From Diplolepis rosae (lineage: Eukaryota; Arthropoda; Insecta; Hymenoptera; Diplolepididae), in contig JAPYXD010000723.1 of the NCBI GenBank assembly GCA_030998225.1, forward strand, positions 25,437,501 through 25,501,500: a stretch of 64,000 nucleotides of DNA. The letters are read 5' to 3'. How positions within the stretch are numbered: position 1 is the first letter of the stretch; every line of letters starts with the position of its first letter. The notes under the pieces were generated by a model. That model was not told the DNA's origin. It worked only from the letters and a program-made list of their open reading frames with translations, and searched no databases. Below, piece by piece: positions 1 to 64,000 of this stretch. Made by a program: the position numbers and the translations under genes.

Positions 1-468
1 CAAATTCTTAATAATACTCAAGCAGTTGCCCGTGCAGAAATTTCAGTCTGGCCCTGATCAGGGACAGACCGGTCCAAATCGGGGCCAGATCATGAATCCC
101 GATCGGGGCCAGATCGCGGATGAAACACACGCCCAGACCGGGGCCAGGTTGGAATTCCAGATCGGGAAACCCGATTGGTGCCCGATCGGTACCCGATCAG
201 TCTCATTATAATACGTTTTATGAAATTTATAAAGAAAGAACATTTTATAAATGTTACAATACTTATTCAGAATAAAAATAAAGACATTTGTTAATGTTTT
301 TGAGCTAGTGGATGCACCTCTCCCTTCGACGGCCACCCCAATCTTTAGAATTTCCAATTATAGTGCCAATGTGACTAAGCGCCTCCTCCTCCGTCGTTTG
401 AAATTTAACACAAATCACATCTGAAAAAATATATAATTGCAATAGTATTTTAGGTGAAAGTTAATGTT

Positions 469-734
469 GTACGGGCACATAAAGAGCAGGTTTCAGAAAA
501 AAATGTTTAGTTGTACTTTTAAGAATCGTAAGATTATCATAGATGCTATAAGTTAACAGAAAAAAATTTGTTTTTTATGTAAAAAATGTTAAATAACCAA
601 AGATATTTTATTTAACATTTTTTTCATAAAAACAAACTTTTTCCTGCCAACTTATGCATTTTTTATGAATTTTACGATACTTAAAAGTATAATTAAACAT
701 TTTTTTCTGAAAACTGCTTTTTACGTGCCCGTAC
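469..734. repeat. 266-bp foldback MITE
   Basis: GTACGGGCAC at 469-478 pairs with GTGCCCGTAC at 725-734, and the similarity continues inward along most of both arms (about 120 bp each). The rest of 212-1008 is AT-rich with no recognisable gene. Confidence 0.7.
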
Positions 735-1008
735 TATCTTAATAAGTATAAGATTTGTAATCTTATCAGTATTTTACGGTAATAATCAATCATTACCCAG
801 TAAGTGTGTGCAAAAGTTGTACTTTTTAAATACGTGCTTGTTCGCCACTTCTTTAACAGCAGTGAAGTTCATTATCAAGTCTCTGTGAATTCATTTAAAC
901 TAACCTGCATGACCTACGATCTTAATCGTATATTCAGGCCAATCTTTAGGCACAGATGCTTTTTTTCTATTAAATCATATAGAATGGTGGTTCTTTCATC
1001 TGTGTATG

Positions 1009-1707
1009 GTTCCGACCAGAGCTGGGTAACTATTTCAAATGAATCCATTTCAAATACCTATTTGAAATGCAAAATGCCATTTTCCATTTTGTATTTTAAA
1101 TAGGAAGAAGAAAACCATTTTGCATTTTCCATTTTAAATAGGTTTTCAACCTATTTTCTAGTTTTTTATGGTTCTGCCCTGGACAAGTAAAAGCACATGT
1201 TGGCTTTCCACCGGAGAAATGTTGCCATTGGTCAAAATTTGGCGCGCGATTTAAAATCGAATTAATTTAATTCGATATTGAATCGCGCGCCAGTTTACAG
1301 CCGATGGCAGAATTTCTCTAGCGGGAAGCCAGCACGCGCTGCTCGCGCAGGCAGCCATTTTTCGAAACACTGATTTTATTTGACTATTTAGTTACGCAGG
1401 CATGATTTTGCGCCTAAAAAGAAGATTCATGGGGGACGCAATATTCGAGAAGCAATTGCTACTTAAAGCAAATGAACACATCCGCTAAGAATAATAAAAA
1501 TTCTTGATATAATTTTTTTTTATTATTAAAAATCCATTTTGCATTTTATACTAACCTATTTCAAATATACATTTTGCATTTTTCATTTTAAATAGAAAAT
1601 AGGAAACCATTTTTTATTTTGCATTTTAAATGGGTTTTGCGAAACTATTTTGCATTTTACATTTTAAATACATTTTGAGAACCATTTTACCCAGCTCTAG
1701 TTCCGAC
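1009..1707. mobile_element. hAT-type foldback element with 8-bp target duplication
   Basis: The 8-bp direct repeat GTTCCGAC (1009-1016 and 1700-1707) flanks a 683-bp element. It starts CAGAGCTGGGTAA and ends TTACCCAGCTCTA, as expected of hAT transposons. No transposase is present. Both flanks are built of degenerate repeats around TTTTGCATTTTCCATTTTAAA. The middle (about 1200-1345) is a second inverted repeat centred on an AT-rich palindrome between TTGGCGCGCGATT and AATCGCGCGCCAG. This is a non-autonomous element. Confidence 0.8.
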
Positions 1708-2335
1708 ATATATTTTGTTACAAATCGTTTTTTGATTTTGTCATACCTAATCCATTTAAACAGGGTAATATCAATAGATCTTGTGACTGCCTTTCTGCCC
1801 GAGTGAATAAAGTTCACTAATTGATAGGGTTTCGTGGATAAAACTATTTCCGACATATTTTCACTAAAAAAAAAAAATTAACATCCATTTACAAATAATG
1901 TTATAAAGGTTATTTTTGAAGAAAAATTGGATGATTACATACATTGAGCACACGCAGAAAAAATTATGCTTTTTACTCACAAATATATGCTCTTCTTTGT
2001 GAAATTAGAAATCGATGGTTGAATTTTGTATTAAAAATTATTTTAACAATTATACAGAGACCACAAAAACTATGCTCCAGAAAACCAAACGAAAAGATCG
2101 TTATTGACTCGATTGCAGGGTGCGTAACTATGGATAACAAAAAAGTGTAAACTAATGTACTTACCAATTATGATATTTTGATTCTACTGCTTGATTTCGA
2201 AATTCATATTATGAAAAGTGTTCACTTTGTATTTTTATAATGAATTTATTATTAAAAGAGAATCTAAGTTTTAATTTCACATTTGATTGTCCCACATATT
2301 CTTATTTTCACTATATCACTATTTTTAATTATAGA
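1708..2335. other. AT-rich DNA, no gene recognised
   Basis: Only short random reading frames are present, and none resembles a known domain. Confidence 0.5.
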
Positions 2336-2425
2336 TAGGACTTGTATCGACCCTTTGATGAATATTCGATATATGTGTAAATTGGCTTTAGGGTCCAGAA
2401 ATGATGAAAACTCAGTTCTTACATT

Positions 2426-2469
2426 CTTTCAAACGTTTCGACTCAGGTTGGAGTCCTCATCAGTGAGAA
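2426..2469 (-). ncRNA. Hammerhead ribozyme motif A (degraded)
   Basis: Read on the minus strand: CTGATGA, hairpin GACTC/GAGTC, GAAACGTT, then TGAAAG. TGAAAG can pair with upstream TTCTCA except for one C/A mismatch. The predicted cleavage triplet is GTT. One extra G sits at the base of stem II, as in all copies here. Core bases are intact but the weak stem I suggests low or no activity. Confidence 0.6.
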
Positions 2470-3700
2470 TTTATTTCTATAAAAAATACAAAGGAGGAAT
2501 CTTAAGAATTGACCGTGTGACGGATAAACATTGTAGTAAAAAAGTGATATAAGAATCGCAGGTGTGAAAATAAAATTGGACTAAGTAACTAAATTTGCAA
2601 TACAGTAAAACTGTAACCAAACTGTACAAAAATTTTTTTTCCATAAAATTGCTAAAAAGAACCTTAAAGAGACATTGTAATACAATGATATAAATGAATT
2701 ATGCATGTGAACCTATAAAATTGGTCTAAACTGAATTGTAATGAACTGTACAGAAAAAAAATATTTCTATAAGAATACAAATGAAGAAACTTGAACCATT
2801 TGAAACTGTGACCGATGAAAAATATGTTAAGAATAATGTAAAAGGATTGCAAGTTTGAAATTAAAAAAATTGGTCTAAATAACTAAATTTGCTAAAAAAG
2901 TAAAGGCGTAAAGCCTTAATTCGAAAGAAATACTAACAAGAGAGACTTAAAAGTAACACGTGTGACAGATAATAATTTTGGTTAACCGATATGAATGAAA
3001 TTGTACAAGTGAAACTATAAATGGTATAAACCAAATGTTAAAAATATAAAATGTAAGAAAAATGTAAAAAATGTAAAAAAACTTGTACAGAAAAATTTCT
3101 TGTAAAAAGACAGAGGAAGAAACTTAAAATCTTGAATGTGTAAAAATTCCAAGTTTGACACTATAAAATTGGGCTGAATAACTAAATTTTCGATACAGTA
3201 AAACTGTAACAAAAACTGTACAAAAAATTTTTTCTGTGAAATTACTAAAGAGAACCTAAAAGAATAGCACGTGTGGCGGATAACATTGTAATAAAATTAT
3301 ATGAATGAATTATACATGTGAATTATAAAATGGGTCTAAACTAAATGTAAATGAACTGTACAGAATAATTTTCTCTATAAAGGTACAAAAGAAGAACGTG
3401 AAACAATTTGGAACGTGTGACCGATGAGCATTCTGTTAAAATGATGTAAAAGAATTGCAAGTTTGAAATTATAAAATTGGTATAAATAACTAAATTAGCT
3501 AAAAAGTAAAACTGTGAAACTTAATTTGAAAAAATTACTAACAAGAGAGACTTAAAAGTAGCACGTGTAACAGATAACAATTTTTGGTAAAACCGATGTA
3601 AATGAATTGTATAAGTGAAACTATAAAAATGGTCTAAAAAATTCGATTGGCATGAAAATATAAAGTACATAAAAATTTAATTCTGTAAAATTACTAGGGG
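2470..3700. repeat. About 600-bp tandem repeat, two units
   Basis: Landmarks recur at fixed spacing: TACAGTAAAACTGTAAC at 2601 and 3194; ATGAACTGTACAGAA at 2741 and 3351; CAAGAGAGACTTAAAAG at 2937 and 3542. Each unit contains shorter degenerate subrepeats with variants of CACGTGTGACGGATAA and AACTGTACA. Confidence 0.65.
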
Positions 3701-4277
3701 GAGAAAAAAATTTTAAAAATTTAAAAATAGCACATGTGACGGATAAACATTGCGGGATAAAAAGTCAAAAAGTGAGAGCTTATCACCAACAAAACACTGT
3801 AAACGAAACTGACCTGTTATTTTATTAAGTAGACATACAGCGATGATAAAAAAGATTAATCCAAATGAACACAAAATTTCCTTTTTCTTCCTTTTCTTTC
3901 GTCCCAAACAAGATAGACACATAATTTTGAACAAATAAACCCTGACACTACGGGTTTTACTTGAAAACTGAACCTGAGTCGAAACGTTTGAAAGAATGTA
4001 AGAACTGAGTTTTCATCATTTCTGGACCCTAAAGCCAATTTACACATATATCGAATATTTTTAATTATATTCAAAATTTATTTTAATAATCGAATCACGC
4101 CAAATCATATTGCGCTGTCAAAACACAATGGCCACATCGCTATTTCTGTAAGTGCATGAAGATGGCGTTTCAGTAGGAAATCGGTCTAGTCCGATCTGGC
4201 CCGACTATGGGCCACAGAGTTGTACCGATAAGGGACAGATCGGTATTACGTTCGAAATCTGGCGATTTCTGCACGGG

Positions 4278-5773
4278 TGAGTAAACTATCAATGCGAAGA
4301 GTAAAAATTTAGTAGTGTAATAATTGACATGAGGAGTGTAATGTTTACAAAAATTTTGTCATAAAGTAACCTAAAACAATTGTATCTTTCACCTAAAGTT
4401 GGGTAAAATTTATTGTGAAAAAAGATTTTAATTTTTCTACTGCAGAGTAATCTTTCATTTAAAATAAGTCAAAGAATGAAAATTTTTTGTAAATTTGTTC
4501 GAAAAAAATTTCATTCACTACATTATACTACTGTAAAGTTTAATCAAATCTCAACGAAAGTTTAGTGTGAGTTTGAATATTATCTTAACAATTTTATATG
4601 GAACTTTATATTACGCTTCATTGGCGGGCTTTTGTTCTCGAGCATGTTACGGTTTACTCAAGAGTTGAAGAAAACGACAATTCTTAGCCACGCGGTTCAC
4701 ACGTCACCATAAATATATAAATATACTTTTTTCCATTCGTTTCCTACCACCTAACATCCTAATAAGTAATTCTTTTTCACCATTCCATTTACTTTAAATA
4801 TTAATTTCCAAATACATTAAAAAAAGATTAATTTTTATTTATTTTGAATTGTAAATAAAAAATTTATATTCAATAGGTATATTGGAATCCGAATGAATTT
4901 TAGTATAAATACTTTACTAAATTATTTAACACTTAATATTTTTACCAAGTTTTAATAAACAAAATTCTATTTTCCTTCTAAAATGTTTAAAATTAATGTA
5001 CGATTATTTGCACATAAGTTATTTCGTTATGAAAGTACAAATTATAAAAATTAGATTATTAAAAACTTTCAGGCATTTCAATTCAGTTTTTAAATAATTT
5101 ATCTAATTTGTCATTGGAAGAAATTGTATCTTAGAACAGTAGCTTACGATTCACGCAACTCAGGCGTAAAATTTCAGCCACACATTGATGATAGATTAAT
5201 ATATTTTTGAGTATGTTTTCTAATGTTTTTATTAAACTGTACTCCTTTGTAGCTTACGTTTTACTTAACTCTGAGATAAATTTTCACCATTAGTTCAATT
5301 AATTTTTATAAGACTGTACGTTAAACTCTCACTTTTTTGGTTAAAAAAATCTCAATGTCTATTAAAGATCAACAGAATTTATTTTACACAACTATAGGTG
5401 AAAATTTATTAAATTTATGAGGTAAGAAAACCGAAACAGTCTAGAATTGATGCATGTGCACACATTGTTTCAAGACGAACGACAAAATGTTTCGGTTGAA
5501 TCAACCAAATCCTTTGCTTGATGATTTTAGTAAAATGCTCTCTCGAAGAATATGGTAGATTCAACCAAACAATTTAATTCAATCAATGATATATTTTCTA
5601 AAATTAATGAAATGATTCAACTGAACAAAAATTTAGTTCACATAACCAAAACGTTTTCGGAATATAACGAAATCAACAAAAAGTAATATACTATATATCA
5701 TAAAAATGTGCTCTAATATACCGCGTACAGAAAAAGTGCAGCTGTGAAAAAGAGGTTAATCATTGTGACAGCT
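4278..5773. other. AT-rich DNA, no gene recognised
   Basis: There is no coding signal. A stretch at 5470-5690 is rich in short GATTCAACCAAA-type repeats, resembling the interiors of the small elements described at 20.9 and 53.7 kb. Confidence 0.5.
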
Positions 5774-6030
5774 ACACGGAAGAAACTAGTTCAATAAAGT
5801 TTATAGAACTGTTCAAGGATTGGGGAGACAGGTATTTAAGTAAAAAATTTCTGGGAAATTTACACAACTTTTCTCAATAAAATGCAGAATACTCAGGAAA
5901 AATTATTGAAAGTTCCGTATTTTATTCTCAAAAGTTCTTTGAATTTTTCAGAACTATGTTCCGTAAATGCCTGTATTCCCAACTCTTGACAGTTCTATAA
6001 ACTTTACTAAACTATTTTTTTTTCATAAAA
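5774..6030. repeat. Short foldback MITE starting ACACGGA
   Basis: AATAAAGTTTATAGAACTGT near 5793 is inverted near 5988-6010, and the arms extend to about 55 bp each. The left end ACACGGAAGAAA resembles the ends of elements at 6242 and 47,503. Confidence 0.65.
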
Positions 6031-6241
6031 ACATATAACGGTTCCAGCGATATCATTTGTCCGATCCCTATATTACGAGGGGCACTCTGGAAGTTTTGTC
6101 AAAAAAATAGGAAGAAACATGTTACAATTAAACAAACAACTTTATCATTTTAAAAATATTACACGAAAAGAAATATTTATCTAAAATTACCAAACTATTT
6201 GGAAACGCATGATAAAATTCTAAAGCGACGTACTTTTTTCT

Positions 6242-6428
6242 ACACGGAGAAAAAATTCTATTGAATCTATAGAATTTTTGCCAAAAGCATGTGTATCATG
6301 GATTCAAATCAATATGTTATAGAATTGATAACATATTTATTGGTTTTTGTGGAATATCTTTATGAATTAATAGTATAAATACTTTCAGCAGACATTCTAT
6401 AGATTGAATAGTAGTTTTTCCTCAGTGT
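6242..6428. repeat. 187-bp MITE with ACACGGAGAAAAA ends
   Basis: The left end ACACGGAGAAAAAATTCTAT is inverted at the right end as a TTTTTCCTCAGTGT terminus preceded by ATTCTATAGATTGAATAGTA. The interior is AT-rich and non-coding. Confidence 0.65.
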
Positions 6429-6639
6429 AATAATTTACATTTATTGGGGTTTTACCGATAAAAATTCCCATATGAATGGTAAACGTTCCTACATTGAGAA
6501 CATTTTTTTGAAGAAACTCTTATAGATTATAGAAATTTTGAGTTATGAAGCAAATCGTGATAAGTTTTCATATAGCCGTAGGAAAGATTTATAGAAAAAT
6601 TTATTGCAGAAATAATACTACTTCTATAAAAAAACAATA

Positions 6640-7245
6640 GTATATTACGTGCCTAGGCGCGCAATGAGGGTTATTGCGTGACGAGCGACAATGCTCGCAG
6701 GAGATCGAAGCCAAGGCGTAGTCGAGGCGTAGGTGAGGCATAGTCGAGGCGTAGCCGAGACGTAGCTGAGGCAAAGCCGAGACAAAGCCGAGACGAAGAC
6801 GAGGCGCGATCAGTCCTGCGAGCATTGTCGCGAGTCTCGCAATTTCCCGAATTGTGTGCATTGCACGTATTCTATTTTATGTGAATTTGGTGCGGATACG
6901 AGTTCTTATGCGTACACTGGAATCTAATCTAGTATTGTAGTTGTTTGCGACGCTAGTCATTACACTTGATATGTCACGACTAGTCCCGGCCATTTTGATT
7001 TTCTCGATCTTGTGTAGTAATAGCGTATTGTAATAGAGCATGCGCAGTTCACATGTACAAGGCTTTGCCAGTAAGGTGCTAACGCTGTACGAAGAAGAAT
7101 AAGAAGAAGATTGTGCTCCGTTGCATGGCTTTAGGCGCATGCGCAGTTCAATTCTTACATTGTATTCCTCTGTAACGGAATACAAAACATTCCGTTACTC
7201 TCAGCTGTAATGGAAAAACGAGTTTCCGTGCATGAGGCACATAAA
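6640..7245. repeat. Dispersed repeat with stem-bounded minisatellite, copy 1
   Basis: This matches 49,925-50,525 along its length. A degenerate 11-12-bp array (GAGGCGTAGCC-like) at about 6710-6810 is enclosed by a perfect 17-bp inverted repeat, CGACAATGCTCGCAGGA at 6686-6702 and its complement at 6814-6830. Possible weak terminal repeats are TACGTGCCT on the left and AGGCACATAAA on the right. No transposase or convincing gene is present. Confidence 0.7.
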
Positions 7246-7524
7246 ACAAATTAATTGACGCTTCTAAACATTCTTAAAGTATTATATACGTAATAAGATG
7301 CGCTTTAAGACCGTATGGTGAGGTCTGTGATCACAAATTATATATAACATGCTTTATTAATAGAATAATGATTTTTTTTTAATTTCCGGAGAAGACAGCA
7401 ATGCCGAAAAATGTGACCCATTACTGTTTTCACCGGCCATTTTGTTAAAATGATTATTTTAATCACAAAGCGGTCGTATATACTTGGTGAAGACGGAGGC
7501 TACCATACGGCCTTAATATATATG
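7246..7524. other. Intergenic DNA, nothing recognised
   Basis: AT-rich spacer with no domain or repeat recognised. Confidence 0.4.
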
Positions 7525-8731
7525 CAGGGTGAGGCACATAAAGTGTTATAGAACGATAGCACTCAAACTATTGATCATATCCAAAAACGTTTCAGACAAA
7601 AATTTCAGTGTTCGAGAAGGCCGTCATACTGATTTGTATTAAGAATCTTACATCAACACAAGTTCCATCCGTATCGTACGTCATTACATCAAGATTTGTA
7701 CGGCAATGATTTCGTAAAACGCGTCAATTTCTGTAATTGGATTCCTAGAAAAATGCGCACAAATGTCTCATTTTTTAGTCATGTGCTTTTTTCTGATCAA
7801 GCTAACTTTGGAAATACGGGAAATGTGAATAGGCATAATATGCATTATTGAGAAAATGGGAATCCTCGATGGATGAGAACTGTACCATTTCAACATCCGT
7901 GGTCCGTTAATTGTTGGTGCGGCATTGTCAGCGATCACGTTATTGGTCCATATTTTTTTGGAGGTCGCTTGACTGGGCAAGTTTACGCACACTTTCTGAA
8001 AAACGTACTGCCTCAATTAATGGAAGACGTGCCCTCGCATGTTCGCATGAACATGTGGATACAACACGACGATGCACCACCCCATTATGCTCTGTGTTCA
8101 AGACAAGTGATGAATGGGATTTTTGACGAAAAGTGGATAGGACGAGGCGGCCCTATAGCTTGGCCACCTCGTTCGCCAGATCTAACATCACCAAATTACT
8201 TTTTATGGGGTTTTGTCAAAGAACGCGTAATGGCGGTAGCACCTACCATGCCTGACGACATGAATGAAAGAATACGCCGAGCATGTACCGAAATTACACC
8301 ACAAATGTTGGCTGAAGTTAGACGGTTTTTTCATCAGCGAATTAACAAGTGCTTACAAGTCGAGGGTCATCACTTCGAGCATCTTCCGTATGTAGACCCA
8401 AACCAAGGTTAGTGAATTTTTTGAAAATAATTATGCCGACATGTTTCGATTTTTCGACTATTTTCATACTTTGCGTGACTAGAATGACCTTGTGTTGTAG
8501 GTCACTGAATTCGTCTTAAAATCGGTAATAATGTCATCGAAAAGAAAATACATGGTTCCATTTAAAAAAGTGGAGTTCACCTTGATGTAGCTTCAGCACC
8601 TCCACTGATAAAAAAATAGGGTGGTCCAGTATGATGGCCTTCTCGAACACTGAAACTTTTGTCTGAAACATTTTTGGATATGATCAATAAATTGAGTGCT
8701 ATCGCTCTGTAACACTTTATGTGCCTCACTG
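7525..8731 (+). mobile_element. Mariner-like DNA transposon, copy 1
   Basis: CAGGGTGAGGCACATAAAGTG at 7525 is inverted as CACTTTATGTGCCTCACTG ending at 8731. The subterminal similarity continues for about 90 bp, to the GTTCGAGAAGG region. The same ends bound the antisense copy at 26,768-28,209. A TA duplication is not clean. The element contains one decayed transposase gene. Confidence 0.8.
7630..8412 (+). pseudogene. Mariner-like (Tc1/mariner, DDE) transposase, decayed
   Basis: One frame runs from about 7630 to the stop after 8412, interrupted by an in-frame TGA at 7849. It lacks the N-terminal DNA-binding domain. Visible motifs in order: VLFSDQANF (first catalytic D, with the usual following E changed to Q), CWCGI, IQHDDAPPHY (second catalytic D), WIGRGGP and RSPDLTSPNYFLWG. 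In relatives that last motif has D where this copy has N, so the third catalytic residue appears lost. The product would be a nuclear transposase cutting element ends. This copy is surely inactive. Confidence 0.8.
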
Positions 8732-10929
8732 TATAATAATAATAATGTAAAATACAATGTGTTTAGTTAAAAATAAATTTAAAGTATTTTGTGCAAAGAC
8801 ATATCTTAATTTAAATAATGAAAAATACGAGAAAAGTAACAAATCTGAGTTACAAGTGCAATTTCGCTAAAACAACAATATTCATTTCCACGATACCAGA
8901 CGAATAAGTGACTGGAATAACACATAAAAACTTTACTCAATTGAGTGAACAAATTTATTTTTCTTATTTACTAATTTTGTGACAAATCTTGTTTTAGTCA
9001 AACAGTTAATATAATGTAACTAAATATTTTACATAATCTAGTTGTACAAATTCTTTAAGCTCAATAAATTCTTAATTCGCTCGTTCATCTAGTCAATTTT
9101 TTTTTGTCTGCCTCTAGTGATATAGCTGAAACAGAGATATTTATAAGAAATAGTTGTTATGAAAAAATTTCAAAAAATGACAGGAACAGTGGATCATTAA
9201 CCAGAATCGGAATATATGACGAAGATGATATCAAAAAACAATCTGAGGTTAGTTTCAACCAGGAAAATACATAAGTGCCTGATGCTTTCCATCTCAATTC
9301 AACCGGTCCATTCGGGACACGAATTTATTTTTTAACGAAACAAAAAATGTTGCTCTTTGATCAAAATAATGAGACACGTATTTTCTTTTTGGGCCGAAAA
9401 AAATTTTTTCTGAGATTTATCGGCAATTTCGTTTTTGGGGTAAAAATCTATTTTTTTAATTATTCGCGAGAACTTTTTTTTCAATTGCCTATAACTTCGT
9501 CAAAAATTGACCGATTTTGAAAATTTTTACTTTTAAATGTTTGTAATAATTTGGACTATCGAACACAGTTATGAAAAATTGCTTGTTGATTGTTATTGAT
9601 TTTTTATTTAGCAATAAACAAAAATTTTAATTTAAAAAAAAATTCAATATCTCGAAAAGTGTATTTTTTTTCTCTCAAACTTTTTTCGCATTAAAAAGAC
9701 ACCTTGAGTTTCAATTCTACTGAATCTTTAGTAGCTAAAACTTTTTGTTTCCGAGTTATGATTTTTTGAAGTAAAAAGTCGTTTTCTTCGTAAAAACGTG
9801 GACTGCACAATGAATATCAAGTTTATATGTGCGTCCTCACATTATCGCAAACTCTAATATAAATAATGGAAAAAGTAAATATCTCCTTTTCTGCAAGTTT
9901 TTTTTTTATGCATTGAAAATAACAATGATCAAATGTTACATAATTTAAAAGTCAATTTATATTCAATTTTGTATTTATTATCAGATGAATTAGATTTTAA
10001 TGTTGGAAAAAGTAGAACCATTATACTCTACTGGTGGCTTTCTCTCAAATTATTGAAAAAGTAGTGTTCAACAAATCATTTACATAGATTCAACTATTTC
10101 AAATACAGAGAATGGAATTGCAGTAAGAGATATAATTTTCATTACTGATTAATAAATTAGCTGCTCGATAGTTGTTGTTGTTGTAGCCCTAAAAATTTAT
10201 AAATTTATAAATTCAAATGTAATTAAAAATAATAATATGAACTTTAATTGTACAGATGAAACGTCAAGAAAGATTAAGTGACATCACAGCTCTCTTTTAA
10301 CACGTAACCGGGTAGAGTGAGCTGAAATCTAGACATAGAATTCTAAGGACTAGCTTCATCATAGTTAATCCAGCGTACTAAGAGTTAGCCATGGTAATGT
10401 TTTCTTTTGAGTTGGGGACTCATAAGGACTTTTTCCAATAAAACTTTCGTTATCATACTATAAATTCAGTTATGTGGGCTCAGTTTAAGATAAAACTATA
10501 AACAAGACTTTTGAATTAAAACTTTTTTTTAGTGTAATATGAAAATTCTACTTCCACTAGAAATATTAGGTCCGGACACTAACCAAGAAAAACGACTTTT
10601 ACTAGGAATCAATTTGGTGAAAGAGGATAAAAATTGTAGACTGATAGTAATTTCCTTGTTGCAAAAAAAATGCACGAAGTTGATATCCGGACACAATAAG
10701 TTGTATGCTTCACGATCGAAGATCTTGCCGATGCCATCCATCGGACGCACCTACTATTTATGTTTTGTAATGTAAATTAGATGCTCGGTATTTGCGAAAT
10801 TGGAATTTTGAATTAGAGAATGAAAATTGAAATAACTGAGAAATGGGAATAGAAATGGGGTTGAAATTTGGAATAATAACAATAAATTCGAGTTTAATTT
10901 ATTTGTGTAGAGTAAATTAAAAATAGGAG
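8732..10929. other. AT-rich DNA, no gene recognised
   Basis: This stretch holds poly-A/T runs and short random frames only. A GTTGTTGTTGTTGTAG run lies near 10,170. The 10,529-10,775 frames on both strands are not recognisable. Confidence 0.5.
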
Positions 10930-10967
10930 AGACTGGTCCTGGGCCATGATGTGGTGATTTCTGCACG
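10930..10967. repeat. Orphan right end related to the 29-4277 element
   Basis: CTGGTCCTGGGCCATGATG is followed by GTGATTTCTGCACG, closely resembling the terminus at 4261-4275. No matching left end is seen nearby. Confidence 0.45.
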
Positions 10968-11034
10968 TCTATAATACCTTCTTAAATAATTATTCTTTGG
11001 CTCTCAGATAAGATGCCAAACTTCGAAATTAAAC

Positions 11035-11342
11035 TTAACCCTTTCGTTGCGAGGCGGGATAAATCCGGCATTTGCGCGATGACTTGTGTGTACGAGCGCC
11101 GGATATGTCCGGCATCGACGCGATGACCTGTGTGTACGAATTACGAATTACTGAACATTTTTTGTATTAAATTGTATTATTATTTATAAAAATTTCTAAG
11201 TCTCCAAATATGTCGTTATGTAAAACTTAAAGAAGTACGACAAAAACCAGTTTACCGACGTGCAATGTGCACACTTCGCGACGTGGTGCCCCGTTCAGTG
11301 AGGTCAGCTCTGCGGAGCGGACTGCCATAACGAAACGGTTAA
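11035..11342. mobile_element. piggyBac-type MITE flanked by TTAA
   Basis: TTAA at 11,035-11,038 and 11,339-11,342 flanks ends CCCTTTCGTT and AACGAAACGG, which are inverted repeats. TTAA duplication plus C-rich ends is the piggyBac signature. Internally a roughly 48-bp unit is directly repeated (CCGGCATTTGCGCGATGAC, then CCGGCATCGACGCGATGAC). No transposase is present. Confidence 0.75.
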
Positions 11343-12316
11343 AAATCATTATAAAATTTAATGTAATGTAAAGTTAAAATTGGCCTCAACTACACGGAGA
11401 AAAATGGATATTCAGGATCAATATCTAGATATTCAACTATGTGACAAGCATCTTACATATTCTGTTTATTTGTTCTATATGGGAGGTAAATGAAATTGAG
11501 TAGAGTCTGTAAGTTCATTAGATAATAATAAATATATTTTACACACACACAAGTAGTTCTCGAAGTTTGTCGAAGTACAAAATCCCAGAAGTGGAAGAGA
11601 TATCTAGTCTTGTGGGAGTGGTCATTTACAAGCATTCGAAATTGAAGAACAAGACCCCCATCGAAGCTATGTCGGCCATGGTCATATGCAGTGCAAACCT
11701 AATGCATAGTTGGTGGACGATTAGCAACTAGCGCCGCGTACAACTGTGCATTTGAACTATCATTATATGTGCACGTGTTAGTGCACATACATGCATTCGA
11801 AGGTTCTTTAAATGTGTTGCAGAGAATATAATTTGAAGGAAATTGAAATTCAAATGCAAAATTGTGAAAATCTAATTCAAAGGAGTGAGAAGTTGATATT
11901 AACTTTTCACTCTTAAATTACATTTTCAAAATTTTTCACACTGAATTACATATTTTTTTATCCATGATAACGCACAATCAAGAATAATTAATTGCTAAAT
12001 ACTTGTAATGACTTGTAAATAACAATGGCGAAACTCATACGAAGCCAGTTCCCCTTGCCCCACTCTGCCCACTTGCAACAACTAACGTTGCGTACAACTG
12101 TGCACATGAACTAAGCCCAGGCTGTAAAAGGAACCCGGATTATAAAAACAACGTCTGTTAAGCAGAAGCCAAAATAAATTTGAGTTTTCGCAGGATGGGT
12201 TTTTACAGCAATAACCATTAAAGAGATTAGAAACTAAATGTAAATGCTCCACGTAGATTTCCAAAGGTGCAGCTGCGTACTAGTATAATCCCAAATATCT
12301 TCTAAAATACTTTATC
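11343..12316. other. Non-coding spacer with small repeats
   Basis: An ACACGGAGAAAAATGG end lies at about 11,394 with no clear partner. The words GCGTACAACTGTGCA recur near 11,738 and 12,091. No gene is recognised. Confidence 0.45.
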
Positions 12317-12998
12317 TACGAAAAAATGGTTCGGACAAAGGTTGACCAGGACTGAGGGGGACATTTGACTGTACCATCAATTTTGACCTTAAGGTCAATT
12401 TTCAAGGTCAAATGGAGGTAAGACACTATTCTTAAATGAGAATCCCTATTTCTCGCTGCGGATTTGAAAAGAGTTGGAAATTTCACGTCAAAAATGACCT
12501 GTGGAAAAATGGTTTTTGTGACTTTGGAAAGATAAAAAATTAAGGTCATATGTCTGAGAGACGATCAGATGACCTTCAGGTCAATTTTCAAGGTGACTTG
12601 AAGGTCAAGACGATGCCCGGATAAAATTAACAATCATTTCGGATAAGATGTAAAGACTGTGACTATGTAGTTAAAAAAGTGACAATCTTAGCAATGTCAC
12701 TTTTCTGTGACTAGTTACAAAAAAAAGATACTTTGTCCTTACTTTTAGCGTTTTACTTACTTCGTCCACGCCGTTGTTTCTAGGTAACGCTAAAAGTAAG
12801 GGAAAAGTGTCTTTTTTTGTGTAATTAGTCACAGATACCCGCTCTTTTCAAATCCGTAGTCAGAAATAGGGGTTCTAATTTAAGAAAAGGGTCTTACCTC
12901 CATTTGACCTTGAAAATTGACATCAAGGTCAAAATTGATGGTACAGTCAAATGTCCCCCTCGGTCCTGTTCAGCCTTTGTCCGAACCATTTTTTCGTA
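12317..12998. mobile_element. Foldback MITE with TA target duplication
   Basis: TA flanks an element starting CGAAAAAATGGTTCGG (12,319) and ending with its complement (12,996). The arms run about 150 bp and contain repeated AAGGTCA words. A second hairpin lies inside (12,728-12,830, around CTTACTTTTAGCGTT). A TA target is typical of Tc1/mariner-mobilised MITEs. It abuts the truncated end of the mariner gene at 12,999. Confidence 0.8.
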
Positions 12999-13578
12999 AG
13001 CATCACCTTCTTTTTGGATTGAAAACGACGTGGTTTTTTCGGACGCGGCTCATTGGGTGAACGCCATTCACTCGCTTGATGTCTGGAGTGCATGTCATAC
13101 TCATAAATCCACGTCTCGTCACCAGTAATTATCCGTTTGATGAGTCAACCTTGGAAAGCATGTCTTTTGCGAGATCAACGCGATCCCTTTTTTGCATGAA
13201 ATTCTGGTCTTTCGGCACCAGCTTTGCAGCGACACGTCTGAGGCCAAAATCATTGACCAAAATGTCTTGAGCGGATCCGTAAGCAACGTTCAACTCCTCT
13301 GCAATCTCTCTAATGGTCAATTTGCGGATTACGGTCATCCAGCCTTTGATTTTGTTGATGTTTTCATCAGTTTTTGCCGTCGACGGCCTGCCACTGCGTT
13401 CGTTATCCTTGACCGACTCACGACAACTTCTGAAGCGTTCGTGCCAGCGGAAAACGTTCGATCTCATTAGAGTATCGTTGCCGAAACACGTTTCCAACAT
13501 TTCCAAAGTCTACGCACCGTTAAATCCATTTTTAACACAAAATTTAATGCAAACTCGTTGCTGTAAAGTCGATGACAT
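12999..13578 (-). pseudogene. Mariner transposase, N-terminal fragment, broken
   Basis: The start ATG is at 13,576-13,578 (minus). After about 22 residues there is an in-frame TAG (13,510-13,512), then the paired helix-turn-helix DNA-binding region with the motifs VFRWHERFR, RSGRPSTA and LTIREIAEELN. Near 13,133 the frame shifts and ITGDETWIYEYD follows, carrying the first catalytic Asp. The gene is then cut off at the foldback ending at 12,998, so the remaining catalytic residues are missing. These features match mariner transposases of the ~345-residue class. The protein cannot be functional. Confidence 0.8.
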
Positions 13579-13621
13579 TTTTTTTTGTGAAAAATCGAAA
13601 CCACACACAAAGATAGATGTA

Positions 13622-15778
13622 CATTAGTGAGCAACATAAATGGTCCGAAAACTCTACTTGGTACCAGGATGCATCAAGAAGGGCTGGGATTCTTCTTTGC
13701 AGCCCTGATTTGAGCATCGGGGATTTCCTGGAGACCGACGCGGGGTTCGTTTGGGTGAAGGTGGCGGGGGTACGTGTGTACAGCTGCTACTTCTCTCCCA
13801 ACGATCCTTTCGAGGTCTTCGAGACCCAGATCCTCCTCCTTGAGGAAAGCCTTAGAGAGGCTACTGGGCGGTCCCTTATCACGGGTGACTTTAATAGTAA
13901 GTCGCCCGAGTGGGGCGAAGCCCGTCTGGACAGGAGGGGGATCTTGGTCGGCAAGATGGCCGCTAGGAATGACCTGATTGTATTGAATCAGGGCAGGGAT
14001 TTTACGTTCAGATAAGGAGCGGGGGGATCGATTATTGACCTCACGTTTGCCGCGCTCCGTCCTGCCTCAAGGATAGTCGACTGGTTCATCCGGGAACGGA
14101 GTCACCCAGTGAATACGGGAAGGGGCGACAAAGGAAGGAGCCCTTCCTGGAGCACAAGGCGAATCAACAAAGACAGGCTCAATAAACATCTTGAGAAAAC
14201 CAGGCTCATAGATGAGCTTGGTTGGGCTACGTCTGCTGGGTCGTTGGAGGACACCGTGCGGGCGGCGAGGCGGAAAGTGGTCGCACCATGTGACCACTCG
14301 ATGCCTCGACGGGGGCACGGGCTTACCGGGGACTCAATGTACTGGTGGAACGACCAGTTGTCTGTCCTGCGTCGGGAATGCCTCGCAGCGCAACGGAGAT
14401 TCACCCACTCAACGGGTGATTCTCTGCTGCACGAGGCATGGAAAAAATCAAAATCAGCTCTGAGGCAAGGCATAAAGAAAAGCCGACTTTAGTGCTGGAA
14501 AGACTTGATCGGTGAGTTCGAGAAGGACCCATGGGGTCTCTCCTTCAAAATAGTCACTAAGAGATTGGTGACTAGAAGAAAGACCCCGGGCCTGGATAAT
14601 CCCGATCGAGTCAAGTACGTCGTGCGAAGCTTGTTTCCGCATGTAGAGCCGTTCCAAAGAAGGGACCGAAACTCCTGCGTGGTCCGGCGTAAAGAACTCT
14701 TCACTTTTGAAGAACTAAAGACAGCGGGTGGAAGGCTCAAGGCAAACACAGCGCCAGGGATCTACGGGTTGCAGAACGAGATCCTCAAAGAGGTGCTCGG
14801 GGTATACCCGGAGATCCTCCTAGAAGTCTTTAACTCCTGTCTTCGGGTACGACGATTTTCTGCGCATGGACCTACCTGCTGGAACGAGCATCATCAGCTT
14901 CGTGGATGACGCAATTGTCGTGTGCGCTGCTAACAACGTCGGAATTCTGCAGCTGAGGATCAATGATAGTCAGTGGCGGGCAAAGCGTTGGTTAGATAGC
15001 AGAGGCCTGAAAATGGCCCCTGAGAAGACCGAGGCTTTGCTGGTCACAGACAGGAGATCCATCCAATATCCGAAGATCGCTCTCGGGGAACATGGAATGG
15101 AGTGGAAAAAGAGCATTAAGTACCTGGGAGTGCAGTTGGATTGAAGGCTTAGCTTCGGCGAACACCTGCAGATCGCGACTGCCAAAGCCATCCAATGTGG
15201 GGCCACCCTGACTCGGCTCATGCCCAACATTGGTGGACCCAGGGGAGCTAAGAGAAGGCTGGTGGCGAGCGTGGTAAATTCGAAGCTGCTTTATGCAGCT
15301 CCGATCTGGACAAGTGCCTTTAACAACCATGCTATCCTGAAAAAGCTGTTCTCGGCACAGAGAGGTGTGGTGATGAGAATTTTCTCCGCATACCGAACTG
15401 TGTCGACGAGTGCTGTGCTGGTCTTGGCGAGCGTCCCGCCAATTGATTTATTGGCGGAGGAAAGGAAGGAGACCTTCCAGCTCCGTAAGGAGCTCACCTG
15501 CTTAACAAACCCGCAGGTAATCGCTCGCGCGAAGGAGGCCATCCGCAAGGATGGAAGGCGCAGACTCGTCGAGAAATGGCAGATGAGATGGCATGGTGAC
15601 CAATCCGGGAGATGGACACACCGTCTAATCCTGGAGCTCACCACCTAGCTGGATATAAAGCACGGTCAAGTCAGCTTTTACCTGGTGCAAGCGCTTTCAG
15701 GTCATGGCTGCTTTAATGCGTACCTGAAGCGCTTCAGGAAAGGAGACGACGAGTCGTGTAGCTACTGCAGATCCCTTG
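13622..15778 (+). pseudogene. R1-clade non-LTR retrotransposon ORF2 remnant, copy 1
   Basis: ORF2 normally encodes an APE-type endonuclease followed by reverse transcriptase. The endonuclease part shows ITGDFNSKSPEWG (about 13,880-13,917), then an in-frame TAA at about 14,013. The SDH motif expected next is absent. The linker and RT finger region follow in the same frame with a stop near 14,490. After about 14,846 the frame shifts into the palm with SFVDDAIVV (the F/YxDD active site), so much of the RT between them is deleted. A TGA lies near 15,142. The C-terminal region runs to a TAG at 15,646, then the first cysteines of a CxxC zinc knuckle, where the copy ends. A 5'-truncated copy is usual for target-primed insertion. 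Confidence 0.85.
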
Positions 15779-16122
15779 TATATGGTATATGAACTGAACC
15801 TCATCGTTGCTTAAACTATACAATTAGGAATACTCAAAGGTAAATACAAAAAATGTCTATAAGGATCGAAACCCAATTATACAATGGACATTCGAAGCGA
15901 TCGTTGAGACATGGTAGGTACTCAACATTTATTAGCATTTTAATAATTTATGATTATAATAACAATGAACAAAGACAGTTTCAAGTAGAAAATTCGACTG
16001 AATTATTAGGTAGAACACAAGCTTCTTATGTTCGTTATTGCGACGTAACATTGCGGCCCCGTTTGAATGATCTACGTTCAAAGGAACAGTGTTGTCAAGA
16101 TAAGAATACGTAGTTTATAGAG
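15779..16122 (-). other. Probable 3' untranslated/LTR region of the adjacent BEL/Pao element
   Basis: This lies directly downstream of the BEL pol stop on the minus strand and up to the R1 truncation point. No second LTR is available for comparison, so the assignment is positional only. Confidence 0.3.
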
Positions 16123-19100
16123 TCAGTGCTGTGGCGCTAAGTTCTGTATAGGAACCTTGGTAATCTCTGCAGCACTCTGCACCTTCACTGGTAGAGGACA
16201 CAGTTTTTGGAGACACCTTTTGTAAGTACCCGACGTTATTTTCACAACTGCTACACGAGTAATTCCATCAGCTTCAGGGTGAGTTTCGATGACTCGGCCC
16301 AGATTCCATCTCAAGGGAGGGAGCTTCTCCTCTTTAAGTACAACCATGCTGCCGACAGAGATGCTGCTACTGGAACCAGATTTCCACTTGCTGCGGACGG
16401 TGAGCTCGTTCAAGTAATCTTTGTGCCACCTGGCCCAAAAGTGCTGTGTTCGCACCTGTACCTGTTGCCATACGGATAAACGATTGCATGGAAGTGATCT
16501 GAGATCTGCCTGTGGGAAGCTGGTCAATGGTTCACCAATCAGGAACTGGCCAGGAGTTAGGGAAAGAAAATCATTTGAATCGGTTGATAGAGGAGTTAAA
16601 TGGCGCGAATTTAGGATAGCTTCAATTTCGATTACATAGGTTTCAAGCTTTTCAAACGTGAGAAGAGTATTCCCAACCGTGCGCGCAACATGATATTTAA
16701 ACGATTTGACCGCAGCCTCCCAAAGCACGCCAAAATGTGGAGCTCCGGGTGGTATGAAACTCCATTTAATCCCTTTATTGGATAAAAACTTCAGGACCCT
16801 TTCATTGTGCTCATCAGCCGTCGGAAGAGCATAAAGTTCTTGGTTCTCGCGACTTGCTTCTACAAAGTTTGTGGCGTTATCCGACAATAAGGTGCTGAAT
16901 TTTCCGTGTCGAGAAAAGAATCATTTTAAGGCTGCGAGGAATTCTTCCGTAGTGAGATCACTTACTAATTCAATATGCACCGCCTTAGTACCAAGACAGA
17001 TAAATACCGAAACATAGCACTTAACGGAACCACGATTTCTGAAACGTTTTTCCTTTACAAAAAAAGGACCACAGTAGTCGATTCCTGTATTCACGAAGGC
17101 GCGAGACATCGCGAGGTTTTGCACGAAAGTATGGGACACATTGGTGAATGACATGGCGTGTGGTGTTACGGCCGTGGAGAGTTCAAAAGCACTATCGCAC
17201 TGAATACAAAGTCGCTTGCGTTCCTGCGTGCTTAAGTAGTATGTGTTCACTTCTTATAATAAGATTTGTGACGTGATGACTTCGCGGGAGAAGGATGGGG
17301 TGCTTCTGGTTAGAAGAAAATGCCGAGTGTATCAGTCTGCCACCCACCCTTATAATCTTATCATCAAGAAAGGGGTTTAACGCGATAAGTTTGCTCTTTC
17401 TGCAGACAGTTTCTCCGCGCTTTAGACAGTCGATTTCCTTCGAGAAATATTTTGCTTGCGTGAGTTTTATTACTAAATTCATAGCAAGGTTGAGTTCCTC
17501 AACGACCAGCGCGCTGTTGCGCTTACTCTTGCACCTTATATTATGAATAAAGCGAAGGCAATAGGCAAGAACTCGTTTCAATTTTGTAAGCGCAGAATAT
17601 CTTTCTAGTAAAGACCATTTTGAAATTGTTAAATTCATGGAGACTTGGGGAGTTTCTGGAGCACGCAGTTCAGGAATCTCCTTGAGTAGAAGAGTGGTCG
17701 AAGGCCACATATCCTCAGATTTACCGAGCCAAGCATGACCATGCGGCCAGCTAGTGGATTGCACAAATTCCTGCGGCATTTGACCACGTGCAACCGAGTC
17801 AGCGGGGTTTTCTAAGGTGGGTACGTGTCTCCAGCCGTCAACTTTAGTGAGAGATTGAAGTTTTGCCACTCTATTAGAAACAAACGTTTTCAATAAATCA
17901 GGTGGCGTCTTGATCCAATGTAGAGCGACTGTCAAATCAGACCAAAAGAAGATCTTGCTTAATTTGTTTTTAAGAGCCTGTTGAACGACAAATTGCAATT
18001 TTGCAAGCAGCAGCGCTGCACAATGTTCCAATCGTGGAAGGGACACTGATTTTACGGGCGCAACCCATGATTTTGAACACACGAGATTTGAAAAATATCG
18101 ACCTTCCTCGTTGGTAGAGCGTGTGTAAATGCAAGCTCCGTAAGCTCTTTCGCTTGCATCGCAGAAGCCATGAAGCTGAACCTCTGTCGAATTAGATGAC
18201 CAAAGCTAGCGACCAAAGCGAAGCTCGTTAAACAGTGGAAGCTGAGACATGTATTCAATCCAGGAAGTGTGAATGTCTATTGGAATGGATTCATCCCAAT
18301 TAACATTTGCTTTCGAAAGAAGCTGTATAATAATTTTAGCCTGAACAATTATGGGGCCAAGCAAACCGAGAGGATCAAAAAGCTTCGCTACCTTGATCCT
18401 TCCCTTGCTCAAAATTTTAATGAGGTTATCGCGGAGGGCGATAGCTTGTTCTCGCGTATCAGAATCAGTCAACAAATCGTCGACATAAAAGTCTTGCTTT
18501 AGAGAGGAGGCTGCTAGCGGTTGTGCAGTACTTTCATCAACCGCTAATTGATGCAGGGTCCGAATGCATAAAAAGGAGGCACATGCTATGCCATGAGTAA
18601 GTCTATTTAACTGGTAGATTTTTATCAATTCATTGCGGATGGCTCAGTAAGCACTTTTTTGATACAACGAGTCTTCAGGATGTACCAGCACTTGCCGGTA
18701 CATTTTTCCATATCGGCGGTCAACGCATATTTTCTTGATCGAAATCGAGTCAAATGCACGAAGAGTTCGTCTTGAATTACGGGACCGACCATAGAGGAAT
18801 CATTTAATGAGACACCGGTAGACGATTTTGCCGAGCCATCAAAGACTACTCTTATCTTAGTAGTAAGACTATCTTCTTTAACGACAGCATGATGAGGCAA
18901 ATAAAATCCTTCAGGTGTAGTTCCATCATTTTCAAGTTGAGACATATGACCCAACTGTTCGTACTCAGAGAGGAATTCATCATAAGGAGACTTTAATTCT
19001 GGCTGCCTATGAAATCGATTTTCTAAAAAATGAAGGCGTCGAAGAGCTACATTACGAGAGTGACCAATTTCGTTTCTCCGTCCATTGAAAAGAAGTCTCA

Positions 19101-19435
19101 CTATATATCGACCTTCAGAATTTCGAGTAGTATTTTTTACGAAGTGCTCCTCACAAGCGATTTGCTCAGAAGAAAGAACTTTGCAGGAGGGCACTTCTTC
19201 TAATTCCCAGAACTTAGAGAGATCAAAATCTAAAATCGGTTTATTACACATAAAATTGCATTGAAGAATTTTCTGATCAGAACGGGCCATTCCATATAAC
19301 CCACCCGCGACTATCCAGCCTAATTGAGTTTTCTGAAGCACTAGAGGATGATTTTTCAAGCGGATTTGGCCCACGCAAAGAAGCTCATAAAAAATACCCA
19401 CTCCAAGAATGCCGTCAATTTTACTCGGTATCGAA
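16123..19435 (-). pseudogene. BEL/Pao LTR retrotransposon pol remnant
   Basis: Domains on the minus strand run from the end of the protease/linker (IDGILGVGIFYELL, about 19,420) through the RT fingers (KIRVVFDGSA) to a frameshift and deletion near 18,640. The RT palm (FYVDDLLT, about 18,500) is followed by a stop near 18,207. RNase H comes next (GFCDASERAYGACIY, PRLEHCAALLLAKL, FWSDLTVALHW), then the Pao-type linker (WRHVPTLENPAD). The integrase has VNTGIDYCGPF with the first D, SDNATNF with the second D, and FGVLWEAAVKSF with the E, and is broken at about 16,890 and 17,250. Gag and most of the protease are missing. All three integrase acidic residues survive, but the reading frame is broken at least four times. 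Confidence 0.9.
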
Positions 19436-19440
19436 AATTG

Positions 19441-20930
19441 TTTTTCATTCGGATTAAAAAAACATTAATTTATAATTAACTTTATATTGATTTTTTCATA
19501 CCGTTGTCTTCGCTACTGCCTCTCGAATAAAAGTGGATGAGATTTATGTGAAAACGTTGAAAAACAAATTTTTTACTGCGAGTTGAGTATTGAAAAACAT
19601 GGATTTTACAATAACGAAATTTCGGGGTGTTTATTTTTTTTCGCAAAAATTATCATCTCGATGAAAGAAACGTAAATGTAGACTAATATTCATTTTTGAA
19701 GACCTATCGACCAGTATTTTATTACTGGAAATTTCGACTTTTGATTTTAAAGTGTGACGTCACCGCGCGGACAATACTTTTCCGGGTTTTTGAGCGTGCG
19801 ACCGGTTATTGCATGAACGGTCTCAATTCTCTTAAGTTTACTGAACTACTTTTTTCTATGTAGGTAATATAATATCTAATTGGTAGATTTGTAAATCTAA
19901 TACACATGTGTAAATCATGAAATGTATAGTTGCTGAACTAAAGCACGATACACTTAGCAGATGATAAATTTAATTGGTGCGGTGGAAAATTTATAAAATA
20001 AATGACTACTTGTATGATTTTGTCTTGGTTCAGATTACTTAAAAGTAACCCTGTTTAAACAGTACGAATATGCACATTAAATATAATTTTCTCTTAAATA
20101 TTAATAGATTTTTAGTAATTATTACAAGATTTGAAAAAATGACTGAACACTGAAAAAACCAGAATGCTTATGAGAACCGATTTTTGGGGTCCAATGAAAC
20201 TGTAACAGAAAAGAACTGGTCCGGTATGAAATGCAGACACGTTAAAAAAATCTTAAAAGGAACCAAATTTCGGTCCCCAAAGAACCAGTTTTGTTATTAT
20301 TGCTAGTTAACAACACACCTAAATTATCATAACGCATGTACAGAGATCCAATGACAAAAATATTTTATTGAAAAAAATATGGTTATGAAGATTCATTGTG
20401 ATTTTGCATGATATAAAAACTTTTTCAGACATGTAATTTTAAAGTATTATGTTTGATTCAAAGTATGAAGGGCCATTATTACTCTATAAATTCGCGCGCA
20501 ATGGCGCCAAAGATTGAAAGTCGATAAGTTTTCTTGGTACGATGTACTACTTTTTTACAAGCTAAAATACAAAAAATATTTACCATCAGAATGAACAAAA
20601 GTTGATATTGCACAAAGTAGTGAAACTACGAATAGATGATTCATTTTGAACGACAAGAGAAAACTTTCTGGGATAGATTGTGATTGCAATTACGGATATA
20701 TGTAGGCACCAATGAACATCTCATTATTCAAGGAAAAAATTGCGTCATACTGCAAAGTTTTTCAACGATGTGACAGCGAGTATAAATATGTTATTTATTT
20801 GACATTCGTTTACATTTATTGAACGATTCCTTCTTTTTTGTGAAAATAACAATTCTTAACTTTGACGAATATTGCTCGAATTAAAAATAATTCAAGTGTT
20901 TTGCAGCATTATTCGAAAATCATAAGAAGT
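19441..20930. other. AT-rich DNA with a fragment shared with the 59.8 kb foldback
   Basis: About 19,690-19,840 matches 59,790-59,925, including GTGTGACGTCAC, GACAATACTT and a CATGAACGGTCTC-like word. The rest is AT-rich with no gene seen. Confidence 0.5.
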
Positions 20931-21109
20931 ATACTGAGAAAACAGTTTTGTCAAATCAACAAAAATATTTTGTTGGTATTTATGCAACAAAATTATTTTT
21001 TTCTGCCAACAAAACATTTTGCTATATCAATCAAATTTTGGTTACTTAAACAAAATGTTTTGTCAGGACATCAACAAAAGTTTTGTTGCATACATTTTTT
21101 TCTCAGTGT
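20931..21109. repeat. Short MITE with CAACAAAA-rich interior
   Basis: The ends are ATACTGAGAAAA and TTTTTCTCAGTGT. The interior consists of repeated AACAAAATTTTGTTG-like words on both strands. It is non-coding. Confidence 0.55.
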
Positions 21110-21951
21110 AAAAGTACTGTGGATTTGCATATATACTCAAAGTAGAAAAATCATATTGATGGAGGAGTTAAATAAAATATGATAAAATTGAGAAATTTCA
21201 CGTATTTATAAAATTATTAAATTGAAGAATTTAAAATCTTTCAGTGGAAAAAGAGACGTTTTCGATTGTGCTGGAATTCGAGTAGGGGTCTTTTGGATAA
21301 TGTAGACAGTGGCGAAACTTTGAAACTCAACCATCTATTAATTTATAAAATTATTCTATGAGCAGATTGTAATAAATAATTACCAATTAATTACGAGTAC
21401 GTTGCAAAAATAATATTATTTATAGTATGTTTTGCTTTAATTTTCGTATTTTACGGGAATACTTTCAATCCCAATGAAGATAAAAGTTAAGTTTTATTAT
21501 TTGTTTCAAGACTCATTATATCCTATTAAACCGCGAAGATGTAGAGTTTTTGACACTTTATATGTACAGCTATTTCATTACAAAAAGATATAGACGGAGA
21601 GCTGGCTACAGAGTAAGCAACATGCCTCGGTTCATGAAATTTCTTACCTGGAATAGGTTCGATTGCTGCTGACAAAGCGGTACACCAATTGTCAGAAGGC
21701 GCACTGGAAGCTTAATGCGTGGGCGGGCGTTCAAACTTGTGAAATTTCCGACCAAAAAAACTGTTTCAGAACACGGCTGAAAATTTGTATACGTATTGAA
21801 GAGTATGAGGGAAAGTAGGGAAAAAATTGCCAGAAGAGTAAGTGGAAGCTAAAGGGTTGTCAAAAGCTGCCAAAGTTGCGAAAAATTTTGGCAAATTTAC
21901 ATATCTAGGAACATTTCTGGCAATTTGCATTTTTATTGTTTACATATAGAA
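21110..21951. other. Non-coding spacer
   Basis: No domain, RNA gene or clear repeat is recognised. Confidence 0.4.
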
Positions 21952-21953
21952 TA

Positions 21954-22788
21954 CAAGGTGCGTTCCAAAATAAACGAGACTTTTGTCATAAAAATTTTTT
22001 GGTGGCGCCATCTGTGAATGATGTAGTGCGTTAGAAGGTTATATGCCTCCCTGACTTCCAGTGACAGTTTTATGACATTTGCTTCAGTGGAAGCGAAGTT
22101 ATTGCGTCTAAAGTGTCAGTGTGTTTGTGTCATCGGAACAAAAATGAGTTTCGAACAAAGAGCTAATATCAAATTTTGTTTTAAAATCGGTAAAACGTTT
22201 ACCGAAACATTTGAATTGATGAATAAAGTTTATGGCGATGATTGTCTATCTCATGCCAGAGTTCATGAGTGGTTTACACGTTTCAGAGATGGTCGTGAGG
22301 ACATAAATGACGATGAACATACGGGCCGCCCAAAATCAGTGATCACCGAAAACCCCATCGAAATTGTGCGTGAATTTATCAAAAATGAGCCGAAATCATC
22401 TTTGAAATTCATGGAATCGGAGTTGAATATCTCCAAAACATCGATTTATCGCATTTTAACCGATCATTTGGGCTTACGACCGCGAAGGAGGAAGCTGGCG
22501 CTTATTGCATGATAATACACCATCTCATCGATCCACTCTTGTGACTGATTTTTTGACTAGAAATCGCATTTTAACCATCAAACACTCACCGTATTCGCCT
22601 GATATGGCTCCCTGTGACTTCTACCTATTCGGAAAATTGTTTACTCTTTCGAAAAGCTTTTGGGTCGCGCAAAACAGTGTATCGAGGCCGGAGGGGACTA
22701 TTTTGAATAAATAAACTCGAATTTATCAGAACAAAGCTCCTGTCATTTCTATTTTAGCTCAGTCTCGTTTATTTTGGAACGCACCTTG
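21954..22788 (+). mobile_element. Internally deleted mariner element with intact ends
   Basis: TA (21,952-21,953 and 22,789-22,790) flanks 27-bp inverted repeats beginning CAAGGTGCGTTCC and AAAATAAACGAGAC. At 835 bp it is shorter than the usual ~1.3 kb mariner. Intact ends mean it could still be moved by a transposase supplied elsewhere. Confidence 0.85.
22144..22714 (+). pseudogene. Mariner transposase with central deletion
   Basis: The ATG at 22,144 (MSFEQRANIKFC) begins a mariner DNA-binding domain with VHEWFTRFRDGRED, HTGRPKS and LNISKTSIYRIL. At about 22,490 the sequence jumps, with a frame change, to LHDNTPSHRS (second catalytic D) and then YSPDMAPCDFYLFGKL (third catalytic D). The segment with the first catalytic Asp is gone. 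A further break near 22,660 replaces the C-terminus. An upstream ATG at 22,072 in the same frame was not chosen, because the family begins at the later Met. The product is inactive. Confidence 0.8.
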
Positions 22789-23209
22789 TAAACTACGTGC
22801 ATTGTGTCAGAAGGCAAAGCGGAAGAGTTCACGAGGAATTCGGGTGCAAAGTACGAGAACGTCTTTTGGCGCCCGGCGTAACGTCATCGCTTTTCTCTTG
22901 ATTTTCGCACCCGACATATTTCGGATCACTTCTGACAATTAATATGAATATTTATAAACTACTTCAGGAACTATTATTAAAATATCAGGGGTCAATTGAG
23001 AAGAATTCATCAATTTGATTAATTATTTATCGTAACATTAGCAACATTTCGCATGAGTTTCATTTTTTTTAAAGCATATTGAAATCTTGAAATATAAATG
23101 AAGAATAAACTTTTAAAGCAAAACTTGAAAATTTAGAAAAATTTTCGATATTAATACTCCTACAGTATTGCCAATGTATATATATATATATATCTGAAGA
23201 ATACTGAAA
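22789..23209. other. Non-coding spacer with a short TA microsatellite
   Basis: A (TA)n run lies near 23,175-23,192. No gene is seen. Confidence 0.45.
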
Positions 23210-23269
23210 TATTGTTGATGTTTTTAGTAGGCTTTAGGGTCCAGAAAAAATGTATCTCAAAGTTTCATA

Positions 23270-23313
23270 TTTTAAAACGTTTCGACTCATATCGGAGTCC
23301 TCATCAGTGAGAA
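23270..23313 (-). ncRNA. Hammerhead ribozyme motif B (degraded)
   Basis: Minus strand: CTGATGA, stem GACTC/GAGTC, then GAAACGTT. Stem I (TTCTCA against TTAAAA) has two mismatches, so this copy is probably decayed. The core bases are intact. Confidence 0.5.
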
Positions 23314-23477
23314 TTTATTTATATAAAAAATACAAAGGGGAGAACCTTAAAAAATTGCATGTGTGGCGGATGAACATTGTGGTAAAAATGATATAAATCA
23401 ATTGCACGTGTGAAAATATAAAATTGATCTAAATAACTAAATACAAAGAAATAAAAACCGTGCAAATTTGTTGCCTA

Positions 23478-24730
23478 TAAAAGTACAGGTATGTTGTTAA
23501 GTTGACGTAACCACATCGTCCAATCGAGTTCTCGCCTATATCAGAATTTAGGGCTCATTCAAGGCTAATTTAATGCCATATTGCTAAATTTAATGCTCCG
23601 TTGTTTTTTTTAAAAACAAGGGGTTACGCTGGCTTAGCGTTAAGCTGACGTATCCACACGTTAAAATAACAGTTAAAAAAGTAATCACCTACACCAGAAT
23701 TTAAGGCTCATTCAGGACTCTTCAAATATCTCATCTAAATTTTTAATTTTAGCCGCGTAAACAACATTTGTTTAAATAACTAATGTTAAAAACGGCTCCT
23801 TGAAGAATTGACCGTTTAGATCGATTTATACATGTTCCGTATATTTCATGTTTTATTTTCTCATCTTTGTTGTAATAAAACTATTTACCAATATATTCTC
23901 AAACAAATAGAAGCAAATTAATATTTATGGTTATACAAACAATGCTTTTACGGAAAAATAACATTATATTAAGTTATCACCTATAGCAGAATTTAGAGGT
24001 CATCTTTGCTTGAGTGCAGATGGCGTGCGTGTGACCTTTAAGGGTGAATTTTTTTTAGCTTCCCCCTTCCGACTATGGCTTATTTTTTATTTCCGATAGA
24101 AAGAATGACTTTCCTATTGTCTTTTGTAGACTTCAATGTCTTTTCTAGGGATTATAGAAATCTTATTTTGGTATAAGTTCAAATGTTCAATCATTCATTT
24201 CCATATAATTAGTAAATTCAAAAATTATTGTTTAAAATAGTAATTTTATAAAAAAAAATTTTCTGCAAAGCATTGTTTGTATAACCACACATATTGATGT
24301 GCTTCTATTTGTTTGAGAGCATTTTGGTAATAGTTTTATTACAACATGGATGAGAAAATAAAACATGAAATATAAGGAACATGTATAATTGTCTTTACAA
24401 AATCGATCTAAACAGTCAATCTTTCAAAGAGAAGTTTTTAACATAAGTTGTTTAAATAAATAAAATTAAAAATTTAGATGAGATATTTAAAAAGCCCTGA
24501 ATGAGCCTTAAATTCTGGTGTAGGTGATTACTTTTTTAACTGTTATTTTAACGTGTGGTTACGTTAGCGTATCGTTGAGCCAGCATAACCCCGTGTTTTT
24601 TTGAAAAATAATGGAGCATTGAATTTAGCAATATGGCATTAAATTAGCCTTAAATGAGCCCTAAATTCTGATATAGGTGAGGACTCGATTGGACGATGTG
24701 GTTACGTCAACTTAACATACCTTAAAAGTA
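23478..24730. mobile_element. hAT-type foldback element with 8-bp target duplication
   Basis: TAAAAGTA at 23,478-23,485 and 24,723-24,730 flanks a 1,237-bp element. It starts CAGGTATGTTGTTAAGTTG and ends CAACTTAACATACCT. Long inverted arms (about 300 bp or more, including AATTTAGGGCTCATTCAAGG and its partner) enclose a middle without a transposase. It sits inside hammerhead element B. Confidence 0.75.
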
Positions 24731-24861
24731 TAAAGGAAGAAACTTAAAAAATTGCACGTGTGACGGATAAACATTGTGGTAACAATCGATATAACGTGTG
24801 TGTATGTGTGGAAGCTGTAAAAACGGTCTAAATAGCTGAGTTCACAAAAACTGTACAGAAA

Positions 24862-25166
24862 ACAATTTTCAATCTACTCTGAGAAAGATTTTATATACAG
24901 TAAAATTGTAGAAGTTAAAAAGAATTATTACAGAATAAAAAAGTGTAGAAAACTGTGATCTCATCACAATAAAATATCACCAAACAGAAACTGACCTGTT
25001 ATTTTGTTAAGCAGCCGGAAAAAAAATAACAGGTCAGTTTTTGTCTGGTGATAATTTATTGTGATGAGATCACAGTTTTTTACACTTTTTTATTCTGTAA
25101 TAATTCTTCTTAACTTCTACAATTTTACTGTATATAAAACCTTTCTCAGAGTAGATTGCAAATTGC
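24862..25166. repeat. Palindrome around the tail of hammerhead element B
   Basis: Sequence from about 24,868 (the GAAAGATTTTATATACAG region) to the tail box is inverted through 25,160. The centre is near 25,017 in the AGCAGCCGGAAAAAAA spacer. It contains TGTGATCTCATCACAAT on the left arm and its complement on the right. Confidence 0.7.
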
Positions 25167-25198
25167 TTTCTTTTTTAAATTTAATTATCAAAGAAATT

Positions 25199-26722
25199 AT
25201 ATATGGGTCATTTCATGGGAAATTTACAGTCAAAATTTTTTTTTTCAACGAAACATTTTTTTTTGCCTTTTTACTTCGAAAATAATCGACACGTATTTTT
25301 TTTTTCAATATGATACTTGTAAATTTCGAGATATAATTTTTTGAAGTTTGGCACTCGGGAAAAATTTTTTTTTTTTCAACAGCTCACTGTAAAAGCAGTT
25401 TTGAATATAAAATGTAACCCTTGCACTTGAAATGCGTGAAAGAGTACAAGTTTTCAGAAAAGTTATAGCACACATTTCGTTGTTTTTTTGTAATAACAAT
25501 ATAGTACATTTTTATAAACAATTGAATTTTTTTAAAATTTGGAACTCATTTTTTTCCGATTTTTTTGTTTCTAAATCTTTGTTGAAGTTTTTTTAATATG
25601 CAGGCAAAATTTTTGAATGGAAAAATGAAAACTGTGGGTGTAATTAATTTATAAAGTCTGTCCCGCGCGTTGCAACGAGCGAGCTCGCACGCTGCAACTA
25701 CGCTTAAGCTTGATTAGGCATGCTCGGACTCGAAGCACGTGTGGCAGTGAATTCTAGTGACCGCTGTTTTAGTTTTCTGTGAATGTTCCTCAAGTGTTCA
25801 CCTATCTCAAATCAATACAGAAATACCAAGCTCTCGATTTAAACATGTCTGATGCAATACGTTTAATAAAAAAAATCATAGTGGAAAAAAGCAAAAAAAA
25901 TTTGCGTCTTAAGTGTATCATTTAGAGTAATTTCATCGTAAAATTTCACTCATCAATTCATCATTATAACTAATGATTCGTTTTGAAATAATCTACGCAC
26001 AAGTTTGACGCGACGCAAATTTTTTTTTTGCTTTTTTCCACTATGATTTTTTTTATTAAACGGATTGCAGCAGACATGTTTAAATCGAGAGCTTGGCATT
26101 TCTGTATTAATTTGAGATAGGTGAACACTTGAGGAAAATTCACAGAAAACTAAAACAGCGGTCACTGCATTCACTGCCACACGTGATTCGAGTCCGAGCA
26201 TGCCTAATCAAGCTTAAGCCTAGTTGCAGCGTGCGAGCTCGCTCGTTGCAACGCGCGGGACAGATTTTATAAATTAATTACAACTACAGTTTTCATTTTT
26301 CCATTCCGAAATTTTGCCTGCATATTGAACAAACTGCAACAAAGATTTAGAATCAAAAAAATCGGAAAAAAATTAGTTCCAAATTAAAAAAAAATTCAAT
26401 TGTTTATAAAAATGTACTATATTGTTATTACAAAAAAAACAACGAAATGTGTGCTATAACTTTTTTGAAAGCTTGTACTCTTTCGCGCATTTCAAGTGCA
26501 AGGGCTACATTTTATATTCAAAACTGCTTTTACAGTGAGCTGTTGGAAAAAAAAAAATTTTTCCCGAGTGCCAAACTTCAAAAAATTATATCTCGAAATT
26601 TACAAGTATCATATTGAAAAAAAAAATACGTGTCGATTATTTTCGAAGTAAAAAGGCAAAAAAAAATGTTTCGTTGAAAAAAAAAATTTTGACTGTAAAT
26701 CTCCCATGAAATGACCCATATA
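25199..26722. repeat. 1.5-kb palindromic element
   Basis: TATATGGGTCATTTCATGGG at 25,199 matches its inverted copy ending at about 26,722. The arms (about 700 bp each) stay alignable to the centre near 25,960 and include CGTTGCAACGAGCGAGCTCG and GCATGCTCGGACTCGAA. No domain is recognised in either arm. A non-autonomous foldback element or an inverted duplication would both explain it. Confidence 0.75.
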
Positions 26723-26767
26723 CAAAAAATTGCATAGGAAAATATGAATTTTTAAACTATATACATG

Positions 26768-28209
26768 CAGGGTGAGGCACATAAAGTGTTACAGAGCCAT
26801 AGCACTCAAACTATTCAGTGTTCGAGAAGGTCATCATACTGGACCACCCTATTTTTTTTTGGTGGAGGCGTTGAAGCTACTTCAAGGTCAACTCCATTTT
26901 TTTAAATGGAACCATGTATTTTTTTCGATGACATTATTACCGATTTTAAGACGAATTCAGCGACCTACAACACCAGGTCATTCTAATCAAGCAAAGTAGG
27001 AAAATAGTCGAAAAATCGAAACATATCGGTATAATCACTTTCAAAGGATCCACTAATCTTGGTTTGGGTCTAACTACAGAAGATGCTCAAAGTGATGACC
27101 CTCGACTTGTAAGCACTTGTTAATTCGCTGATGAAAAAACCGTCTAACTTCAGCCAACATTTGTGGTGTAATTTCGGTACATGCTCGGCGTATTCTTTCA
27201 TTCATGTCGTCAGGCGTGGTAGGTGCAACCGCCATTACGCGTTATTTGACAAAACCCCATAAAAAGTAATCTGGTGATGTTAGTTCTGGCGAACGAGGTG
27301 ACCAAGCTATAGGGCCGCCTCGTCCTATCCACTTTTCGTCAAAAATCCCATTCATCACTTATCTTGAACACAGAGCATAATGGGGTGGTGCATCGTCGTG
27401 TTGCATCCACATCTTCATGCGAACATGCGAGGGCACGTCTTCCATTAATTGAGGCAGTACGTTTTTCAGAAAGTGTGCTTAAACTTGCCCAGTCAAGCGA
27501 CCTCCAAAAAATATGGATCAATGACGTGATCTCCGACAATGCCGCACCAACAATTAACGGACCACGGATGTTGAAATGGTACAGTTCTCATCCATCGAGG
27601 ATTTCCATTTGCCCAATAATGCATATTATGCCTATTCACATTTCCCGTATTTGCAAAGTTAGCTTCGTCAGAGAAAAGCACATGACTAAAAAATGAGACA
27701 TTTGCGCGCATTTTTCTACGAATCCAATTACAGAAATTGACGCGTTTTACAAAATCATTGCCGTACAAATCTTGATGTAATGACATACGAGACGGATGGA
27801 ACTTGTGTTGATATAAGATTCTTAATACAAATCGCTGACTAATTCCACTCCCTTTTTCCATTTGCCTGCTGCTCGCAAGTGGATTTTGTATCATGGGTAT
27901 CGTAAGAAATAAAAAGAAATGAATATGATTTTTCGACTATTTTCATACTTTGCGTGACTAGAATGACCTTGTGTTTTAGGTTGCTGAATTTTTTTAAAAA
28001 TCGGTAATGTCATCCAAAAATAAATACATGGTTCCATTTTAAAAAGTGGAGTTGACCTTGACCTACCTTCAGCGCCTACACCACTAAGAAAATTGGGTGG
28101 TCCAGTATGACGACCTTCTCGAGCACTGAAACTTTTGTATGAAACATTTTTGGATGTGATCAATAGTTTGAGTGCTATGGCTCTGTAACACTTTATGTGC
28201 ATCACCCTG
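26768..28209 (-). mobile_element. Mariner-like DNA transposon, copy 2
   Basis: It has the same ends as the element at 7525-8731 (CAGGGTGAGGCACATAAAGTG and its complement), with the transposase on the minus strand. The left subterminal segment present in copy 1 is deleted here. Confidence 0.8.
27062..27894 (-). pseudogene. Mariner-like transposase, copy 2, decayed
   Basis: Visible motifs are VLFSDEANF (first D with the following E intact), CWCGIVGDHVI, then a frame change near 27,500. After that come MQHDDAPPHY (second D), WIGRGGP, RSPELTSPDYFLWG and the C-terminal RRFFHQRINKC. Unlike copy 1 it keeps D at the third catalytic position, but has E in place of D in the preceding SPD. Stops follow CSR and FVK. 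The N-terminal DNA-binding domain is missing. Confidence 0.8.
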
Positions 28210-28224
28210 TATATGCATATATAG

Positions 28225-28439
28225 TGGCATTTCGGTTTATATAACCCCATTTCCATGCACAATGAGATACCGAGTTGAAAATTTGTAAAATTAAATAAAA
28301 TGCACTAAGATAGGTCTGTCTACTTATAAAATATTTATGATCAGACATACCTATCTTAGTGCATTTGATTTAATTTAACAAATTTTCAACTAGGTATCTC
28401 ATTTTGCATGGAGATGGGGTTACATAAACCAAAATGCCA
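28225..28439. repeat. 215-bp foldback MITE
   Basis: TGGCATTTCGGTTTATATAA at 28,225 pairs with the right end, and the arms extend about 95 bp each up to a short AT loop near 28,330. AGT on each side may be a 3-bp duplication. Confidence 0.7.
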
Positions 28440-28622
28440 GTAACGTAAGAATCTAGTTACGTGGTCAGGTTGTTTTATGGCCCTAAGTTACTGATGGAAA
28501 ACAAATGCAACAGCTGAACAAAATTAAATATTTATATCTAAACTTGAATACACATATATTTTTATATTGGATCTATAACTTAATTCGTGCGGTTTTTTTC
28601 AAAATTTGAACGTTTATTTAAG

Positions 28623-29482
28623 AAAAACGTTTACAATAGTATTATTCAAAGTATTTCCCATCTGAAGCTATGACTTTTTCCCATCTTTCTGGAAATTTGT
28701 GGATTCCATTCCAAAAGAACTGCGCCGGCTTGGCGTCCAGGAATAAATCAAGTCAATTTTTGATAACCTGTTCTGATGTGAACCGTATTCCAGTGAGGGC
28801 GTTCTGCATCGACCGGAACAAATGGTAGTCAGAAGGGTCAAGGTCTGGGCTATAAGGCGGGTGAGGTAAAACTTTCCATCCACTGTTTTCCAAATAATTC
28901 TTAACCGGAATAGCAACATGGGGCCGAGCGTTGTCATGATGGAAAATTATTGCCTCGTGTCTGGTCGCATATTCCGGGCATTTTTTGGCTATTGCTCTCT
29001 TCAAACGGATTAATTGTGTTCGGTAGCGTTCTCCATTGATGTTTTCACCCGGTTTTAGCAGCTCATAATACAGCACACCCTTCTGATCCCACCAAATACA
29101 GAGCATTACCTTCGCGCCATGGATATTCGGCTTTGCCGTTGATTTGTCTGGTTGGCCGGGTTTCACATATCATTTTTTGCGCTTGGGGTTGTCGTAATGG
29201 ATCCATTTTTCATCACCAGTAACAATCCGATGCAAAAATGACTTCTTTTTGTGGCGTTCCAGCAGCATTTCAGGCATTCAAAACCGCCTTTCAACGTCTC
29301 TCGGCTTGAGTTTATGTGGAACCCAATTTCCTTACTTTTAAATGTATCCGGCTGCTTTTAAACGTTTTGAAATGGCTGCTTGAGTGACTCCCAAAAATTC
29401 TGCGAGCTCTTATTGTGTTTGGCAACATTCTTCATCGAATAATGCTTCCAGTTTTTCATCTTCAAACTTTTTCAGTAGTCAT
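28623..29482 (-). pseudogene. Mariner transposase, 5'-truncated with several stops
   Basis: A single minus-strand frame shows QTQ*ELAEFLGVTQAAISK (second helix-turn-helix), NWVPHKL (the mariner WVPHEL motif), VTGDEKWIHYDN (first D), IFHHDNARPHVA (second D) and PYSPDLDPSDYHLFRSM (third D). The C-terminus is RWEKVIASDGKYFE. All three catalytic Asp residues of the DD34D mariner triad are kept. At least five in-frame stops and the lost N-terminus make it dead. It abuts the gypsy-related repeat at 29,483. Confidence 0.85.
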
Positions 29483-31930
29483 CGCGTCTGTCCGTTGTTA
29501 AGCCGGGGTCTTGACCAGCGGTGTGGCAGCTCATGGCGGTGCTGACTCTTGGAAAATGAGGAGAAATGACGCTGTGGAAGGAGGAACGATTTTTTAAATA
29601 TAAGTTTGAGGTACCGAGCCCCCTTCTCTTAGTAGTGCTAGTGCGTTCATTTTCTCCGTGGGAGATGAGTCCCTTTGCTCCCCTAGTCACTCTTGTCATA
29701 ATGGTTATTTTATATTTCTTTGCCTTGCTGGCACTGACTGATTAGGAAGGGGTAGGCGTGGGGGTGAGTCTACTACCTTTCTCGTTTTCCATAGCGTTTT
29801 CCTCGCTTTCACTTTTCTGGCGGAAACTGTTTCTACGCCAGGAGTAAGTACGGGAGTGGGTTGCTATGATTGGGTCGGTCATCTGCTACGGAGCGAGAGG
29901 TAAGTTACTCACTCCCTTTTGTATGATATCCTTTTCAGGCCTCGAGATGTCTATTTCCTATCTATACCTATATACATTTCTAACCTGGAATTTTGTTAAA
30001 AAAAATAAATAAATAAAATTGTTAATATAGAGTAAACCTATAATTAAGGTATGTTAATCTTAATCTGAATGAAACAAACGTAAGAGAAATTAATATAAAC
30101 CCTAATTTTATTTCCAGAGGTTACACATCTTATTTTCCTAAATCTTAATTTAATTTTGCCTTTTCCGAGGTGTATATGGCCTTGTATCCTTGTAGTAAGA
30201 CATACAGATGTGCCCGGCTGGGCACTGCTAGTCATGTAATTGGTTGGCCGTTGATGGCGGCTGTTGCTTGGTGGTGGGGGTCGGTCCATTCTCAGTATAG
30301 TGCCCGCCGTTGAACGTAGCGGTTCTTCGTAACAGTGGTTGCTGCTTTCCTGCGGTTGTACACGGTCAGGTACCTCCTCTGTCTCGCTGGAATCGTCCAC
30401 ATATACTTGTTCCCCACATTGGAATCGTGGCACCGGGGTCTCATCGGTGTATCGCTGTTGGTATTTTTCTTCATTGATTTTGACTCGCTCCTCTCGATCG
30501 TGCCTCTCTTCTATCCTTGGCTCATCACGTTCATGGAATCTTCAGTCGCTGGGCCTTGGCAGTGTCCATCCCAGCAGTGAGTGGCTTGGCGTTCGTCCAG
30601 TTGCTGTATTCTGCCGTCATCGAAGGCTGAACAGGATCTTTGGTAAGTCTCGGTTTCAGGTGCCATGGTTTCCGTTGTCATTCCGCAACCGGATGTTTAT
30701 TTTGATATCTTGATTCCCCCTTTCTGTAGGGTTGGCTCGAGGGTCGCAGTTCGGCATACAAACAAAAATTTCTTTCCAGCGGATAATGGAGGGTAAGGTC
30801 CCATTAAATCGAGTGCTATCGTTTCCTAGGGTCTTTGCGCTGCTTGTGGTCGTATCGAGTTGTTTGTAGCTGTGCATACTGGTTTTCAGCAGGTACAAAG
30901 ATGGCAGCTGCTAGAATATTTTCTGACACTTCTTCTCATTCCTGGTCAATAATATCTTGACTGTATTTTTCGCAGGGTTTCCTCACATCCTGGGTGCCCA
31001 GCAAATGGGTCGTCGTGGTACTCCCAGAGTACTCTGTGCTCAACGCTGGTTGGAACTCGTAGAGACCATGTACCTAGTGTTGGATTTTTCTTCTAGAATC
31101 CTTGGTCGTCCAGCTTGTGTTTCTGCACAAAATTTTTTTCTGTCAGACCTTGGTTCGTTAGCATATATTTCTTGCCGCCTTTCTATCTCGAGAATGACTG
31201 CGGGATCCAGCTGCTGTACTGCACTGACTTCGTCGATTAGGTGCATTTGTTCTCTAGCGTTAAAAGCAGGCCGTGAATTTTCTGTGGTTGTCTTCTCTCT
31301 TACCGGGATCAACATGCGGTCCAAGTCAGGTCACCCGGTCAGGTGTGAGCTGCATAGGTGGGCATATTAGCTCTAGTTCCCGTATCAGAGACTTGAGGAT
31401 CTCGTCTAGGCTCCACCCGGCCTGTCGGAGTAGAGATCCTACCGGGGTGATGGACGGTGGAACACAATACTCGAGAACCCTGTCAAACAGGGCGGTGAGA
31501 TGGCGTCGTCGCGTGAACCTCGTGGCTGTGAATACAGCGGTTTCTCGTGGCAGGGCCTTGGGGGTGGTAGGTGGTACAATCGTCGCGTCCGTCCACGGTT
31601 AAGCCGGGGACTCGACCAGCGGTGTGGCAGCTTGTGGCGGTGCTGCTGCCGACTCCTGGTGCAGTAGCGCCCGAGGGGTTGGTTCGTACGCTAGACCCTT
31701 CGGGATTGCTAGCATGCGCGGAGGGGACTCAGTATCCACCGTACGAATACCTGGGTTGAGCGGGTCGCATACCTCTGTACTAGTCACGGATTGCCTCTTT
31801 CCGTCCAGGAAAGCTTCTATCCGCGCCTTGGCACGGCGTTTAGAGGTCCGAAACACTCGCGACTCTAGGGAGATTCAAAGAGTGTCACTTAAATTAATGA
31901 ACCAGGAGTCAGTAAGTAACCAGTAAGTAA
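29483..31930 (-). mobile_element. Ty3/gypsy-type LTR retrotransposon remnant
   Basis: The middle encodes gypsy integrase (see the pseudogene below). A roughly 65-bp segment at about 29,483-29,550 (AAGCCGGGGTCTTGACCAGC) is directly repeated at about 31,580-31,645. Those repeats could be gag or LTR-adjacent copies bracketing the remnant. Open frames at 31,061-31,856 on the minus strand are in the right place for upstream gag/pol but I do not recognise domains in them. Confidence 0.6.
30044..31060 (-). pseudogene. Ty3/gypsy integrase remnant
   Basis: Minus strand in order: EYHDDPFAGHPG and a CHLC zinc-binding HHCC region (about 31,020-30,910), with stops at two sites. ALDLMGPYPPLSAGKKFLFV (start of the catalytic core, first D) follows near 30,810. 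An internal deletion joins this to ANPTERGNQDIK (about 30,730), the motif after the catalytic E, so the second D and the E are lost. The C-terminal stretch (VPRFQCGEQVYV, about 30,430) resembles the GPY-region lead-in. Several frame changes are present. It would have inserted element cDNA into chromosomes, but it is non-functional. Confidence 0.8.
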
Positions 31931-33037
31931 CATTGTTAGTTCTTGAGAAGGTGCTACCCATTTCGATGAGACGCTGAAATTTAGATTTACAACAGCTCTT
32001 GTGTGATAAGAAAATACGATCAATTTTTCTAGATTCGAAAAAAGAAAACATGTTTATAAATATCTTGAGCTATAATCTGTTTGATTTTTCGTTCATTGAA
32101 TTGAATCTCTTTATTTAGTCTATGGATAGTGATGCAAATGTCTTTGATTTCTGAATTTAAAGTTGACAAATGAAATTTATACAACGCTGACGAGTCCATG
32201 TGTGTAATATTAGTATTATCAAAAGATACGAGGTGAGATGATTTAAACTGTAAGTGTTTGGATAGTATCTTTTCTTTCCTGCAGCGAAGAAAACGAATCT
32301 TCTGGTTGAATTTGATTGTAAGTTGTATTTTGGCTCGTGAAATGTTCTTCATATATAAGACGACATATTCACCGTGATTCTTCTTAATTATCATAAAGAT
32401 AGATGTAGATAGATGTATAGAGAAATTATTATATATTTAGAGCGATAATTTGTTTTAATTTTAATTTCTCTGAGAATTGTAAATTTCTTTAAAAAAGCAA
32501 TTGTTATTGAATCCCTATAGAGAACAATATTGACTTTGTAACCTTACTTTAGAAACGAAAACTATATTGTATGAATATTAAACTTTCAAAATATTATCAT
32601 TAATAATTTTTTTCCTTTTTCTATATGTCTTTATTATTATAATCAAGATAATGTAAGAAGATTGAAAACAATTTTTCAATAAGTATGTAGTAAATTTAAA
32701 AAAAAAGTTGTTATTTTCAAAACATGGTTCTTCTTGAATATCTTTGCTATCTTTACTTTTTAAAAATATGAATCCGATCATAGGAAAAGACTAGTAAAGA
32801 GCGAAGTAGAAAGAAATGAGCAAAAAAGCTGTGTTGTAAAATTCTCTCGACAAGCTAGGATTTAATTGACGTACTTTTTATTCATGTTCTTTATTCTGAA
32901 ACACTTTCTTGTATTCATAATTTTCAATTGAAGTAAGAACGACGTTTTTTCAAAAAAATTTAATTTTGAATACGAAATCATTTTTTCTTAAATCACAAAA
33001 TATAAAATATATACATAGGGATAATGGTCAATTATAT
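31931..33037. other. AT-rich DNA, no gene recognised
   Basis: The 121-residue minus-strand frame at 32,029-32,394 is lysine/isoleucine-rich and unlike any domain I know. There is no other signal. Confidence 0.45.
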
Positions 33038-33759
33038 TTAAGGGGGTCTCCTCATCAGTCAGCTTCAAAAAATCGATTTTTTTGTTCTTGCTTCAATCGT
33101 TAGAATTATTATCTGAGAATATTCTTGTACGGACCGGGTATAGCTGATTAACATCTCATGCCTGTAAGTTTCCTTTAATTTGATTTCTTTCCTTCGAAAA
33201 ACTTTAAAGCCCATTTTATGAAAACCATGTTTTTTGAAATTCCGTGCACGATTACAAAAAAACTATAAAAGCTATGTATACAAGTAAAACACTGTTTTTT
33301 AGATAATTTAATTGTGCACAGACTCAGTTTAAAAAATGTATTAAAAAATCTCTTTTTGCAATGTTATTAACGCACTTACTGCTTAAAAAAGGCCGAAAAA
33401 TCGAGTACTTTATTAAAAAATGACTAAAATATTCAAATTTCAACTTTCAATCACCATAATAGACTATACTGTGCAGAAAAGCCTTCCGAATAAGGAAGTA
33501 TTTTAATTTTTTGTTTCAGGTAAAAATTACGGGCTGAATTTTTCAAGGAGTTTGAGTCGTCCGCGGCGAGCTGCTGCGCGAGATTGTTTATAAATCCGCC
33601 ATTTTTATTTATTTTGAAATTCAAAACACTTTTTATTGTTGAATAAATATATGTTCAAAGATACGCAAGAAATCATTTGTTTCTTTTGCTGTTTTCATGT
33701 TTAAAAAAATCCTAAAAAACGACCTTTTTTATGAGCCAGTGATGAGGAGACCCCCTTAA
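33038..33759. mobile_element. TTAA-flanked MITE (piggyBac type), copy 1
   Basis: TTAA flanks a 714-bp element that starts GGGGGTCTCCTCATCAGTC and ends with an inverted GATGAGGAGACCCCC. A second copy is at 40,333-41,056 and aligns along its whole length, including TGAGTCGTCCGCGGCGAGC. No transposase gene is seen. Confidence 0.75.
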
Positions 33760-34816
33760 TCTATGAACCAGAGTGATACTCGTCATAAAAGCTAGAAAAA
33801 CAAAAAGCAATTGCTATATCTGACACATCTAATGAAGACAGATTTCTTACCCTCAAAGAATTTTAATTTAAAGTACGATTTTCCAAACAAGACATAACAA
33901 AAATGCGAAAGAAAGAGTTTTTATCAAAAATAATTATCAAATATTCATCAAATGGCAGAATATAAATAATATTCTTATTTAGAAACTAAATGAAAAGCAT
34001 TTGGATGAATAAAAAAAATTGACGGCATTGAGAAAATCGTAAAAATTTAAATCAGAATCATTAATTGGCATAAAATTCGAAAATTCCCGATTAAACGGGG
34101 CACATACACTTTTTACATGGCACTTCAGTAGTTGCAGGTTATAAGCACTATTTTATTTTTTGTACTTCAAGCGTACGTAGCTGAGAGGCTTAGTCATTAG
34201 GTTAGTAATGCGTCAATTATGAATGTAGAGGGATCGAACCCACAGCGTGTTGAGAATAATTTTAATACTGTTTAAACGAGAGTTTGTGTAGTGTAGAGGT
34301 GTGTGTTTGTAGATAACTGTGTATACAATAGTAAGTTAAGGTAAACGTACCAGCTTGTAGACAATTGTTCATATTTTTCTCCATCAATATTTCAAATGAT
34401 AAAAAACCTTACGATAATGTTTATAAACATTATCTTGGAATAATAAGAAATAAGATTGATATGAGTTGTCGGTGTTAAATTTGAATCTTTAAAAATAAAC
34501 CACCGTTTTTTATGCAAGTGTCACTGTCAGCATAGTGGTAGCAATGAAATCACTTCCATCTTAGTAGAAACTGTTTTAACAGTAGACTCACGTTTGCTTA
34601 TGGGAAACGCACTAGAGTCAAGGTAAGTTAGTAAAAAAAGGTTTTAATAAATCAAGGATGTTTATATTTGACAAGAGCGTCGCTGAAAAGTCTTAATTTA
34701 CAGGAGTCTAAAAAACTGGTACAGAAAATACGTGCATGTACCTGTTTGTAGACAGTCATGTGAAAAAATAAATTCTAACGTGTTTTATCTCTGAATTTAT
34801 GTTTATTAAGTAAATT
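33760..34816. other. AT-rich DNA
   Basis: Apart from the tRNA-like segment near 34.2 kb nothing is recognised. Confidence 0.45.
34170..34245 (+). repeat. tRNA-like segment, possible SINE head
   Basis: GTAGCTGAGAGGC resembles a Pol III A box, and GGGATCGAACCC about 45 bases later resembles a B box with a T-arm stem. The anticodon arm is not convincing, so a decayed tRNA-derived SINE is more likely than a tRNA gene. Confidence 0.35.
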
Positions 34817-35680
34817 ACACAGGTCTGCAAGGTTTTGTTGTTGAAAAGCTATGGGTCGTTTCGGGAGTAATTTTTGACGTAGAATCTGAATCCGGAATCA
34901 GAATCAGCCTATCACGTCAGGATTTTGAGATATTTGAGGTTATGTGCTCGAAAAATGGGGTTTTTCGCTACTTTTGAGGTTATGTACAGGGCGCAAGAAA
35001 TATTTTGGGTTTTTTTCTTAAATGTCATCATTTAGCACTACTCTTTCCCTTTAAGATGAGCTATTAAACATTCACGAGCGATTTTTTTCACAAAGATACG
35101 CCCATATCAAGTTTTGATGGTCTGTGAATAAGAATTTACAGTCAGAAAATTGACATTAGAGAGCAAAATCGTTTAATTTCGTAAATTTCGATCCGCCATT
35201 TTGAATCCACCATCTTAGAAATGGAAATGTCAATTTTCTGACTGTAAATTCTTATTCACAGACCATCAAAACCCGCAAGCACAAATTTTCAAGATAAATT
35301 TTCGAATGCAGAATGGTATGCACCAGAGTCAATGTGAATGCTCATAAGGTTGTTCGGATAAATGTCAAAACTTGATATGGCCGTATCTTTGTGAAAAAAA
35401 AAATCGCTCGTGACTACTCAATAGCTCATTTTGAAGGGAAAGAGTAGTGCTAAATGATGATATTTTAGAAAAAAAACCAAAAAAATTTCTTGCGCCCTGT
35501 ACATAACCTCAAATGTAACGAAAAACCCCATTTTTCGAGCACATAACCTTAAATATCTCAAAATCCTGACGTGATAGGCTGATTCTGATTCCGGATTCGG
35601 ATTCTACGTCAAAAATTACCCCAGGAATGATCTTTCGTTTTCCAACAACAAATACAAACCCATTATTTGCAGACCTGTGT
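34817..35680. repeat. 864-bp foldback element
   Basis: ACACAGGTCTGCAA at 34,817-34,830 is inverted at 35,667-35,680, with arms of about 350 bp closing near 35,200. TTA on each side may be the target duplication. The right arm has about 80 bp of extra sequence. It is non-coding. Confidence 0.8.
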
Positions 35681-36060
35681 TATTAGTCAATTAATGATTC
35701 TCCGATTGTCAATAATTTTTTTTATCGATTATAGCCTCAAAAAGTCAGTAAAAGTCGACTTAATCTATTATTTATCATATGGCTATTTTTCTTAGGCTCC
35801 ATGAAAACATTTTTTACTGAATATTTACTGTTCTATCTTAATTATGTCGAATTATTTTAGCACTATTATAATTTGCGAATCTAGCACCATCTAATACAGA
35901 GAAATTTGATATACTCCTAAACTTTATTATAAGATGTTAATTTATTAAAAAAGGACGAAATTATAAATAATGAAGTGATTGTTTGCATTAAAACATCATT
36001 CAAGTTTATATGAATCATGGTTAACAAAGTAATTCTGAATAAAATTTTGTGTTCACAAAC

Positions 36061-36095
<35 letters not shown>

Positions 36096-36654
36096 TAAAA
36101 AATCTTTTTTTTTTCGTTTAAAAATCAGTCATTATTTTAAAGAACGTATTCCTAGTTCCGAGGGCGCTTTAATAAATTGCATAATATAATGCCTTCAGTT
36201 TCAGATTTCATAGAACTATTTAACCACATTTTCATACATTGCTCATTTTATCCTAAAACTGAGATGGTTTTAACTTTTAATAAACTATTTTTTGTATCTG
36301 CTAATGTACAGCGATTACTTTAAACTTCAAAGAACTTTTTCTTTCTGTGTAAAGATCTTCTAACAAATGTTTATATTAGATAAACAGTCATTTATACATT
36401 TTACATTGTAAAACTAATTGGCTTCATTAAAATGCAACAAATAACATTCAAGAACAGTAGATCTTGGTTAGGTGGTAAAAGGCCCTCTAAAGGGGTCCTA
36501 AGCAGATAATCTTGTTAGGACCTAGCTAGAGCAGCGTGACGTGACTATGTTGGCCCTCTATAAATTCCCATGCAGAAAAATATTTTATCTTTCTTTTTTT
36601 TTTATGAATGTCAATAGATAAGTCATGACAAACCGAACACTAGTCAATTTTAAG
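35681..36654. other. AT-rich DNA with (AAT)n
   Basis: An (AAT)n microsatellite occupies about 36,064-36,095. No gene is seen. Confidence 0.5.
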
Positions 36655-37430
36655 AAGTTTTCTTGAGGAATTGGTTACTGGAGTCTCTCAACGATCGAGT
36701 TGAACTGTTTTAAAAACCGACTCGGGGCATATGGCTTTGCTGACTGACATTTTTTTAAATGCTATCTTGCGACCCTAGCGAACTGGTTGAACGGTAGCTT
36801 TACGCTGTACCGTAAAGCTATCGTAAAGCTATCGTAAAGTAGCATTATAACTCATGAATGAGGCAAAATAAACATTCAAAATGTTTTCATCCTTATTCTA
36901 CGTTGAAAATAACGTTAACTGGTAATTGAAATATGCAATAATTTTATTTATTTACGCTAAAAATTAAAAAAAAACATAATACCTGTCATTGAAGGCAGTG
37001 CAGTGGTTCACCTTTTGTGGAACTTCTCCGTTAAAGTTGACTATTGGTTGGAGTGAGACACAACTATACTTTCATCTCACTCTAACAAATATTCAATCCT
37101 GACGGTGAAGACATGGAAAGTGATGAACCACTGCACTGCCTTGAAGACAGGTATTATGTTTTTTTCGATTTTTAGCGTAAATAAATAAAATTATTGCATA
37201 TTTCAATTACCAGTTAACGTTATTTTCAACGTAGAATAAGGATAAAAACATTTTGAATGTTTATTTTGCCTCATTCATGAGTCATAATGCTACTTTACGA
37301 TAGCTTTACGATAGCTTTGCGATAGCTTTGCGATAGCTTTACGGTACAGCGTAAAGCTACCGTTCATCCAGTTCGCTAGGGGAGGTTCTTTTCCTCCTTA
37401 AAGAAGACAATTGTCATTTAAAGATTAAAA
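36655..37430. repeat. Unknown dispersed repeat split by a foldback
   Basis: 36,668-36,772 and 37,382-37,430 together match about 61,850-61,985 (minus), where the sequence is continuous. A shared word is CTGTTTTAAAAACCGACTC. In one frame both copies read FKNRL..YGFAD-like residues, but I do not recognise a domain. Confidence 0.5.
36773..37381. mobile_element. 609-bp foldback element
   Basis: CCCTAGCGAACTGG at 36,773 and its complement ending at 37,381 bound arms of about 250 bp. Next to the ends are iterated GCTATCGTAAA words (about 5 per arm). Part of the central arm (GAAGGCAGTGCAGTGGTTCA) recurs at 60,452-60,540. The insertion point can be inferred from the uninterrupted copy near 61.9 kb. 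Confidence 0.75.
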
Positions 37431-37635
37431 TATAGTAGATTATTAAAATACAATTAGAACTCCACGAGTCATTACAAGCACTGCGGCGTAATTCGACCTT
37501 ACGAATTAAAATTGAAGTTTTTGAACTAAATATTGTAATAATATTTGAAGAACTGAATCACGCACGTTTCTAATACTTTGTAAATTAACATAAACTTTAA
37601 AAATTATGAAATCATTATAGTAGTTAATAGTAAAC

Positions 37636-38625
37636 AGGACTTATATCGACCCGTAGTATTAATATTTGAATATTTTGGTGTACTTAGTTGACTTTAGGGT
37701 CCAGAAAAATGTAAACTCAAGGTTTCATATTTTCAAACGTTTCGACTCTGATTGGAGTCCTCATCAGTGAGAATTTATTTCTATAACAAATACAAATAAG
37801 AAGATTTGAAAATTTTGGAAAAGTAACAATAAGGAACGACGGGCGAATTGCACATATGGAAACATACATTTTTTTGTGAAAAAAACTAGATTCGCGAAAT
37901 TGAAGCTATTAAACTATTCAAAACTATTAAAAATTATACAGAGACTATAAAAAACTACACAAAAACTGTTCAGATACTGTTCAAACTATTAAAAAGTATT
38001 TGAGGAATGTACAAAAAACTACACGAAACATTCAAACTGTTGGAAAACCGTCTATCTTGGAAAAAACGTGCAGTTATAAAACTATTGAAATTATTTAAAA
38101 CATTTACGAACTGTACAGAATCTATACCAACTATTCGGAGACTATTCAAGCTATAAAAACTATTCAAACTACTTAAGGATTATACAGAAATTACACAAAA
38201 AACGTTCAAAGCTGTTTAAAAATTATATAGAAAATACAAAAAATCTGTTCCAAATTGTTTTAAAGCTGTTTTAAACCATCTATCTGAAAGAAGTGTGCAG
38301 TTATAGCTATTAAAACCTGTTAAAACTATTTAGGGATTGTACAGAACTACATAAAACTGTTAAAGCTGTTTGGAAACTGTCTAACTTGGAAAAATTGTAC
38401 AGTTGTAAAACTATTGAAGAACTATTCAACATTTCAGAGTTGTACAGGAAGTATACAAGACTATTCAAAGCTGTTAAAAAACTATCTATCTTGAACAAAA
38501 GGTGTACAGTTATAAAAGTTAAGAAAAATGTTTAAAAAAGTATCTGAAGATCTGTGATCTCATCAAAGTTGACAACTACTAAATCAAACTAACCTGTTAT
38601 GATGTTAGGAAGCCGGAAAGGAGCT
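37636..38625. mobile_element. Hammerhead-bearing repeat, copy C
   Basis: The order is GGACTTATATCGACCC, then a GACTTTAGGGTCC box, a minus-strand ribozyme motif, a body of degenerate AAACTATT/AACTGTT-rich tandem repeats, and the tail box ACCTGTTATGATGTTAGG near 38,593. No RT or endonuclease is seen. Confidence 0.6.
37730..37773 (-). ncRNA. Hammerhead ribozyme motif C
   Basis: Minus strand: CTGATGA, stem GACTC/GAGTC with loop CAATCA, GAAACGTT, then TGAAAA. TGAAAA pairs with upstream TTCTCA apart from one C/A mismatch. The core is intact and the cleavage triplet is GTT. Confidence 0.6.
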
Positions 38626-40332
38626 TGGGTAAAAAGTCCAAGTGACACAGATTTTTTCCTTTTTTTCCATCGAAAACTGGAAGAATACATAATTAAACAC
38701 ACTCCTGTCACTGAGACTTTAATTTCAATACTGAAGTACATTTGGAATAAATTTGGGGTAAACTTGGCAAAGGGTTTGTAAACTGAAATGTGGGATGGGG
38801 TTATTTCCTTAAGGAGTTGTATGTGACGGTGAAGGAGGAAATGGAAAGATGTGCACAAGATGACCAGGATGCTGTGAAACAAGGCGCAGAAATTTCTGAC
38901 TTGGCCCCGCATTTTCTATGGATGAAATGTACCCAGCATTTTTTGGGAAAGATCGCAAGTACTTCGATGGTCATGCGGTTTAATTTATAACGTTAGACTG
39001 CGTTATGCATTTAGGTTAGGTAAAATTTAAGGTTCGAATCCTGTCAACTTAAGATTAATTTCAACGGCGTTAATATATTATGTTCAGCGATGTGTAGTGA
39101 TAGTGTATAATAGTATAATTTGTAACGCAAATCAATAAACAAGTAAGTAAAAAAAAGACAGCTCGCGAAAGTAATTTTTTATTCTTGTTGCCTTTGATAG
39201 TCTATGAAAATATCATTGACTGGCTTTGAATTTTTCATGCACGAGTGATGTGCGAGCTCTATTTACCTCTATTCAGAATTTCATATTAAATCTTAGAAAT
39301 ATCCCATCTTTGAACTTTATTTTTTCAAATAATTCATAGAAATTATACGCTTTGCATACTTAGAATTTTCAAGGACTTTCTACTGAATACTTTTGAAAAG
39401 TTCTATACTTTTTCCAGGATTGTTGATCTAATTGAACTAGGACGTTACTTCTAGTTTTAAGTAACTTTTGAACGTATCTGAAAGTCGAGCACTCTGTCAT
39501 GGAAATTTCCCAGTACTTATTTTTTCCGTGTACATCCACACAATCAGATCTACTACTAAACTGCTATTATCGATTCAGCTACGTATAGGACAACACTAAT
39601 TACCAAGCTAAAAGTGCAAAAATGCCCATTTTTAACCATATTTGAAACAATATACATATCTACATAGATAGGAATTACCTCTATTCTAAGCCTATCATAG
39701 AAAGTAATTTGAAACCTTTTTTTCCATGAAGCTGGAAGAAACGAGTCGCCTTCTCAAATGACTAGCATTAACTGGCCATAACTGCGAACCATTCAATTTA
39801 CTCATTTCCTTTAGGTGCGCTGCTTTTGTTTTACTAAGAATTTCTATATGCGTGCACGTGCTGGAAGATGAATAACTTGTCAGCACTATATACATATATG
39901 CTATAACTAAATATTAAGAATGGCGTTCTCAAAATTTCTCGTTCGCTTTTTGTAAAATTATTCTTATATTGATAAGATTTTTTACTTGTTTTACAGAAAG
40001 ATGATTCTGCTGTTCGACAAAAGTAATGTCGCAATTCAAATCATTTTTATTTGGCAGAATCGATAATCAAGATTGGAGATTATTCATCTGTCAAGCAGAC
40101 ACAAGATTTAAAGAGTATAAAACAGGATTTTTGTTTGCTTCTTATAATTCTTATTGGATTTACGTAGAGAATCAGTAATATAAGTAATTTTTAGAATAAT
40201 GTCTTAATCAAAAATTGTTATTATTCAAATTTATTTATTTTAAAAGAAAAATAAGTATTTATGAAGTATTTATTGATGAAATCTGCAGCAAAGGCGTATC
40301 GATTACTTGTAGAAACATGGTAATATGCTATA
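38626..40332. other. Mostly non-coding DNA
   Basis: Short frames at 38,599-38,990 are not recognised. A T-arm-like GGTTCGAATCC near 39,032 follows TTAGACTGCGTTATGC and may be a decayed tRNA-derived element. The rest is AT-rich. Confidence 0.4.
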
Positions 40333-41056
40333 TTAAGGGGGTGGTCTCCTCATCAGTCAGCTTCAAAAAATCGATTTTTTTTGTTGCTTCAATCGTTAGA
40401 ATTATTATCTGAGAATATTCTTGTACGGACCGTGTATAGCTGATTAACATCTCATGCCTGTAAGTTTCCTTTAATTTGATTTTTTTCCTTCGAAAAACGT
40501 TAAAGCCCATTTTATGAAAACCATGTTTTTTTAAATTCCGTGCACGATTACAAAAAAACTATAAAAGCTATGTATACGCAAGTAAAACACTGTTTTTTAA
40601 ATAATTTAATTGTGCACAGACTGAGTTAAAAAAATGTATTAAAAATCTCTTTTTACAATGTTATTAACGCACTTATTGCTAAAAAAAGGCCGAAAAATCG
40701 AGTACTCTATTAAAAAATGATTAAAATATTCAAATTTCAACTTTCAATCACCATAATAGACTATACTGTGCAGAAAAGCCTTCCGAATAAGGAAGTATTT
40801 TAATTTTTTGTTTCAGGTAAAAATTACGGGCTGAATTTTTCAAGGAGTTTGAGTCGTCCGCGGCGAGCTGCTGCGCGAGATTGTTTATAAATCCGCCATT
40901 TTATTTATTTTGACATTCAAAAAACTTTTTATTGTTGAATAAATATATGTTCAAAGATACGCAAAAAATCATTTGTTTCTCTTGCTGTTTTCATGTTTAA
41001 AAAAAATCCTAAAAAACCACCTTTTTTATGAGCCACTGATGAGGAGACCCCTTTAA
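40333..41056. mobile_element. TTAA-flanked MITE (piggyBac type), copy 2
   Basis: It is a full-length relative of 33,038-33,759, with TTAA at 40,333-40,336 and 41,053-41,056. The left end has a small GTG insertion (GGGGGTGGTCTCC). Confidence 0.75.
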
Positions 41057-41198
41057 GTTCAAGCTAATAGTGTAAAATTTAATTCTGCAATAGTATAATA
41101 TCGGAAAACTTTAAAATAAATAGTTTATATATATATTTCTACCAAAGAAAACCTGGCTGTGTTTTATCTTTTCGAATAACGTGTAAAACCCCTATCAT
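41057..41198 (+). repeat. 5' LTR fragment of BEL/Pao element 2
   Basis: The block ACCAAAGAAAACCTGGCTG followed by TTTTATCTTTTCGAAT (about 41,141-41,180) is repeated at about 46,909-46,948. It lies just before a primer-binding site. The 5' edge of the LTR is not defined. Confidence 0.6.
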
Positions 41199-41218
41199 TG
41201 GTCCTTCGAGCCGGATCC
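41199..41218 (+). promoter_or_regulatory. Primer-binding site, tRNA-Tyr type
   Basis: TGGTCCTTCGAGCCGGAT is the complement of the 3' end of insect tRNA-Tyr including CCA, as I recall that tRNA. It directly follows the LTR fragment, where minus-strand DNA synthesis starts in LTR retrotransposons. Confidence 0.7.
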
Positions 41219-41315
41219 TAACGCGGCGGATCCTTCGTGTATGTGTCTGCGGCATATAATGAAGACATCACGTGTGTGCCAATGAGTGTCGCGCGAATAG
41301 ACGTAGGACAGTGAA

Positions 41316-43203
41316 GTGCAGACAGACAGCGTAAAATGCAAACGGAAAGTGGAAGACAATATGATTCAGACTCCCCCACCAGGATTGTTAAAGGCAAGGG
41401 GCGATACGCTACAACAAGAGGTCGCAAATAAACAAGGCCCAAACGTGAGGCGCAGCGCAAGAAGTAATGAAGGCGTTGCGCCAGCAAGATATGATAATCT
41501 TTTACAAGATCAAGCAAGTAAAAATCGTCCCGCGATATCTCAAAGTGCCGAAAACTCATTCTCGGGTGCGATATCGCAACGTTCCGCGGGAACTCCGTCG
41601 GTTATTTCACAGAATTCCAACAGCTCGAGAACTAGAGCCAGTAGACAACTGGAAATTGAGCTGAGACGTCAGGAAGAACTAGCGGAATTAGAGAGCCAAC
41701 AAGCGGATCGCGAACGAGAGATTATAGACTTGCGCGCGCGTCGAGAAGAAGCAAAATTGACTGAAGAAGCGGAATACAATGGACAACCAAAAGCGAGTAA
41801 CGCGAGTAAACGGTCGGTAATAACAATGAATTCGAACCACTCGAAGGTTGTTGTTTGGCTTCAAAGAAGGAACGCGACGGACGACAGAGCTAAATCACGC
41901 GATTGTGCAGAGGAAGAAATAGATTTAACCGAGCGCGACTGCTGAGAAATCGGGAAATTTCGAATGTTAATGTACCGCAAATAAACAGTACATATATGGC
42001 TCGACAAGCGATAGGTAAAGATCTTCCTAATTTTCAAGGATCAACAACGGATTGGATACTGTTTGAGAGAATGCTCAATCAGACGCCTGCAAGGAGAAGC
42101 TCTAGAATCAGTCAGAGCGTTATTAATGACCACTAACGTTGACGGGTAATGCTCGTGTTGAAACGGCGTTTCGGACGAGCCGAACATATTATCGAGGAAT
42201 TGATGCATAAAGTTACGAGCGCACCAAACGTCAAAGAAGATCGGCCGACTACGATGATTCATTTTGCGGAGATTTGACCGACTTGGTTTCCACAATCCAA
42301 TCGCTAAATCAACCTTCGTACCTAACCAACCCGATATTTGTTAAACAACTCGTAAGTAAATTACCTGCGTCGGGAAAAATGGCCAAAGCCGCCAAAGACA
42401 AAGACGGGACGGGCTTACGCAAATTTGAGGAATGGATAGAAGAGGAAGCTGACGTCGCGAGTGCTATCTATCAGCCGGAAAGAGAAAAAAGCGAGAAACG
42501 TGTGTTGACATCCCACGAAGGAGAACCTCCAAAGAGCGTAGAAAAGGATGGCAAGTGTCTTTTCTGCGGGAAAAAATCGCATCTGACAGATGCGTGGAAC
42601 AGTTTTTTAAAATTGTCCGTCGACGACCGGTGGACGTGGGTGAGAAAAAAAAGGGTATGCTTTGGATGTCTGGTGGCCAACCACAGCATTCGCGATTGTA
42701 AAGAACAAGGGTGTAACAAATCAGGATGCACTCGCAAGCATAACTCACTTCTACATAACAATTTTCTAGAGACAAGACGACAGACTGCAAAAGAGGAAGG
42801 GAAATTGAACCTGACTACTGTTAACGTGGAGACTAACGAAACGGAACGCGTTAACTGTATGCGTAAAGACGCGAGACGTGTATACTTGCGAATATTGCTG
42901 GTCATTTTCAGAGGACCTAACGGAGTAATTAACACGTACACTGTAGTAGACAGCGGGTCAACCGTGTCTCTGATTGTGGAAGAGATCGCGGATAAACTCA
43001 GTTTAAGAGGACCACTACGACCGCTCATAGCATTGTGGTACGACAATGCCACGAACGAAGATCGTGGGTCACGAGAAGTGAGCCTTGATATACGAAGTAC
43101 AAACGGCAAAATATACAAAATTCGAGGTGCGCGAACAATAAAAATGAATATGCCGGGACAATTAATGACAGTAAACCTAAAAAAAGTGTCCATATTTGAG
43201 TGA
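41316..43203 (+). pseudogene. BEL/Pao gag-protease remnant
   Basis: The N-terminal part (41,316-41,945) is basic and Ser/Gln-rich, with a predicted coiled coil (RRQEELAELESQQADRERE). A frame change near 41,940 leads to the capsid-like LPNFQGSTTDW segment, with a large deletion before 42,274. From 42,274 one frame runs to 43,203. It contains cysteine/histidine knuckles (CLFCGKKSHLTDAW, CFGCLVANHSIRDC, CNKSGCTRKHNSLLH) and a retroviral-type aspartic protease signature, VVDSGSTVSLI. It ends abruptly where RT should follow, so RT and most of RNase H are deleted. Gag would package element RNA and the protease would mature it. This copy cannot do so. Confidence 0.85.
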
Positions 43204-43930
43204 TATCGAGATCCCAGATCTTGATGAAGCCATACCAACCATACGTAGCTCATCGGATTGCTGAGATACTCGTCAGCACCTCACCGACGGACTGGAGATG
43301 GGTGCCGACTGAACAAAATGTTGCAGATGAAGCTACCAGAAGTAAAAGACAGGACGAACTAGAGAACTCGAGTCGCTGTTTTCAAGGACCTGAGTTTCTG
43401 CGTCAACCTGAAACTGAGAGGCCCTTACCCAAAATACCGGACGGACAGTCCACGGAAATAAAAAAGATGAAAAAAGAACGCTGTTTTATGATTCAGGTCG
43501 AAATGCCGCTAATTGATAGTAGAAGTTTTTCCTCGTACGCCAATCACAGCAAGAAGCCTTTCCGGAAGAATGGCCGAGCCTACAACGGAAGATAGGAGTT
43601 ACCTCGACATCGGAGCTTTTTCCCCTCTCACCAATCTACAAGAATGGACTAATTAGAATGGATGGTCGTGTCGTGACCAAAGATGGCTTAACGTTTCAAC
43701 CAGTGATTTTAGACGGAAAAAATCACACCGTAAGAATATTTGTCGCGCATTATCACCGTAAGGCTGGGCATCATGGGCGAGAGAAGCTTGTAAACGACCT
43801 TCGACAGAGCTTCTAAATAACGAACATCCGGACAACAGCGCGACGCTCCTGGAATGACTTCTTTTTTTTTGTGAGGAGGAAAAATGGCGAAATCTTTTAT
43901 AGACGTTATACAGGACTCTCCAAGGACGGG
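43204..43930 (+). pseudogene. BEL/Pao RNase H end and integrase N-terminus
   Basis: YVAHRIAEIL and WRWVPTEQNVADEATR match the Pao-type region just after RNase H. Further on, VILDGKNHTVRIFVAHYHRKAGHHGREKL (read in short pieces) is the histidine half of the integrase zinc-binding domain, ended by a stop near 43,815. Remnants of the cysteine half follow until the R1 insertion. Confidence 0.8.
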
Positions 43931-44275
43931 TCTAGGCATACCTGTTAAAAGCGAAAAACCCCCTCTCACGAACCAATACACCGCCAGCGGAACCGCCTTT
44001 CGTCTTTAAACTTCGCGGGCAGTGGTTCCAGGTTAAAGTCGCGTAAGACTCTTCCGTCGTCCGTTCGCCCGGGACTCCCATCCGCGGGCTAACGCCCGTT
44101 TCGCAGTCCGGCTAGCTTCGCGGACCAGGGGAGGAATAAGAAGATTCCTCCCCCGGTCGACGCGGACAGCCAAGTCCGCCCAAGACGCAGGACCGCGGGT
44201 GTAGGCCCCAATGCGATTTCTACTGGCCCCCGTTGTTGCCGCACTCTGCACGCCCATCGAGCTCCCTCGTCTTCA

Positions 44276-45770
44276 TCACCAGGGTGACGAATGACTCGAT
44301 AAGCATCCATATCTGTTCAGACTGGAGCATGAGAGAGACCATCGTGTCAGGAGTGAGTTGTGCGCCCACTGCCCGACCGACAGCCTCCCTTTCCGCGCCC
44401 TGGCACAGACAAAGAGTGTGTGCTCTGCATTTTCCACAAGAGAACCGCAGTAGCGACACGACTCATCGTCTCTTCTCTTGAAGCGCTTCAGGTACGCATT
44501 AAAGCAACCATGGCCCGAAAGCGCTTGCGCCAGGGAAAAGCCGACTTTACCGTGCTTTCTATCCAGCCAGGTGGCGAGCTCCTGGATCAAACGGTGTGTC
44601 CATCTCCCGGATTGGTCACCATGCCATCTCATCTGCCATTTCTCGACGAGTCTGCGCCTTTCATCCTTGCAGATGGCCTCTTTCGCGCGAGCGATTTCCT
44701 GCAGGTTTGTTAAGCAGGTGAGCTCCTTACGCAGCTGAAAGGTCTCTTTCCTTTCCTCCGATAATAAATCTATTGATGGGACGCTCGCCAGGACCAGCAC
44801 AGCGCTCGTCGACGCAGTTCGGTATGCTGAGACAATTCTCATCACCACACCTCTCTGTGCCGAGAACAGCTTCTTCAGGATAGCATGGTTGTTAAGGGCA
44901 CTTGTCCAGATCGGAGCTGCCTAAAGCAGCTTCGAATTTACCACGTTCGCCACCAGCCTTCTCTTACCTTCCTTGGGTCCACCAATGTTGGACATGAGCC
45001 GAGTCAGGGCAGCCCCACATTGGATGGCTTTGGCAATCGCGATCTGCAGGTGTTCGCCAGCACAGTGTCCTCCAACGACCCTGCAGACCTTGCCCAACCA
45101 AGCTCATCTATGAGCTTGGTTTCTTCAAGATGTTCGCGAAGCTTGACTTTGCTGAGTCGTTTTGTGTTCCAGGAGGGGCTCCTTACTTTGCCGACCCTTC
45201 CCGTATTCACTGGGTGACTCCGTTCCTGGATGCTAAACTCAATGCACTGGTGGTCACTCAAGGTTATTACCTCGAGGATCCCCGCTCCTCGTCTGAACGT
45301 AAAATCCCTGCCCCGATTCAATACAATCAGGTCATTCCTGGCGACCATCTCACTGACCAAGATTGCCCTCCTGTCTAGACCCACTCAAGCGTCTTACTAT
45401 TAAAGTCGCCCGCAATGAGGGACCGCCCACTAGACTCTCTGAGGCTTTCTTCAAGGAGGAAGATCTGGGTCTCAAAGATCTCAAAAGGATCGTTGGGAGA
45501 GAAGTAGCAGCTGTACACACGTACCTCCGCCTCCTCCACCCAAACGAGCCCCTGCGTCGTTCTCCAGGAAATCCGCGTTGCTCCAATCAGGGCTGCAGTC
45601 AAGGATGCCAGCCCTCCTTGATGCATCCTGGTACCAAGTAGAGTTTGCGGACCATTTGTGTTGCTCACTAATGATCGGCCCCCCTCTCCCTGGCAGTCTA
45701 CATCAGAAGGTTCTGGGCTTCCTTCCCTCTCCCGAGGTTGAGCTGTAGGAACTTCACTTTCCACCCCTCA
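44276..45770 (-). pseudogene. R1 ORF2 remnant (endonuclease and C-terminus)
   Basis: It starts about 45,764. The endonuclease shows VRVYSCYFSPNDPFE, IAGDFNSKTLEW, and, after a stop and frame change near 45,380, RDFTFRRGAG and TLSDHQCIEF (the SDH motif of the APE fold). At about 45,070 the linker jumps to GEHLQIAIAKAIQCG, deleting the whole RT finger-palm region. After another frame change the C-terminus (from 44,848) reaches CRYCGSLVENAEHTLFVC, the CCHC knuckle typical of R1-type ORF2. About 95% of the shared residues match copy 1 by eye in the C-terminal region. Confidence 0.85.
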
Positions 45771-46090
45771 ACTTCCGGAGCTCCACCCTGAATATTGGGC
45801 AAGAACCACTCCCCGAAGCATGGGCGACATCTTTTTTGCCCCTATCAGCGCAAGTCAGGCACCGAGGGAGAGCCTTGCACTCCTTGGCCACGTGTGACGC
45901 GCCCCCACACCTCCAGCAGGCATCCTTCCTGCCTGGAAGCGTGCAGCCACGCGACACATGGCCATATCCCTGACACCTGAAGCACCGGGCAACCTCGACA
46001 TGCTCTTGGAGGCAGCCCGAGCAAGCTCAGGGCATTGCTCCTGGAATGACTGCCTGTAATGCAAACATCGTAGAGCGAAATCTGTGGTGC
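45754..46090 (-). pseudogene. R1 ORF1 (gag-like) C-terminal zinc-knuckle region
   Basis: EVARCFRCQGYGHVSRGC followed by CWRCGGASHVAKEC and a third CLTCADRGKKDVAH...C unit form the triple CCHC knuckle array of R1-clade ORF1 proteins, which bind element RNA. The sequence upstream of about 46,020 is frameshifted and the N-terminus is missing. Its end overlaps or abuts the ORF2 start at about 45,764. Confidence 0.8.
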
Positions 46091-46095
46091 CCAGG

Positions 46096-46431
46096 ATGGC
46101 GCCACTACCCCCACCACGTCTACAGGACAACGTGGCAGCTTTCACCGACACAGGGGTTGACTATTTTGGACCTATTCCCGTGACGGTTGGAAGAAGAAGA
46201 GAAAAGTGGTACGGAGTTTAGTTCACATGTCTGACTGTGCGTGCGATCCACCTGGAAATAGCCGCCTCTTCCGACACTAGCTCCATGATAATGACTCTAT
46301 GACGGATGATGGCTAGGCGAGGCAAACCAACTCGGATTTACTCGGACAATGGTACTGATTTTTGAGGTACCAGTGAGGAACTGAGAAAAGCTATCCTATG
46401 CCTAGATAAGGATGCGGTTCTGAGGCAGACT
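46096..46431 (+). pseudogene. BEL/Pao integrase catalytic-core remnant
   Basis: FTDTGVDYFGPIPVTVGRRREKW holds the first catalytic D and IYSDNGTDF the second, in the usual Pao context (LTVRAIHLEIA between). In-frame stops follow WYGV, MTL and TDF. The catalytic E region is missing because a mariner-type sequence begins at about 46,432. Confidence 0.85.
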
Positions 46432-46885
46432 TCTAGTGACAGTTGGTTCCAACAAGACGGCGCTGCATGTCATACAGCCCGTGAAACAATGGATTTACTG
46501 CGTAGTCGTTTCGGTGAGCAATTTATCTCTCGTCTCGGACCGATGGATTGGCCTCCAAGATCGTGTGATATCACACCTTTGGACTTTATTTGTGGGGTTA
46601 TTTAAAGTCTAAATGTTTTGTGGATAAACCAGCTACTATTGAGGCATTGGAAGCCAACATTACTGAAGTTATTAGCGAGATACCGACCGAAGTCCTCGAG
46701 CGAGTCATTCAAAATTGGTGTTTACGGATGGAGGAATTAAAGCGCAGTTGCGGACAACATTTGAAAGGGGTTATTTTTAAAAATAAATGTCGTGAATGGT
46801 TCTGTACAAAATAAAAAAGATTGCCCTATCAATTTGAATTTTCGTTGTTTTATTTCAATTTAAAATCCTATACCTCTAAATTGAT
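46432..46885 (+). pseudogene. Mariner-like transposase 3' fragment
   Basis: WFQQDGAACHTARETMDLL carries the second catalytic D, and WPPRSCDITPLD the third. A one-base change then shifts the frame to GYLKSKCFVDKP and VIQNWCLRMEELKRSCG, ending at the stop near 46,814. The following A/T-rich stretch to TTGATTACCC is probably the element terminus. The first catalytic D and DNA-binding domain are absent. This family is distinct from the two copies at 7.5 and 26.8 kb. Confidence 0.8.
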
Positions 46886-46892
46886 TACCCTT

Positions 46893-46963
46893 TATATATA
46901 TATATATATATTTCCACCAAAGAAAACCTAGCTCTGTTTTATCTTTTCGAATTACCTGTAAAA
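46893..46963 (+). repeat. 3' LTR fragment of BEL/Pao element 2
   Basis: It matches 41,131-41,196, including the preceding (TA)n run, ACCAAAGAAAACCTAGCTC and TTTTATCTTTTCGAAT. Confidence 0.65.
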
Positions 46964-47502
46964 ACCCCAACACCTAAATTTTAATAAAAAACGGCGGAAA
47001 ATTATTTGTACAGCTGATATATAAATATAAGAGTTTTTTGTATTTTATTTTCAAAAAACTTAAATGTATGATAACATTTTATTTATAAAATGCAGGGGGA
47101 GAATAAATCAAATAATTTATATGAATTAAACCATAAATGTATGTAAAATATTGTCAACAAATGCATTTACAAAATCAAGGAGAAACATACATAAGTTGAA
47201 TTTCTTTATATAAACTCTATTTAAATCAAGAAAAATGTATGAAAACGTTTTGAAATTATTTTTTGTAACGCATGCACGAAATTTTCCACTTCCCGTGCAT
47301 GTAAAGCGTGGAGAAAATGACCTACTTTATATCCATAAAGGAAAGTAACTTTTCAAAGCTACCACGCAAGCGCAGTGCAACGAATTACTCGCGAACGTTA
47401 TCGTGCTGGGGCACTTCGAGCAAAACCCTATATTCTTCACGCTTCCAAAACATCTGTGAATGGAAAACGCATGTAAATGGTGTTAACCTAAATTGTTAGA
47501 GT
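46964..47502. other. Non-coding spacer
   Basis: AT-rich sequence with no gene recognised. Confidence 0.45.
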
Positions 47503-47720
47503 TACACGGAGAAAAATAGTTAAAGTAATTTTACTCAACTCTGTCGATTAAACTTGGGACATAAGGACATTTGAACATCTATTAAATCCTATTCTAGTAA
47601 AATGAATTTGATAAATACCTAATTCATAGCACAATTGATTATTTATTAACTATTATCCAACAATCACATAGGAAATAGTAAAGAGTTGAGTAAAACTTTG
47701 TTCAATATTATTAATAAAAC
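47503..47720. repeat. Short foldback MITE with ACACGGAGAAAAA end
   Basis: The left end is ACACGGAGAAAAATAG. Inverted partners TTTTACTCAACTCTG near 47,530 and AAAGAGTTGAGTAAAAC near 47,680 lie toward either end. Confidence 0.5.
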
Positions 47721-47792
47721 ATTACTTCATACTCAGTTTGAAAATCAAAATGGAAATATCGATATTATGAAAATTGAAATGAAATTTTTTTT

Positions 47793-47909
47793 ACATTCTC
47801 ATCATGGATGAGAAGGTATTGGTTTTATGTGAAAAATGACTTTCGAAATTTTCATCAAATCTTTACGTTTTGAGACCCCCTGAGTCAGAAAAAATGGTTT
47901 TTACGAAAG

Positions 47910-47940
<31 letters not shown>

Positions 47941-48600
47941 AGTAAGTCGTGTGCGGCATAACTCTCGATAGAATTATCGGATTGAATTCAGCTTTGGTAC
48001 ACTTTATCGGAGCCGAAAAAGTAAGGACAAGTTCGTTAACCAGCCACATCCAATGAAAATTGAGGGATTGAGCACTACTTTTGTGTTTTTGAAAATAATT
48101 TTTTTTTAAAATCAAAAATTCCAATCCTGGTTTTTGATAATCTCTACAAATTATCCTAATAACATTTTTTGATTAAATCAAAATTAGAAATGTTACAGCA
48201 TATTCAAATTCGAAAAAAGTCAATATCAAAATTCCATTTTCCAGTTAAATTATACGAGATACGAAAAAACGTTATGATACAATATTATTTTCTACATAAA
48301 GACCTACAAATTTGAATTGTAACATTTTTTCATAAGATGCATATTTTTTTTTTTAATTCAAAAATAATCTATTGAAAATACAAAATTCAATTTTTTAACA
48401 ATAATATGTGAAATACGAAAAAAACGTAAGAATACAAAGTTGTTCGTTTCAAAAAGATCTACAAATTTTGTCTGGCACTGTTTCTGATAAAAGATATATT
48501 TTTCGTTTCAATTCCAAAAAATACGATAAAAATTGAATTTCCTGTTTCACTTAAATTCAAAAAAGAAATTCAGTGACTTTGAGAAAATGTGTAATTCACA
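47793..48600. repeat. Dispersed repeat with (TCTG)n, copy 1
   Basis: It matches 60,834-61,138 and then 63,120-63,480 nearly base for base. It begins ACATTCTCATCATGGATGAG, then CGTTTTGAGACCCCCTGAG, a (TCTG)n microsatellite (47,911-47,941), GTCGTGTGCGGCATAACTC and an A/T-rich tail with TACGAGATACGAAAAAACGT-like units. A possible 14-bp inverted end is CATGATGAGAATGT at 63,898 in copy 2. No long open frame is present. Confidence 0.65.
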
Positions 48601-48664
48601 TCATCTGTAATATTATTATAAAATTGGTTTGAGCTTCTGTATCAAAATATAAGAAATAAACTTA

Positions 48665-48790
48665 AATGTATGCGAAGAGTACAAGACCGAGCGCGAAGCG
48701 CGACGATCGAATCGCGCGCCCTAGGCGCGCTCAAACTTGCGAGCGAAGCGAGCTGCGCGCGATGAGAATGTGCCCGCGAAGCGGGCAGAT
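48665..48790. repeat. GC-rich hairpin cluster with GCGAAGC cores
   Basis: Three GCGAAGC mini-hairpin sequences lie within about 100 bp (GCGCGAAGCGCG, GAGCGAAGCGAG, CCCGCGAAGCGGG), plus the palindrome-like GCGCGCCCTAGGCGCGC. The region is about 65% G+C in an AT-rich setting. Confidence 0.6.
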
Positions 48791-48910
48791 TTTTTTTTTT
48801 TTCGTTTACATTTTTGCCATTTACACTTTTGTACACCTTTTTATCACACACACGTATGCCTTCTTACATTTTTATATTGAAAAAATCCTAAATTATATCA
48901 ATCAATTATC

Positions 48911-48985
48911 TCTGCTGAGGTTCGAACCTGCATCGCCGGCTTGAAACGCTCGCATCTTATCAACTACCCTATCGCTCGCATGGTT
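48911..48985 (-). repeat. tRNA-like segment, possible SINE head
   Basis: Minus strand: TAGGGTAGTTGATAAG resembles an A box and GCAGGTTCGAACCTC a B box with a paired T arm, at tRNA-like spacing. Anticodon and acceptor stems do not close well. A tRNA-derived SINE or decayed tRNA is likelier than a working tRNA gene. Confidence 0.4.
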
Positions 48986-48999
48986 TCGAAATCCCGTGA

Positions 49000-49924
49000 A
49001 AAATTATATGGATCACATATGTTAGTTTACTAGTCCTTTATTTCTGCAACTCAGTAAAAGGTGTGCTGAATACCAGAAGCCTTGATACCTGTGCTCAGCA
49101 ACGAGAGTTGACAATATCGCGAAATAAATAATACTTACCCTGAGTACTTCGTTTCTTATACTCAATGATTGAATCACTGAAAAAGAAGAAGTCAAATGCA
49201 TTGATTTAGTTAAAACGCGTAATGCACGCCAATGAATAGTATTTGCTATTATAAGGTATCGCCTTTCTTTACCTCAGAATGCGAATTGCTACTGAGCAGC
49301 ATTTTTTTACTAACTCGCAGTGACTAGCGATGCTTTTGGGCTTAGCGCTGGCGTTTAGTATATGCACGAACTGAGCCGCAGTACAAAAATGCTGCCTTTA
49401 CAACGTTAGGTTGAAGTGCTGCCACCGCCAATGTAGCGTTGAAAACTTACGTTAATCCAGCTATGTCAGCCCCGTCAATTCACCGGGAATGTTAACGCTG
49501 GAACGCCGTGTGATTTGAAAATATTACACGATGACGCAATTTCATATCCATAATGAAATCGGCATATATAATTAAGAAAACATTTATTAGGAAAACAAAA
49601 GAACTGAAAAGAACAATCGTGAGTATTGACACAGCTGATCATTTTTGGGTGATTTTACGTTGGCTCTACCGTCAGTGCAACGTTGAATAGAACCGGGGAT
49701 TCACCGGGAGAGCAACGCTACGTCAACGTGAAATTGGCGACGGGACTCCTTCCCGTTGATTTCACCATATTTTTTTTCCCAGTGCGACCGGCGTACTGAT
49801 AAACAGCAATCGATTGCTGATCACCAGCATTTTCTTTTTTGCGTGTATACGTATGAAGTTTAATGAAATTAAGTTTTGAAATATATATTCAAAAATTGAT
49901 TTAATATAAAAAAGAATCTTGTGT
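49000..49924. other. Non-coding DNA, nothing firmly recognised
   Basis: A moderately GC-rich stretch (49,330-49,780) has weak internal inverted similarity (AACGTT/GCGTTG words), but no element ends are clear. Confidence 0.4.
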
Positions 49925-50525
49925 TATAGTATATTATGTTCCTAGGCGCACAAAGAAGGTTATTGCGCGACGAGCGACAATGCTCGCAGGAGATCGAAGC
50001 CAATTCGTAGTCGAGGCGTAGCCTAGACGTAGCTGAGGCAAAGCCGAGACAAAGCCAAGACGAATCCGATGCGCGATCAATCCTGCGAGCATTGTCGCGA
50101 GTCTCGTAATTTCCCGAATTATGTGCATTGGCACGTATTCTATTTTATGTGACTTCGGTGCGTATACGAATTTTTATGCGTACACTCGAATCTAACCTAG
50201 TATTGTAGTTGTTTGCGGCGCTAGTCATTACACTTGATATTTCGCGACTAGTCCCGGACATTTTGATTTTATCGATCTTGTGTCGTAGTAGCGGATTTTA
50301 ATAGACGCATGCGCAGTTCAAATATACAAGGCTTTGTCAGTAGGGTGCTAACGCTGTACGAAGAAGAAGAAGAATAAGAAGAAGATTGTGCTCCGCTGTA
50401 TGTCTATAGGCGCATACGCAGTTTAATTTTAACATTACATTCCTCTGTAGCGCAATACACAACATTGCGCTACTCTTAACTGTAGCAAATAAAAAGGGGT
50501 TTACGTGCCGGAGGCGCATAAAAAC
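49925..50525. repeat. Dispersed repeat with stem-bounded minisatellite, copy 2
   Basis: It aligns with 6640-7245. The minisatellite is shorter here, but the same perfect 17-bp inverted repeat encloses it (49,975-49,991 and 50,081-50,097). Confidence 0.7.
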
Positions 50526-53285
50526 ATTTAAAAGAAGGTACTGTTATTTTTTGTGTTGTATATTTACAAAATATGGATTTTACAATTGCGAATTCCAAAT
50601 TATTATTGTGCTTAAGAAATTTATGTGAAATATAAATCCTGTCTAGATTTTTCAAATTTTATGTAATACACTTATCAAGACTTTTGCTATTAATATTTTC
50701 ATAAAATTAATTTAATTTTAAAAAACTTGAGTGAAAAAGAAAGAAGTAATTATAAATGAATTAAGAAAAAATTATGAATCAAGAATTTATTAAACTTACA
50801 GAATCTATATAATTAGATTATGTGAAACTTTTAAATAAATTATATAAACTAGTGAATAATCATTAAAACAAATAGTGGTTAACACTGTGGAGCATGTACG
50901 AAAGCTTCGTGACGAACAGACTGCAGCACGATGAATTTTTAAAATCACTAGTTTATAAGTGAAATCCACTATTTTGGATTAACTAAGAAACTAGTGAAAT
51001 CAGCTAGATATTTGGTTAATTTCAACAAAAAGCTAGTTTTAGAAATTAAGATTTTCTTATAAGTTGACAAAAAACTTTGAAATTGCTTCAGAATATAATA
51101 CTTTAAAACATCAAGTTTTAACAATTTTTGCACAACGAATCAGAAAAACTTTGGGAAAATTGTACCCATAGATTCTTGCCCCAACCAAGTTTCCTGTGTT
51201 GAACTTCGATTTATCATGATTCATTGTATTTTTATTTCAGTTCAACATTTTATAATTGTCCCCAAATTAAAAGTAAATTATTCAATTTAAGTAATAATAA
51301 TATTATTAATTGCACCTTTTTCCTCATCCCTATGAGAGGATCTTCGGATCCTGACTTAAAGAGTCATACTTAGTTGGGTATGGGAAAATTTGGTAAATTA
51401 TTTTTAAAATTTAAATTAATTTTATTTAAAGAACCAATATACCATAATTAAGTACATATTTTAAAGTACTTAAATTAATTTGTTTATGAAATAATATTGA
51501 AAAATGAAGATTTTACAGATGAAGTCTCTAATCGTCTTTGTTTTGCAGTGAACACGTAACTGGAACGGCTCACCGTGAAACTGAAACCAAAAGAACTGAA
51601 AAGCTATCTTCAAGGTGATATCTTATGTGACATGGGTATGAGTTTATAGGCAAATAATATGTAATAAATATATAATGAAGGCGTCAATGGGTGATACATC
51701 GCTTCAAGAGTGATTTTTAATTGAAGAGGATAGTTTAGTAGAAAAAGAATAGACGTCAGGCTGGGATTTAGCACGGCTGCTCTGCATAGCTGAACGCCCA
51801 GTAGCAATAGTTCAACCGTTCTTGGCACTACCTGTCAGCTCAAATCTATTTCTTGACCCTCTCCAAAATTCCAATGACGTATTCACCGATTCGTAAAATT
51901 TGCGTGCGCCATGGCAAAAACAAAGCAGGCAGGTGGAGCCCCACAAAAGAGAAACTGCTTTTAATTGCCAAACAATCCGATTTCAGCAATCCACACCTCA
52001 AGCTCTTGTTCTCTGTTTTTCTACATTACTTGCACTCACTGCTTCTAGTCAATTCTGATCCTTTCATTAAATTTCCTTTTAATAATTCCAAACAGAAACT
52101 TCTGTCAATATAGATTCAATGCCTATCAGTTTATTACATTATTCAAGCTTATAAATTTAAAATTGATTTAACATTTTTCCATTATTCAGGATAAATCGTC
52201 GTTTTCGAATACTGTATTTTCACGGTATATGTTAAATTTTCCCAATATTTTAGGGAATATGCAAGTTTACCAAAAATATTAGAAAAATTACCTAATTTCA
52301 TGTCTTTATAGTGTCTCAAATATTTTGGGCAAACTTTCAAGAAGAACTTAATTTTTTTCAGATGAACACCATAAGAGAAGAGGAAACTCGAATAAGATCA
52401 GCCTGGCTTGATCGAGACAATTAACTATTGTAAAAAGCTGTGAAGTTTGTCATTTCAAATTTGAGAAAGACACACATGGTGGTAAAAGGAGCCCTACTAA
52501 GATGACCTTTGTCTAGAAGTCTCTTGATCTCGGCATGTTTCCATTATAGAACTTCTTCCATATCCTCGTTATTACACCTTTAGTTGAGGTTCTCGCGCGA
52601 GTGACCTCATTGACTCTTAATTACAGTTATATTGGAGAACAATCAGGGTATAATTGCCGGTGTACCAACAATGCCCGACAATGGCACGTAAGTTCCCCAT
52701 GGTACCGCATCGCGCATCCCAGAATCGTGACAGGGGGGCGTGTTTCATTGCAGAATTTCGTCTTTGACTTTCTTTCATGTGAAATGCCAGATGTCTCGCA
52801 TGTGGCGGACGCAATGCCGTTGTTCGATGTCGTTTTTTCATTTTTCGTCTCACCGTCTACCTACCTATACACATAATACCCTCTTCGTATTTATGCGAAA
52901 ATCCACCGAAAAAAGTTGATACGTGCCATCAAACACGGGGATAAGATGTTGTTGAACCGTCCTTCCTTCCGGATATATTATACAACAGAAAATGCCATGC
53001 CAGGTATTTCCTTCGTGCGAAATTATAAATTTGCAGAAGTACATGTCTTATTGTATATGAAATTTATTATTGTACAAGTATTTTTATCGAAATTACTCCT
53101 GATTAAAAACATAAGTTTATTAAGTATTTGAGGCCATGGATCAATTGGATCACCTCAAAATGGTTTAAAATTATGATTTTATGATTATATTTTGAGACGG
53201 AAAAATGGCTGATTTCACAACTGTGAAACTAGTAAATTTTGTCGACCACTTTGCAATTTTCGTTTTGTTGCGAAAATCGTAAATA
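50526..53285. other. AT-rich DNA, no gene recognised
   Basis: Frames at 51,610-52,113 and 52,601-52,876 have no recognisable domain or neighbouring exon structure. An unseen host exon cannot be excluded. Confidence 0.4.
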
Positions 53286-53912
53286 CACTGATAGAAATGG
53301 ATAATCGGATGCTTATCCCACATTGCTGTATCTGTGCCAGAAACATTAGAAACATTAGAAAAGGACAGACCTTTGCGTTTATATACCTTAATTACTATCA
53401 GATTGGTTCCATGGATACGAAATTATCAAAGAAAATATTTGTTTCTATAATTTATTGTAAAAAAAAACTTTAAAATGACATTAAAAGTTGAGATTTTTCA
53501 ACGGCCTTTGAAAAAATGTAGCGGTCTTGATATAATGTGTACAATGAATTCTCTTTTAAAGTGCAACGTAATTTGTTGGTAACATATTTTGCAACTGCAA
53601 GTATTATAATCACACAACGCCCAATTGAAACTTATATCGCACACCGCAAAGAATATTTAGTTAATACGATCAAAATTTAGTTGGATTAACTATAAAGAAT
53701 TTGCTCTTTATACGGTTAACCATAATTTCAGTTAATTCGAACAAAGATTTTATTTCATACAACCAAAGATGTATTAATTGACTAGAAGTTAGTTGAATCT
53801 GACAAATATTTTAGTTGATTGAACTATATTTTGTTCGAATTTATCAAAGATCTTGCTTTATTTATCGAAATGGTTTGTATGGATCCCAATAAATGTTTTT
53901 CTGAGTGCAATT
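53286..53912. other. AT-rich stretch resembling the ACACGGAGAAAAA-type elements
   Basis: The interior (53,650-53,900) has repeated TTAGTTGGATTAAC-like words and ends TTTTTCTGAGTGC. The left limit ACACTGATAGAAATGG is only suggestive. Confidence 0.3.
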
Positions 53913-54102
53913 AGAATTTCAAAATATATATTTTAATACGGTCAATAATTACACAACTTCAATCACTTTTTCTACTTGAATTGAATAATGATTTGAAAAA
54001 AAACTTGAAATTATGTAAAACTGTTAGATACTTTTTAGTAAACGTATCTTAAAATTGTGAAAATTAAACTGATTTTTCTGAAATTTTTCATAAAATTACA
54101 AA

Positions 54103-54770
54103 AGTTAATTATTCAGCTGAAGTTTGTGACGTCTCGTGTGATGAATTTTTCTTTTTTCGTCGTATGATCAACAAGACAGTCAAAAATTTGCAGAATAGTG
54201 ATTTTTGACCAAAAAACATGTTTTACTGCGTAAATTAAATTTCTGAAGTTTGACCCTAAGAAGCCATTTATGGACAAACTCGTTAAATTATCTTGAAAAC
54301 TTAAAGAGAGGCGTAAAAAAAGACTTCAGTTGTTGATTGCAGTCACATTGTGCCACATTAAAAAAAATATAAATTAGAATTTATGTTTTCGGAACGAAAC
54401 CAAAATCAGCAATGTTTGATAATTCGACGAGTTTGTCCATAAATAGCTTCCCGGGGTCAAACTTTAGAAATTTTGGTTTCGTTCCGCTAATATAAATTTT
54501 AATATATATTTTTTTTAATGTGGCACAATGTGACTGCAATCAAAAACTGGAGTCAATTTTTACGCCTCTCTTTAAGTTTTCTAGTCAATTTGACGAGTTT
54601 GTCCATAAATGGCTTGCTTTTGTCAAACTTCAAAAATTTATTTTTCGCAGTAAAACATGTTTTTTGGTCAAAAATTAATATTCTGCAAATTTTTGATCAT
54701 ACGATGAAAAAAGAAAAAAAGAAATTCGTCACACGAGACGTCACAAACTTCAGCTCAATAAGTTAATGAA
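54103..54770. repeat. About 665-bp foldback element
   Basis: CAGCTGAAGTTTGTGACGTC on the left (54,114) pairs with GACGTCACAAACTTCAGCTC on the right (about 54,738-54,757). The arms run about 300 bp with small indels and close near 54,440. It is non-coding. Confidence 0.75.
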
Positions 54771-55934
54771 ATTCCATATAATGTATCCTGAAATAACAAG
54801 ATTTCAACATAATTTTCAGTGACGCGTAACTGTACAAAACTTAAATTTCGTGTTTCGGAAAATTCTCCCAGACATTTCTAACAGTGTAATTCTTAATAAT
54901 TCTTTCCATCTTTTGGATAACTTCAATTTATTGTATTATACTGAATTGAAATATAATTAACATTAAAAAGTTATTCCAACATAATATCTACAATACTTTT
55001 TCAAGTCATATTTTTCCTGAAAGAAGGTATTTAAAGTACATTTTTTAACTAGGGAGCATAGTCATGATGAAGTATGTGAATATACGAGTATATATAGGAT
55101 GGCTATTATACATTCATTCATTGGCAGCTCATTATGCAAGCGTCTATTAGAATCGATCAGTCTTCTGGTGGGCGTGAGGCGTATGACATGCCGTGAAGAA
55201 GGTCCTCGAGTTTGACATAACTGGGCAAAGAGTGAAGGGGGAAAAAGAGAGTTAAAGAGTGAAAAGACTGGCGAACACCATACCATAGATATTCAATAAC
55301 GATGATCGTTAAGTCCATAGGGCGGTACACCTTATATGATATCTGACGCCAGACACGTGCTGGAAACATACGGTTCGACGCGACGCTACGCCAAGAACGC
55401 GTAATGCGCGTATAGTCGTATACATGTACGCATGCTTCATCCTTGTGATCTTCGAAGCGTCATTAGCGTCACATTAAGACCAGACCCTTTCGATACATTC
55501 TCTCCTTTATAATCCCTTCAATTAGTACAATTATTCTTTATCCTTTGACCACGAGCAGTGTTGCTTTCAAGCAGCGCGACTAGAATACGTCCAATAGAAA
55601 TTTCCCAATTTTTCCCTACTGCAAATTAAAGCCTATTAGGACCCAGACCAGATCGTCCAGAATGGAAGAAATTGCAAGGTCCTTATCAGACTTTGATAAG
55701 ACATTCTCTACCCTTCTAGAAATAATCGATTGAAAGCAATTAAAATTGATAGAACAAAATTTTGAATTCTTCTCAATCGTGTTTTTGAATCATGTCTACA
55801 TGATTGAGTCCATTTCTATCTCAGTCGTCCATAATCAAGTACAATCGGGTTTTTATTTATTTATTGCCATGTCTTACTTATCCAATCCCTACCTTACCGA
55901 CATTTTTGTCGCACTTTGCATTTCCACATTAATT
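54771..55934. other. Non-coding DNA
   Basis: No gene, RNA or defined repeat is recognised. Confidence 0.4.
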
Positions 55935-56365
55935 GAGATATCGAGTTAAAACTTTAAGTAATTAGATGAAAAGCACTAAAGAAAGTTCATCTGCTCCTAA
56001 ATATTTATATTTGAGGGTCGAAGTCCAAAAATAAAAAAATAGAAAATACAGGGAAATAGGTCTTTCAAAATAAGATTGAGGTTGCACAAACGATTTTTTT
56101 CTAAAATCATTGTCTTTCGATAAAAAAAAATGAAAGCTAAGTTTTTTTTCAGTAAGTAAACCGTGATTTTTAAAACTTAAATTGCCCTAACTCAGTAAAT
56201 TATCAACAGATTTGGAAAAATAAAAATGAGTTTCACTTGGAAGACTTTACCGATGGCTACTCTCTAAATTTGAATCAGTCAAAATATACTGATTATCGAA
56301 GATATATGTTGATGTTGGTAATTGGCTTTAGGGTCCAAGGTTGATAAAAACTCAGAGTTTTACAT

Positions 56366-56407
56366 AATCAGACGTTTCGGCTCTGATCGGAGCCCTCATC
56401 AGTGATT
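56366..56407 (-). ncRNA. Hammerhead ribozyme motif D1
   Basis: Minus strand: AATCA, CTGATGA, stem GGCTC/GAGCC with loop CGATCA, GAAACGTC, then TGATT, which pairs fully with AATCA. Predicted cleavage follows GTC. Stem III is only the self-complementary ACGT, as in minimal type I hammerheads that act as dimers. Confidence 0.75.
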
Positions 56408-56699
56408 TATTCAAATCTAAAAATACAGAAAAAGGTTTTGCTAACATAGGATATTTTGTATAAAAAATTTTTTGTAAAAATTTAACAAGTAATTATCATT
56501 ATGTTTTTACATGTAGGTAAATAAATTTTGATATTACTTTGAGGTAAATATTTCATTCACATAACCTAACAAACTAGATACCAGAAAGCATTTTTTGGAA
56601 GGTTGGAATTAAGTGTCTAAATATAAAAAATATTTTTAATTGACATTCGTGCATGGAATTGTAGATTGAAATTTTTGTGGTGTAGTTTTTAATACAATA

Positions 56700-56732
56700 T
56701 ATATACATGCATACATAAACAACCACACACAC

Positions 56733-56768
<36 letters not shown>

Positions 56769-56785
56769 TTGAGTGTATATCTTGA

Positions 56786-56864
<79 letters not shown>

Positions 56865-56990
56865 CATATACATCACGCATGCAATATATACACATATATA
56901 TGCACAATATACAATGTACATTTACTATACAATATGCATACGTACATACACACATACATACATACATATGACATGCATATAACATTATAT
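56700..56990. repeat. (CA)n, (TA)n and TATACA microsatellite block
   Basis: Simple repeats within the left arm. The right-arm counterpart is 57,795-58,110. Short frames here are artefacts of the repeat. Confidence 0.9.
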
Positions 56991-58017
56991 ATACCACACA
57001 TATAAAATATTTTCAAATTCTTTAAATATTATTTCTTTTGGTATGAAGTGCAATCTGTAAATTTTATTTAATTTAACATTTTTTTCTTTGGCATATGTTC
57101 CTTGGAAATTTGTCCGCTGTGACACTTTTTTAGCAAGAAGAACTGAAAAATTGATAGTTTTTTTGCAATGACTTAGAACATAAAGAGTCCGTAGAGTTAT
57201 ACAAAAGGCTTTTCTCAATCGTGGGTATATGAGGCTGCTTATTCAGAATGTACACAAAAAGGCCATAAAATTTCATATAATATTGCACATAAAGTTTTCT
57301 TTGGTTTGAGTCTAGATCTAAAATTACCTATGTAAATTTATAATTTTTTACAATATTTTTTTCTTACATCTACTGGTCAATCAAAAATTTCGGCAATTTA
57401 CTCCCTAAAAACTGGATTTTACACAGTGCTATTCTCATTGCTTTACACCAAAGAAATATTTACATAGGTAATTTTAGATCTAGACTCAAACCAAAGAAAA
57501 CTTTATGTGCAATATTATATGAAATTTTATGGCCTTTTTGTGTACATTCTGAATAAGCAGCCTCATATACCCACGATTGAGAAAAGCCTTTTGTATAACT
57601 CTACGGACTCTTTATGTTCTAAGTCATTGCAAAAAAACTATCAATTTTTCAGTTCTTCTTGCTAAAAAAGTGTCACAGCGGACAAATTTCCAAGGAACAT
57701 ATGCCAAAGAAAAAAATGTTAAATTAAATAAAATTTACAGATTGCACTTCATACCAAAAGAAATAATATTTAAAGAATTTGAAAATATTTTATATGTGTG
57801 GTATATATAATGTTATATGCATGTCATATGTATGTATGTATGTGTGTATGTACGTATGCATATTGTATAGTAAATGTACATTGTATATTGTGCATATATA
57901 TGTGTATATATTGCATGCGTGATGTATATGTCTGTGTATGTGTGTGTGTATGTATGTGTATGTGTATGTATGTGTATGTGTATATATATATGTATATATA
58001 TGCTCAAGATATACACT

Positions 58018-58084
<67 letters not shown>

Positions 58085-58398
58085 GTGTGTGTGGTTGTTT
58101 ATGTATGCATGTATATATATTGTATTAAAAACTACACCACAAAAATTTCAATCTACAATTCCATGCACGAATGTCAATTAAAAATATTTTTTATATTTAG
58201 ACACTTAATTCCAACCTTCCAAAAAATGCTTTCTGGTATCTAGTTTGTTAGGTTATGTGAATGAAATATTTACCTCAAAGTAATATCAAAATTTATTTAC
58301 CTACATGTAAAAACATAATGATAATTACTTGTTAAAAATTTTTTATACAAAATATCCTATGTTAGCAAAACCTTTTTCTGTATTTTTAGATTTGAATA

Positions 58399-58440
58399 AA
58401 TCACTGATGAGGGCTCCGATCAGAGCCGAAACGTCTGATT
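58399..58440 (+). ncRNA. Hammerhead ribozyme motif D2
   Basis: This is the plus-strand counterpart of D1 with identical core and stems: AATCA/TGATT stem I, GGCTC/GAGCC stem II, GAAACGTC. Predicted cleavage is between 58,435 and 58,436. Confidence 0.75.
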
Positions 58441-60037
58441 ATGTAAAACTCTGAGTTTTTATCAACCTTGGACCCTAAAGCCAATTACCAACATCAACAT
58501 ATATCTTCAATTATTAATTAAGGGTCAATGTAAGTCCAGAATATGAATACTGATTATCAGTGCAATTTGACTGATTCAAATAGCTTAAAAGAGGTTACTG
58601 TAAATCAGTCAAATTTTGAGTAATTTGACTAATTAAAGTAATTTAATTTAATTTGACAGTGAAAAATATTTTTTCCACTGATGAATCAGTGAAAAGGCAA
58701 ATCACTGATTCAGTCAGTGAAAATTTGACTGATTCAGATTTAGAGAGTACGAGATAAAGAAACCCATTAAAAACTAATTACAATTATATTTAATTATATA
58801 TTTCTCTGTATAATAATTTCAACAACTAAAATGTTACAAATTAATTATCACTTCACTTGCACTGTTTTACAAAAGTAACAACAAATCTTTGGGAAATTAT
58901 TATACAATCGTATAATACAATAGTTGTATTATACGATATATATACTATTATGTCTCTGCTTTAATTAGGTTTTTCCTTGAATTTAATTCCAACAGTAAAT
59001 GCACGTTTTCATTGTTCATTTTCGATTTTATATTTAATAAATTCAAGAACAATTTTTAATAATAACATCCAAACTTCAAGGATTTTTTATTCAGCGCTGC
59101 GTCAAACACGAACACGTGCACGAGATCGCACGCCCGCACGCCGAGCGTTTTTTTTTAAATAACATTTTCATCAATTAAAAATCACTCGATTGCAATAATT
59201 TTTGCCACAAAGTTCCTTCGAACCTTAACGAAGAACATTGCCGTCTCACTTTTTCCATGCCTTAAACTTCCCCGGAATCTTTTGATCGCCGAATGTCGAA
59301 AAACACTGTTTTTCCTTTTAATTAAAATATTGTTTTAATTTGTTTTAATATTTATTTTTCTAAATCTTTATCTCGTACTCTCTAAATCTGAATCAGTAAA
59401 ATTTTCACTGACTAAATCAGTGATTTGTCTTTTCACTGATTCATCAGTGGAAAAATTATTTTTCACTGTCAAATCAGTCAATTTTCACTGAAATAATCAG
59501 TGAAATTTGACTGATTTACAGTAACCTCTTTTTAGCTATTTGAATCAGTCAAATTGCACTGATAATCAGTATATTTTGACTGATTCAAATTTAGAGAGTA
59601 GCCATCGGTAAAGTCTTCCAAGTGAAACTCATTTTTATTTTTCCAAATCTGTTGATAATTTACTGAGTTAGGGCAATTTAAGTTTTAAAAATCACGCTTT
59701 TCTTACTGAAAAAAAACTTAGCTTTCATTTTTTTTTCTCGAAAGACAATGATTTTAGAAAAAAATCGTTCGTGGAACCTCAATCTTATTTTGAAAGACCT
59801 ATCTCCCTGTATTTTTATTTTTTTATTTCCGGACTCCGAACTTTCACGTGTGACGTCACAGCGTGGACAATACTTATCGGCGTTTTCGAGTGCACGACCC
59901 ATTCATGCATTCGGACCCTCAATTATGAAAAAAAAATGTCCAACGAACTTTATTTTTTTAATTTTAAAAATATTTGTCCATATAAACGTTTTTTACAGCA
60001 TTTTACTCAATTCCTCAAAGTTTTAACTCGATATCGT

Positions 60038-60451
60038 GAACAATGTTCAAAAAAGCGAAGGGCAAAAAAAAGTGTCAGTAAGGTAGGGATCGGATAAGTA
60101 ATACATGGCCTCAAATGCGTTTACTCCATCCAATCAAATTGGGAACAATAATTGATACTTAGCTTGTCCTGATTGGCATTAATTCAAAACGATTCATATT
60201 TAAATTATTATCAGTCATTATAAATTGTTTCCAATATTTTATTTCTAGGAGGAATAACTCGCAACTGAGAACGATTCAAATCAATTAACAAAGGCGTTCG
60301 CTGACCATTCGCTGACCTCGTAATAATATTAAAAAAAGAGGAGCATGAAAAACACTTAAATTGTTGCTATTATGATTCTGCGGTAAATTTTGAGTTCGAA
60401 GATATCGAAGTTGTTACAATAATTATATTTTATCGTTGAAAAACTAAAGAA
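60038..60451. other. Non-coding spacer
   Basis: Nothing recognised. Confidence 0.4.
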
Positions 60452-60540
60452 ACATAATACCTGACATTGAAGGCAGTGCAGTGGTTCACTATTTGCGGTA
60501 TCAGTCCACCGTCAGGGTTGACCACACCGAAAAAAATCTC
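60452..60540. repeat. Fragment of the 36.8 kb foldback family
   Basis: GAAGGCAGTGCAGTGGTTCA and the preceding ACATAATACCTGACATT match 36,974-37,016. The full element is not present. Confidence 0.6.
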
Positions 60541-60640
60541 ATCCGAATTTCGCACACTATCTGAATTTACTATAAAAACGCAACACATTTGTTGTACTTT
60601 TGTTGCTCAAATTTATAAGCGAATTTCCCGTACTCCCGTA

Positions 60641-60728
60641 CCCGTACTCTCTTCATGTGGCCAAGTTGGTTTGGCACGTATATGCATATACGTGCCAAAC
60701 CAACTTGGCCATATCAAGAGAGTACGGG
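60641..60728. repeat. 88-bp near-perfect palindrome
   Basis: CCCGTACTCTCTTCATGTGG pairs with CCATATCAAGAGAGTACGGG around the centre TATGCATA at 60,681-60,688. There is almost no loop, so it could extrude as a cruciform. Confidence 0.85.
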
Positions 60729-60950
60729 TCTGATTTTATTCAAAAATGCATAATCTTTTATATCAATATTGCAGAAAAAAGTCGCTTACGAAAACTATAA
60801 CGGCACTTTATGCGAAATTCGAAAGAGATTTTTACATTCTCATCATGGATGAGAAGGTATTGGTTTTATGTGAAAAATGACTTTCGAAATTTTCATCAAA
60901 TCTTTACGTTTTGAGACCCCCTGAGTCCGAAAAAACGGTTTTTACGAAAG

Positions 60951-60981
<31 letters not shown>

Positions 60982-61230
60982 AGGTCGTGTGCGGCATAAC
61001 TCTCGATAGAATTATCAGATTGAATTGAGCTTTGATACACTTTATCGGAGCCGAAAAAGTAAGGACAAGTACGTTAACCAGCCACATCCAATCAAAATTG
61101 AGGGGTTGAGCACTACTTTTGTGTTTTTGAAAATAATTAAAATGGTAGTTTGTATTGACCCTTGATTTAATTTATAAAACTTGGTACGTTTGCATTGGCT
61201 TTAGGGTCCATAAATGAAGAAGTCTATTTA

Positions 61231-61270
61231 ATCAGACGTTTCGGCTCTGATCGGAGCCCTCATCAGTGAT
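61231..61270 (-). ncRNA. Hammerhead ribozyme motif E1
   Basis: Minus strand: ATCA, CTGATGA, stem GGCTC/GAGCC, GAAACGTC, TGAT. Stem I is 4 bp. The core is intact with a GTC cleavage triplet. Confidence 0.7.
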
Positions 61271-62020
61271 ATTTATTAAATCTAAAAATACAAAAAAGAT
61301 GATGTCGCTAATTTCCCACTTTTTAACGGAATAACTAGAGTACTTAGAATATGATATAAAAACGAGTACTTGGTATGTTAATCTGTAATTGAAAATGGAA
61401 AGCTTGGATATACGACTACTCTTTGGACTATTTTTCCCTGGGACTATTACTATATAAGCTATAAGGTTATTCTGACCATTTGCAGAACAAACTAAATCTA
61501 TTAATACTTCCTAAAATGTGATACTTGATATCACGATTACTAAAATTGCATTTTTGTTATTTTTTAAATATAAATGTAGTATTTTTCAAAACATCTCAGA
61601 ATAAATCTGAATGCAGTATTAAACAACATTCAATTTTTTTTATTTATTGCTTAACATACTCAAATAATATTGAGTAAAAGTACATGTCTAGATATTATAA
61701 TAATTTATGTTCCTGTAATGCCTTGCTTGCCAATTCAATGTTAAATGGATTGTCCGTGAAGCTGATATAAAAAAATCGTTTCTTGAAAAATACACGCCTT
61801 CCTCCATTCGTGAAAATCACCATAAACGTTTCGAATTTCTTTACTAGGTATAGGACAATAGTCTTCTCAAGGAGCAAAAAACCTCTCAGGATTTCTTACA
61901 TAAAAAAATTTTCGGTCAGCAAAGCCATATGTCTTGAGTCGGTTTTTAAAACAGTTCAGATCATTCTGTGAGAGACTCCGGTTACAAAGTCTTCACGAAA
62001 AGTTTAAAAATGTAAACCTT

Positions 62021-62272
62021 GTTCGCGTTCTGCCATTGATGAGCAATTTGGCATCCTCTTTTAATAAAAATTTTTTTAAATTGCGGTCGGTTCGTGTGGA
62101 AATTTTTCTTTTTTTATGTATCCCGCTTTATTTGTTATCCGGTTTTGTTCGCGTTCTGCCATTGATAAGCAATTGGGCATCCTTTTTTAATAAGAAATTT
62201 TTTTTAATTGCGGTCGGTTCGTGTGGAAATTTTTTTATGTTTCCCGGTTTAATTGTTATCCGTTTTTTTTTA
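62021..62272. repeat. 126-bp tandem duplication
   Basis: GTTCGCGTTCTGCCATTGAT at 62,021 recurs at 62,147. Both units continue with AATTGCGGTCGGTTCGTGTG and a TTATCCGG/TTATCCG end. A 42-codon frame is preserved but is not recognised as coding. Confidence 0.8.
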
Positions 62273-62442
62273 TTCACAGTGAACTCTAAATATTTTTTCG
62301 AATCGTGATGCTGCATACTGGACTACTTCATTTTGAATTGCAAGCTTTGAGATAAGTTTTTGAATTCTATGATAATCCTTAATTTCATTATCTCCTATAT
62401 TCTAATGTTTTACAGAAATTTTGAATTAATCCTTGAATTTAT

Positions 62443-62483
62443 GGCACTGAAGAGGGCCCCCATATGTGGCCGAAACGTTTGCC
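62443..62483 (+). ncRNA. Hammerhead ribozyme motif E2 (divergent)
   Basis: GGCA, CTGAAGA, stem GGCC/GGCC with loop CCCATATGT, GAAACGTT, then TGCC, which pairs with GGCA. The core differs from the others only at the non-conserved seventh position (A for T). Both stems have changed sequence while staying paired. Confidence 0.7.
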
Positions 62484-64000
62484 TTGCTTTCTTTTTGAGT
62501 ATTTTTATATGTAATAGTGAAAATTTTATTCGACGGAAATAAAAAGAATCTGACCCTATGCCAAAATAACGAGAAATGAACAAAAAATTCTATGAATTAT
62601 GGGTCAATATAATAGCAGACATGTTATCAAACATGTCACTTTAAAATTATATAATAAGGTTTGAACTCAAATAAATTGGTGCGAAGCTGAATGTGAACAG
62701 CCTTGTCTAGACAATTGAGGCCATTTTTTTGAATATTTTTTTCCTGAAACTATTTGAACCTATTTGTAGACTATTTTCCTGAAACTATTTCAACCTATTT
62801 ATAGACTATTTATAAAAATGTTCACATTTTGACTGTCTTTTCTATGCTGGTGTCTACAATTGAATTTTTTGAGACTATTAAGGCCTGGTTCGAACTATTT
62901 AACTTGGACTATTTTAAACTATTTCAAAACTATTTTTTAAAAAAGTAAATATTCACATTCTTTTTTAAGAAGGTCTTATCCATACCGGTGTCTATAATAA
63001 TTCTTAGGTTACAGATTGAAAGGAAGAGATTGATGTAGAGCATTAATGATATTTTGAACTATTTGGAACTCTTTAAAAAAATAATAATTATTTATATTTG
63101 TGAATATCTAATACATTTTTTTGAAAAAATAAAAAATTTCAATACTGGTTTTAGATAGTGCTCATAAATCTCTAAAAATTATCCTGATAACATTTTTTGA
63201 TTAAATCAAAATTAGAAATGTTACAGCATATTCAAATTCGAAAAAAGTCAATATCAAAATTCCATTTTCCAGTTAAATTATACGAGATACGAAAAAACGT
63301 TATGATACAATATTATTGAATAAATAAAGACCTACAAATTTGAATTGTAACATTTTTTCATAAGATGCATATTTTTCTTTTTAATTAAAAAAAACACTAT
63401 TGAAAATCCAAAATTCAATTTTTTAACAATAATATGTAAAATAAGAAAAAAACGTAAGCATACAAAGTTGTTAGTTTCAAAAATATCTACAAGTTTTGTC
63501 TCACACAGTTTCTGATAAAACATATATTTTTCGTTTCAATTCCAAAAAATACGATTAAAATTCAAAAATTCCATTTTTTAGACAAAATATGTGAGATACA
63601 AAAAAAACTTTGAGATGAAAAATTGTTTGGCTAAATAAGGTCTACACATTCTTATCGAGAAATTTCTCGACAGGATGTATATTTTAATTTTTTGATTTTT
63701 AATATTGAAAAAATTCGATTTTTTTCACCAAAATATATGAGATACGAAATAAGCGTTGTTCTGCAAAATCGTTTACTTAAATAAAGTCTACGATTGTTTT
63801 TCCTTTTTGAGATATTTGGAAGAAAATAAATTTATCAATAATTATGTAATTTATTAAAAAGTTACAAAAATGCATACAGAAAATCGAGCGCGAGTGTCAT
63901 GATGAGAATGTGTTCCTTAAGGCCAATAGAGCCTTAAGTAAATTGAATTTCCTGTTTCACTTAAACTGAAAAAGAAACTTAGTGAATTTGAGAAAATGAC

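Follow-up and report, generated by a model that had tools for sequence, protein, structure and literature searches.

The palindrome at positions 56286-58558 of the window, the 64,000-nucleotide stretch of Diplolepis rosae DNA analysed here, is very probably a single, recent, doubly 5′-truncated head-to-head insertion of an autonomous, endonuclease-bearing insect Penelope-like retrotransposon. Sequence matching located the 12-bp target duplication (TSD) described in an earlier note on this DNA: ATACTGATTATC occurs on the + strand at 56286..56297 and 58547..58558 and nowhere else on that strand of the window, while the − strand holds one occurrence (59561-59572), within the empty site discussed below. 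Between the two TSD copies lie a left copy (56298..57337, − strand), which is an inverted, 5′-truncated pLTR with a tail-less end beginning at the proximal RT start site, and a right copy (57338..58508, + strand), which is a pLTR of the same Penelope-like element. The two overlap by 3 nt at the head-to-head junction (57335..57337). A 38-nt tail (58509..58546, + strand), spanning the proximal to the distal RT start site, separates the right arm from the right TSD copy, and its end holds the start of the owner element's ORF (start codon region). The window copy has no ORF and is composed of two truncated pLTRs that face outward with their 5′ ends joined. The right copy is about 122 nt longer than the left at its 5′ side, and positions 57338-57457, the unpaired centre of the palindrome, are part of it. 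Alignment of the arms (56298-57337 on the − strand, 57458-58508 on the + strand) revealed zero substitutions outside poly-T, AT and CA tracts, with 690 matches, no mismatch and one gap over the two arm pieces compared; the microsatellite tracts were unequal in length and partly in pattern. The arms are thus near-identical inverted copies, as had been claimed, namely identical outside the microsatellite tracts. Palindromic symmetry was found for the inverted arms and not for the ends, since the tail, which the earlier note overlooked, is present on the right end and absent from the left.

The insertion lies in one arm of a terminal-inverted-repeat (TIR) element, between the 12-bp TSDs. The joined flanks of the window copy were 129/130 identical to positions 59503..59632 (− strand), about 1 kb away in the opposite arm of this TIR element, where a single ATACTGATTATC stands at 59561-59572. 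This match places the insertion in one arm, of about 480 bp, of the TIR element, with the other arm representing the intact pre-insertion (empty) site. When the joined flanks with one TSD copy were searched against the genome, each of the 40 scored candidates matched over the joint. The earlier suggestion of a retrotransposition event with target duplication was right.

To characterize the owner element, the source genome (757.7 Mb, 428 contigs) was searched for relatives of the palindrome, which gave 135 matches at the best 40 candidates scored. In these relatives, the apparent spacer and the right arm formed one continuous unit, mostly extending farther upstream, and an ORF started directly past the tail. 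At locus L009, an ORF of 712 codons (3469-5604, − strand) matched Pfam RVT_1 above the curated cut-off (E 6.9e-10), and an overlapping downstream ORF of 208 codons matched GIY-YIG (PF01541, E 9.3e-4). At locus L018, an ORF of 667 codons (2840-4840, − strand) carried both RT (RVT_1, E 6.5e-10) and GIY-YIG matches in one frame, with the N-terminal part in another frame. The PF01541 matches lay C-terminal to the RT, with E-values of 9.3e-4 and 2.9e-3 and scores of 19.9 and 18.3, under the Pfam gathering score of 22.6. The same genome thus holds an RT/GIY-YIG Penelope-like relative of the kind anticipated from the window, in that the elements with the L009 and L018 ORFs share the palindrome's ends, with the GIY-YIG domain scoring below the gathering level. 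A protein search returned 1578 homologues among 7990 scored; the closest among those listed (P0001) showed 48% identity over 98% of the query and a precomputed PF01541 assignment. An organism name was shown for 12 of the best 120 of the 1578 homologues, and we take these 12 to be 11 Hymenoptera and one fly. A PDB sequence search with the L018 ORF gave zero relatives at E 0.001. Partial tandem pLTRs, with the unit end joined to the body start, were observed at L009, L014, L015, L016, L018 and L023+L069. The tail was optional: among ends with the exact 22-nt motif in the DNA examined, 27 were tail-less and 17 tailed. Because the relatives have a continuous unit with RT and GIY-YIG-like ORFs past the tail, the right-hand unit is, judged by its sequence, the pLTR of an autonomous-type Penelope-like element.

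Each arm carries a predicted ribozyme, and CTGATGAGGGCTCCGATCAGAGCCGAAACGTC was present in both arms in outward orientation. The left-copy hammerhead (56366..56407, − strand, core 56374-56402) has its predicted cleavage site between 56371 and 56370, and the right-copy hammerhead (58399..58440, + strand, core 58404-58432) after 58435. The motif CTGANGA...GAAAC[GT]T occurred seven times in the window, as against a mean of 0.07 and a maximum of 1 in 100 first-order Markov simulations. In an alignment of the six distinct window cores, 90% of the cells of stems I and II were paired and 5/10 pairs had changed on both sides, the stem I register of this count having been adopted after a first count one position off. 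None of 500 shuffles, which take no account of relatedness among the cores, matched the observed percentage paired, changed-pair number or covariation score, while 86/500 reached the observed number of pair types. With the covarying register, a single G that follows CUGANGA, beside the core, has no partner. Helix III is missing from the window hammerheads, which are minimal type I forms and predicted ribozymes. The outward-facing hammerhead claimed for each arm was found, in minimal form, and the earlier note was right on the Penelope-like origin and the minimal type I hammerheads. Minimal hammerheads in Penelope elements were already known (PMC7761336, PMC7229834), and absence of helix III has been reported for them (PMC7761336), as far as the portions of these papers covered go. 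Rfam yielded no hammerhead in the whole window at gathering thresholds, nor at E up to 5 in 56200-62700, where the 60 matches were to microRNA and snoRNA models. Searches of the viral_contigs and genome_contigs collections with the hammerhead patterns, and of the phage collection with the palindrome, gave zero matches. The distance from the predicted hammerheads to the RT start sites downstream is about 75-110 nt. Since element sequence continues across the predicted cleavage site in both arms, the template had not been cleaved there. The idea that the paired ribozymes work as a dimer does not fit their placement on opposite strands, by which any transcript would contain one sense and one antisense copy. 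A GACCC/GGGTC stem around the start sites was predicted in the fold of some copies; it is invariant in the alignment, and covariation is therefore uninformative on it.

We then compared the ends of insertions across the family of the window copy (family D). A region was fetched at every D-family place from the genome search, and far ends for part of them, giving 31 loci with the window copy counted in. Both ends were seen at 17 head-to-head loci, five loci showed one orientation only (L020, L024, m23, m25, m26), and nine had an end not seen (L027, L028, L030, L032, L035, L037-L040). Exactly one tailed and one tail-less end were found at 16/17 head-to-head loci. Tailed ends stop at ...CAGAATATGA and tail-less ends at ...ATATCTTC, most often followed by AA. 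The flanks shared 12-15 bp in 15/17 head-to-head loci, and all 15 of these were one-tailed; among mismatched flanks of the first 12 loci, 0/132 comparisons shared a stretch of at least 11. The remaining two loci were m21, with one tail and 8 nt common to its flanks, and L012, with two tails, no TSD and two mismatches between its arms. Given L012, the one-tail pattern is not universal. Nine loci had been chosen with one end known and the other end fetched afterwards; five proved head-to-head (m33, m36, m21, m22, m29), all with one tail and four with a TSD, three had no inverted partner (m23, m25, m26), and m35 was assigned to neither group. The five D-family loci without an inverted partner were all tail-less, with shared flanks at L020 (17 bp) and m23 (10 bp) only.

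The window contains a second head-to-head copy (2320..4069, − strand) from family A, a diverged relative of the window-copy family, with TSD TATTTTTAATTATA at 2320-2333 and 4056-4069, a tailed end at 2334 and a tail-less inverted end at 3971-4055. The family A sample comprised 14 loci, that is, this copy and 13 of the other 39 scored matches, obtained with a query that included the tail and thus selected tailed ends. An inverted partner was present at 11/14 loci, and 11/11 partners were tail-less. The flanks shared at least 12 bases in 8/11 pairs (one, L060, inside an AT repeat) and 9, 8 and 6 bases in the other three; among mismatched control pairs, 1/110 shared at least 11. The three loci without a partner within about 3 kb included L045, with a 13-bp TSD, a tail and a 5′-truncated far end. 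This tailed locus speaks against a general absence of tails from single-sided insertions, an idea considered at first and then given up.

Variants within the arms bear on their source. A variable stretch could be read in both arms of 12 head-to-head loci, among them L012 and m21. Within loci, the arms differed at six positions in total (three at m36 and one each at L010, L018 and m21 over the stretch compared). Random pairing of arms gave a mean of 33.5, and 0/20000 trials had six or fewer differences. As the arms share source-specific variants, the two arms of one insertion derive, on these sequence comparisons, from one source element or from closely similar ones, which is not proof of the same RNA molecule. 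The microsatellite differences between the window-copy arms can be reconciled with one RNA only if RT slipped or the tracts changed afterwards. At 27 tail-less ends, the flanks went on matching the template next to the proximal site for 4.4 nt on average, as against 0.6 nt at control offsets, and for 2.8 nt versus 0.6 nt beyond the common AA (24 ends), which suggests that primers pair with the RNA next to the proximal site. At the distal site, beyond the common AT, the excess was not clear (997/20000, 14 ends). The AT content of the targets was 90% in the first 12 nt, compared with 65% in the window, and AT-rich targets may account for part of the proximal-site excess, as the control offsets leave AT uncorrected.

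At both outer ends, a start site abuts a TSD copy, so both TSD copies stood on primer strands, which would imply 3′ overhangs of 12-15 nt. We envisage that the element protein would make a staggered break with such overhangs and that each of the two DNA 3′ ends would prime reverse transcription on element RNA, one starting at the distal site and yielding the tail, the other at the proximal site and yielding none. The two cDNAs would run toward each other, stop early and be joined end to end. More tentatively, both cDNAs might derive from one RNA molecule, which would explain why an insertion carries exactly one tail. In independent biochemical work, a purified Penelope protein cleaved and extended both strands and started RT at two adjacent sites bounding the tail, with no difference in start site seen between the strands in vitro (PMC11167929, in the part of the paper covered). 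In its strongest form, the proposal is a coordinated two-ended integration in which both 3′ ends of a staggered break prime one RNA at adjacent, mutually exclusive sites, so that every complete two-ended insertion is one-tailed with arms from the same template; we advance it tentatively, at a little short of an even chance. If it is true, the tail marks a built-in start-site pair, with one site for each DNA end, and is not a random option.

Head-to-head Penelope copies have been explained otherwise. Self-priming has been inferred from palindromes at junctions (PMC3846280, in the text covered), and a version with an antisense template was put forward for head-to-head copies in 2013. In a snap-back model, one primed cDNA would fold back at its 3′ end and copy itself, so that one priming would suffice for a palindrome. 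In the window copy, the 120-nt loop and the 3 nt of overlap at the junction would fit snap-back, and by content alone so would the presence of the tail on the longer arm. A second arm made in this way, however, should stop where its template began. At 11/16 one-tail loci, the outer end of the longer arm has no tail and that of the shorter arm has one, a count based on arm lengths read from coordinates and used solely against snap-back. In 7/11 of these cases the longer arm lacks any tail, so the shorter arm cannot be its copy; the argument is weaker for the other 4/11 (L009, L14_15, L16_17, L018), where the longer arm consists of tandem copies and includes a tail internally. At the remaining 5/16 loci (window copy, L013, L031, m33, m22), the tailed arm is the longer one, and the sole argument against snap-back is that the copying would need to stop at the proximal start site every time. 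Snap-back is thus largely excluded by the one-tail pattern and appears very unlikely, and the data favour priming by both DNA ends of the target at two neighbouring start sites, which perhaps lie on a single RNA.

We consider it even less likely that two separate or nested Penelope insertions occupied one spot and that gene conversion between the arms then sharpened the palindrome. Homogenisation can occur between palindrome arms, and L012, with its two tails and missing TSD, could be such a case, but the window copy has one outer TSD, no inner TSD was seen in it, the empty site is intact, and the same architecture recurs in 15 TSD-bearing loci. Less probable again is the proposal of the earlier note, under which a non-autonomous element comprising the full 2.25-kb palindrome spreads as one unit from a source that is itself palindromic. 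A clean TSD and two intact ends would fit this reading. Against it, the whole-palindrome score was about 4100 bits for the window itself and 1997 for the best other place, so that no second palindrome copy was found among the best 40 genome candidates scored. The other listed matches crossed the palindrome centre by at most about 20 nt, and the relatives mostly ran on into element sequence missing from the window copy. In addition, the junctions differed from that of the window copy at 16/16 other head-to-head loci examined. By BLAST coordinates, the two copies overlapped by 0-4 nt at 11/17 loci (3 nt in the window copy) and were separated by a gap of 1-20 nt at 5/17, and about 1 kb of other DNA separated them at L16_17. 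The missing second copy and the different junctions point to one insertion and not to a palindrome moving as a unit, and the palindrome calls for no new element class. Least probable of all is an assembly or amplification artefact mirroring one arm. Artefacts in the form of long palindromes are known, but here the arms are unequal in length and in their microsatellites, the tail is one-sided, and TSD and empty site agree.

Penelope elements are relatives of telomerase, and their integration is poorly understood; the regular end pattern hints at how it proceeds. The Penelope-like family of the window copy is young, the copies compared are almost identical to one another, and many of its insertions keep both ends and their TSDs, therefore providing a clean record of where copying started at each DNA end. 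For the mechanism, the one-tail pattern sets a sharp limit that can be tested, and it speaks against self-priming as published for head-to-head copies.

The feature itself is of a known kind: inverted pLTRs, a tail and TSDs have already been described for Penelope elements, and a palindrome with its own duplication, which had been thought unusual, is not unusual among them (PMC3846280). The comparisons that follow refer to the portions of the cited papers that were covered. In the endonuclease-bearing Penelope elements of Adineta vaga (Pen2a_Av and others, PMC3846280), inverted pLTRs, short TSDs, 5′ truncation and tandem copies occur as here, head-to-head is the most frequent arrangement, and an optional tail of about 31 bp, here 38 nt, is present at one inverted pLTR; inverted pLTRs, optional tail and TSDs are also mentioned in PMC8969392. 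The window copy differs from the A. vaga elements in being composed of two truncated pLTRs without an ORF. PMC3846280 explains inverted repeats by self-priming and gives no tail count in the text covered, whereas the present analysis rests on a one-tail count. A count of tails per insertion was not found in the portions of the literature surveyed, and the count per head-to-head insertion may be new. PAc, a Poseidon/Penelope element of Anolis carolinensis (PMC11167929), resembles the present element in its two adjacent RT start sites bounding the tail, in a hammerhead upstream of the start sites and in AT-rich targets; cleavage and extension of both strands are a further likeness, established there by biochemistry and read here from a sequence pattern. 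In PAc, the start of the ORF is located inside the hammerhead and RT starts at 111-118 nt of the ORF, whereas the ORF here starts at the tail end. In vitro, PAc showed no strand difference in start site, while each TSD-bearing pair examined here uses one of each, and the flanks here, unlike those of PAc, show excess template identity next to the proximal start. Metazoan non-LTR retrozymes (PMC7229834) likewise carry type I hammerheads in non-coding repeats; however, their units of about 170-400 nt are repeated directly in tandem and have canonical hammerheads, whereas the units here are inverted, belong to a coding element and lack helix III.

The palindromic Penelope-like insertion (56286-58558) is hosted inside a terminal-inverted-repeat element (56018-58760 and 59365-59839) with arms of ~480 bp. 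In an arm-versus-arm comparison, these arms were 93% alike once the palindrome was taken out, and an arm of the element matched at least 40 scored places in the genome. A short hairpin was observed at the palindrome's target site within this host.

Two of the head-to-head loci elsewhere in the genome were noted for their structure. Among all such loci seen, two tails occurred at L012 alone (contig C373, 1155000-1162000); this locus lacked a target site duplication, its arms differed by 2 mismatches, and its microsatellite carried an identical extra stretch in both arms. At L16_17 (contig C176), ~1 kb of unrelated DNA separated the two head-to-head copies.

For family A, the diverged relative with a window copy at 2320-4069, 19 of the 40 scored genome matches (the window copy included) were identical across all 157 nt, which marks the family as very young. 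Window self-comparison also revealed a stretch of ~88 nt at the 5' side (3749-3832, 24927-25014 and 38533-38619) that copy B had in common with each of the Penelope-type copies A and C, at 75% likeness. Copies A, B and C may represent non-autonomous Penelope relatives whose bodies can be exchanged. In the same comparison, their intervening bodies resembled different degenerate tandem repeats. The 5' end of copy B was itself self-inverted (24857-25171, 92% over 316 nt), with a head-to-head junction near 25014.

A further Penelope-type end, different from that of the palindrome, was located by motif search at 62447-62620 on the plus strand (hammerhead CTGAAGAGGGCC...GGCCGAAACGTT). It carried a tail-like TATTGACCC motif 3' of the hammerhead and was oriented toward copy E (61146-61290), and inspection by eye revealed no target site duplication common to the two. 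Another large palindrome (25422-26725, ~92% alike over 1315 nt) displayed no link to hammerhead ends in the window self-comparison. The open reading frame listing included fragments at 7852-8412, 13129-13509, 13617-15648, 16123-19464, 22027-22512, 28753-29169 and 44276-45767, which, judging by their sequence, resemble mariner transposases, a BEL/Pao-type polyprotein and non-LTR retrotransposons.
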